NCBI RefSeq assembly: GCF_003287975.1
Contig: NZ_QMKQ01000032.1
Location: 1 to 38,843, forward strand
Reading direction: 5' to 3'
Source of the DNA: Arthrobacter sp. AQ5-05
GTDB lineage: Bacteria > Actinomycetota > Actinomycetes > Actinomycetales > Micrococcaceae
Length of the DNA stretch: 38,843 bases
Part shown: in pieces, positions 1 through 38,843 of the stretch
How positions within the stretch are numbered: the first letter of the stretch is position 1
Layout: every line of letters starts with the position of its first letter
Position numbers and translations under genes: made by a program
The notes under the pieces: generated by a model
What the model was told of the DNA's origin: nothing
Databases searched by the model: none
The model's input: the letters and a program-made list of their open reading frames with translations, nothing else

Positions 1-2
1 CC

Positions 3-119
3 GAGGCATTCCTGGCCGTGCGTTCCTATGTGGGCACCGCTCTGAAGCAAGGCAAAAACGTGTTCGATGCCTTGGGTGAATTGTTCGCCGGGGATCCTTG
101 GCTACCCGCCACCCCCTGA
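3..119 (+). CDS. Transposase C-terminal fragment, probably IS66 family (cut by window edge)
   Basis: An open frame enters from the left edge and ends at a TGA at 117-119, giving 38 residues. It has the pattern RSYVGTALKQGKN, then DALGELF, then GDPWLP. This resembles the C-terminal tail of actinobacterial IS66-type transposases, which usually end in an RSY..TA.K.G.NALDAL..L..G.PWLP block. The catalytic core lies outside the window, so activity cannot be judged. IS66 ends typically carry GTAA/TTAC termini; a TTAC at 124-127 is compatible with the element ending just after the gene, but this is only inference. The family assignment rests on recall of the tail motif. Confidence 0.55.
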   Translation, partial: EAFLAVRSYVGTALKQGKNVFDALGELFAGDPWLPATP

Positions 120-210
120 CCAGTTACCCGCAAGGTCTGTTTGTGGCCAAAATCTCACCAATTTCACAACGGTGATACCTTTTAGATCACACTTCATGCC
201 AAATAGGTTC

Positions 211-239
211 TAGACAGGTATCGCAATGTCGCGAATACT
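211..239 (+). promoter_or_regulatory. Candidate promoter of the ABC transporter operon
   Basis: TAGACA at 211-216 (5 of 6 to TTGACA) and AATACT at 234-239 are separated by 17 bases, about 97 bases before the permease start. The -35 and the bases after it (TAGACAGGTATC) match 10 of 12 positions of the element at the kdgD promoter (TGGACAGGCATC). A GACA...TGTC pair (213-216 and 227-230) flanks the first half of the spacer. The rest of 120-335 shows no gene. Confidence 0.4.
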
Positions 240-335
240 AATTTCAATGCGAACGGCATCTTCCTCGTCTAACCGGACCTTGAGGCTCAGCGACGATGGC
301 CACGGAAATGCACCAAACATGCTTGAGAGGACACC

Positions 336-1208
336 ATGAAGCAACCATCCGTCATCGAAGAACGAGAAGCGAAACCCGAAGTGAAACTTGAAGCCAAGCT
401 TGAAACGCCATCGGTCATCCACCAACGCAAAGCAAAGAAGCTATCCATTGCAGACATCCTGCTGAGCCCAGCTGCAAAGGCTGTCACGGGGCTGGCCTTG
501 ATGTTGGCCATCTGGGAGAGCGTCGTACGCATTTTTGACATGCCCCGGTACCTGCTCGTTGGCCCTCTTGAAGCGTTCGCCGAACTCGCCGAACGGCCAA
601 TGTTCTATCTGGAGCATAGTTGGATCACCATCCAGGAAGCGCTGGCTGGGTTCGCGTTGGGTGCTGCACTTGGAATAATTTGCGGTGCAATCCTCTTCTA
701 TATTCCTTTTGTCCGGCACTTTCTCTACCCAACGCTCATCGCGATCGATACCATCCCGAAAGTGGCCCTGGCGCCGCTCTTCATCGTGTGGTTTGGATTC
801 GGCTTCGAATCGAAAGCATTTGTCTCGATGGCCATCGCGTTCTTCCCCCTCGTCATAAATACCTTTGACGGACTTTCCTCTGTGCCTTCGGAACTCAGAG
901 AACTCGCAAAAATCAACAAGGCCAGCCGATTCATGCAAATGACCAAGATTGAGTTCATTTACGCCCTTCCCAACCTCTTTACTGGGATGAAGATTTCCAT
1001 CTCTATGGCAGTCGGTGGCGCCGTCGTCGGAGAGTTCATTGCGGGGTCCTCCGGCTTGGGCCACGTGGTTCTTTTGGCCAATAGCCAAGTCAATCTGGCC
1101 TCAATGTTCGCTGCTTTCATGGTCCTCGCGAGCATTTCGCTACTTCTATTCCTGTTCATCGATCGTCTCGGAAAGAAGCTTCTTCCCTGGCGAGACGCAG
1201 GCAAATAG
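336..1208 (+). CDS. ABC transporter permease, SsuC/TauC-like
   Basis: This 290-residue inner-membrane permease belongs to the BPD_transp_1 type that pairs with NMT1/SsuA-type binding proteins (sulfonates, taurine, pyrimidine precursors, aromatic acids). About five or six hydrophobic segments begin near residue 48 (SPAAKAVTGLALMLAIWES). The EAA coupling loop is visible in the second half as ELRELAKINKASRFMQ followed by IEFIYALPNLFTG. The N-terminal 40 residues are highly charged, with an alternating E/K pattern, which is longer than usual for the family. The start is supported by GAGAGG at 325-330. It is first of three adjacent transporter genes (gaps of 68 and 58 bases). The substrate cannot be read from the sequence. 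Confidence 0.9.
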   Translation: MKQPSVIEEREAKPEVKLEAKLETPSVIHQRKAKKLSIADILLSPAAKAVTGLALMLAIWESVVRIFDMPRYLLVGPLEAFAELAERPMFYLEHSWITIQEALAGFALGAALGIICGAILFYIPFVRHFLYPTLIAIDTIPKVALAPLFIVWFGFGFESKAFVSMAIAFFPLVINTFDGLSSVPSELRELAKINKASRFMQMTKIEFIYALPNLFTGMKISISMAVGGAVVGEFIAGSSGLGHVVLLANSQVNLASMFAAFMVLASISLLLFLFIDRLGKKLLPWRDAGK

Positions 1209-1276
1209 ATCTCTTCCAGCTCGAAAATTCAGAACATGCTCGCAATCATTGCTACACCACGGAAAGGCCCATCATC

Positions 1277-2347
1277 GTGAAAATCAGCCAGAACTTCAGG
1301 AAAAACTTCGGCAAGGGAATCGTCACAGCGGCAGCACTAGGTTTGACACTCGGGATGGCGGGGTGCGGCTCGGGAGCAAACGGAGCAGACGGTCTACAGA
1401 AGGTAACCATGATGACGGATGTCGCTTTCCTGCCAAAGCATGCTCCGTTCTTTTCCGCGGCAAAGCAAGGATTCTTCAAGGATGAGGGAATCGATCTCGA
1501 AATCCTGCCCGGGTCAGGTTCCAATAACACCGTCGTTGCAGTAAATACCGGCAAGATTGATTTCGGTTGGGCCGACTTCGGTGTGACTGTCCTAAACCAA
1601 GGCAAGGGCGCAGAAGTCAAGCAGATCAATCTCGTTCAGGCAAAGGATGCCTACGCGACTGTGGCCCTTGCCGACAGCGGCATCAAGACTTGGGATGATT
1701 TGAAGGGCAAAACCGTCGCGACTGAAGGTGCCGGTGCCATGACGTCAATGTGGCCTCTGGCCCTGGAAAAGCTTGGGTTCGCGGAGTCCGACATCGAAGT
1801 GGTCCACGCCGCCGGGGAGGCAAAGATTCCCGGGCTTCTGGCTGGGCAATGGGACGCAAACCTGGCGCTCTTCGTCTCTGACGGCCCGGTCCTCGTGGGT
1901 TTGGACAAAGAACCAGTCATCCTGAAATGGGCAGACTTGGGCTTCGAGCTTTACGGCAACGGCATCATTGCCAGCGACAAGATGATCGCCAAGGACCCGG
2001 AACTGGTCAAGAAATTCAATCGCGCTATGTCCAAGGGATTCATGTGGGCCTGCCAGAACCAGGATCAGGCAGCCGCAGACATCATGGAAGAGGTCAACGG
2101 GCTGAAGGAAAGTGCCGTCAAGAACGCGCTCGATGGCCAATGCAGCCTGCTCTGGAACGATGAAAGCGAAAAGGCTGGCTTCGGAACCATGAGCGATGCA
2201 GGGGTTAAGAACGCGATCGATACCGCCGCAACCTACCTTGGCTTGGAAAACGCAGACGCTCTCTCACCCCAGGACGTTTACACAAACGAATTCATTGAGC
2301 CGATCGAGAAAGACACCAAGATCGAGCTCCCCTCCAAGCAGTCCTAG
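1277..2347 (+). CDS. ABC transporter substrate-binding lipoprotein, NMT1/SsuA-like
   Basis: This 356-residue exported binding protein has a signal peptide (KISQNFRKNFGK, then a hydrophobic stretch) ending in a lipobox, LGMAGC, with Cys30 the predicted lipidated residue. The mature part follows the NMT1/THI5/SsuA layout: an early KHAPFFSAAKQGFFKDEGIDL block, the GSGSNNTVVAVNTGKIDFGWAD block, then WDDLKGKTVATEGAGAM. These families bind small anions or amines and deliver them to the permease. The GTG start at 1277 is chosen because GGAAAGG at 1261-1267 is well spaced and the signal peptide begins there. It lies between the permease and ATPase genes. The ligand is unknown. Confidence 0.9.
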   Translation: MKISQNFRKNFGKGIVTAAALGLTLGMAGCGSGANGADGLQKVTMMTDVAFLPKHAPFFSAAKQGFFKDEGIDLEILPGSGSNNTVVAVNTGKIDFGWADFGVTVLNQGKGAEVKQINLVQAKDAYATVALADSGIKTWDDLKGKTVATEGAGAMTSMWPLALEKLGFAESDIEVVHAAGEAKIPGLLAGQWDANLALFVSDGPVLVGLDKEPVILKWADLGFELYGNGIIASDKMIAKDPELVKKFNRAMSKGFMWACQNQDQAAADIMEEVNGLKESAVKNALDGQCSLLWNDESEKAGFGTMSDAGVKNAIDTAATYLGLENADALSPQDVYTNEFIEPIEKDTKIELPSKQS

Positions 2348-2405
2348 TCGTGCTCTTCGGCCGACAAGATACCCCCACTAGTCCCAACGATTCTCGAGAG
2401 GAATC

Positions 2406-3188
2406 ATGATGAGCAGCAGTGCAGTCATTGAAGTCAAAGATGTGGGCATGACTTATAAAACACGAGATGGCCGTTCACATAAGGCGCTCGAAGGGTGCAA
2501 TTTCGATGTTGCCCCAGGAGAATTTGTATCGGTCGTTGGCCAGTCGGGCAGCGGCAAGACCACGCTCCTTCGAATCATTTCAGGCCTGATCAACAATACG
2601 TCTGGTGAAGTATTGCTCAAGGGCAAGAATGTGGCCCAGGCACTGCGTGAACTTGCGATGGTGTTCCAGGCACCGGTCCTTCTTCCTTGGCGCAACAACT
2701 TGGACAATGTATTGCTTCCCATGGAGTTCCGAAAGGCTGTCACTCCGGAGGTCCGAGCATATGCCCAAGAGCTTCTGGACATTGCCGGGCTAGGCGACCA
2801 AGCGACGAAATTCTCCTATGAGCTCAGCGGCGGCATGCAGCAGCGCGTTGCCATCTGCCGAGCACTGGTTTCCCGCCCCGACATCCTCTTGATGGATGAG
2901 CCTTTTGGAGCCCTCGACGCGATGACTCGGGACACCATGAACTTCGAGCTCCAGCGCATCTGGCACGAGACCAAGCAGAGCGTTCTCTTTGTCACGCACA
3001 GCATTCCAGAAGCAATCTGGCTTGCCGACCGCGTCATCGTGGTCGGTGATCGCCCTGGCCGCATCGTGGCGGACATAAAGATTGATATTCCGCGACTTCG
3101 TGCCCGAGAACATCGGTACTCCAAGGAATTCACCGCTTACGAGCGCCAGATTGAAGCCCTCATTGGAACTCCGGGATCAATCAGCTAA
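2406..3188 (+). CDS. ABC transporter ATPase, SsuB/TauB-like
   Basis: This 260-residue nucleotide-binding subunit powers the importer encoded just upstream. All canonical motifs are intact: Walker A GQSGSGKT (45-52), Q-loop in MVFQAPVLLPWRN (Gln88), signature LSGGMQQR (140-147), Walker B ILLMDEPFGALD (Asp164, Glu165) and the H-loop VTHSIPEA (His198). FQ..LLPW and THSI.EA are typical of the nitrate/sulfonate/taurine subfamily. A ribosome binding site, GAGAGG (2396-2401), precedes two tandem ATG codons at 2406 and 2409; the first is annotated. Together with the permease and the lipoprotein it forms a complete importer. Confidence 0.94.
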   Translation: MMSSSAVIEVKDVGMTYKTRDGRSHKALEGCNFDVAPGEFVSVVGQSGSGKTTLLRIISGLINNTSGEVLLKGKNVAQALRELAMVFQAPVLLPWRNNLDNVLLPMEFRKAVTPEVRAYAQELLDIAGLGDQATKFSYELSGGMQQRVAICRALVSRPDILLMDEPFGALDAMTRDTMNFELQRIWHETKQSVLFVTHSIPEAIWLADRVIVVGDRPGRIVADIKIDIPRLRAREHRYSKEFTAYERQIEALIGTPGSIS

Positions 3189-3244
3189 TTCCAGTACCGG
3201 CCTTCAGGCTATGTGCACCACCAGAAGAAACGAAAGGCACAAGA

Positions 3245-4897
3245 ATGCGACTGATCAGCAATGTTGAAGCTATCCGGGCCACCTATGGACTCGATCCGGT
3301 GGCGCAGCTTCTATTCACCAATATCCGACTGGATTCCCGAAAAATGGTGACTCCGCTTCTCGCCGAGACGAAGTCGGGTCGGTTCCTGATGGCTCGCCAG
3401 CAGGAAATGGGAAACTTGCTTTCCTCCGGACTGAAGCAGGAAGACCTGAAGTTCTACGAGCCTTGGGTGACCATCGATGGGAGCATCACTGCAGGGGTTC
3501 CTGTACTCCCGAAGTTCGCCGACACCGTTGAGCATCTGGCACAAGGCGAATCGGTTGAGATTGACGACGGTATCCCGTGGGTGCACTACCAGGCGCTGCA
3601 GGACCGCGTCACGGTGACGTTCTCTGACACGCCCGTTCAGAAGGTGCGCGCGTACTCGGTCAACATCACGGATGTACTTGCGAAATTCACGTCGATTCGT
3701 GAATCCGGTGTCGCAGCTGCTCGGTCTCTCATTGAAAGGATTGATCACCTAAACGGCCTCGAATCCGATTTGGTATCAGATGTGGATACCAGGTTCTCGG
3801 GGCTCGAGACATTGGCCGCCGACATGAATGTCGACGGATTCCTGCTCGCTTCGCCACCCAACTTCTCGGAATCCACAGGGTACAGTGCGGACGAGGGCAC
3901 CATGGCACTTTGGAACCGCGGATCCAACGCTGTCATTCTCATGGCCCCCTCCAACAAGACGGATGTGCCAGGCAATCCGCTTGGGCTCTTTGACTCTGCT
4001 GCACACGCGCTGGCCGAACTCCTGGACGGGCCAGCTCGACGCCTTGGCGTTGAGGAGCAGTGGATCAGCGCCCGCTTGGGCCTGGACATCGAAGGACAGG
4101 GACTGGAAACGGAGAATGCCTCGATCGCCCTCGGCCACTGGCGCGATATCCGTGACCACGAAGACCTTCCGTTCCAGGTGATAGCCGCACGAGCCAGCGT
4201 CACGTCCATCGAGATCGCCCTCGACTACGCCCAGGCACAAATCAGTTCCGGAAATGCACTGACCGAGAACGATGTTTACGCGACCTACCTCGACGCCATC
4301 CAAGAGTTCCGTACCAAGAACAATATCCCCTTCTGCATCGAGCCGTACTTCACGAACCTCCATTCGTCTTCTCGCATGCTTTTCCCCGGCCCGCCGACCG
4401 ATTACCCGCTTGATGAAGAGACTCGGTGTATCCAGCTGGACGCCGGTGTCAAAATCACCGTCGATGGCATTGTCGTAGCGACCTCGGACATGGCGCGTTC
4501 TCTCCTTCTGACGCCGGAAGGCAAGGAAGCCTACGATCTGCTCACGCAGATCATGCGTGAGGACATTGTCGGCCAGCTCCGTCCAGGCGTGGTGTGCTCC
4601 GATGTGCATGCCCACACCATGACGGCACTAACCAGTAATAGGGTTCGGCTTGAAGAACTCGGACTCCTTTCCCCGGAAGTGGATTTCGTCAAGGAATACA
4701 AGAAACGCAACGTCGGGCACCTCATGGGCAAGCAGGAGTCCTTCGCAAATGAACTCCGCCCCGGCTACGACCACATCCTGCACGTCGGGTCATTGGGCGC
4801 GGCGGAGATCCCGTGGCGATTCAACGGCTATGCCATCGGCACCGAGGACATGTGGTATATCGCCGAAGACAAGACCTTCCTGCTGACTCTGTTGTAG
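3245..4897 (+). CDS. M24 (creatinase/aminopeptidase-fold) family protein
   Basis: This 550-residue protein has a C-terminal half with the metallopeptidase M24 'pita-bread' fold. The metal-ligand blocks can be followed: LDAGVKI (Asp399), TSDMARS (Asp415), RNVGHLMGKQES (His492), then AAEIPWR (Glu521) and GTEDMW (Glu534). The N-terminal half (1-300) matches the creatinase-like N-domain only loosely and is longer than in most Xaa-Pro dipeptidases. M24 proteins cleave Xaa-Pro peptides, creatine or related C-N bonds; the specificity here cannot be told. GAAAGG before 3245 supports the start. It follows the ABC ATPase by 56 bases, so it probably acts on the imported compound. That is inference from context. 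Confidence 0.75.
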   Translation: MRLISNVEAIRATYGLDPVAQLLFTNIRLDSRKMVTPLLAETKSGRFLMARQQEMGNLLSSGLKQEDLKFYEPWVTIDGSITAGVPVLPKFADTVEHLAQGESVEIDDGIPWVHYQALQDRVTVTFSDTPVQKVRAYSVNITDVLAKFTSIRESGVAAARSLIERIDHLNGLESDLVSDVDTRFSGLETLAADMNVDGFLLASPPNFSESTGYSADEGTMALWNRGSNAVILMAPSNKTDVPGNPLGLFDSAAHALAELLDGPARRLGVEEQWISARLGLDIEGQGLETENASIALGHWRDIRDHEDLPFQVIAARASVTSIEIALDYAQAQISSGNALTENDVYATYLDAIQEFRTKNNIPFCIEPYFTNLHSSSRMLFPGPPTDYPLDEETRCIQLDAGVKITVDGIVVATSDMARSLLLTPEGKEAYDLLTQIMREDIVGQLRPGVVCSDVHAHTMTALTSNRVRLEELGLLSPEVDFVKEYKKRNVGHLMGKQESFANELRPGYDHILHVGSLGAAEIPWRFNGYAIGTEDMWYIAEDKTFLLTLL

Positions 4898-4951
4898 GCG
4901 CTCGGGCCGCAATTCTTGTCGCTAGTTCAAGGGCGCTGCCGCTCCGTGGCT

Positions 4952-5101
4952 CCGAATGCATCTACCCTCCAAGGCAGGGATATTCGAAGGCACGGAACCT
5001 TCCTCATGCACCTAGCGAGTCTGCGTATCAAGCGAAGTTTTCGCTGAATTAGAAATGCTGCCTGCCCCTTTGTCCCAGCCGCCGTCCCGAAGCATCTACC
5101 C
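4952..5101 (+). repeat. Direct repeat upstream of the first 2-hydroxyacid dehydrogenase
   Basis: CCGAATGCATCTACCC (4952-4967) recurs as CCGAAGCATCTACCC (5087-5101), one base shorter and about 135 bases apart. Both copies lie in the 245-base gap between the M24 gene and the dehydrogenase, and the second ends 41 bases before its start codon. A repeat at this spacing could be a regulator site or a duplication scar. Confidence 0.45.
5031..5045 (+). terminator. Weak hairpin after the M24 gene
   Basis: AGCGAA-GTT-TTCGCT forms a 6-bp stem with a 3-base loop about 135 bases after the M24 stop. No T-run follows. It may be a weak terminator or simply part of the leader of the next gene. Confidence 0.25.
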
Positions 5102-5142
5102 AGCGTTATTGGATGCCTCGGCCACCATCCTAGGATTCGCAT

Positions 5143-6135
5143 ATGTCGACAGGCTCGAAGGCAATGCCCGGACGCGGCCCAAACCGCATTTCCGGCAACG
5201 CCATCCTGGGCGTTGGTCCGATTAATTCGCATGTTGCACAGGTTCTCACGACCGATTACCGGGCGTTGAGTCTCCCCAACAGTTCAGAAGACCAGAACGC
5301 CTTCCTGGCAGAATTCGCCGCCTCGATTCGTGTGGCCGTTTGTTCGGGGCCCAGCGGCGTAGGCGCCGAGCTCATGGAGCGTCTGACCAGCCTGGAAGCG
5401 ATAGTGAACTTCGGGGCTGGATACGACAGTACAGACGTCGCCCAGGCTGCCGAGCGCGGGATATCCATCAGCAACACCCCGGATGTGCTCACCGATTGTG
5501 TGGCCGACATTGCGCTTGGCCTCTATCTAGACCTGTTGCGTTCACTTAGTGCAGCAGACCGATTTGTTCGATCGGAGGCTTGGGCCTCGGGTCACCGCTT
5601 TCCACTTGCCACCCGTGCAAGTCGGAAACGCGTCGGCATCTTGGGGCTGGGCCGCATCGGGGCTGCAATCGCCCTGCGACTCGAAGCGTTTGGGTGCGAA
5701 ATCCATTACCATAATCGGTCGCCTGTCCTCGATAGCCCATACAAATATCATGGATCGGCTGCTTCACTGGCCGAGGCAACCGACGTCCTGATCGTGGCCG
5801 CGTCCGCCAGCCCGGCTTCGGCCGGAATGGTTGACGCCCACGTACTGGAAAAGATCGGACCAAAGGGCTTTTTGATCAATGTTGGCCGCGGGAGCCTCGT
5901 CAATGAGCGAGCACTGGTGGCTGCCCTGGAAAACGGTCTCATTGCCGGTGCAGGATTGGACGTGTTTGCCAGCGAGCCGCATGTTCCCAAGGAACTCCTT
6001 GATATGGACAGAGTTGTCCTCCTCCCGCATCTGGGAAGCGCAACGCACGAGACACGCATCGATATGGCCGCGCTGACGCTGGCAAACCTCCGAAGCTACG
6101 TTGATCACGGCAAACTCCTCACCCCCATTTCGTGA
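5143..6135 (+). CDS. D-isomer-specific 2-hydroxyacid dehydrogenase
   Basis: This 330-residue NAD(P)H-dependent oxidoreductase interconverts 2-keto acids and D-2-hydroxy acids. The Rossmann motif GLGRIG occupies 168-173, followed by a basic patch (HYHNRS) that suggests NADPH preference. The catalytic residues are in place: Arg249 in INVGRGSLVNE, Glu278 in DVFASEP and His296 in LLPHLGSATHETR. The length is normal for the family (glyoxylate/hydroxypyruvate reductase-like). The ATG at 5143 lacks a clear Shine-Dalgarno; about 15 N-terminal residues precede the first recognisable strand, so a later start is possible. It sits 245 bases after the M24 gene and before kdgD. The specific substrate is unknown. 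Confidence 0.85.
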   Translation: MSTGSKAMPGRGPNRISGNAILGVGPINSHVAQVLTTDYRALSLPNSSEDQNAFLAEFAASIRVAVCSGPSGVGAELMERLTSLEAIVNFGAGYDSTDVAQAAERGISISNTPDVLTDCVADIALGLYLDLLRSLSAADRFVRSEAWASGHRFPLATRASRKRVGILGLGRIGAAIALRLEAFGCEIHYHNRSPVLDSPYKYHGSAASLAEATDVLIVAASASPASAGMVDAHVLEKIGPKGFLINVGRGSLVNERALVAALENGLIAGAGLDVFASEPHVPKELLDMDRVVLLPHLGSATHETRIDMAALTLANLRSYVDHGKLLTPIS

Positions 6136-6585
6136 CCCCTCGCCCATGTGCAGCGGTCTATTTTGGTCATGGAGCACCGTTAGTTCTTCGGCATCGTGGT
6201 CTTCCGGAATTCCACGCAGAACACCGATACCTTTTCCTGCCGAAATATTTGCATCCTCGCCTCTAATCCGTTGGTGCCCCTGCTCCGCTCCTAAGCTTCT
6301 GGCAAGCGGCCTACCTAAACCGCAAAAATGTCGGGTTTGAGCCAGGAACGCAACCGAATTTCCGGTCGTCGCGCTGAATTTCCAGATCACGAATTGAATC
6401 CTTGGATTCCAAGCAGGCGGACAGTTTCGGGACAGTCAGCCAAAATCCGACGATACCTATTGAGCATCAAACAATACAAATATGGGCTTGGACAGGCATC
6501 ATTCATGTCCATAGGCTGTTAGTAATGAACACCCTCAGAGCCACAAGCACCAATCTTGGCGTCATCCAATTATTAGGAGTACATC
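6136..6585 (+). other. 450-base intergenic region before kdgD
   Basis: No convincing gene is present; short frames here lack ribosome binding sites and normal codon use. The segment holds a CTTGG-ATT-CCAAG dyad (6401-6413), the kdgD promoter element (6488-6517) and a clear ribosome binding site, TTAGGAG, about 8 bases before the kdgD ATG. Confidence 0.6.
6488..6517 (+). promoter_or_regulatory. Candidate kdgD promoter with overlapping operator
   Basis: TGGACA at 6489-6494 and TAGGCT at 6512-6517 are 17 bases apart, about 70 bases before the kdgD start. A 6-bp inverted repeat, TGGACA-N11-TGTCCA (6489-6494 and 6506-6511), covers the -35 box and reaches the -10 box. The sequence GGCTTGGACAGGCATC recurs with a single mismatch at 14017-14032, in front of the second dehydratase gene. 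Confidence 0.55.
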
Positions 6586-7524
6586 ATGGCCACCTACACC
6601 CCCACCGAACTTGCCAGCAAGCTCAAGGATGGGTTGCTGTCATTCCCGGTCACAGCATTTGACAACAATCTGGAGGTCGACGAAGCCGCCTACCGGGATC
6701 ACCTGGATTGGCAGTCGAGTTTCGGCGTTGCAGGCCTCTTTGCTGCTGGCGGAACCGGCGAGGGATTCACCCTCACCCCCGAAGAAGCCGCTCGAGTGGT
6801 CCGTATGGCGGTCGAGGAGGCCGGCTCACGGGTACCCGTGCTCGGCTCGGCCGGAGGTTCCACCAAGCAGGCCGTCCAGAACGCCCGTGATTCAGAGGAA
6901 GCAGGCGCCGAGGGGTTGCTGTTGCTTCCCCCATACCTGACCGAATGCGATCAGGAGGGCCTCTTCCAATTCGCTTCGGAGGTTTGCAGGGCCACCTCAA
7001 CCGGTGTCATTGTCTATAACCGTGCAAACGCCATCTACTCGGCAGATACCGTGGCCCGTCTGGCCGACACCCACGAGAACTTCATTGGTTTCAAGGACGC
7101 CACGGGCGACATCGAGCACCTGACGAAGGTGTATTCCAAGAACGGCGACCGTCTCTTCTACCTCGGCGGCCTCCCAACCGCTGAAACTTTTGCCCTGCCG
7201 CTGCTGCAGCTGGGCATGAGCACATACTCCTCTGCCATGTACAACTTCGTACCGGAGTTCGCCTTGGACTTCTACAAGGACGTGCGCAATCAGGACCACG
7301 CAGCGGTCACCGAGAAGCTCAAGCGCTTCGTGCTCCCGTACTTGGATATCCGCGACAGGGTCCAGGGCTATGGTGTCTCCATCGTCAAGGGCGGTTTGAA
7401 GGCCATTGGTCGAAACGCCGGTTCGGTTCGACCACCGTTGCAGGATATGACCGAGACCGATCTGGCCGATCTGGGTGCACTCATCCAGAAGGCCGGTCTA
7501 TTGCCCGTGGCGGCTAGCGTCTAG
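6586..7524 (+). CDS. kdgD: 5-dehydro-4-deoxyglucarate dehydratase (KDG dehydratase)
   Basis: This 312-residue cytosolic enzyme of the DHDPS/NAL superfamily converts 5-keto-4-deoxy-D-glucarate to 2,5-dioxopentanoate with loss of water and CO2. The GTTGE-type loop reads AAGGTGEGFTLT (residues 53-64). The catalytic Tyr144 lies in GVIVYNRAN and the Schiff-base Lys170 in FIGFKDATGD. The full length fits the KdgD family. The ATG at 6586 has TTAGGAG upstream. Its product is the substrate of the aldehyde dehydrogenase that follows (198 bases away), and its substrate is made by the glucarate dehydratase two genes on. It probably has its own promoter at 6488-6517. Confidence 0.93.
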   Translation: MATYTPTELASKLKDGLLSFPVTAFDNNLEVDEAAYRDHLDWQSSFGVAGLFAAGGTGEGFTLTPEEAARVVRMAVEEAGSRVPVLGSAGGSTKQAVQNARDSEEAGAEGLLLLPPYLTECDQEGLFQFASEVCRATSTGVIVYNRANAIYSADTVARLADTHENFIGFKDATGDIEHLTKVYSKNGDRLFYLGGLPTAETFALPLLQLGMSTYSSAMYNFVPEFALDFYKDVRNQDHAAVTEKLKRFVLPYLDIRDRVQGYGVSIVKGGLKAIGRNAGSVRPPLQDMTETDLADLGALIQKAGLLPVAASV

Positions 7525-7722
7525 GCCTTATCTGGGTGCGTGGGTCAACCGTCGACTGCCACAGATTCCGGATGTAGCCAGCCTACAAATGGAATACCAG
7601 TCAAAGCCAAATTCTCGTTCTGGTTCATAGGATTCCAATGCGACTTCTTGGTACTGGCCCACGTGTCTGAAGGACGCACCAACACATCAACTGACTACCC
7701 CACGCGCGATTCAGGAGCAGCA

Positions 7723-9330
7723 ATGTCCACGGATACCCAGCAACTCACCGGCCAGTCCATCCTGGCCGGGATCAACACCCCCGGCATTGGGGCCGAGATC
7801 CGGGGCTTCAACCCCGCCACCAACCAGGCCCTCGACCCGGCATACAGCCTGATCGATGCCTCGCAGTTGGAGCTGGCCACCGCCGCGGCCGAGGATGCCT
7901 TTGCCTCCTTCCGTTCCGTTGACCCGGAAACCCACGCACGGTTCCTTGAATCCATTGCCGAGAACATCGAGGCAGTGGGAACCGAGCTGGTGCAAAGGGC
8001 CATGGCGGAGACCGGGCTTCCCGAGGCACGGTTGGTCGGCGAGCGCGGGCGCACCTGCAACCAGCTGCGCATCTTCGCGCAGGTGGTTCGCCAGGGCGAC
8101 CACCACGGAGTGCGGATCGATCCGGCATTGCCGGATCGCGCGCCGATGCCGCGGGTGGACATCCGCCAGCGCAAGATCCCGGTGGGCCCGGTCGCGGTGT
8201 TTGGTGCGTCCAACTTCCCCCTGGCATTCTCCACCGCCGGCGGGGACACGGCCTCGGCCCTGGCAGCCGGGTGCCCCGTGGTCTTCAAAGCCCACAATGC
8301 CCACCCGGGCACCAGCGAGATCGTGGGCCGGGCCATCACCGCGGCCATCTCGGATGCGAACCTGCACCCGGGCATCTTCTCCCTCGTCTACGGGCCGGGC
8401 GCCAGCATCGGCCAGGCGCTGGTCTCGGACCCGCGCATCAAGGCCGTGGGCTTCACCGGTTCCCGCGGTGGCGGCACCGCGCTGATGGCCACCGCCGCCG
8501 CACGCCCGGAGCCGATCCCGGTTTACGCCGAGATGAGCTCCATCAACCCGGTCATCTTCTTCGCCGGCGCGCTTTCCGACGATGCGGCCGGCCACGCCAA
8601 GGCCTACCTGGGTTCGGTTGTCGGCTCCAGCGGCCAGCTCTGCACGGCCCCCGGCCTGGTGTTCGTCCCGGCCGGCGAGAAAGGCGACGAGTTCGCCGCG
8701 GCCCTGCGCACCGAGGCCGCCACCACGGCCGGGCAGACCATGCTGACCCAGGGCATCTACAATTCCTGGGTCCAGGGCGTTCAAAACCTCGGCTCCCAGC
8801 CCGGCGTGGAGCTCCTGGCCCGGGGCAACAAGGGTGAAACCGAAAACGCACCGGCCCCGTCCATCTTCTCCACCGGGGTTGCGCAGTTGCTGGGCAACCC
8901 GGTGCTGCACGAGGAAATCTTCGGTGCCGCCTCCCTGGTCATCCGCTACACGGATGCCGCGGACCTGGCCACCGCCCTGTCCAAGCTCGAGGGCCAGCTC
9001 ACCGCCACCTTGCAGCTGAAAGATTCCGACCACGAGGCCGTCGCCGCGGTGCTGCCCATCCTGGAGCGCAAGGCCGGGCGCATCCTGGTCAACGGTTGGC
9101 CCACCGGGGTCGAGGTCGGACACGCCATGGTCCACGGCGGGCCGTTCCCCGCAACCTCGGACACCCGCACCACCTCGGTCGGCACGCTGGCCATCGAGCG
9201 CTTCCTGCGCCCGGTCGCCTACCAGAACATCCCCGACTCCCTGCTGCCGGCACCGTTGCAGCAGTCCAACCCGTGGAAGCTGACCCGCCGCATCGACGGC
9301 ACCCTGAAGAACGCCGGAGAACAGGCATGA
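7723..9330 (+). CDS. 2,5-dioxopentanoate (2-oxoglutarate semialdehyde) dehydrogenase, NADP+
   Basis: This 535-residue aldehyde dehydrogenase oxidises 2-oxoglutarate semialdehyde to 2-oxoglutarate, the last step of oxidative glucarate catabolism. The catalytic Cys307 is in [11 protein letters not shown] and the general base Glu270 in [11 protein letters not shown]. Asn164 ([11 protein letters not shown]), Lys189 ([11 protein letters not shown]) and the cofactor loop GFTGSRGGG (about 243-251) are intact. SNFPLAFS and EMSSINPV are hallmarks of the KGSADH branch. The ATG at 7723 is preferred because CAGGAGCAGCA precedes it and family homology begins there; the frame is open back to 7540 without a start signal. 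Its stop overlaps the ATG of gudD (ATGA), so the two are translationally coupled. Confidence 0.93.
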
Positions 9331-10658
9331 GTGCAGCACAACCCACGATCGCCTCCATCGAGGTCGTCCCGGTTGCCGGGCACGACTCGATGCTGCTGAA
9401 CCTCTCCGGGGCCCACGGGCCGTTCTTCACCCGCAACATCACCATCATCACCGACTCCGACGGGCGGACCGGCCTCGGCGAGGTACCGGGCGGGGAACCC
9501 ATCCGCCGCACCATCGAGGAAGCCGCCGAACTGCTCGTCGGCGCCCCGGTGGCACGGTTCCGCACGCTGCTGCGTGCGGTTGCCACCAAGTTCGCGGACC
9601 GGGATTCCGGCGGGCGCGGGGCCCAGACCTTTGACCTGCGCACCACGGTGCACGCCGTCACCGCGATCGAGTCTGCCCTGCTGGATCTGCACGGCCAGTT
9701 CCTTGGCGTCCCGGTGGCGGAGTTGCTGGGCGAGGGCCAGCAGCGCGATGCGGTTCCGATGCTTGGCTACCTCTTCTATGTGGGCAACCCGGATGATACC
9801 GATCTTCCTTACCTGCGCGAGCCCAACGGCACCGACGACTGGGAGAAGGTGCGCCGCGAAGAGGCCATGACCCCCGAAGCCATTGTCAGGCTGGCCGAGG
9901 CGGCGCAGAAGCGCTACGGGTTCAAGGACTTCAAGCTCAAGGGCGGCGTGCAGGAAGGGGATGCGGAGGTCGATGCGGTCATCGCCCTGAAGGAACGCTT
10001 CCCCGAAGCCCGCATCACCCTGGATCCCAACGGCGGCTGGCTGCTGAAGGACGCCATCCGCCTGGGCAAGAGGATGCGGGGCGTCGTTGCCTACGCAGAG
10101 GACCCATGCGGCGCCGAGGGCAAGTTCTCCGGCCGCGAGGTGGTCGCAGAGTTCCGGCGGGCCACCGGCCTGGCGACCGCCACCAACATGATCGCCACCG
10201 ACTGGCGCGAAATGTCCCACGCGGTGCGCACCAATGCCGTGGACATCCCGCTGGCCGACCCGCATTTTTGGACCATGGCCGGATCCGTGCGCGTGGCCCA
10301 GCTCTGCGACGAGTTCGGGCTGACGTGGGGTTCGCACTCGAACAACCACTTCGATATCTCATTGGCCATGTTCACGCAGGTCGGCGCCGCCGCACCGGGT
10401 GAGATCACGGCCCTGGACACGCATTGGATCTGGCAGGACGGCCAGGGATTGACCGAGGAACCGCTGCTGATCCGCAATGGCGAGATCAAGGTCCCGGAGC
10501 GTTCGGGCCTGGGCGTCACCCTGGACCGCACGCGCCTGGCCGAGGCCCACGAGCTCTACCTGGAGCACGGACTGGGCTCGCGCGACGACGCCGCCTCCAT
10601 GCAGTACCTGATTCCGGGGTGGGAATTCGACGCCAAGTCCCCGGCGCTGGTGCGCTGA
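9327..10658 (+). CDS. gudD: Glucarate dehydratase
   Basis: This 443-residue enolase-superfamily enzyme dehydrates D-glucarate (and often L-idarate) to 5-keto-4-deoxy-D-glucarate. The catalytic set is visible: Lys203 and Lys205 in [10 protein letters not shown], metal ligands Asp233 (LDPNGGW), Glu258 (YAEDPCG) and Asn287 (TATNM), Asp311 (ADPHFW) and His337 in [12 protein letters not shown]. Length and the paired DPN/EDP/GSHSNNH motifs match glucarate dehydratase rather than mandelate racemase. The start at 9327 overlaps the previous stop in ATGA. With KdgD and KGSADH it completes D-glucarate to 2-oxoglutarate. A strong hairpin follows 24 bases after the stop. Confidence 0.94.
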
Positions 10659-10682
10659 GACAGCTCTTGGGAACAATGCAAT

Positions 10683-10737
10683 AAGGCAAGGGACGGTGGG
10701 GATGGTTCATTCGAACTCCCCCACCGTCCCTTGCCTT
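10683..10737 (+). terminator. Very strong hairpin after gudD
   Basis: A perfect 19-bp stem (10683-10701 paired with 10719-10737; arms begin AAGGCAAGGGACGG) encloses a 17-base loop. It lies between the gudD stop and the transporter gene. No T-run follows on either strand, so this would be a U-less actinobacterial-type terminator, possibly bidirectional. Confidence 0.75.
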
Positions 10738-10740
10738 GCC

Positions 10741-10760
10741 TGGTGAACACCGGTTCACCA
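10741..10760. promoter_or_regulatory. Inverted repeat, possible operator before the AEC transporter
   Basis: TGGTGAAC-ACCG-GTTCACCA is an 8-bp perfect inverted repeat with a 4-base spacer. It starts three bases after the hairpin and ends 32 bases before the transporter start. The size and symmetry suit a dimeric repressor site. No matching copy was noticed elsewhere in the window. Confidence 0.4.
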
Positions 10761-10792
10761 CAACGATCACCCACGCCTATTCGGGAGGCCAC

Positions 10793-11734
10793 GTGCAAGG
10801 AGTGCTCCAGGGGTTCTCGATCGTGCTGATCTTGATCGGCGTCGGCCTGGTCACCGCAAGGTTGTTGCCGCGCAAGCGCGAGTCCATTGCCACCGGGCTG
10901 ACACCGCTGATCTATTACATAACCAATCCAGCGCTGATGTTCATGCTGCTCTCGGAGACCGATTTGCGGGCCGTCATCGGGGTGTACACCCCGATTGCAC
11001 TGATCACCGCCGTCTTGACCGGCTCTCTGTACGCACTGGGCGCCAAGCTGTTCTTCAAGGTCCCGGCAACCCGGCTCCCCGGCGCTGCCATGTCCACCAG
11101 CTACGTCAACGCCGGGAACATCGGTGTGCCGCTGGCGCTCTACGCCGTGGGAAGCACCAACCCGGTGGTCTCGGTTCTCATCGCCCAGCTGCTGCTGATC
11201 GCCCCGGTCTACCTGTGCATCTTTGCCCTGGTCTCCAGGGCCAACGGCAACCAGGAAAACAAGACCCCGCTGGGCAAGACCATCCTCCGATCCATCGCCA
11301 ACCCGGTCACCATCGCCACGTTCATTGGCGCCCTGTTCGCGGCCTTCGACCTGCACCTGCCCGAGGTCATCAACATCCCCATAGACATGCTGGGCCAGGC
11401 CTCCATTCCACTGCTGCTGATGGCCTTTGGCATGTCCCTTTTTGGCCAGCGTCCGCTGGCCGACAAGGCGTTGCGCGGCGAAGTCTTCCTGGCCACCTTC
11501 TTCAAGATGCTTTTCATGCCGATGGCGGCCTGGGCATTGGCCGCACTGGTGTTCAAGCTGGAAGGCACGGACCTGCTCGGGGTCGTGATCATGGCCGCCC
11601 TGCCCACGGCCCAGAACGTGCTGCTCTTCTCCCAGCAGTTCAGGCTCGAAACCACGGTGGTGCGCGAGGTCATCCTGTGCAGCACGCTGCTGGCCCTGCC
11701 GGTGACGCTGGTGATCACGCTATTCCTGGGCTGA
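10793..11734 (+). CDS. AEC-family (auxin efflux carrier-type) membrane transporter
   Basis: This 313-residue polytopic membrane protein has about ten hydrophobic segments in two halves (LQGFSIVLILIGVGLVTA near the N-terminus, ALPVTLVITLFLG at the C-terminus). Family signatures include NPALMFMLLSE, the first-half SYVNAGNIGVPLALYA and the second-half ALPTAQNVLLFSQQF. Bacterial AEC members such as malonate (MdcF-like) carriers move organic acids by secondary transport. The GTG at 10793 is chosen because GGGAGG (10782-10787) precedes it and the first membrane helix begins at once. Its position right after the glucarate genes suggests an acid substrate, but a hairpin separates it from gudD. Confidence 0.88.
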   Translation: MQGVLQGFSIVLILIGVGLVTARLLPRKRESIATGLTPLIYYITNPALMFMLLSETDLRAVIGVYTPIALITAVLTGSLYALGAKLFFKVPATRLPGAAMSTSYVNAGNIGVPLALYAVGSTNPVVSVLIAQLLLIAPVYLCIFALVSRANGNQENKTPLGKTILRSIANPVTIATFIGALFAAFDLHLPEVINIPIDMLGQASIPLLLMAFGMSLFGQRPLADKALRGEVFLATFFKMLFMPMAAWALAALVFKLEGTDLLGVVIMAALPTAQNVLLFSQQFRLETTVVREVILCSTLLALPVTLVITLFLG

Positions 11735-11757
11735 GGCCGCAGGTTGCCTTGTCGTCG

Positions 11758-11783
11758 AGGGCGCCATCCCCGCGGCGCGCCCT
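11758..11783 (+). terminator. Weak GC-rich hairpin after the AEC transporter
   Basis: AGGGCGC (11758-11764) pairs with GCGCCCT (11777-11783) across a 12-base loop, about 25 bases after the transporter stop and just before the MerR promoter. There is no T-run. Confidence 0.35.
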
Positions 11784-11792
11784 TCACGTGAG

Positions 11793-11823
11793 TAGACCTT
11801 CCCCCGGCGGGAAGGTCGATGAT
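11793..11823 (+). promoter_or_regulatory. MerR-type promoter and operator of the merR-like gene
   Basis: TAGACC (11793-11798) and GATGAT (11818-11823) are separated by 19 bases, the long spacer typical of MerR-activated promoters. The palindrome ACCTTCCC-CCGGC-GGGAAGGT (11796-11816) fills that spacer. The -10 box ends seven bases before the ATG at 11830, so the transcript is probably leaderless, which fits the absence of a ribosome binding site. Confidence 0.65.
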
Positions 11824-11829
11824 GGTCCC

Positions 11830-12642
11830 ATGAGTGATTCGATGTCCATTGGCGATTTCTCGCGGGCGACCAAATTGAGTGCCAAGACCCTGCGGTTCTA
11901 CCACCAGGTCGGCCTGCTCCTTCCGGCGCGCGTGGAGCCTTCGAATGGCTACCGTTTCTACGAGGCCGAACAAATCTCCGACGCGCAGGTGATCCGGAGC
12001 TTCCGGGCGATGGACATGCCCGTTGGCTTGATTCGAGACATCCTCTCAACACCGAGTGGCCCGGGCCGGGATCAGCTGATCGAGGGGCACCTGGCGCGGA
12101 TGGAGCTCAGGCTCGAAGCGACCCGCTCCGCGGTGGCTTCCCTTCGCAGCATGCTCGATCCCTCGACGATTCCGTTCGAAATCCGGCTGCGAAGCCTGCC
12201 GCCGATCAATGCGGTGGTCATCCGTGAAACCATCGATCTGTCCGAGCTCGGAAGTTGGTACACCCAGGCCATGGAAGAGCTGGAATTCCTGGTAGCCACG
12301 GCCAGCGTGCGCCCCACCGGACCACGTGGCGGCCTGTGGGACACCGAACTCTTTCTCAACGAGCGCGGAGGCGCCGCACTTTTTATTCCAACCCACTCGC
12401 TTGAGACGGCGCTGCCCGGTCGCGCCCGGGCGGAGCTGTTGCCCGCCGTCGACCTCGCCGTGGCCACGCATCGGGGAACGGACGACACGGTCCTCGAGGT
12501 CTATGGGGAGCTCGGACGCCATGTCGCCCGCCGCGGCATCAGCGCCGAAGGCCCCATCCGCGAGACGTACCTCCACGGGCTGGCGGGCGGTTCGCAGGAA
12601 ACCGTCACCGAGATTGGCTGGCCCATCCGCAGCGACCGGTAG
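11830..12642 (+). CDS. MerR-family transcriptional regulator with GyrI-like effector domain
   Basis: This 270-residue regulator has an N-terminal MerR winged helix (MSIGDFSRATKLSAKTLRFYHQVGLLLPARV, then NGYRFYEAEQ, to about residue 70) and a dimerisation helix (LIEGHLARMELRLEATRSAVASLRSML). A C-terminal GyrI/AraC-effector-like module of about 150 residues follows (IRLRSLPPINAVVIRETIDLSEL onward). This layout is like the BmrR/multidrug-type MerR proteins that bind small hydrophobic ligands. No Cys cluster for metals is seen. It is likely autoregulated through the operator at 11796-11816 and probably drives the SnoaL-like gene at 12697, which has the same kind of promoter. Confidence 0.88.
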   Translation: MSDSMSIGDFSRATKLSAKTLRFYHQVGLLLPARVEPSNGYRFYEAEQISDAQVIRSFRAMDMPVGLIRDILSTPSGPGRDQLIEGHLARMELRLEATRSAVASLRSMLDPSTIPFEIRLRSLPPINAVVIRETIDLSELGSWYTQAMEELEFLVATASVRPTGPRGGLWDTELFLNERGGAALFIPTHSLETALPGRARAELLPAVDLAVATHRGTDDTVLEVYGELGRHVARRGISAEGPIRETYLHGLAGGSQETVTEIGWPIRSDR

Positions 12643-12659
12643 CCGCTGGCGAATCCGTG

Positions 12660-12690
12660 TTGACTCTCCCCCCGGGGGAAGGACGAAGGT
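12660..12690 (+). promoter_or_regulatory. Second MerR-type promoter, before the SnoaL-like gene
   Basis: TTGACT (12660-12665) and GAAGGT (12685-12690) have a 19-base spacer containing TCCCCC-C-GGGGGA (12667-12679) followed by AGG. The right half (GGGAAGG) matches the operator of the MerR gene. The -10 box ends six bases before the ATG at 12697, again suggesting a leaderless transcript. Confidence 0.6.
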
Positions 12691-12696
12691 AAGGGC

Positions 12697-13032
12697 ATGA
12701 CAATCAAAGACCTTTTCCCCTCGGCGGCAACGTACTTCGACCTCATGGAAGGAACCGACAGGGCCCACGTCCTCACGGTATTCACCCCCGACGCCGTGGT
12801 CATCGACGACGACCACAGCTATGTGGGGCACCAGGAGATCCTCGCCTGGCTGAGTGGACCCGCCAGCGAATTCATCGTCACCTCGACGTGGCTCTCTGGC
12901 TGCCGGGGCGGCGACACCGCGATTGCCAACATCCGCTTGGCAGGCAACTTCCCGGGCAGCCCCGTGGACCTGCGCCATGAGTTCAGGCAGAACAACAACG
13001 GGTTGATCAGCTCGTTGAAGATCACTGCCTGA
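12697..13032 (+). CDS. SnoaL-like / NTF2-fold small protein
   Basis: This 111-residue soluble protein has the cone-fold pattern of SnoaL/NTF2-like proteins: an N-terminal helix (LFPSAATYFDLME), then VLTVFTPDAVVIDDDHSYVGHQEILAWL, then strands ending in LRHEFRQNNNGLISSLKITA. Such proteins are often small isomerases, cyclases or ligand-binding proteins; no catalytic assignment is possible here. It lies 54 bases after the MerR gene and is preceded by a MerR-type promoter, so it is the probable target of that regulator. Its stop is only two bases from the convergent LysR stop. Confidence 0.75.
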   Translation: MTIKDLFPSAATYFDLMEGTDRAHVLTVFTPDAVVIDDDHSYVGHQEILAWLSGPASEFIVTSTWLSGCRGGDTAIANIRLAGNFPGSPVDLRHEFRQNNNGLISSLKITA

Positions 13033-13034
13033 GT

Positions 13035-13982
13035 TCAGCGCGTTTCGGCCGGGGCTTCTGGAGAGCCAGGTTCCCCGGATTCCGAGGTGAGCGATTCCAG
13101 GTAGATCTTGCGGAGCATCTCCGCGGCGGGGTTGGTGGAGGATTCGTCCCAGGCCAGGTACATGTCCGAATGGTTCAAGTTGGACAGCCCGTTGGGCCCG
13201 GTGATCTCCTCGAAGACCACACCGCGCGGGGTGAATTCCATGGCCGTTGCCGGCACCAGCGTGACACCGAGTCCGGCGGCCACCAAAGCCAAAAGCGCCG
13301 GGATCTGGCTGGCAATCTGGGCAATGTTCGGGCGGGCACCGACCGAGTCGAAGAGCCGCCGGACCAGATCGTAGAAATACCGTGCTTCGCCCGTCGAATA
13401 CATCATCAGCGGCAGGCCCACCAATTCCTTGATGAGAACCCCCTTGCCGGTAGCCAGATCGTGGCCCTCCGGCAACGCCACCACCAACCGGTCCTTCTTG
13501 ATCAATTGGGTATGCACGCCGGGCCGGGTGACTATGGGGCGCAGGATGCCCATGTCGATCGCGCCCTTGCTCAAGGCATCCAACTGCTCGACGGACACGG
13601 CCTCGCGCAACACCAGCGTGACATGCGGTAGGTGCTTGGAGGCCTGCCCCAGCAGATCCGGCAGCACCGCTTGCCCGGCCACCGCGGTGTAGCCGATCAC
13701 CACTGTCCCGGCATCCCCGGTGGCCACCCGGGAAACCTCAAGGCTGGTCTTGGCACTCAGGTCCAGGATGCGCCTGGCGTTGGGCAGCAGCACCCGGCCG
13801 GCGGCGGTGAGTTCCACGCGCCGGGAGTTGCGGATGAACAGCTGTGCCTGGAGTTCGCGCTCAAGGAGCTGGATCTGTCGGCTCAACGGGGGCTGCGTCA
13901 TGTTCAGCCGGTCCGCGGCCGCACCGAAGTGCAGTTCCTCGGCCACCGCCACAAATGATTCGAGTTGGATCAACGAAAACAT
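13035..13982 (-). CDS. LysR-family transcriptional regulator
   Basis: This 315-residue regulator has the N-terminal helix-turn-helix of the family: FVAVAEELHFGAAADRLNMTQPPLSRQIQLLERELQ, then LFIRNSRRVELTAAG. An effector-binding domain follows from about residue 90 (GTVVIGYTAVAGQAVLPDLL). The ATG at 13982 is chosen because AAGGAG lies eight bases upstream on the minus strand and the LysR start consensus (MFSLIQLESF) begins there; the frame stays open a further 57 bases without signal. It is transcribed away from the dehydratase-like gene at 14085, the usual arrangement for LysR control of a divergent target. The dyads at 14001-14038 are likely binding sites. Confidence 0.92.
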   Translation of the reverse strand: MFSLIQLESFVAVAEELHFGAAADRLNMTQPPLSRQIQLLERELQAQLFIRNSRRVELTAAGRVLLPNARRILDLSAKTSLEVSRVATGDAGTVVIGYTAVAGQAVLPDLLGQASKHLPHVTLVLREAVSVEQLDALSKGAIDMGILRPIVTRPGVHTQLIKKDRLVVALPEGHDLATGKGVLIKELVGLPLMMYSTGEARYFYDLVRRLFDSVGARPNIAQIASQIPALLALVAAGLGVTLVPATAMEFTPRGVVFEEITGPNGLSNLNHSDMYLAWDESSTNPAAEMLRKIYLESLTSESGEPGSPEAPAETR

Positions 13983-14000
13983 CGATTCACTCCTTGAATG

Positions 14001-14050
14001 ATTGGTTGCCAATTTTGGCTTGGACATGCATCGATGCACTCTCCTAGGGT
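14001..14050 (+). promoter_or_regulatory. LysR / dehydratase divergent control region
   Basis: Three dyads are packed here: ATTGG-TTG-CCAAT (14001-14013), GCCAA-TT-TTGGC (14008-14019) and the perfect palindrome TGCATCGATGCA (14027-14038). TGGACA (14021-14026) and TAGGGT (14045-14050) form a candidate promoter with an 18-base spacer for the dehydratase gene. GGCTTGGACATGCATC matches the kdgD promoter element at 15 of 16 positions. Confidence 0.55.
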
Positions 14051-14084
14051 GAGTCTAACCACCCCATTGATACGGAGCCCCAAC

Positions 14085-15413
14085 ATGTCGGAATCTGACG
14101 CAGACCGCTCGCTCTCCACCCTTTCATCACGCGCAACAGAGACCAATCGGGCCATCATCACCGAGGTCACCGTGACTCCTGTGGCGTTCGCCGATCCCCC
14201 GCTGCTGAACTCCGTGGGCGTGCACGAACCCTTCGCGCTGCGCGCCATCGTGGTCATCCGCACCGAGGACGGCACCTACGGGTTGGGGGAAACCTACGGG
14301 GACGAGGCACACGTGGCCAGGCTGGACCGGGCCGGATCCCTGCTGGTGGGTGCGGACGCCTTCAACATCAACCAGGTGTCGGCGTTGGTTTCGGAATCAC
14401 TGCGCGAGGACTCTGGCATCGGCGGGCACGGCACCGGGGGCATGGTCACCACCACCTCCCTGGATGACCGGGTGCTCTCGGCGTTCGACGTGGCCTGCCT
14501 GGACATCCAGGGCAAGACCCTGGGCGTGCCGGTCAGCACGCTGCTGGGCGGAGCGGTGCGGGACGAGGTCGCGTTCAGCGGCTACCTCTTCTACAAGTGG
14601 GCAGAGCACCCGGGCCAGGAACCCGACGCCTGGGGCGAGGCACTGGACCCGGCCGGAATCGTGGCCCAGGCCCGCAAGATGGTGGACGAGTACGGCTTCA
14701 CCGCGCTCAAGCTCAAGGGCGGGGTCTTCGAGCCGGAAATCGAGGCGGCCACCATCGAGGCCCTCCGCGAGGCGTTCCCCGGGATGCCGCTGCGCATCGA
14801 TCCCAACGGGGTGTGGACCGTCGAGACCGCCATCAAGATCGGGCGCAGGCTGGAGCCGGTGCTGGAATACTTCGAGGACCCCTGCCTGTCGATCGCCGAC
14901 AACGCCGCGGTGCGCAAGGAAATCGGTCTCCCCATAGCGACCAACATGTGCGTGGTCTCGTTCAACGACGTCCCGCCGGCCATCGCCGCCGGCGCAGTGG
15001 ATGTTGTCCTCTCGGACCACCACTTCTGGGGAGGTCTGCGGCGCTCGCAAGCCTTGGCGGGCATTGCCGAGACCTTCGGGCTGGGCCTGTCCATGCATTC
15101 GAATTCTCACCTGGGAATCAGCTTCGCCGCGATGATCCAGCTGGCCGCAGCCACCAAGAACATCGACTACGCCTGCGACACCCACTGGCCCTGGAAACCG
15201 GCAGGCGATGACGTCATCGTCCCGGGTGCCCTGAAAATCAGGGACGGCTCGGTCAAGGTTTCCACCATGCCGGGGCTGGGCATTGAACTCGACGAAGAGG
15301 CGCTGGCCCGGATGCACCAGCAGTACCTGGATTGCGGACTGACCAAGCGCGACGACACCGGATACATGCAAAGCATCCGCCCGGACTTCCAGCTCACCAC
15401 CCCGCGCTGGTGA
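14085..15413 (+). CDS. Glucarate-dehydratase-like enolase superfamily protein
   Basis: This 442-residue paralogue of the GudD at 9327 has the acid-sugar dehydratase machinery: Lys209/Lys211 (TALKLKGGV), Asp239 (RIDPNGVW), Glu264 (YFEDPCL), Asn287 (ATNM), Asp311 (LSDHHFWGG) and His338 (LSMHSNSHLGIS). An N-terminal extension of about 22 residues precedes the first strand. It differs around the substrate loop (SGYLFYKWAEHPGQEP instead of [15 protein letters not shown]), so it may act on another aldarate or be a GudX-like protein with altered activity. The ATG at 14085 follows CGGAG by seven bases. It is divergent from the LysR gene and followed within five bases by a 2-hydroxyacid dehydrogenase. 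Confidence 0.85.
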   Translation: MSESDADRSLSTLSSRATETNRAIITEVTVTPVAFADPPLLNSVGVHEPFALRAIVVIRTEDGTYGLGETYGDEAHVARLDRAGSLLVGADAFNINQVSALVSESLREDSGIGGHGTGGMVTTTSLDDRVLSAFDVACLDIQGKTLGVPVSTLLGGAVRDEVAFSGYLFYKWAEHPGQEPDAWGEALDPAGIVAQARKMVDEYGFTALKLKGGVFEPEIEAATIEALREAFPGMPLRIDPNGVWTVETAIKIGRRLEPVLEYFEDPCLSIADNAAVRKEIGLPIATNMCVVSFNDVPPAIAAGAVDVVLSDHHFWGGLRRSQALAGIAETFGLGLSMHSNSHLGISFAAMIQLAAATKNIDYACDTHWPWKPAGDDVIVPGALKIRDGSVKVSTMPGLGIELDEEALARMHQQYLDCGLTKRDDTGYMQSIRPDFQLTTPRW

Positions 15414-15418
15414 ACGGC

Positions 15419-16402
15419 ATGCGCATCGTTGTCTCCGACCCCATCATCTCCAGGTTCGCGGACCTGCTGCAGGAAAACGCCCCGGGCAACGACTGGGAAT
15501 TCGTGGCCGGCCGACCCGCGAAAGAGCAGTCCGCCGCCATTGCCCGCGCCGAGGTGCTGGTGTGTGCAAGGCTAAGCGCCGCGGACGCGGCTGCCTGCCC
15601 CGCGGGACTGGTCCACATCACCGGCTCCGGTGCCGACCGGGTTGCCGTCGCGGACCTCCCGGAAGGAACACTGTTGCTGCGAACCGCACACCACGAGCGT
15701 TCGATCGCCGAACACATCCTGATGGTCGTGCTGGCGCACCAGCGCCGGCTGCTCGATGTGAGCGCGGAAATGAGATCGGGTACGTGGCGGTCGGTGGCGA
15801 CCGAGTTGGAGACGCCGCCGCATCGCACGCTGGATGAACTGACCATCGGGTTCGTGGGGCTCGGCGGAATCGGCTCCGAAGCGGTGCTCCTGTGTACTGG
15901 CTTGGGCATGAAGGCGGTTGCGGTGCGCCGCAACCCCGAGGCCGGATCGGCCCGGGACGCGGGCCTCAAATGGGTCAAACCCATGGAGGACCTGCCCGAG
16001 CTGCTGGCAGCAAGCGATGTGGTGGTGCTATGCCTGCCGCTCACCGATGAGACCCGGGGTCTGATGGGAGCCAGGCAATTGGCGCAAATGCGCGGCGACG
16101 CGATGCTGGTCAATGTCTCCCGTGGAGCCATCGTTGACGAGGATGCCCTGTACGCAGCGCTTCGGGACGGAAGCATCGGCGGTGCGGCCCTGGATGTCTG
16201 GTGGGATGCACCGGTCGGCACTGCGGCATCGGAATCGGTGTCGCGTTTCGCCGCCCTCCCGCAGGTCATCGCGACCCCGCACCATTCGGGGCATGCCACC
16301 CGGACTTTCGTGCGGCGGGCCATGGAAATCTCCGACAACATCAATGCCTTCGCAGCGGGTCGGGCACCAAACAACACGCTCGACCGCGCCCAGGTTCGCT
16401 GA
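15419..16402 (+). CDS. D-isomer-specific 2-hydroxyacid dehydrogenase (second copy)
   Basis: This 327-residue NAD(P)-dependent dehydrogenase has the cofactor motif VGLGGIG (146-152) with a basic RRN downstream, Arg235 in VNVSRGAIVDE and His288 in ATPHHSGHATR. The catalytic Glu block is altered: the usual DVF.xEP reads DVWWDAP, so the acid position is Asp or displaced. The start is uncertain: ATG at 15419, or GTG at 15410, which overlaps the preceding stop (GTGA). Neither has a strong ribosome binding site, and coupling with the dehydratase is likely. Its role may be reduction of the keto acid formed by that dehydratase. This is inferred from pairing only. Confidence 0.85.
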   Translation: MRIVVSDPIISRFADLLQENAPGNDWEFVAGRPAKEQSAAIARAEVLVCARLSAADAAACPAGLVHITGSGADRVAVADLPEGTLLLRTAHHERSIAEHILMVVLAHQRRLLDVSAEMRSGTWRSVATELETPPHRTLDELTIGFVGLGGIGSEAVLLCTGLGMKAVAVRRNPEAGSARDAGLKWVKPMEDLPELLAASDVVVLCLPLTDETRGLMGARQLAQMRGDAMLVNVSRGAIVDEDALYAALRDGSIGGAALDVWWDAPVGTAASESVSRFAALPQVIATPHHSGHATRTFVRRAMEISDNINAFAAGRAPNNTLDRAQVR

Positions 16403-16634
16403 CCCATCGAACCGCATTCGGCCGGCCAGGAAGACGCTTGGAATCCCGGGATCTGGGCCAGTTTCCGCGGAATCAGCTCTCAGGCTGAAGAGTGCAGGCC
16501 ACCGATGGCGCGCCTCCCCGGGGCATATGGCCTGTTGCGCCATGTCAATGCCTCCGGGAAGGTCGATATGGCTGACAATTGCCACTCGGTGGTTTACGCT
16601 CACCACGTAGCCAAACCATGCGAAGGGATTTTCC

Positions 16635-17087
16635 ATGGACCATGACCGTGAAACACCGCGTCCCGCACACCTGCCGCCACCAAGCGTCGCAAAGGCCACC
16701 GTCGATGCCTTGGGAAAACTGTCCGAGGCCCTCGAAGTCGTGGAGGAGGCCCGCGGCAACCTCTACCGTTTCCACCGCCTCACCGGCAGGGCCGATCTGG
16801 CCCTGGGCGAGGCCGTGGACCTGCTCAGGGAAGCCGGCCATGGGCAGATCGCCGAGACGCTGCGGAACGAACTGGTCGGACGCAACGTCCTGGAAGGCCG
16901 GTGGACCTTCCAGATCGTGGAGGAATACGACGACGGGTACTACGCCGAGTTCAAGTCCCTCGAGCAGGCGATCCGCGAACAGCTCGCCGACGGCCGCCGC
17001 CACCTCTTCGAGGCGCGGATGAAGGAAGAACGCCGCAGCCACGGGCGACGCCATCATGAGGCGGTCCCCCCGGAAGATCCGCTGTGA
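16635..17087 (+). CDS. Conserved hypothetical soluble protein
   Basis: This 150-residue protein has no recognised domain. It is rich in charged helices (ALGKLSEALEVVEEARGNLYRFHRLTGRADLALGEAVDLLREAG) and ends in a very basic/His-rich tail (EERRSHGRRHHEAVPPEDPL). The middle (VEEYDDGYYAEFKSLEQAIREQL) is acidic. No membrane segment or signal peptide is seen. Similar short proteins occur widely in Micrococcales. GAAGGG upstream of 16635 supports the start. It overlaps the following membrane-protein gene by four bases (GTGA), so it is the first gene of a three-gene operon. The 232 bases upstream show no gene. Confidence 0.7.
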   Translation: MDHDRETPRPAHLPPPSVAKATVDALGKLSEALEVVEEARGNLYRFHRLTGRADLALGEAVDLLREAGHGQIAETLRNELVGRNVLEGRWTFQIVEEYDDGYYAEFKSLEQAIREQLADGRRHLFEARMKEERRSHGRRHHEAVPPEDPL

Positions 17088-17689
17088 CCAGGGTGGCTGC
17101 GGGCACAGTTCCCACCAGGCCTCCGGCCCGCGCCTACGAGCCGGTCTTCGTTCCGCACCCCGGAGATGTCCTGCGGCTGCTGACTGCGCTGTCCATCCCC
17201 GCGGCATGGATCGTCTCCGGCCCGCTTTCGTCCCTGGTGATGGCGTTGGCTGCGGGAGGGACGTGGGTGCTGCGCTACTACGCGCGGAGCCGAAGCGAGG
17301 ACCTCGCGGGCCAGGCGGTGTTGTTCCTGGGCGGGGCCTTCAGTGTCTTGGGCACCTACCGGACGATCGCTTGGCTGGATGTGGTGGTCCATGTGTCAAT
17401 GCTGGCGGTCCTGACCACGATGCTTGGGAACATGCTCGTCCACCACGGCATGTTGCCCGCTGCCGGCACCCGGCGCCAAGACTGTGGACTCCTGCTGTCC
17501 GTTACCGCTTTGGGCGTCCTGTTCGCGGTGTTGTGGGAGATCGGAGAATGGGCCGGGCACAGTTTCATCACCCCGGAGGTCGGCGTCGGCTACGCGGACA
17601 CGATCGGGGACCTGGCCGCCGGGCTCCTCGGCTCGCTGCTGGCGGCCGTGTGGTTCCATCGCGCCGCCGGGCCCGGGTCGCGGCCATGA
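17084..17689 (+). CDS. Integral membrane protein of unknown function
   Basis: This 201-residue protein has five or six predicted membrane segments (LLTALSIPAAWIVSGPL; LVMALAAGGTWVL; VLFLGGAFSVLGTYRTIAWLDVVVHVSML; LLLSVTALGVLFAVLWEIGEWAG; DLAAGLLGSLLAAVWF). WLDVVVH, LWEIGEW and GYADTIGDLAAGLLG place acidic and His residues within membrane segments. The pattern resembles YjdF/DUF2238-type proteins, but the match is loose. The GTG at 17084 overlaps the previous stop, and its own stop overlaps the glycosyltransferase ATG. Position suggests a role in a lipid or envelope step with that enzyme. Confidence 0.75.
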   Translation: MTRVAAGTVPTRPPARAYEPVFVPHPGDVLRLLTALSIPAAWIVSGPLSSLVMALAAGGTWVLRYYARSRSEDLAGQAVLFLGGAFSVLGTYRTIAWLDVVVHVSMLAVLTTMLGNMLVHHGMLPAAGTRRQDCGLLLSVTALGVLFAVLWEIGEWAGHSFITPEVGVGYADTIGDLAAGLLGSLLAAVWFHRAAGPGSRP

Positions 17690-18426
17690 GCACGATCAGC
17701 ATCGTGGTCCCGGTGCTCAACGATGCCGAGCACCTCAAGGTGCTCCTTGGGCTGCTGGCCGGACAGTCCAGGATCCCGGATGAAGTCATCGTGGTGGACA
17801 ACGGGTCGAACGACGATTCGGTGCACCAGGCCCGGGCCGCCGGTGCACGGGTCATCCACCAACCGATGCCCGGGATCATGGCGGCCGCCGCTGCGGGCTA
17901 CGATGCGGCGATCGGCGATCTCATCCTCCGGTGCGACGCCGACACCCGGCCTCCGATGGACTGGGTGGCGCGGGTCGAGGGGCACTTCGGTAGCCACGAC
18001 GACCTCGATGCGCTCACCGGGCCCGGGCGCTTCTACGACATGCCCGCAGGCCTCGGTGCGCTGGCCTCGTGCTTCTATGCCTCGGCATACTTCCTGGGCA
18101 TCGGCTCGGCCCTCGCCCGGGTTCCGCTTTGGGGTTCAAACATGGCCTTCCGCCGGGAACTGTGGCCACAGGTACGTCACCAGCTGGACCTGCGGGTCAC
18201 GGATATCCATGACGATGTCCAGTTCACCTGCAAACTCGATCCCGGAGCCGTCATCCGGTTCGACCTGAAGTTGCGGGTGGGGGCCGCCGGACGGATCTTC
18301 GCCCGCAAGGACGGCTTCCGCAATTCCGTTGCAGTCGCCTTGCAGACCCTGAAGCTCAACGGGGCCGCGGCCGGTGTGCGCCGACGCTGGCAGCAGAGGT
18401 TGGGGTTGGCGCGCCCGGAGCACTGA
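17686..18426 (+). CDS. Glycosyltransferase family 2
   Basis: This 246-residue GT-A fold enzyme transfers a sugar from a nucleotide donor. The nucleotide-binding start ISIVVPVLNDAEHLKVLL and VIVVDNGSNDDS (38-45) are standard GT2, and the metal-binding DXD motif is DAD at 84-86 (LRCDADTRPP). WGSNMAFRRELW and a later DIHDDVQF supply the acceptor-side and ED-type acidic motifs. No C-terminal membrane helices are seen, so it is probably cytosolic or peripheral. ATG at 17686 overlaps the preceding stop (ATGA). The acceptor is unknown; coupling to the membrane protein suggests a lipid-linked one. Confidence 0.88.
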   Translation: MSTISIVVPVLNDAEHLKVLLGLLAGQSRIPDEVIVVDNGSNDDSVHQARAAGARVIHQPMPGIMAAAAAGYDAAIGDLILRCDADTRPPMDWVARVEGHFGSHDDLDALTGPGRFYDMPAGLGALASCFYASAYFLGIGSALARVPLWGSNMAFRRELWPQVRHQLDLRVTDIHDDVQFTCKLDPGAVIRFDLKLRVGAAGRIFARKDGFRNSVAVALQTLKLNGAAAGVRRRWQQRLGLARPEH

Positions 18427-19559
18427 GAGCCGCGCGATCGACTGCCGCGCTGCCCGGGCCTCGCCACCGTGGCTGGGATGTATGGCGACCGCTTGCCCCC
18501 GAAGCCTGCGGGCCGCTGCGTATCGGCCGTGGCGGAATGTCCCCGCCCTGGCCGAGGAGGACATTGTCCGTCTCGGCTTCGACGTCAACCAATCTCCCCA
18601 GAGAACGGTTTTTCACCAAGACGGCCAAAGCCGTCGATGGACCGCGGTCGGGCTCCCCCAATACGCCGCTCCTCCCCGGACCTGCTAAACAACGCCGTCG
18701 GCTGGGGCTCGCATGACTGGGGTGCCAATTCCTTTGCACCCAGGCCCTCGGATAGCATCGAGGGCTCCCGCGGGGCCGTCGGGACCGCTGTCAGGCCTTC
18801 TTGGATGCGCAACATGCCCACCCTCCTGAACGCACCCCCTTGAACCGCCCCGAGACCTGCATTTCCTGCCAGCCGGTGGTGTTCAGTAAGACGGACCGCC
18901 AACGGCGGCGGGAATGCCGGCTTCCCGGCCCACAACACGTACGAGTACGCCGCGTTCATCGAGCGCGTCCGGGACTTCACCCTCCAGGTGCACATCGACG
19001 ACCCCGGCCCAACCGGCAGACCGAGATGAAACGACTGTTCCCTATTCGTCGGCATCTGGTTGCGGCCGGCTACCGGCAACCCACGTCCATTCGGCATCCC
19101 AGCACGAGGGCATGGGAGCACGACAGGATTCTCGGCCACCGGTATCGGGCAATAAGCTCAATGGCACATTCCCGCCAGGCTCAGATCAAGAATCGTCGCT
19201 CGATGGGGGTCAGCTCGGGCAGAGACCACGGGCCAAGTGGCCTACGCCGCTGCCGGGACACTGGTGGCGTGTTCGAGCATTGCCTCGTCCCGGAGCCCGG
19301 GCACACAGGACCATGGACAAGCCGCCAACGCGACGCTGGGCGATTTCGGCGGTTCACGCTTCCCGTGGGGCGAGGAAAAAGTCTTCGCCCCTCTTCCATG
19401 GAAAACCCACTTCACACATTTTGCAGGGAAAAGTGAACGGTCTCGATTCCAGGACTCCGCAAGGACTCCGGCTGCGGTCCAGGTCGGGGAAGAGACCCCG
19501 ACGGACGAGGCGGCGGCGACGTCCCTTCCGGGCAAGCGCCACGGAAGGGAGGCAGACCG
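18427..19559. other. Coding-poor stretch of 1.1 kb
   Basis: No complete gene can be supported. Open frames on both strands lack ribosome binding sites and have mixed codon use. One short stretch (18895-19029, +) has near-perfect G/C third positions and looks like a gene fragment, annotated separately. The rest looks like decayed sequence. Confidence 0.5.
18895..19029 (+). pseudogene. Gene fragment, unknown family
   Basis: In the frame ending at the TGA at 19027-19029, the segment from about 18913 reads NAGFPAHNTYEYAAFIERV followed by RDFTLQVHIDDPG. Almost every codon ends in G or C, as in real genes of this genome, unlike the flanking sequence. There is no start codon, no ribosome binding site and no supporting frame upstream. 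I read it as the remnant of a larger gene. The family is not recognised. Confidence 0.4.
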
Positions 19560-20432
19560 CTACACGCTCGAATCCCGTTCGATGAGTCCGGTACGTGGAT
19601 TGAACTGGGGCTTCTGGAAAGAAAGCTCTCCCCCGTTGCGTCCCCCGAACGGCCGTCCATGGTCGGCGTACTCTTCACGGAAGAACACAAGCCTCCAGTC
19701 GCCCAGCTCCATCCTGGCACCGCTGCGCAAGGTATATTCACTCCCTGGCTTCAAGCCGGCACTCCCACCCACTGCGCCCACGGCAACCAGGACGTATTCG
19801 TCAAGTTCATTGTGGACGATTCTCGCGTGCACCGGCTCGAGGCCCGGAAGCTCAAGTCCAACACCCGGCGCACTTCCAATCTCCGTCACCTCATCGATGA
19901 CATTCAGGACCTTGGGCGCCTTGCCATCCCACGATTCGCTGTCCTTGACGAAAATGATCCTCGGCCTGCCCCCACCGCGCGCATAGTGGGTCGTTGTGGG
20001 TGGTCGGCGATAGCGCTTGCGGAAGGTCGGAAGAAGCGGAAAGAAAGTCCCAGGGATTCTCAGCGGTTCGATGGCGCCAGGGCCCCGTCCGCGTCCCATC
20101 AGCCCCTTGGACGCCTCGAGTTTACCCATTCTGACGGCCTTCGATTTGCTTCCAAGGAGGCCGGTCAGATTTGGCTTGACATTGCCGAGGCTGGCGATCG
20201 TTCCCTGCGGCCCGTCAATGACCATCGTTATGCCGGCATTCTTGAGCTTTACCGCAAAGTCGTTCAACGCGGTCGGGTCGATGGACCTTGGTGAGGGGAA
20301 AACCGACAGCGAGTCGGCCGTGATCGTTATGACCTTGCCGTCCGCCTTGACCGTTCCACTGATACCCGCGGGATCGGTGCCTTCGGTGCTTGGCATCTTC
20401 ACGGAGAATGCCAGATCGATGTCGAAACGCAT
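19560..20432 (-). CDS. Protein with C-terminal FHA-like domain
   Basis: This 290-residue protein has an N-terminal beta-rich part (RFDIDLAFSVKMPSTE, then DGKVITITADSLSVF) of unknown function, a basic Pro/Arg linker (about 115-160) and a C-terminal forkhead-associated-like domain (about 178-255). That domain shows VTEIGSAPGVGLELPGLEPVHARIVHN, then YTLRSGARMELGDWRLVFFRE. FHA domains bind phosphothreonine peptides; the His-Ala-Arg motif is present, while the usual early Arg of GR is replaced (EIGSAPG). The ATG at 20432 begins the recognisable fold and follows AGGG, 13 bases after the stop of the upstream small gene. The frame remains open to 20528 but overlaps that gene. Confidence 0.65.
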   Translation of the reverse strand: MRFDIDLAFSVKMPSTEGTDPAGISGTVKADGKVITITADSLSVFPSPRSIDPTALNDFAVKLKNAGITMVIDGPQGTIASLGNVKPNLTGLLGSKSKAVRMGKLEASKGLMGRGRGPGAIEPLRIPGTFFPLLPTFRKRYRRPPTTTHYARGGGRPRIIFVKDSESWDGKAPKVLNVIDEVTEIGSAPGVGLELPGLEPVHARIVHNELDEYVLVAVGAVGGSAGLKPGSEYTLRSGARMELGDWRLVFFREEYADHGRPFGGRNGGELSFQKPQFNPRTGLIERDSSV

Positions 20433-20445
20433 GGCCCGACCCTGT

Positions 20446-20712
20446 CTACTGGCGGTACGGGTCGGAACCCGCGGCTGCATCGTCACTGGTCGTGACACGC
20501 AACGTCCCGTCGAATTTCCAGGTCGCACGCGGTGCGTCTGGTCCGATATCTCGCGGCACCTCGATGGTCATGTCAATCAACGTGTAGTTGACCGCCGCGC
20601 CACGACCCGTTAGATATGACCACAGTTGTTGGCCCAGATCAGACCAGTCACCTATTTCCAGGTTTTCCTGGGTCGAACGCGTCTCGGAATCAAAGCTTTC
20701 CACTTTAACCAC
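20446..20712 (-). CDS. Small hypothetical protein paired with the FHA-like gene
   Basis: This 88-residue acidic protein (SFDSETRSTQENLEIGDW, then LGQQLWSYLTGRGAAVNYTL, then EVPRDIGPDAPRATWKFDGTL) has no recognised domain. Two GTG starts are possible: 20712, with GGAG only a few bases away, or 20703, where GGAG has better spacing. It ends 13 bases before the FHA-like protein start, so the two form an operon. The IDMTIEVP and WKFDGTLRV strands resemble the beta-rich N-terminus of its neighbour, which may mean the two proteins pack together; that is a guess. Confidence 0.6.
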   Translation of the reverse strand: MVKVESFDSETRSTQENLEIGDWSDLGQQLWSYLTGRGAAVNYTLIDMTIEVPRDIGPDAPRATWKFDGTLRVTTSDDAAAGSDPYRQ

Positions 20713-20755
20713 TCTCCATTAGCTCCGCAAACGATCGCAGGGACAAGAGAATTTA

Positions 20756-20770
20756 GCTAGCCTCTCTAGC
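20756..20770. repeat. Short dyad upstream of the FHA-like operon
   Basis: GCTAG-CCTCT-CTAGC is a 5-bp inverted repeat centred about 50 bases upstream of the 88-residue gene. It could be an operator but is short. Confidence 0.25.
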
Positions 20771-22010
20771 GATCTGTGACTCAGGCTACAGTCACCGCTG
20801 CCCCAGGTAAACACTCGGTGGCCACTCAATGTGGGAATTGGTTACAAGAGGCGCATGCCTTATGCGGGCCGCTCGCGAACCCGGCGACCGCAGGGCAAGA
20901 GACTTCGGCGTGCCGGCGTCATGGAACAGGGGGACCAGTTCCGACGGGCCGGGCCCGTCAGGGGCTTTGCGGGTGAATACGAGGTTATCAATTGCCACAG
21001 GGCGCGGTGCTCGGCTGTCTTTGCGCGGCGACGAGTGGACCCTGCTCGCGCCCGCCTGCCCCCAGAGGTCGAGGAGTGTGGGCTCCGCAACCCCGGCAAC
21101 GACCATCGGGCACGGTTCAGAGTTCCGAGCGGAAATCCCCGGCGCCGCCCAGGACCGACAACGCCGAGCTTCTTCATCGCTTCGGCGCACCGGGCCCCGC
21201 GAAGGTGCACCCCGCCACGGCGTTTCCGCGGCGAAACGCCTTTCGTGGGTCCCCTCGCTACCGACCGTTACCCCGTCCCTGATGCGACACCCGGCCTCCC
21301 TCGGCCCTGCCATTCCGCCAGGGCCGGGGCAATGCTGCACTCGCAAGACCCCGGTGCGGTGGCCGGCCACGTCCATTCTGCGGTAACGCGGACAGAGAAC
21401 GTGCATCAGCATGGGATCGGTCCTCGAGGCGCACATCCTTACGCCAGTCTCAACGCTGACGCCGAAGTGCGTGACGCACCTCTGGACGGAAACCATGATC
21501 GTTCAGCTGCTCCTTGTTCCAGCAACTCCGCGCCGATACCGTACCGACATCCAGTATCAACCGCTTCTCGCATGCCCTGTCGCTGCGCAGGCCAGGTGGT
21601 GAATCAACGTTTTCGGACAGGATGTCCTCGGTGGATGGACACCCCTGGCAGCCCGGGCGGCGCCTGCCACCGCAGGATATTGGACATGAGGTCGATAGCC
21701 AACGGGATAGTGGTCGATTCGGCACGCTGCTGCTTCACGGCAGAAGGCTGCTCTTCTCGCCTTCTCATCCCCATTTGGTTTCACCACTACCTTGAGCAGA
21801 ACGCCGAAAGCAGTCAACAGAACGCCCGGATCTGACGCGGATATGCTCCGGATCGATTTGCCCGTCGTGGGTCCCGTCCGCTGGCTCGTGCACTTGGGGG
21901 ACGAACACCGGCCGGTTTGTCGTCCGTCGGATCCGCGAACGAAACCTCCGTGGGGAACTCGTTTTGGGCCCCCTAGATGACATACGGCCGCGCCGGAGTA
22001 CCGTGATGAC
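20771..22010. other. Coding-poor stretch of 1.2 kb
   Basis: Long open frames exist on both strands (for example 20831-21835 on +), but they are rich in Arg, Pro, Ser and Cys, have no recognisable motif and lack ribosome binding sites. They are what chance gives in GC-rich DNA. I see no RNA gene or convincing transposase remnant. Confidence 0.5.
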
Positions 22011-22622
22011 ATGACCGCTCAGCAGCCCTACCAAATTGTGCGAACCTACGATGATTTTGAAGTACGCCGCTATCCTGCACATCTCCTTGCAGAGGTCACC
22101 GTCGAGGGAACCTTCGAGCAGGCCGGCAACCGCGCTTTTCGATACCTTTTCTCCTATATCGGCGGAGAAAACCAAGCAAGCCAGAAAGTGGCCATGACCG
22201 CTCCCGTGGTGCAAGACACCGCTGCGCAAAAGATCTCGATGACCGCCCCGGTCCTGCAGCAATCAGGTGCAGCTCAAGGGCATGGGGACGGGGACGGGGC
22301 CCCAAAGTTCCGGGTGGCCTTTGTCCTTCCGGAAGGTTTCACGATCGAGAACGCGCCTCGACCCAGCAATCCCAGGGTGCACCTGGCCACAGTCCCGGAG
22401 AGCCTTGCCGCGGTTATTCGGTTCAGCGGGCGCTGGAACGCTGGAAACTACCAGCGACACCTTCAAACACTGCGAATTGCCTTGAAAGAGTCCGGACTTG
22501 TGCCGATTGGGCCGCCGCGTTTTGCAAGATTTGATCCCCCGTTCAAGCCATGGTTTCTGCGCCACAATGAGATAGTGCTCGATCTGAAGGACCACGACGG
22601 CAACGCCAGCGGCACGGCATAG
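22011..22622 (+). CDS. SOUL-family heme-binding-like protein
   Basis: This 203-residue protein matches the SOUL/HBP family. It has the starting YQIVRTYDDFEVRRYPAHLLAEVTVEG, the AGNRAFRYLFSYIGGENQASQKVAMTAPV core, a second MTAPV (KISMTAPVLQ) and the C-terminal RFSGRWN, RFARFDPPFKPWFLRHNEIVLDL. SOUL proteins bind heme or tetrapyrroles in some eukaryotes; bacterial members are mostly uncharacterised. No signal peptide is seen. The ATG at 22011 has no strong ribosome binding site. It stands alone: a coding-poor region lies upstream and a minus-strand operon converges downstream. Confidence 0.9.
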   Translation: MTAQQPYQIVRTYDDFEVRRYPAHLLAEVTVEGTFEQAGNRAFRYLFSYIGGENQASQKVAMTAPVVQDTAAQKISMTAPVLQQSGAAQGHGDGDGAPKFRVAFVLPEGFTIENAPRPSNPRVHLATVPESLAAVIRFSGRWNAGNYQRHLQTLRIALKESGLVPIGPPRFARFDPPFKPWFLRHNEIVLDLKDHDGNASGTA

Positions 22623-22991
22623 ACCCCGCGGCTTCCAATTCTTCTCCAATCAAAAAGATACGTGGTCTCCGTTGTTATTGGTGCGAAGGCCGGATCACTT
22701 GGCCTGGCCATTGATCGCCGCCTGCCGCAGATGCTGGGACGGCACGGATTGTTGATCAACATCCGACCAATGCGTCTCTCGAGGGCGAACAGGATCGCAC
22801 CACTCGCTGCTTCATCCAACATGCCTTCGCCTTTCATCGGGTAGTCACCCCGCGGTGGACCGGCGCCGAAGGTGCACGGAGACCATGTTCGCCCATCGAC
22901 AGATCGGTCTGCCCAACGCGGAACCTTGCGGTCCGGGATCAGGGACGGTTTCCCATGTGAGGACCCGTCGGCCCACGGATGGAATTCGTAT
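22623..22991. other. Gap between convergent SOUL gene and the long operon
   Basis: No gene or clear terminator hairpin can be supported in these 369 bases. A minus-strand frame at 22463-22837 overlaps the SOUL gene and is probably a shadow. Confidence 0.5.
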
Positions 22992-23939
22992 CTATTTGGA
23001 GACTTTTCCCGTCAGGCTGGCAAGCTGCCGCAGGAAGGTCGGCCGGGCCAGAATCGACGCCGTCGCCATCACGGCCACCGATACGGCAAAGATCCCAAAG
23101 CCCACCCAGCCCGCGTCATCCCGGGAAGCGAACATGTGGTTCAGGTTCCGCAACGCTCCGGTGCTCAGCACCAACGCTACGTGCATGGTCGCAAAGGCAG
23201 TGAAGAAGAGCAGAACCGGGAAATGGGCCTTCCGCGCCGCTTCCATCGGATAGATCCGCTCCAGCGCCGGATGGCCTTTCGGCCATGCCGGGCTCATCCG
23301 CACCCCCGTGATTACCGCGAGCGGAGAGGCAATGAATACGATCGCGAAGTAGGCCAGCACCTGCAGCGCGTTGTAGTTGATCCACCCGTTCTCCAACGGC
23401 CAGTCCAGCGACGCATATTGCAGCGCGGGGCTGACCGCGTTGGGGAAGATGTCCCAACCGGTGGGAACGATGCGCATCCACCCGCCGGAGATGAACAGCA
23501 ACACCATGAAGACCGCGCCATTGAGCAGCCACAACACATCCAGGCTCAGGTGGAACCAGAGCTCCAGGCTGATCTTCACCGGCTCGGACTTGGTCTTGAA
23601 GATCCCGGTGCTCTTCCGGGTCCAATAGGCCTTGGGTCGAGCCGTGGCGCGGACCAGCCACCCCGACCGAATGATCAACACGAGAAAGAAGGCGTTGAGG
23701 AAGTGCTGCCACCCAAGCCACACGGACAATCCCACCGGGGCACCGGCAGGATGCTCGCTGTGCCCCGGGTAGCGCAGCACGAAGTCCTGCACGGGGCCCA
23801 GGGTACGGGCCCATTTGGCCAGGAACACGAAAAGTGCCATCACCAGCACGGCTAGGACCATCCACTTGGCCAACCGCACCCATTTGTTTGCGCCGCCCGG
23901 GGCGTTGGTCCCCGGCTTCGACCTGGCCAGCAACGACAT
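22992..23939 (-). CDS. Cytochrome b-like integral membrane protein
   Basis: This 315-residue protein has about six membrane segments and histidines placed as in di-heme cytochrome b561 / hydrogenase or formate dehydrogenase cytochrome b subunits: [38 protein letters not shown], and [25 protein letters not shown] with two His in one helix. These families pass electrons between a soluble donor and the quinone pool. It is the last gene of the long operon, 14 bases after etfA. It is therefore a candidate membrane partner taking electrons from EtfBA, which would replace or supplement ETF:quinone oxidoreductase. That role is inferred from position and family. Confidence 0.75.
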
Positions 23940-23953
23940 CGTCCGGGCCTTTC

Positions 23954-24940
23954 CTATGCGCCAGCGGTGATGCTGCTGCGTTCCGCGATGGCGTCCTTGA
24001 GCTGCGGCACGATGGTGAACAGGTCCCCGACGATGCCAAAGTCGGCGATGTCGAAGATCGGGGCGTCGGCATCCTTGTTGATCGCCACGATCCGCTTGGC
24101 CGTCTGCATGCCGGCCAGGTGCTGGATGGCACCGGAGATGCCCACCGCGACGTACAGCTCGGGAGAAACGCTGACCCCGGTCTGCCCGACCTGGTGGCTG
24201 TGCGGGACGTATCCTGAGTCCACCGCCGCGCGGGAGGCTCCCAGGCCCGCACCCAGCGCATCGGCCAGGTCCTCCACCAGGGCGAAGTTGTCCTTGGAGG
24301 CCAGTCCGCGACCGCCGGAAACCACGATCCTTGCGGCAAGCAGTTCCGGGCGAGCGGACCCGGTGGCAATCGCCGTGCGCGATTCGACCACGGCGGATGC
24401 GGTGGTGGATACGTCCAAGGCCACGAGGTTGACCACGGGATCCAGCACGGCATCGAGCGGTTCGGCGCCGGTGGATCCCACGGTGACCAAAGCCGTGCCG
24501 GCACCGATCGATGACTCCGTGAGGTAGTTTCCGCCGAAGACCGAGTGTGAGGCAACGATGTATCCCTCGCGCGTGGAAAGTTCGAGCGCTTCAAGGACCA
24601 CGGGGTTCTTGGTGCGCATCGACAAGCGGCCGACGACCTCACGGGCGGGCGCACTGTTCGAGGCCAGGACGGCGACCGGAGCGTATCTTTCCATGGCCGC
24701 GGCCAGCGCCGCCACGGAACATGCTTCCACGTGGGAATCGGCCTCGGCGGTCTCGGCGATGAACACCTCGCCCGCTCCCATGGTTGCCAGATCGGCCACC
24801 AGGGGTCGGCTGTTGCCGGGGAGCGCTGCGACCACGGCCACCGGGGTTCCCAGGTTCGCGGCCAGCGCCAGCAGGTGGGCAGCGTTCGGGCGCGGGGAGC
24901 CGTTTTCCGCCAGTTCGATGTTTACCAGGATGTGGGTCAT
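23954..24940 (-). CDS. etfA: Electron transfer flavoprotein alpha subunit
   Basis: This 328-residue FAD-binding subunit of the ETF heterodimer accepts electrons from acyl-CoA dehydrogenases. The C-terminal FAD domain is well conserved: [49 protein letters not shown], then [31 protein letters not shown]. The N-terminal domain is of normal length. It lies 12 bases after etfB and 14 before the cytochrome-b-like gene. Being in one operon with two acyl-CoA dehydrogenases suggests a dedicated ETF for this pathway, in addition to any housekeeping copy. Confidence 0.95.
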
Positions 24941-24952
24941 GTCGAATCTTCC

Positions 24953-25723
24953 TTAGATCAGGTTCTCGGCGACGAGGTAGGCGGCCAGTTGCGAGGCGGC
25001 CTGCCCGTCATCAACGATTTTGGTTCCTGCGGTGCGGGCGGGTCGACGGGAGGAGCTCAGCACCAGGTTTCCCTTGCCCGCATCGTGGGCGGCGAGTCCC
25101 AGGTCGCTGGCTGAGCGCAGGGCCACCGGCTTGCGCTTGGCCCCCAGAATGCCCTTGAACTTCGGGAACCTCGCTTCCCCGCTGGCCTCGGTGACCGAGA
25201 CCACCGCCGGGGTGGTTGCCCGCAGCGTCGTCGTGCCCCGGCCATCCGAGCGCCGGCCGCGCACGGTGCCCCCGGCAACGTCCAGGGAGTCCAGTGGGCC
25301 CAGAAACGGCAGTCCGAGCGCCTCGGCGATCATCGCCGGCACCACGCCTCCGCGTCCGTCGGTGGATTCGTTGCCGGCGATGACCAAATCGCATCCGGCA
25401 TCCTGCAGTGCCGCAGCCAGCGCCTTGGCGGTGTCCAACGCGTCGGACCCGGCGAGCGACTCGTCGCTGACGTGGATCGCCGAATCAGCGCCCATTGACA
25501 GGGCCTTGCGCAGCGCCTCGGCCGCGGCGGCCGGACCCATGGTGACGGCCACGATCTCCACGGATTTGTCGGCGTCCTTGTGCTTCAAGGCCGCCTCGAG
25601 GGCGCGTTCGGTGATCTCGTCGGCGATCCGGTCGCTGGCCGTCCGGTCCGCCCAGCCGTTGGAGTCCAGATGGCGGTCGTTCTCGGTGCAGGGCACCTGC
25701 TTGATCAGCACTGCAATCTTCAT
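24953..25723 (-). CDS. etfB: Electron transfer flavoprotein beta subunit
   Basis: This 256-residue AMP-binding ETF subunit begins KIAVLIKQVPCTENDRHLDSNGW. Further family blocks are EIVAVTMGPAAAAEALRKALSMGADSAIHVSD, DLVIAGNESTDGRGGVVPAMIAEALGLPFLG and AVVSVTEASGEARFPKFKGILGAKRKP; the last resembles the recognition-loop region contacted by acyl-CoA dehydrogenases. ATG at 25723 is chosen because AAGGAACGAG precedes it and homology starts there; the frame extends to 25768 without a signal. It follows the thioesterase gene by 72 bases, the largest gap in the operon, so an internal promoter is possible. Confidence 0.95.
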   Translation of the reverse strand: MKIAVLIKQVPCTENDRHLDSNGWADRTASDRIADEITERALEAALKHKDADKSVEIVAVTMGPAAAAEALRKALSMGADSAIHVSDESLAGSDALDTAKALAAALQDAGCDLVIAGNESTDGRGGVVPAMIAEALGLPFLGPLDSLDVAGGTVRGRRSDGRGTTTLRATTPAVVSVTEASGEARFPKFKGILGAKRKPVALRSASDLGLAAHDAGKGNLVLSSSRRPARTAGTKIVDDGQAASQLAAYLVAENLI

Positions 25724-25795
25724 GGTTGGCTCGTTCCTTGGTTGTTGAAGGTGTCGATGGGGTGGCAATCCACCCCGGGTTTCCGGTCCGCGCGG

Positions 25796-26464
25796 CTAGG
25801 GCGCGCCGGTCTCCGGGATGATCCGCGGCGGCAGCCACAACCCCCGTGCCCGGGCCACCACGGATCCACCGGCACGGATTTCTCCGAGGACCCAAATCTT
25901 GCGCCCGTCAACGTGCTCCACCCGGGCCGAGATTTCCAGCTCCTCAAAGAGCGGCACCGCATGGTCGTAGTCAACGGTCAAGGATCTGGTGAAGATCAAT
26001 GTCCCGATCGTTCCGGCCGCGTAGCCCATGATGTGGTCCAACAGCGCGGCCACAAATCCGCCGTGGACCCGGCCGGGAGGGCCCTGGTAGGCCAAGCCGA
26101 GCGTCGTGGTGGTGCACGCGGTATTGTCGTCGGCCACCCTGAGCTTCACCGGCGGTGCGATGGGGTTCAAGACGCCGGAAATCGGTGAACGGTCCCGGTA
26201 GCTGTCCTTGCGCGGTCCGCGGCGATCGGCCATCGGGTCTCCGGCCATGGCCTCCACCGGCTGGATATGTTCAGCGAGCAGTTCCAGCACCGATTCCAGC
26301 CGCCGGGCCAGTTCCGGCGCGACGGGTGTGTCCTCCGGAAGCCTGACCATGGCATCGAGCAGCTTCCGGGCGTGCCCGGCCGCCGCGACCAGGGACCGGC
26401 GGTTGTGTTCGGTGTCCGCCTGGTCCGCCGTTGCCGACGGCCACGCCACCGGCCTAGTTGTCAT
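25796..26464 (-). CDS. PaaI-type hotdog thioesterase
   Basis: This 222-residue protein has an N-terminal extension of about 100 residues (helical, with DSYRDRSPISGVLNPIAPP near its end) and a C-terminal hotdog domain. The active-site helix reads GPPGRVHGGFVAALLDHIMGYAAG, like the HGG..A.L.D segment of the PaaI/4HBT thioesterases, and a second strand block LTVDYDHAVPLFEELEISARV follows. These enzymes hydrolyse acyl-CoA, often to recycle CoA or remove dead-end intermediates. The start overlaps the end of the Ltp-like gene by 11 bases. The acyl specificity is unknown; context points to an intermediate of the same pathway. Confidence 0.85.
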   Translation of the reverse strand: MTTRPVAWPSATADQADTEHNRRSLVAAAGHARKLLDAMVRLPEDTPVAPELARRLESVLELLAEHIQPVEAMAGDPMADRRGPRKDSYRDRSPISGVLNPIAPPVKLRVADDNTACTTTTLGLAYQGPPGRVHGGFVAALLDHIMGYAAGTIGTLIFTRSLTVDYDHAVPLFEELEISARVEHVDGRKIWVLGEIRAGGSVVARARGLWLPPRIIPETGAP

Positions 26465-27632
26465 TGCCCAGGATCAGCGCGCTGGTCGGGACCCCGGTGC
26501 CGGCGGTGACCAGCACGTTGCGGGCATTGGGCACCTGGTTGACGGCGGTGCCGCGGATCTGCCGCACGCCCTCGGCGATGCCGTTCATGCCGTGGATGTA
26601 GGCCTCGCCCAGCTGCCCGCCATTGGTGTTGATCGGCAGGCGTCCGCCCAGTTCGATCGCCCCGTTCTTGATGAAGTCCTTCGCTTCTCCCGGGGCGCAG
26701 AAGCCGAATTCCTCCAGCTGCGCCAGCACGAACGGGGTGAAGTGGTCGTAGAGCACCGCGGTGTCGATGTCCGCGGGTCGCAGCCCGGTGTCGTTCCACA
26801 GCTGGCGGGCCACGTTGCCCATTTCCGGCAATGCCCGGTCGCCGTCCTTGCGGTAGTAGCTCACCATGGTGTGCTGGTCGTAGGCAGCCCCCTGGGCGGC
26901 GGCCTTGATGGACACCGCCTGACCGGGCAGGTCCTTGGCGCGTTCCGGGGTGGTGATGACGAAGGCCTGGCCACCGTCGGATTCCTGGCAGCAGTCCAGC
27001 AGATGCAGCGGATCGGCGATCCACCGCGAGGCCTGGTGGTCCTCCAGGGTGATCGGCTTGCCGTAGAACCAGGCCTTGGGGTTGGTGGCAGCGTGCTTGC
27101 GGTCGGCCACGGCGATGCGGCCGAAGTCCTCGGATGTGGCACCGGTCAGGTGCATGTAGCGCTGGGCGAACATGCCCACCCAGGAGGCCGGGGTCATCAG
27201 GCCGAAGGGCAGTGTCCAGGCGTAGGCGGCGGCGCGGGCGTCCGGGGCCATGCCCGCGGTGCTCATGGCCGCCCCGAAACGGGCGCCGGAGCGTTCGTTG
27301 AAGGCGCGGTAGCAGACCACGGTCTTGGCCACGCCGGTGGCCACGGCCATCGCCGCGTGCAGGATGGTGCCGGCGGCGGCGCCTCCCCCGTAGTCCACGT
27401 GGCTGAAGAAGTTCAGCTCCTTGCAACCCAGGCCGCGGGCGACCTCGATGGCGGGGTTGGTGTCCATGGAATAGGTCACCATGCCGTCCACGTCGTGCGG
27501 GTTGACCCCGGCGTCGCGGCAGGCGGCCAGCGAGGCCTCCTGGGCCAGCTGCAGCTCGGAGCGGCCGGAGTTCTTGGAGAACTCGGTGGCGCCGATGCCC
27601 ACGATGACTGCCTTGTTCAGCAGGTTGCTCAT
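26454..27632 (-). CDS. Ltp2-like thiolase-fold lipid-transfer protein / probable aldol lyase
   Basis: This 392-residue thiolase-fold protein is of the SCP-X/Ltp type. The nucleophile Cys of thiolases is absent: the region reads SHVDYGGGAAAGTILHAA. Conserved blocks remain, including AVLYDHFTPFVLAQLEEFGFC (Tyr295) and LPINTNGGQLGEAYIHGMN (Tyr345, His347). In mycobacterial Ltp2, Tyr residues in such blocks serve retro-aldol cleavage in complex with the DUF35 part of ChsH2. Here a DUF35 gene lies two genes upstream in the same operon, supporting a retro-aldolase role that releases a short acyl-CoA (propionyl-CoA in the steroid case). The start at 27632 overlaps the preceding MaoC stop by four bases. 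The substrate is not determined. Confidence 0.85.
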   Translation of the reverse strand: MSNLLNKAVIVGIGATEFSKNSGRSELQLAQEASLAACRDAGVNPHDVDGMVTYSMDTNPAIEVARGLGCKELNFFSHVDYGGGAAAGTILHAAMAVATGVAKTVVCYRAFNERSGARFGAAMSTAGMAPDARAAAYAWTLPFGLMTPASWVGMFAQRYMHLTGATSEDFGRIAVADRKHAATNPKAWFYGKPITLEDHQASRWIADPLHLLDCCQESDGGQAFVITTPERAKDLPGQAVSIKAAAQGAAYDQHTMVSYYRKDGDRALPEMGNVARQLWNDTGLRPADIDTAVLYDHFTPFVLAQLEEFGFCAPGEAKDFIKNGAIELGGRLPINTNGGQLGEAYIHGMNGIAEGVRQIRGTAVNQVPNARNVLVTAGTGVPTSALILGNDN

Positions 27633-28072
27633 GCCGATTCCCCTTTCGATGGGATCACGATGTCTACGGTGCCGGTGACGTGCGGGCCCAGGGAATTGGT
27701 GCCGATGACCTTGACGGTGAGGTTCTGGCCCTGGACGGATTCGACGGTGCCGGTGAAGACCATTTCGTCGCCCGGGAAGTTGGTGGCGCCCAGGCGGATG
27801 TTGATCCGGCCCACGCGGGCGGCCGGGCCCGCCCATTGCCCCACGTAGCGGTTGACCAGGGCATTGGTGGTCAGGATGTTCATGAAAACGTTCTTGGTTC
27901 CCGCGGCCTCGGCCACGTCCTTGTCGTGGTGGACCTTTTGGAAGTCCCGGGTGGCAATCGCCCCTGTGACGATCAGCGTGGCTGTGATCGGGATCCGCAG
28001 CTCGGGCAGCTGATCCCCCGCGGCGATCGTCTCCGGGCCGGTGGGGGCGATGGCGGATGTATCGGTGCTCAT
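27629..28072 (-). CDS. MaoC-like hydratase subunit, ChsH1-like
   Basis: This 147-residue single-hotdog protein has the (R)-hydratase active-site motif: ATRDFQKVHHDKDVAEAAGTKNVFMNILTTNALV, with Asp43 and His48 placed as the catalytic pair of MaoC hydratases. The spacing and FMNILT are like ChsH1 of the mycobacterial igr operon, which hydrates the enoyl-CoA of the last side-chain round together with the N-terminal MaoC part of ChsH2. It overlaps both neighbours by four bases. It most likely works with the MaoC-like protein at 28533-29051, which lacks an evident active-site motif. Confidence 0.85.
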   Translation of the reverse strand: MSTDTSAIAPTGPETIAAGDQLPELRIPITATLIVTGAIATRDFQKVHHDKDVAEAAGTKNVFMNILTTNALVNRYVGQWAGPAARVGRINIRLGATNFPGDEMVFTGTVESVQGQNLTVKVIGTNSLGPHVTGTVDIVIPSKGESA

Positions 28073-28533
28073 GAGTGGCCTCCTTCCGGGCGTGCCACGG
28101 GCAGCACCAGGTCCGCGTCCATGCGTTCGACGGTGATGGACACCGCCATGCCGATCACCACGTCCTCGCGCTCAACGTCTTCGAGGTTCATGACCACGCG
28201 CGGGCCCTCCTCAAGCTCCACGACGGCCACGATGTAGCCCGGCTCGAACGGCGGGACGATGGGGTGGTAGAGCACCACATAGCTGTGCACGATGCCGCGC
28301 CCGCCCATGGTCTTCGGTGCCCAGTGGACGGAATGGCACTCCGGGCACATCGGAACCGGCGGGTGGCGCAGCTCGTTGCAGTCGCTGCACTGCTGGATGG
28401 CCAGCTCGCCCCGCTCGGTGAGGGCCTCGAAGAAGAAGGCGTTGTCCAGGTTGATCGCCGGGCGCGGGCGCAGGGCCTCGCTCTTGGCCGGGGCGTTGTC
28501 CTCGGCCAGTGTCGCTGACAGGGTCTCGGTCAT
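28069..28533 (-). CDS. DUF35 (OB-fold, zinc-ribbon) protein
   Basis: This 154-residue protein has a rubredoxin-like zinc ribbon, CSDCNELRHPPVPMCPEC (Cys49, Cys52, Cys63, Cys66), followed by an OB fold (GIVHSYVVLYHPIVPPFEPGYIVAVVELEEGPRVV). DUF35 proteins act as partners of thiolase-fold enzymes; in ChsH2 the same domain binds Ltp2 and is required for retro-aldol cleavage. Here it is a separate gene. It begins on the last base of the upstream MaoC-like stop (TAATG) and overlaps the downstream ChsH1-like gene by four bases. The N-terminal 30 residues are low-complexity and Ala-rich. Confidence 0.88.
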   Translation of the reverse strand: MTETLSATLAEDNAPAKSEALRPRPAINLDNAFFFEALTERGELAIQQCSDCNELRHPPVPMCPECHSVHWAPKTMGGRGIVHSYVVLYHPIVPPFEPGYIVAVVELEEGPRVVMNLEDVEREDVVIGMAVSITVERMDADLVLPVARPEGGHS

Positions 28534-29051
28534 TAGGAGTTCCTCTTTTCCGGGTTGTACCAAAGGGTGCGGAAGCGCATGGTGCCCACGCGTTCCCCGG
28601 CCTGGTCGGTGTAGGTGGTCAGGGTGGTGATGAAGTAGCCCTCGCCCAGGCCCGTCTGCTTGGGTCCCACGAAGGTCTCCACCTTCTCGGTGGCCGTGAG
28701 CAGGTCCCCGGGCACCAGGTAGCGGTCGTATTCCTGGTCGCAGTTCACCGCCACGACCTTCGGGTACCCGGACTCGGCCAGGATCCCGTAGGCGTGGTCC
28801 ACGTCGGATTCGATCACCGGGTCCGAGGGGTTGATCATGTTCCAGACCTGCAGGGCCGAGGGTGGGGCGACCACGTCCGGGTGGCCGGCCGCCCGGGCGG
28901 CCGCGGGGTCCAGGTGGATCGGGTTTTTCTCCCCCATGGCCTCGCACAGGTGGTGGATCATCGGCCGGTTGACCGCATCGCGGGCCACGGAGACCCTTTC
29001 GCGTCCGGCGGCGATGATCTCGCCGATCCTTGCGCTTGGATCGTTGCTCAT
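28533..29051 (-). CDS. MaoC-like (FAS1-type dehydratase) protein, ChsH2 N-terminal-like
   Basis: This 172-residue hotdog protein has the pattern VSVARDAVNRPMIHHLCEAMGEKNPIHLDPAAARAAGHPDVVAPPSALQVWNM, then DQEYDRYLVPGDLLTATEKVETF. It resembles the N-terminal MaoC-like half of ChsH2, the structural partner of ChsH1; the usual D....H catalytic pair is not evident. In mycobacteria this half is fused to DUF35; here the DUF35 partner is the next gene, joined by a one-base TAATG overlap. It probably forms a hydratase with the 27629-28072 product and bridges to the Ltp2-like protein. Confidence 0.82.
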   Translation of the reverse strand: MSNDPSARIGEIIAAGRERVSVARDAVNRPMIHHLCEAMGEKNPIHLDPAAARAAGHPDVVAPPSALQVWNMINPSDPVIESDVDHAYGILAESGYPKVVAVNCDQEYDRYLVPGDLLTATEKVETFVGPKQTGLGEGYFITTLTTYTDQAGERVGTMRFRTLWYNPEKRNS

Positions 29052-30763
29052 ACTGTCTCCTTGATGGGGGTTTCCGCGGGCCGCAGCGGCAAGAGATGCG
29101 CCCGGCCGTTCTCCTGGAACATTGCCTCCAGGGTTTGCACGGCGCGTTCATCGAGTTTCTCGAAGTGCAGGGCGCGGCCCGGGCGGTGGTAGACGTTCTC
29201 GTTCACCAGCCACGCGTCCCTGCGCAGCCGCGGCTTGTTGATCTTCTGTGTGGCCGTCACCGGCACGTCCTTGACCACGCTGAGGAACCGGGGGGCCCAC
29301 TTGGTGCCCAGATCCGGTTGCGCCTCGAGGAAGGCGGTGAAGGCGGCCGGATCGAAACTCCCGGGATCGGGGACCTGCAAGGTGGCCATGACCTGGTCTC
29401 CGGTTCTGGCGTCGGGGACCGGGTAGACCGCCGCCAGCAGGGCACCCGGGTAGCGCGAGAGCACGCGTTCCACGGGTGCGGCGGAGAAGTTTTCACTGTC
29501 CACGCGCAACCTGTCGGAGGTGCGGCCGGCGAAGTAGAAGAACCCTTCCGCGTCGCGGTAACCCAAATCGCCGGTCAGGAACGCGTTGCCGCGGATGCGC
29601 TCGGCGACCGCCTCGGGGTTCTTGTAGTACCCCTCGAAAAGGGGAGCCCCGCTGAGGTTCGCCAGTTCCCCGATCGCTTCCCCGGCGTTGAGGATGCGCC
29701 CCGAGTCGTCCAGGACGGCAGGCGGGCACTCTTCCATCGTTTCGGGGTTCACCACCGCAGCATCCATGCCCTCGGGTGGCAGGCCGAGGGAACCCTGGGG
29801 GGTTTCCGGGGTGCGGCGCAAGGTCAGCCCGCCCTCGCTGGCGCCGTAGTTTTCGGTGGGCCAGATGCCGAAGCGGCGGTGGAACTCGGCCAGGTCCAGG
29901 TCCGAGGCCTCGGTGCCGAAGCAGGACTCCAGGTTGGTCCGGTTTTCCTGGTTTTTCTCGGGCTGGGCCAGGATGTAGGACAGCGAGCGTCCCACGTAGT
30001 TGAAGTAGGTGACCTTGTAGCGCATCAAATCCGGCACAAAGCCGGACGCCGAGAACTTGCGGGCCAACGCGAAGGCGCCGCCGGTGTACAGCGGGTTGGC
30101 CCAGCAGGCGAAGATGCCGTTGCCGTGGAACAGCGGCATCGAGTTGTAGCTGACATCGTTGCCGCCCAGGCCCATGTGGCGGAATTCCGCGGTGCGGTAG
30201 AGCCGCCCGGTCGTGCAGATCACCGCCTTCGGGTCTCCCGTGGACCCCGAGGTGAACAGCAGCAGCAGTGCGGTGGCCGGATCCCCGGCGGCGGCGATGT
30301 CCGGGCGCGGGGCGTTGCGGTGCCTGTCGAGCTGCGCGGCGTACTGCGGGGTTTCGATGCGCAGGATCTTGCGTTCCTCGACCCCGGGTTCCACGCCGCT
30401 GAACAGGGATTCCAGTTCCCCGCTGGTGACCAGGATCTCGCAATCGGTGTACGTGATGTCGCGGACCAGTTCCTCGCCGCGGCGTGTCAGGTTGATCCCC
30501 ACCACGGTCGCGCCGGCATAGGCGGCACCCCCGATGGCGAAGATGTATTCCGGGTCGTTCTCCAGCATCACGCCCACGTGGAACGGCTTGCCTTCCTCGT
30601 GCAGCGAGAGCATCAGGTGGGCCCGGACCCTGCATTCGGCCACCACCTCGGCCCAGGTCCAGATGCGGCCCTCGAAAAGCAGCCCGGGGCGATCGTCCTC
30701 GGCCCTGCGGTCCAGCAGGTCCCTGGTGGTGTGGTCTTTTGTCGTTTCGACGTCCGTGTTCAT
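29048..30763 (-). CDS. Acyl-CoA synthetase (FadD-type, AMP-forming)
   Basis: This 571-residue ANL-superfamily ligase activates a carboxylic acid to its CoA thioester through an acyl-adenylate. The P-loop is LLFTSGSTGDPKAVI (TSGSTGDPK at 171-179), the A5 motif is ENYGASEGG (306-312 region), the A7 motif is FLTGDLGYRDAEGFFYFAGRTSDRLRVDSEN, and the C-terminal catalytic Lys lies in ATQKINKPRLRRD. It is similar in architecture to FadD17/FadD19-type enzymes of actinobacterial steroid and branched acid metabolism; the exact match is uncertain. It overlaps the MFS and MaoC genes by four bases each. It would activate the acid brought in by the MFS transporter. Confidence 0.9.
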   Translation of the reverse strand: MNTDVETTKDHTTRDLLDRRAEDDRPGLLFEGRIWTWAEVVAECRVRAHLMLSLHEEGKPFHVGVMLENDPEYIFAIGGAAYAGATVVGINLTRRGEELVRDITYTDCEILVTSGELESLFSGVEPGVEERKILRIETPQYAAQLDRHRNAPRPDIAAAGDPATALLLLFTSGSTGDPKAVICTTGRLYRTAEFRHMGLGGNDVSYNSMPLFHGNGIFACWANPLYTGGAFALARKFSASGFVPDLMRYKVTYFNYVGRSLSYILAQPEKNQENRTNLESCFGTEASDLDLAEFHRRFGIWPTENYGASEGGLTLRRTPETPQGSLGLPPEGMDAAVVNPETMEECPPAVLDDSGRILNAGEAIGELANLSGAPLFEGYYKNPEAVAERIRGNAFLTGDLGYRDAEGFFYFAGRTSDRLRVDSENFSAAPVERVLSRYPGALLAAVYPVPDARTGDQVMATLQVPDPGSFDPAAFTAFLEAQPDLGTKWAPRFLSVVKDVPVTATQKINKPRLRRDAWLVNENVYHRPGRALHFEKLDERAVQTLEAMFQENGRAHLLPLRPAETPIKETV

Positions 30764-32271
30764 GACTGGTCCTTAAGGGCGAGGGTGGTTTCCCGGGATT
30801 CGGATTCCTGTGCGTGCGGGGCCCGTGTCGGTGGAATGAAGTAGACAACGACAATGGTCAGCACGCAGGTGGCGATGAGCACGCCCACGACGAGGAAGAA
30901 CCCGGAGAGCGAGACGTACGTTTTCTCGCCCGCGAGAACGGGAGAGAATGCGAGCATCAGGCCCACGACCGAGGCGGCAACCGCTTGGAAGGCGGTGCGG
31001 GTCACCGCGTTGACCCCGGTGGCGGTGCTGGTCTGCTCGGGAAGGACGCACTCGACGATGACCGTCGGCATGCCGGAGTAGAGGAACCCGGTGCCGAAGA
31101 TGACCACCACCAAACCGGAGATCACCACGGGGAGCTGGCCCGGGGCGAGGCAGACGATGAGCAGGCCCACGATGGTCAGCAGCGAGCCGATCATCAGCCC
31201 GATGCGGGCACCGAAGCGTGCGGAGATCCTTCCGATCAGCGGCGAGATGCAGAAGGCCGCGGCGGCGGTGATGAATCCCAGCAGGCCCGTCATGGTGGCG
31301 CTGAGTCCCAGTCCGATGGGCAGATCCAGCACGCTGCCATCCGCCATCACCACGCTGCCGGGATTGCGGTAGATCGTGACGGACAGGATGTTCATGGTCC
31401 CGATCGGCCCGACGGCGATCAGCGCGGTGGCCAGCATGCCCAGGGCGAACTTGCGCTGCCCGAACATCCGCACGTTGATCATCGGCTCCTCGGTGCGCAA
31501 TTCCCAGGCGACCCACAACACCAGGCCGGCCAGGCCACCGAGCAAAAATGCGAGCACCCAGAAGTCGCTCCAGCCGCGGCTCTTGCTCAGCGTCAGCCCG
31601 TAAAGAGCTGCGGCAATGGCCGCTCCGAAGACCAGGCCGCCGAAGTAGTCGACCTTGCCGGAGCGGGCCAATGTTTGCCGTGGCTCGCGGGCAATGCCGA
31701 AGTGCACCAGGGCCGCGGCAAGGGTTGCGAAGACCGCCGCGGTCCAGAAGATGTAGTGCCAGCTGGCGTAGTCCAGGAACAGGCCTCCGCCGAGCATGCC
31801 GCCGGCACCGGCGATAAGCGCCGAGGTGCTGACGACGGCGATGCCCATGCTGATCTTGGCCGCCGGGAAGGTGGCACGGACCATGCCGATGGCCAGGGGC
31901 AGCACCGCCCCGGAGACACCCTGCACCGCACGTCCGGCAACCAGCACGCCGAAACTCGGGGCCAGGGCGCTGATGACCGAGCCGATGGCGGAGAGCAGCA
32001 GGATGGCGACCAGGACCTTGCGCCGGCCGAACTGGTCGCCCAGCCGGCCGACGAATCCGGTGGCCAGCGCGGCGACCAGCGAGTACGCGGTGATCACCCA
32101 CACGAGCTTGGACAGATCGGTGGTGAAGAAGTCTCCCGGCGTGTAGAGCAGCTGGACCGCCATGGAGGTCTCGAACGCGGCAACCACCTCGGCGATCACC
32201 AGGATGGTGAGAACGGTGCCGACGCTGCGGCCGGCCAGCGGCGAAGGGCCGGCGGACAGCGGGGCGGTCAT
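30760..32271 (-). CDS. MFS transporter (DHA2-like, 14-helix type)
   Basis: This 503-residue major facilitator has about 14 hydrophobic segments. The N-terminal motif-A loop is GFVGRLGDQFGRRKVLV, and motif B/C-like helices follow (SFGVLVAGRAVQGVSGAVLPLAIGMVRATFP; STSALIAGAGGMLGGGLFLDYASWHYIFW). DHA2 proteins mostly export drugs, but similar transporters sit in catabolic operons as importers. The ATG at 32271 overlaps the acyl-CoA dehydrogenase stop by four bases. Being locked inside a catabolic operon points to uptake of the acid substrate, or efflux of a toxic intermediate. Direction cannot be told from sequence. Confidence 0.9.
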   Translation of the reverse strand: MTAPLSAGPSPLAGRSVGTVLTILVIAEVVAAFETSMAVQLLYTPGDFFTTDLSKLVWVITAYSLVAALATGFVGRLGDQFGRRKVLVAILLLSAIGSVISALAPSFGVLVAGRAVQGVSGAVLPLAIGMVRATFPAAKISMGIAVVSTSALIAGAGGMLGGGLFLDYASWHYIFWTAAVFATLAAALVHFGIAREPRQTLARSGKVDYFGGLVFGAAIAAALYGLTLSKSRGWSDFWVLAFLLGGLAGLVLWVAWELRTEEPMINVRMFGQRKFALGMLATALIAVGPIGTMNILSVTIYRNPGSVVMADGSVLDLPIGLGLSATMTGLLGFITAAAAFCISPLIGRISARFGARIGLMIGSLLTIVGLLIVCLAPGQLPVVISGLVVVIFGTGFLYSGMPTVIVECVLPEQTSTATGVNAVTRTAFQAVAASVVGLMLAFSPVLAGEKTYVSLSGFFLVVGVLIATCVLTIVVVYFIPPTRAPHAQESESRETTLALKDQS

Positions 32272-33404
32272 GATCCCTCCAGCGGGAGAATCACGTTGGC
32301 CAGTTCCTCGGCAACCTGTCCGGCGGAGCCCCACAGCACGTCCAGTTCGCGGACCCAGATAAAGAAGCGGTGGATGTGGTTGTCCAGGTCCGCGCCCATG
32401 CCGCCGTGCAGATGCTGGGTTGCGTGGACCACGCGGAAGCCGCCCTCGCGGGCGCACCAGGAAGCGGTGAACGCGGCGAGTTCCCCCTCCCCGTCGTTGT
32501 CCAGCTGCCAGGCGGCATCGATGGCGGTCAGCCAGGTGACCTCGGAATCGATGTGTGCATCGGCGGCGCGCATGGCCACGCCCTGGTTGGTGGAAATCGG
32601 CCGACCGAACTGCCGGCGTTCGGAGGTGTAGGCGGCGGTGCGGCGGACCGCTTCGGCACAGGCGCCGGCCGTGAGGGCGGCTGCCGCGGTGAGCAGGCGC
32701 GGGCGGATCCAGGCGGCGACCTCCCCGGCGGGGCGGTCCGCGCCGAGCAGGTCTTCGCGCGCCACGGCGACGTTGGCCAATGCCAGCGCCGCATGTTGTT
32801 GCTTGGAAAGTCCCGTGAACGGGTCCAGGACGATTCCGGCGCGGTCGGCCTCCACCAGGGCAACCATGTCACCGGCGTCGGTGTGGAACTGGAGCATCAG
32901 GTGGGTTGAGCTCGGCACCAGGTAGCCGAAGTCGATGGTTCCGTCCAGCACCCAGCCGTCCCCGGCCCGCACGGCGTTGATGCGCCGGCGCACCTCGGGC
33001 AACACGAGTCCCACCCGCGCGGTCCCGGCACCGATGCTATCCAGTACTCCGCGTCCACCGCCAAATTCGGCCAGCGCCAACGCGGCCACGGCAGTGGTCG
33101 TGAAAGGGATGCGGCCCAGGTGGCGGCCTTGCTCGCGGGCGACCAGGGCCAGACCCACCATGCCCAGGCCTGGTTCGTCCGGGCCCGCGGGAAGCAGGGC
33201 CTCGAGCAGGCCCGCCTCGGCGATTTGCCCCCAGAGGACGGGATCGAAGGCTTCCCCGGTCTTCTCCGAGGCCACCTGCCGTTCGTCTCCGCTGAGATGC
33301 GAGAAGATTTGGGCCGCGAGGTCCGCGACCGCCTGCTCGTCCTCCCCCAGGGTGAATTCCATGTTGGGGGCCTGCAGGGTCTGTTGAATACCGGGAGTGC
33401 TCAT
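32268..33404 (-). CDS. Acyl-CoA dehydrogenase, second subunit (ChsE-like)
   Basis: This 378-residue acyl-CoA dehydrogenase-fold protein is divergent. It starts MEFTLGEDEQAVADLAAQIF and has a weakly conserved FAD region. It lacks the clear YTE..AGTD motif of its neighbour (the corresponding region reads YLVPSSTHLMLQFHT). The C-terminal part carries RRTAAYTSERRQFGRPISTNQGV and ATQHLHGGMGADLDNHIHRFF, typical of the family. In ChsE1-ChsE2-type heterotetramers one subunit binds FAD poorly and the other supplies complementary residues; this pair fits that pattern. The start at 33404 overlaps the upstream dehydrogenase stop by four bases. Confidence 0.88.
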   Translation of the reverse strand: MSTPGIQQTLQAPNMEFTLGEDEQAVADLAAQIFSHLSGDERQVASEKTGEAFDPVLWGQIAEAGLLEALLPAGPDEPGLGMVGLALVAREQGRHLGRIPFTTTAVAALALAEFGGGRGVLDSIGAGTARVGLVLPEVRRRINAVRAGDGWVLDGTIDFGYLVPSSTHLMLQFHTDAGDMVALVEADRAGIVLDPFTGLSKQQHAALALANVAVAREDLLGADRPAGEVAAWIRPRLLTAAAALTAGACAEAVRRTAAYTSERRQFGRPISTNQGVAMRAADAHIDSEVTWLTAIDAAWQLDNDGEGELAAFTASWCAREGGFRVVHATQHLHGGMGADLDNHIHRFFIWVRELDVLWGSAGQVAEELANVILPLEGS

Positions 33405-34582
33405 CGTGCCTTCCTTGCCATTCCGAGGGTGGTCCAGGCGACAATCTCGCGCTGGACTTCGGCAACGCCGCCGCCGAAGGTGTTGATCTGGGCGCCCAGG
33501 TTCATCAGGGCCAGGCGCCCGGTGTCGAAGCGCCAGGGCCCGTCGGTGATGCGCGAGGCACCGGTGCCGACGACCTCCAGCAAGGAGCGGTAGACATCGA
33601 CAACGGTCTCGGTGGCGAAGACCTTGGCCGCGGAGGCTGACCCCGGATCGAGATCGCCGCGGGCGGTGGTTTCCACAAGCTTCCAGTTCATCAGGCGCAT
33701 GGCGCGCAGCCGTGCGGTCGAGGTGGCCATCAGCTGGCGCACCCACGGTTCGGCGCGCAACGGCGTGCCGGCGGCGGTTCTCTGTTCACCGACCCATGCG
33801 TGGACATCCTCGAGCAGCCCCTCGCAGATGCCGCTGAAGGCGGCCAGGCCGACCCGTTCGTGGTTCAACTGGGTGGTGATCAATTGCCAGCCTTCGTTCT
33901 CCTTGCCGACCACGTTGCCGACGGGCACACGAATGTCGTCGTAGTACGTGGCGGTGGTGCTGAACCCGCCGACCGTGTGGATCGGGGTGGCGGAGAACCC
34001 CGGTGCCGAGGTCGGGACCAGGATCAGTGAAATGCCCTGGTGCTTGGGTGCATCCGGGTCGGTGCGTGCGGCCAGCCAGATCCAGTCGGCACCGTCGCCG
34101 CCGGAGGTGAAGACCTTGCTGCCGTTGATGACGTACTCGTCTCCGTCGCGCACCGCACGGGTCGTCAGGGACGCGAGGTCGGTGCCGGCCTCGGATTCGG
34201 TGTAGCCAATCGAGAAGATGCATTCGCCGGCCAGGATCCGTGGAAGAAAGTAGTCCTTCTGCTCCTGGGTTCCGTGGCTCATGATGGTGGGGCCCACGGT
34301 GGTCATGGTGATCATCGGGATCGGTGCGTCGGCTCGGTAGGCCTCGTCATAGAACACGAACTGTGCGTCGGGACCGAGGCCCTGGCCTCCGTATTCCACG
34401 GGCCAACCGATGCCGAGCCAGCCGTCGCGGCCCATCCGGGCCTGGGTCGCGGCGAGGACCGGGCCTCCGGCCTCTCCCTCTTCACGCAACCCGGCCCGCA
34501 CTTCATCGGTCAGGAGATTGGCGAAGTAGGAACGAAGCTCCTCGCGGAGATTCTCGATCTCCGGGGAAGAACGTAGGTGCAT
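33401..34582 (-). CDS. Acyl-CoA dehydrogenase, first subunit (ChsE-like)
   Basis: This 393-residue FAD-dependent dehydrogenase introduces an alpha-beta double bond in an acyl-CoA and hands electrons to ETF. Visible motifs are GIGWPVEYGGQGLGPDAQFVF, the substrate/FAD loop IFSIGYTESEAGTDLASL, NGSKVFTSGGDGADWIW and the C-terminal FAD-contact INTFGGGVAEVQREIVAW. It is the first gene of the 12-gene operon and lies 52 bases after the predicted transcription start, with GAAAGG before the ATG. Pairing with a second, divergent dehydrogenase suggests an alpha2-beta2 enzyme like those acting on bulky steroid side-chain CoA esters. Confidence 0.93.
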   Translation of the reverse strand: MHLRSSPEIENLREELRSYFANLLTDEVRAGLREEGEAGGPVLAATQARMGRDGWLGIGWPVEYGGQGLGPDAQFVFYDEAYRADAPIPMITMTTVGPTIMSHGTQEQKDYFLPRILAGECIFSIGYTESEAGTDLASLTTRAVRDGDEYVINGSKVFTSGGDGADWIWLAARTDPDAPKHQGISLILVPTSAPGFSATPIHTVGGFSTTATYYDDIRVPVGNVVGKENEGWQLITTQLNHERVGLAAFSGICEGLLEDVHAWVGEQRTAAGTPLRAEPWVRQLMATSTARLRAMRLMNWKLVETTARGDLDPGSASAAKVFATETVVDVYRSLLEVVGTGASRITDGPWRFDTGRLALMNLGAQINTFGGGVAEVQREIVAWTTLGMARKAR

Positions 34583-34640
34583 TACGTTGCCTTTCGTCGT
34601 TGAACAGGCGTTGGCCGTCGGCGACGGCTAGGTGTGACCG

Positions 34641-34669
34641 AGATTACTTGCCGGTCGGCAAGTAAGCAA
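34641..34669 (-). promoter_or_regulatory. Operon promoter with embedded TetR-type operator
   Basis: On the minus strand TTGCTT (34669-34664) and TAATCT (34646-34641) are 17 bases apart. A perfect 10-bp inverted repeat, TTACTTGCCG-GT-CGGCAAGTAA (34644-34665, read on +), spans the whole spacer and both box edges. Binding there would block RNA polymerase. The predicted start is near 34634, about 52 bases before the first gene. The TetR protein encoded at 35371-35946 is the obvious candidate. Confidence 0.8.
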
Positions 34670-35370
34670 GGTCTTGATTCGGGTCCGCATTTAAGCAAGG
34701 GGTGGCGGCGATTGCACGGCACAACGGTGTCCCCTCGACGACGGGGGCCCAAGATGGACTTCTCGTCCGCAGAAAAATGAGAAATTATTTCCAATAAAAA
34801 ATGGTTCGGATTTTTTAGCGATTTATACGCGTGGTAAGCGGCTGCACGCAGGTTTGAATTCACGGTGGCATGCACTGCCGACAGAAACGGGCCGGGAGGA
34901 AAGGGCACCCGACTGGCATCCGTCACATACCGATGGATGCCGAAAATAGAGGCTGGGCGACAGCGAATCCATGAATCCAAGAGTTGGGTGCGGTGATTCA
35001 AATGAAGATATTTATTTTATAGATACCGCAAATTTTCCGTTCCATAAACGTATGCCCATTACACACGAATACATGGAGAAATGGTCGCCCTGAAGTTTCC
35101 AGTTGACCGGTGGTTGAGACCGTCATTCAGCGAAGGCAGGGACCAGCAGCGCTGAGACGAAGCGTCCATGGTCGGTGGAGGGGTTCGCATATGGGCAAAA
35201 TAACGCCCAAGAAGTCCGGGTGATACCGCGGCCCAACACGGCGCACGGCATGGCTTGGCACATGACCGCGGCACTCAAGGCAGAGCAGCGCGGCCCTGGA
35301 TGCCGAACACCACGGGCATCCTCCCGCAGCGAGACACACTTGCAGAGGGCGATCTCCCACGGTCGTGGAG
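34670..35370. other. 700-base gap between the operon promoter and the TetR gene
   Basis: No gene is supported. Two AT-rich patches stand out in this GC-rich DNA, about 34780-34840 and 34995-35060, containing runs such as AAAAAAT/ATTTTTT (a small dyad with loop GGTTCGG near 34796-34816). They may be foreign DNA or a boundary of an inserted segment. Confidence 0.45.
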
Positions 35371-35946
35371 TTACGCTTCTAGGGACTCGCGGACGAAACC
35401 GTAGACAATCTCGCGCCGACGCTCAGGGGTCATGCCCTGGACCACGGAACGATCTTTTTCAAACACGATCTCGCGGTGCATGACGTCCATGAGGAGTATT
35501 GCCCGCACCTGCTCTTCATCACTCATGCCGGGGAGCATAGCCAGCTCGATGGTGCGTTTCCGGTGCCACTGGATTCTTGTCAAGATTTCCTCGGGCATCC
35601 ATGCCTGGTTTGCGCCAATTGACAGAACCGCGACCGCCCGGGCGTTGGACAGCAGCAGCTCCGAGTATGCGAACAGGAATTTCCACCGCTCGTCGGCGTT
35701 GGGAAATCGCTCCGGGGTGTCCGCCAAGAGTGTGTCAACCTCATCCAGTAGCGGATCGAGTATTCCACTGAGGATGTCGGCTTTGCTCTTGAAATGGTAG
35801 TAGAGCGCAGCTTTCGTGAACTCGAGCCTTGAGGCAATCAAACTCAGCGGCGTACCGGGGTAACCGTGCTCCACGAAGAGGTCCGCCGCAATGTCCAGGA
35901 TCTTTTCCCGCGTCGATAGGTTTCCGCTGGTCCGCTTTCTCTTCAC
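35371..35946 (-). CDS. TetR-family transcriptional regulator
   Basis: This 191-residue repressor has the TetR helix-turn-helix (REKILDIAADLFVEHGYPGTPLSLIASRLEFTKAALYYHFKSKADIL, about residues 13-58) and an all-helical C-terminal ligand domain (LLDEVDTLLADTPERF onward). The GTG at 35946 is the only start keeping the basic N-terminus (KRKRTSGNLSTREK); a TAGGAT box ends nine bases upstream, so the message may be nearly leaderless. It lies upstream of the 12-gene operon on the same strand, 0.7 kb from the operator at 34644-34665. It probably represses that operon and is released by a CoA ester or acid of the pathway. No copy of the operator is seen before its own gene. Confidence 0.9.
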   Translation of the reverse strand: MKRKRTSGNLSTREKILDIAADLFVEHGYPGTPLSLIASRLEFTKAALYYHFKSKADILSGILDPLLDEVDTLLADTPERFPNADERWKFLFAYSELLLSNARAVAVLSIGANQAWMPEEILTRIQWHRKRTIELAMLPGMSDEEQVRAILLMDVMHREIVFEKDRSVVQGMTPERRREIVYGFVRESLEA

Positions 35947-36213
35947 GTTGCCATATCCTATGCCCTAGAGGTTGTTCCCGATCATAACTGGTGGCACAGG
36001 GAACCAGCGAAACACGCAGGTGCCGGCGTCCAATTGTCCTGGCCCATGAATCGGCCGCCGGATGCGGGTTCCCGGGCGGCAAGGGAGGAAGTTACCGCCT
36101 GCAATGAGCGTGCCGAACCGGGGCCATGCCGCCCGCAACGTTGCGACCCCGGGCTTTGGTTGCTTGCAGCGTCACTAGGCACACGTATCGCTCCCTGGAA
36201 ACAAGAACGGTCC

Positions 36214-36247
36214 CGTCTCGCAAGACGCCCAAGCACCTTGCGAGACG
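36214..36247 (-). terminator. Hairpin downstream of the orphan gene at 36327-36815
   Basis: A perfect 11-bp inverted repeat, CGTCTCGCAAG (36214-36224) and CTTGCGAGACG (36237-36247), encloses a 12-base loop. It lies 80 bases after the stop of the minus-strand orphan gene and upstream of the TetR gene. A moderately T-rich stretch follows on the minus strand. Confidence 0.5.
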
Positions 36248-36326
36248 AGACCAATCGCGACGGCAGCACTCCGGAGCCGGCTGTTTCATTCTTGGCGGTT
36301 GGATTACCGGATGAACCGCCGCTGTT

Positions 36327-36815
36327 CTAGAAATCGCGAGAATCGCCGGAGGACCGACGGGTTTGGAAAACCTCGTCATATTCCATGACAGTCAACGCGG
36401 CAATCTGAACGGCTTCAATCAGCGCCGTGCTTGCCGGGCGGACAACCATGCGCTGGCCGGCGCTCTCTTCGTCAACGATTCGCACATAACCGTCGAGGTA
36501 GGGCAGTACGTCAACCGCGTCGACACCCGAATCCCCAAATCCGTTGCAGACAATCCCCATCAATGAGGATGCGTCCACTTCTCGCAGGGCAGAGGACCAG
36601 AGGAACGCAGCGACGGCTTCAAGCGCCGCACGTGGGGACTCAGTCCTTTCGGTGCCATCCAGGGCTTCCCGAACCAGGACCGCCCTGGGGTCAAGCAACT
36701 GGCGAATGATCCCGGGTCGATAGAACTCGTTGGATGGGCCTATAAGGCTCCCGAACCGTGCGGCCAGCAAGTGAGATTGAGAGAAATTCTCCGGATCGAG
36801 CAGGTCAGGCAACAT
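36327..36815 (-). CDS. Hypothetical protein, unknown family
   Basis: This 162-residue protein is probably real because a perfect AAGGAG lies eight bases before the ATG at 36815. It starts LPDLLDPENFSQSHLLAARFGSLIG and contains YRPGIIRQLLDPRAVLVREALDG, an Ala-rich helix (SPRAALEAVAAFLWSSALREVDA) and a C-terminal ALIEAVQIAALTVMEYDEVF. No signal peptide, membrane segment or known motif is seen; the two stretches with alternating hydrophobic and acidic residues suggest a helical soluble protein. It is flanked by coding-poor DNA and followed by a hairpin. No function is proposed. Confidence 0.65.
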   Translation of the reverse strand: MLPDLLDPENFSQSHLLAARFGSLIGPSNEFYRPGIIRQLLDPRAVLVREALDGTERTESPRAALEAVAAFLWSSALREVDASSLMGIVCNGFGDSGVDAVDVLPYLDGYVRIVDEESAGQRMVVRPASTALIEAVQIAALTVMEYDEVFQTRRSSGDSRDF

Positions 36816-37710
36816 TGGAATCTCCTTCTTATCTTGTCGAAATACTGATCACGCATCGGAACATCGGCCACCGCTTCTTGGCTCCGCCTCCGCCAAGGAT
36901 TCCGGGAGAGAGGCACAAACCCAACGTTTGGACGTGCGTGGACCGAAAAGCGTACTTTGGGAATAACGGCTTCCGTCATCAATGGCGCAACCACGGCACA
37001 TTCACAGGCAACGAGTTGCTTGCACGTGCACTCGGCCGCTGTTGAGACGACGGAATTCTTCCAGATTTCCTTTACGAATTCCTTGATCTAGTCAGCCTGA
37101 ACGAGGGATCCGGCAATACATGTGAGCGGGATTTCACCTGGTGTCCTGCTTTCGCCGGCGCCACACCGCATAATCCCATGGACGGATAACACCACCGCCG
37201 GTTTCCTAATATTCGCCATCACCATCTCCTCACTGTCACCAGAACCTGAACTGCGAAGGGACACTCCGTCATACTGTCGGAGCAACGAACCAGCTGGCCG
37301 GGCAAGCCCGACCTTTTCTGTACATGGATACTACACAAGAGAATGAAAGGTACGCAGAAAAGAACCCGCATTCCTGCCTCAGCGAAATATCGACCAGCTG
37401 ACACCAGCTTTCGCCGAAATTTGCCCGAGCGGTGCACCGGTGGCCTTCTTAGCAGGCAGTGCCGTGGCAGGATTTGTCACGCCCATGAGGCTGGGTCGTG
37501 GTTGGTCACGAAACGATGGGTCGGCGCTTTTGGCCGGATCGTCGTTCCCGCACCTGGGGGCGACGGGTGAGCGGAAAGTCGGCACGCCAATCGATCGAAC
37601 TGCCCTGTACAGGCCCGTTCCGGCAGAGCCTGGCGCTGGGCGCGCAAGCCCTTCTGTGGCAACGCAATACCCATTGGTCGAGGCGCGGCAACGATCCCGG
37701 AGGGCGACGA
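36816..37710. other. Coding-poor stretch upstream of the orphan gene
   Basis: Apart from one possible small ORF (37088-37219, minus) no gene is supported. Base composition is mixed and short open frames overlap on both strands. Confidence 0.45.
37088..37219 (-). CDS. Possible small ORF, 43 residues
   Basis: The frame begins ATG at 37219 with GAGGAG six bases upstream, a good ribosome binding site, and encodes MANIRKPAVVLSVHGIMRCG followed by a segment with a second Cys, ending VQAD before a TAG. The N-terminus is basic then hydrophobic, the C-terminus polar. No family is recognised. Directly after the TAG the same frame stays open to 36740 and contains a C-x-C-x5-C-x-C cluster, so it may instead be the start of an interrupted gene. 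Could be chance. Confidence 0.3.
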   Translation of the reverse strand: MANIRKPAVVLSVHGIMRCGAGESRTPGEIPLTCIAGSLVQAD

Positions 37711-38188
37711 TCATGGTTGTAGTAGGCGGTGGCTGCGTCCGTCCTGGGCTTCGCTGAAGGGATCATCATTCGGTTCGTCCCTGGCCGCGACGGAGGCGGC
37801 CGCCTCGGTCTGGGCGAGGCGCTCGGCATGGCGGATAATCCGCTCCTGCACCCGTCCGTCAGAGTGATGCACAAGTCGTGAAACAGCTTTTCGCTCACGT
37901 AGCCCGGTCCGTAAGCCCATTGCGGCCGCATCCGGCGCTAGGGCGGTGTGCGTGGTGACGGGCTCCAGGCAGCCGACCACTCGGCGGGAGAAAACACCCG
38001 GCAAAAACGCTGCATAGATGAGCCGGAAACAATTTGATGTACTTCGCATATGCGCCCCACAGGTGGTTCGATACCGGCGCGGTGGACTGCCTGTTGGCCA
38101 GGCTTCCCCCAGGGGCCCTGGCACGGCGCATCAACCGACCGACGGCGCGCACCGCGCCACGGCGGATGTCCTCCGGGATGCCCAGCAA
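37711..38188 (-). pseudogene. Degenerate IS3-family transposase (OrfB) remnant
   Basis: Two frames together give a recognisable IS3 OrfB. At 38188-38036 one reads RAVGRLMRRARAPGG and LANRQSTAPVSNHLWGAYAKY, matching the family's ARLMRR..G and VNRQFTA.APNRLWVADLTY. At about 38020-37730 another reads YAAFLPGVFSRRVVG, SRLVHHSDGRVQERII, RHAERLAQTEAAASV and DPFSEA, matching VFSRRIVGW, LVHHSDRGVQY, ERLAEAG..ASVG and DNALAEA. The frame changes near 38030. The first catalytic Asp (ADLTY) is lost; the second Asp (HHSD) and the Glu remain. The element is dead and no ends were recognised. Confidence 0.7.
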
Positions 38189-38332
38189 CGAGCCGAACCA
38201 ATGCAGGCCCTTCCATCCTCAGGTTTCTCTTGGGCACCTGTCACGGGGCGGAATGCTCGCCGACGCAGCGCGCCTGGAGACATCTCAGGTCCTTCCAAGA
38301 TCGTCGTCACTTCGCGGGGTCAGCTTAATCCA

Positions 38333-38680
38333 TCAATCCCGGGACGATCCACTGCCTGTTCCCCCTTCGACCTGCCGTGCGATGGGGTCTCGTGCCTGTG
38401 GCAGGTCGCGGTCCCGGTGGCGGAGCTTGATGATCGCCGCAGCGACTTGCGGTGCCCCTCCCCTGTGAACGACGTGGGGTTGGCCTGGGACCTCCACGAA
38501 CCGGGCATCCGGCGCGGTTCCGGCCAGGTGCACGCACCAGGTGCGCCGTGAGACGGGGTCCTTGCCGCCTCGAATCACGAGCACCGGTCGGGCAACCAGG
38601 GGGAGGCGTTCGTGGAGTCGGTACCGGAGCATTAACGACAATTCGGTGAGATATGGCTCTAATATTTCAAAATCGGTCAT
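38333..38680 (-). pseudogene. Truncated alpha/beta hydrolase, C-terminal fragment
   Basis: A 115-residue frame contains the C-terminal third of an alpha/beta hydrolase: LMLRYRLHERLPLVARPVLVIRGGKDPVSRRTW (acid-bearing strand, Asp in GGKDP) and then FVEVPGQPHVVHRGGAPQVAAAII with the catalytic-His region (QPHVVH). The nucleophile half is missing. The frame starts at an ATG immediately beside the IS630-type transposase end, and the first 15-20 residues (TDFEILEPYL) do not look like hydrolase. The insertion element probably truncated the gene somewhere near 38640-38690. Confidence 0.65.
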
Positions 38681-38689
38681 CCCCGCACC

Positions 38690-38843
38690 TCAGATTTTGT
38701 AATCAAACACCCGCGAACGAACATGCGCTTCAAACGAGGTCACCGTAGATTCAAAATCGTTACGCTGCACGTTACTGATCGCGTTCTTCGCATCATTCCA
38801 GACATGCTCGATCGGATTATGATCCGGCGCATAGGGCGGAAAA
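38690..38843 (-). CDS. IS630-family transposase C-terminus (cut by window edge)
   Basis: The minus-strand frame entering from the right edge reads FPPYAPDHNPIEHVWNDAKN, then AISNVQRNDFESTVTSFEAH, and ends VFDYKI before a TGA at 38692-38690. PDHNPIEHVW is the third catalytic block (Glu) of the IS630/Tc1 DDE superfamily, usually Y.PDLNPIE..W. The gene is less GC-rich than its neighbours. The rest of the element lies beyond the window. The terminal repeat should lie in the 38640-38690 stretch, next to the truncated hydrolase; I could not define it. Confidence 0.8.
   Translation of the reverse strand, partial: FPPYAPDHNPIEHVWNDAKNAISNVQRNDFESTVTSFEAHVRSRVFDYKI

Follow-up and report, generated by a model that had tools for sequence, protein, structure and literature searches.

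The window, the whole stretch of DNA analyzed here (38,843 nucleotides of Arthrobacter sp. AQ5-05, contig NZ_QMKQ01000032.1), carries an operon that resembles the mycobacterial igr operon. It raises the question of which acid such a gene set degrades, and whether its ChsH2, a MaoC–DUF35 fusion in igr, is genuinely made as two proteins. Judged from its genes and their relatives, the operon is very probably a self-contained module by which steroid-22-oic acids lose the final three carbons of the side chain (C20–C22).

Organization of the operon

The coordinates of nine genes on the minus strand, from 34582 to 25796, were verified, as were the overlaps of 1 to 11 bases reported in the initial annotation; from ACAD1 to the thioesterase these are, in order, 4, 4, 4, 4, 1, 4, 4, and 11 bases. 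EtfB, EtfA, and a membrane protein come after the thioesterase, with gaps of 72, 12, and 14 bases. The features are as follows.

35371..35946, minus strand: TetR-family regulator (Pfam TetR_N, E 1.3e-13)
33401..34582, minus strand: ACAD1, acyl-CoA dehydrogenase, catalytic subunit of ChsE2/CasL-N type (Pfam acyl-CoA dehydrogenase domains; PDB)
32268..33404, minus strand: ACAD2, acyl-CoA dehydrogenase, partner subunit of ChsE1 type (Pfam acyl-CoA dehydrogenase domains; PDB)
30760..32271, minus strand: MFS transporter, DHA2-like (Pfam MFS_1, E 1.5e-39)
29048..30763, minus strand: FadD, putative steroid-22-oyl-CoA ligase of CasI class (Pfam AMP-binding; NCBIfam NF052587)
28533..29051, minus strand: MaoC-N, hot-dog half of ChsH2 as its own gene (Pfam FAS1_DH_region, E 2.1e-19)
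28531..28535, minus strand: TAATG junction of the ChsH2 halves (AGAGGA upstream of the ATG)
28069..28533, minus strand: DUF35, Zn-ribbon/OB half of ChsH2 as its own gene (Pfam zf-ChsH2 and OB_ChsH2_C)
27629..28072, minus strand: MaoC2, ChsH1-type catalytic MaoC hydratase subunit (Pfam MaoC_dehydratas; PDB 4wnb_B)
26454..27632, minus strand: Ltp, Ltp2-type retro-aldolase (Pfam Thiolase_C_1; PDB 6ok1_A)
25796..26464, minus strand: 4HBT thioesterase (Pfam 4HBT, E 2.6e-10)
24953..25723, minus strand: EtfB (Pfam ETF, E 1e-33)
23954..24940, minus strand: EtfA (Pfam ETF_alpha, E 5e-35)
22992..23939, minus strand: membrane protein of 315 residues that accompanies EtfBA (four invariant His among homologues)

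The nine genes from ACAD1 to the thioesterase follow one another in this order in Glutamicibacter protophormiae and in seven further Micrococcaceae genomes, and the arrangement is thus not due to chance. In one of these seven (G288), the match to ACAD2 falls into three fragments in a stretch that contains no N, reflecting either genuine damage to the gene or faulty assembly. The thioesterase adjoins Ltp in all nine genomes with an Ltp identity of at least 90% (window included), and a homologue of the TetR-family regulator, which is likely a repressor, precedes the operon in G001, G010, G068, G288, and G. protophormiae. The initial description of the operon as self-contained holds for its own ligase, transporter, ETF, and TetR-family regulator, but EtfBA and the membrane protein do not always belong to it: no copies were found next to it in G010 or strain MYb213, and in G351 they are placed upstream.

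The membrane protein had been labeled a cytochrome b, an assignment that could not be confirmed, as Pfam gave no hit for it up to E 0.5. Four residues, His79, His130, His239, and His253, are invariant among five homologues, and the protein is possibly a di-heme b-type partner on the quinone side; a structure model from a two-row alignment (mean pLDDT 42.9) was unusable. The MFS transporter shares 35.8 to 37.2% identity over 475 to 492 residues with three MFS genes near KshA and 27% with two other MFS proteins in the same comparison (own genome and G010), and may serve either steroid acid uptake or product export.

Side-chain enzymes and the probable substrate

The dehydrogenate/hydrate/retro-aldol logic first proposed for this operon is backed by homology and by catalytic residues, with steroid side-chain enzymes as the best solved relatives of all six dehydrogenase, hydratase, and aldolase subunits. 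As in ChsE1–ChsE2, a catalytic and a partner acyl-CoA dehydrogenase gene are neighbors; ACAD1 best matches Tcur3483 (6wy8_B, E 3.8e-123) and ACAD2 best matches Tcur3481 (6wy8_A, E 1.3e-48) and 4x28_D (E 1.2e-30), the Tcur proteins being, we presume, steroid side-chain enzymes. ACAD1 retains the glycine that is replaced by alanine in 6wy9, a residue which we take to set side-chain specificity, and its Glu242, presumably the catalytic base, and Gly370–372 are identical in all 84 aligned rows (a count that includes repeated fetches).

MaoC2 matches 4wnb_B (E 4.9e-34), and Asp43 and His48, the Asp/His dyad of ChsH1, do not vary among the 90 aligned rows (repeated fetches counted). MaoC-N matches chain A of the ChsH1–ChsH2 structures 4w78 and 4wnb (E 6e-38); these name their chains in opposite ways, and an excerpt of PMC11321319 identifies the chain bearing NPIY as ChsH2. 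The MaoC half of ChsH2 lacks the catalytic dyad; the MaoC-N of the window has Glu in place of Asp but retains His where ChsH2 has Tyr, which counts against the proposed function, this dyad position being Tyr in seven of the 10 rows of the window clade. DUF35 matches the DUF35 domain of ChsH2 (6ok1_B, E 8.6e-34) and harbors the four zinc-ligand Cys (CSDC, CPEC), which are kept in 10 of 10 window-clade rows. Ltp matches Thermomonospora Ltp2 (6ok1_A, E 7.1e-177) and scores 669.9 bits on NCBIfam PRK07855 (lipid-transfer protein subfamily; cut-off 469). Its Y295 (in YDHF) and Y345 correspond to Y294 and Y344 of TcLtp2, and thus both catalytic tyrosines are kept; according to a portion of PMC12329534, this pair is catalytic in the C3-cleaving TcLtp2, and the second tyrosine is Gln in the C5-cleaving Sal.

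The best NCBIfam model for FadD is NF052587 (CasI), which leads the next-best model by 131 bits with a score of 607.9 bits, under its cut-off of 900, and the ligase is therefore filed as CasI class only; this model also picks up FadD1/FadD17-like ligases. In G000, nothing other than FadD matches the CasI model at E ≤ 1e-60. Falling well short of the cut-off (608 of 900 bits), the ligase counts as a point against a C3-steroid substrate. CasI itself is specific for steroid C3 side chains, as stated in a section of PMC8399759.

On the basis of the ligase class, the tyrosine pair of the aldolase, the dehydrogenase glycine, and the genome-level company described below, the most likely substrate is a steroid with a C3 side chain (a steroid-22-oate). 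The initial annotation had allowed a steroid, terpenoid, or simpler branched acid; the steroid is retained, now narrowed to the C3 side chain. Direct action of the module on steroids with a longer side chain (the C5 of bile acids or the C8 of sterols) is very unlikely. Two relatives without ring genes do have, close to the operon, double-MaoC hydratase genes of the MFE-2 hydratase 2 type (L171, 999–1907; L015, 214–1221), but Ltp carries the C3-type tyrosine pair rather than that of Sal, each of seven operon genomes has a single CasI-model match at E ≤ 1e-60, and the CasG (C24 ligase) model finds no match over cut-off in these seven genomes (best scores, 309–329 bits of 750).

For a C3 steroid acid, the MFS transporter would import the substrate and the CasI-class ligase would form its CoA ester. 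ACAD1–ACAD2 would put in a C17–C20 double bond, with the electrons probably passing to EtfBA and perhaps on to the membrane protein; MaoC2 and MaoC-N would then add water at C17, and Ltp, in a putative complex with the separate DUF35 subunit, would carry out retro-aldol cleavage of C17–C20 to yield a 17-ketosteroid and propionyl-CoA. The thioesterase would rescue CoA, probably from stalled esters, the TetR-family regulator would repress the operon, and the rings would be broken down by KshA/KstD/Hsa genes elsewhere in the genome.

The two-gene ChsH2 and related systems

ChsH2 is encoded in the window by two open reading frames joined by TAATG, and this early observation is confirmed as a true split at 28531–28535. 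The longest open reading frame in the DUF35 frame (360 residues, 28069–29151) is an overlap artefact, the first 206 residues of which come from the MaoC gene and the end of FadD read in another frame. A first survey of 90 loci gave 71 fused, six split, and 13 without an adjacent pair; a second, of 173 loci, many of them short or repeated, gave an adjacent pair in 99 (71 fused and 28 split). The 28 split loci are repeated fetches of 12 genomes, to which the window adds a 13th (G015 and G041 are counted as one species, as the tested 200 bases are shared, and G016 and G190 as one, as their positions match). Every one of the 13 Micrococcales genomes covered thus has a split ChsH2, against 71 other loci with a fusion; the split is common to the lineage and also found elsewhere, rather than special to the window genome.

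A TAATG could arise from a single base shift in an ordinary fused ChsH2, but such a sequencing or assembly frameshift is exceedingly improbable. The two halves occupy different frames in 13 of 13 genomes, and the differing junctions of these relatives (TAATG and ATGA in four genomes each, TGATG in two, and TGAAAATG, ATGACTGA, and TGAGATG in one each) rule out an artefact. A purine-rich, AGGAG-like stretch precedes the second start in the junctions printed.

A split ChsH2 is workable, since hydratase and aldolase activity persisted when the two halves of Comamonas ChsH2, MaoC and DUF35, were expressed separately, as reported in part of PMC12502768. The same part reports that DUF35 alone complemented worse than full-length ChsH2, and an excerpt of PMC11321319 describes a Sal–DUF35 pair that loses activity on dilution and has less than half the activity of the full complex. 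The split may thus cost efficiency. In a midpoint-rooted Ltp2 tree of 93 rows (repeats, hits with <50% identity or <330 aligned residues, and rows with stops were dropped), the window clade joins six proteobacterial Ltp2s with support of 99/94, and the fused or split state of ChsH2 needs two changes; a Rhodococcus plasmid row (L004), also split, falls outside that count.

The mycobacterial igr operon (ChsE1–ChsE2, ChsH1–ChsH2, and Ltp2) adjoins CYP125 and ring genes, with ≈6 kb between a KstD and Ltp in mycobacterial locus L043; relative to igr, the window has a split ChsH2, its own ligase, and its own transporter. The kinship to igr noted at the outset stands, as the dehydrogenase, hydratase, and aldolase are homologous and keep their catalytic residues, but the closest described set is CasI with CasL–CasP, the cholate C3 side-chain set of Rhodococcus jostii RHA1, which by its published description (a portion of PMC8399759) has the same six parts: a C3 ligase, two acyl-CoA dehydrogenases, two hydratase subunits, and an aldolase. 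Unlike RHA1, the window has these genes in a single overlapping operon, apart from ring genes, that comes with a TetR, an MFS, a thioesterase, and EtfBA of its own; its genome has no CasG match over cut-off, and ChsH2/CasM is in two genes.

ORF40–44 of Comamonas testosteroni TA441 carry out the same reaction series, as shown by mutants, and ORF40 is a MaoC–DUF35 fusion whose halves were separated only artificially (PMC12502768, in part). TA441 is absent from the Ltp2 tree, in which other proteobacterial Ltp2s join the window clade. The conjugative plasmid p3 of Novosphingobium sp. ES2-1 brings together TetR, EtfBA, a ligase, two acyl-CoA dehydrogenases, ChsH2, ChsH1, and Ltp2, and a self-contained set is therefore not unique to Micrococcales; there, ChsH2 is fused, and no MFS or thioesterase is annotated in that gene run. 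Another natural split is found on Rhodococcus rhodochrous pGD02.2.1, where MaoC-N, MaoC2, DUF35, and Ltp are four separate genes in this order, with CaiB/BaiF CoA transferases upstream in place of a ligase, no acyl-CoA dehydrogenase annotated within 31 kb, and a long branch in the Ltp2 tree.

Ring-degradation genes and the biology of the module

The initial annotation found no steroid ring genes, which is correct within the window but not for the genome, where KshA, KstD-like, and HsaA-like genes lie on contigs C26, C54, and C20. Two KshA genes score over the Pfam cut-off, and the KstD-like and HsaA-like genes are both under their NCBIfam cut-offs; HsaC-like and HsaD-like open reading frames, recognized by inspection only, adjoin HsaA. 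In a relative assembled as one contig (G010), the operon and ring-type genes are ≈290 kb apart. Among 395 Micrococcaceae genomes, an even draw from the larger family, 12 have Ltp2, 11 have KshA, and seven have both (Fisher P 9e-10, relatedness ignored); co-occurrence within the genus of the window (2/4 versus 2/11) is not significant (P 0.27).

KshA and KstD are absent from six of 13 operon-bearing Micrococcales genomes, five of which also lack HsaA at E ≤ 1e-50, and the operon is thus not tied to ring degradation. These genomes would also fit a smaller, non-steroid acid whose β-carbon becomes a tertiary alcohol (cyclohexylacetate or a terpenoid ring acid), with a cyclic ketone and an acyl-CoA as products; a (1-hydroxycyclohexan-1-yl)acetyl-CoA lyase was reportedly described decades ago from an Arthrobacter strain. 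Aldehyde dehydrogenase, FMO-like monooxygenase, and alcohol dehydrogenase genes ≈1 to 6 kb downstream of the operon in ring-less G351 and the ligase score under the CasI cut-off point the same way. We nevertheless regard such a substrate as improbable, since steroid enzymes are the best solved relatives of the catalytic subunits and the window's own genome has ring-type genes; a literature search gave no lyase paper among the matches listed, which were seen as partial text.

Returning to a steroid-22-oate as substrate, dN/dS is low in the four ring-less operon genomes scored, which suggests that these hosts are side-chain-only scavengers. This comparison covered six genomes, skipping the thioesterase of G351 (its alignment continues beyond a stop at residue 217 of 221) and leaving out G288 for its three-piece ACAD2 match. 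A more far-reaching proposal, which we offer tentatively and consider rather doubtful, is that a horizontally moving, stand-alone module scavenges C22 steroid acids leaked by bile-acid degraders, that ring-less hosts take the propionyl-CoA only and leave or export the 17-ketosteroid, and that the ChsH2 split uncouples the hydratase from the aldolase. If so, steroid mineralization would be divided between species, and the split would be a natural test of whether a fused complex is needed for channeling.

The chemistry itself is already known; what differs here is that a normally fused enzyme is made as two proteins, in a set that may pass between species as a unit. Natural splits of ChsH2 make it possible to test directly, outside pathogens, whether a physical link between hydratase and aldolase is needed, and the compact operon is a candidate part for androstenedione production from C22 acids. 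If ring-less hosts do use the module, they would release androgen-like 17-ketosteroids while consuming steroids only in part, and the breakdown of steroids would be shared among species in a more modular way than a view built on gene clusters implies.

Layout and enzyme identities of the operon

The initial annotation described a 12-gene igr-like operon whose coordinates and gene list are correct, as judged by minus-strand ORFs and domain matches. All but one of its gene labels hold; that of cytochrome b is unsupported, since a Pfam search to E 0.5 returned no match for the membrane protein at the operon end. Four histidines of interest are conserved among five homologues of this protein, and its structure model was unusable.

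Features of the operon and its surroundings
6586–15410: genes for a DHDPS-family protein, an aldehyde dehydrogenase and two enolase-superfamily members (GC about 0.64–0.69 beyond 8 kb), resembling a region for sugar-acid catabolism
22011–22619, plus strand: SOUL heme-binding protein gene, adjoining the membrane protein gene that ends the operon
Minus strand: ACAD1, ACAD2, MFS, FadD, MaoC-N, DUF35, MaoC2, Ltp and thioesterase, with successive overlaps of 4, 4, 4, 4, 1, 4, 4 and 11 bases
Minus strand, after the thioesterase: EtfB, EtfA and membrane protein, with small gaps between
Upstream of the operon: TetR gene
28531–28535: TAATG, the MaoC stop overlapping the DUF35 start

A 360-residue ORF appearing to fuse extra sequence onto DUF35 was rejected, as the overlap is out of frame.

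Comparison with PDB sequences identifies steroid side-chain enzymes as the best solved relatives of the dehydrogenase, hydratase and aldolase subunits. Ltp and DUF35 find their best matches in 6ok1_A (E 7e-177) and 6ok1_B (E 9e-34), MaoC-N and MaoC2 match ChsH1–ChsH2 structures (E 6e-38 and 5e-34), and ACAD1 and ACAD2 match Tcur3483 (E 4e-123) and Tcur3481 (E 1e-48), respectively. Chain labels are opposite in two ChsH1–ChsH2 entries, and the Tyr-for-His chain was taken as ChsH2, after PMC11321319. Ltp retains both the YDHF tyrosine and the second tyrosine that form the catalytic pair of TcLtp2; Sal, which cleaves C5 side chains, has a different pair (PMC12329534). The Asp/His dyad of MaoC2 is kept in 90/90 aligned rows; in the window's MaoC-N, Asp is replaced by Glu and His is retained, and the ChsH2-typical Tyr occupies its MaoC-N position in seven of the ten window-clade rows. 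The top-scoring model for the ligase is CasI, at 608 bits and below the curated cut-off of 900.

The GC content of the operon (0.63–0.69) exceeds that at the ends of the window (0.54–0.60) but does not single it out, because positions 8001–20000 are likewise GC-rich (0.64–0.69). The proportion of synonymous differences from G. protophormiae is 0.21 for Ltp and 0.24–0.52 for the other operon genes versus 0.72 for TetR. This hints, short of proof, that the operon has moved from one genus to another. Ltp itself (26457–27632) lies below ten of the 11 other operon genes (0.33–0.52; MaoC2, 0.24), perhaps through recombination or constraint on its codons.

A naturally split ChsH2

The two halves of ChsH2 lie in different frames in all 13 Micrococcales genomes examined and are fused in 71 loci elsewhere; in one survey of fused and split forms, 13 of 90 loci held no adjacent pair to judge. 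The junction varies, with TAATG in four genomes, TGATG in two, ATGA in four, and TGAAAATG, ATGACTGA and TGAGATG in one each. The Ltp2 tree requires at least two fused/split changes, one involving the window clade with Brevibacterium and the other a second Micrococcaceae group (g32), and 0/200 bootstrap trees need only one. A Rhodococcus plasmid differs again in carrying four separate genes; this MaoC/MaoC/DUF35/Ltp set (locus L004 of Rhodococcus rhodochrous, 13544–16176) is accompanied by CaiB/BaiF CoA transferases and probably serves another substrate.

PMC12502768 reports that Comamonas ChsH2 halves expressed apart still gave both activities, with DUF35 alone complementing more poorly than full-length ChsH2. 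According to PMC11321319, a related hydratase needs only its DUF35 domain, and not MaoC, to bind the partner aldolase, at over two-fold lower activity. Natural splitting is therefore plausible and may carry a cost. Neither the operon nor a naturally split ChsH2 is described in the titles and abstract openings of the matches listed in literature on ChsH2, KshA or steroid degradation with Glutamicibacter, Arthrobacter, Micrococcaceae or Brevibacterium, a coverage mostly outside subscription papers. Bergstrand et al. (PMC4810484) had already included Arthrobacter in their predicted steroid degraders; A. gangotriensis was an exception in the follow-up.

Ring-degradation genes and the probable substrate

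That steroid ring genes are absent is true of the window and not of its genome. Contigs C26 and C54 both carry KshA, scoring above the Pfam cut-off. C54 also has a KstD-like gene, which reaches 479 bits with its best model (cut-off 675), and C20 has an HsaA-like gene at 380 bits (cut-off 450). The last is 81% identical to its counterpart in the related genome G010 and adjoins HsaC-like and HsaD-like ORFs recognized by inspection; the G010 counterpart of the HsaD-like ORF scores 272 bits (cut-off 400). G010 is a single contig on which the operon maps to 3.74 Mb and the ring genes cluster at 4.03–4.05 Mb.

Among 395 Micrococcaceae genomes, Ltp2 (E≤1e-120) occurs in 12, KshA in 11 and both in seven (Fisher P 9e-10, kinship ignored); four of the 11 KshA genomes (G003, G009, G283 and G332) lack Ltp2 at that limit. 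KshA is found in 4/9 genomes with Ltp identity ≥90% (P 4e-5, kinship ignored), and within the window's genus the association is not significant (2/4 versus 2/11; P 0.27, kinship ignored).

KshA (E≤1e-20) and KstD (E≤1e-60) are concordant over 13 operon genomes, and six contain neither: G001 (160 contigs, 5% contamination), G011 (88% complete, 410 contigs), MYb213/G190, G288 (single contig, 95% complete), G351 (single contig, 99% complete) and Brevibacterium permense. MYb213/G190 encodes a relative of HsaA (model E 9e-96; 29% identical to G010 HsaA), and the remaining five show no match at E≤1e-50. The operon looks constrained in the four ring-less genomes for which dN/dS was scored (G011, G001, G351 and MYb213, the last with synonymous sites near saturation), with values of 0.04–0.31 for the genes compared.

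In the ring-less genome G351 (locus L171, 14502–19786), the operon is followed downstream by genes for an aldehyde dehydrogenase, an FMO-like monooxygenase and a zinc alcohol dehydrogenase, which could process the cyclic ketone or be unrelated. Two ring-less genomes have, near the operon, double-MaoC genes of the MFE-2 hydratase 2 type (L171, 999–1907; L015, 214–1221) that resemble the class serving longer steroid side chains. After the MYb213 operon (L014, 12051–19860) lie an ORF with two ACAD regions and an ORF that on inspection resembles an acyl-CoA synthetase, together with further thiolase-like (32% to Ltp) and DUF35-like (31%) sequences, the second of each kind. The ACAD2 match of ring-less G288 (L170, 5482–6583) falls in three pieces in different frames, through either a genuine defect or faulty assembly.

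The CasI model has exactly one match at E≤1e-60 in each of seven operon genomes, and the CasG model none above its cut-off in the same seven; of the controls, Prescottella (G018) scores above both cut-offs and Mycolicibacterium (G019) above neither. The pattern fits a host that would take up C22 acids from other producers and not intact bile acids or sterols.
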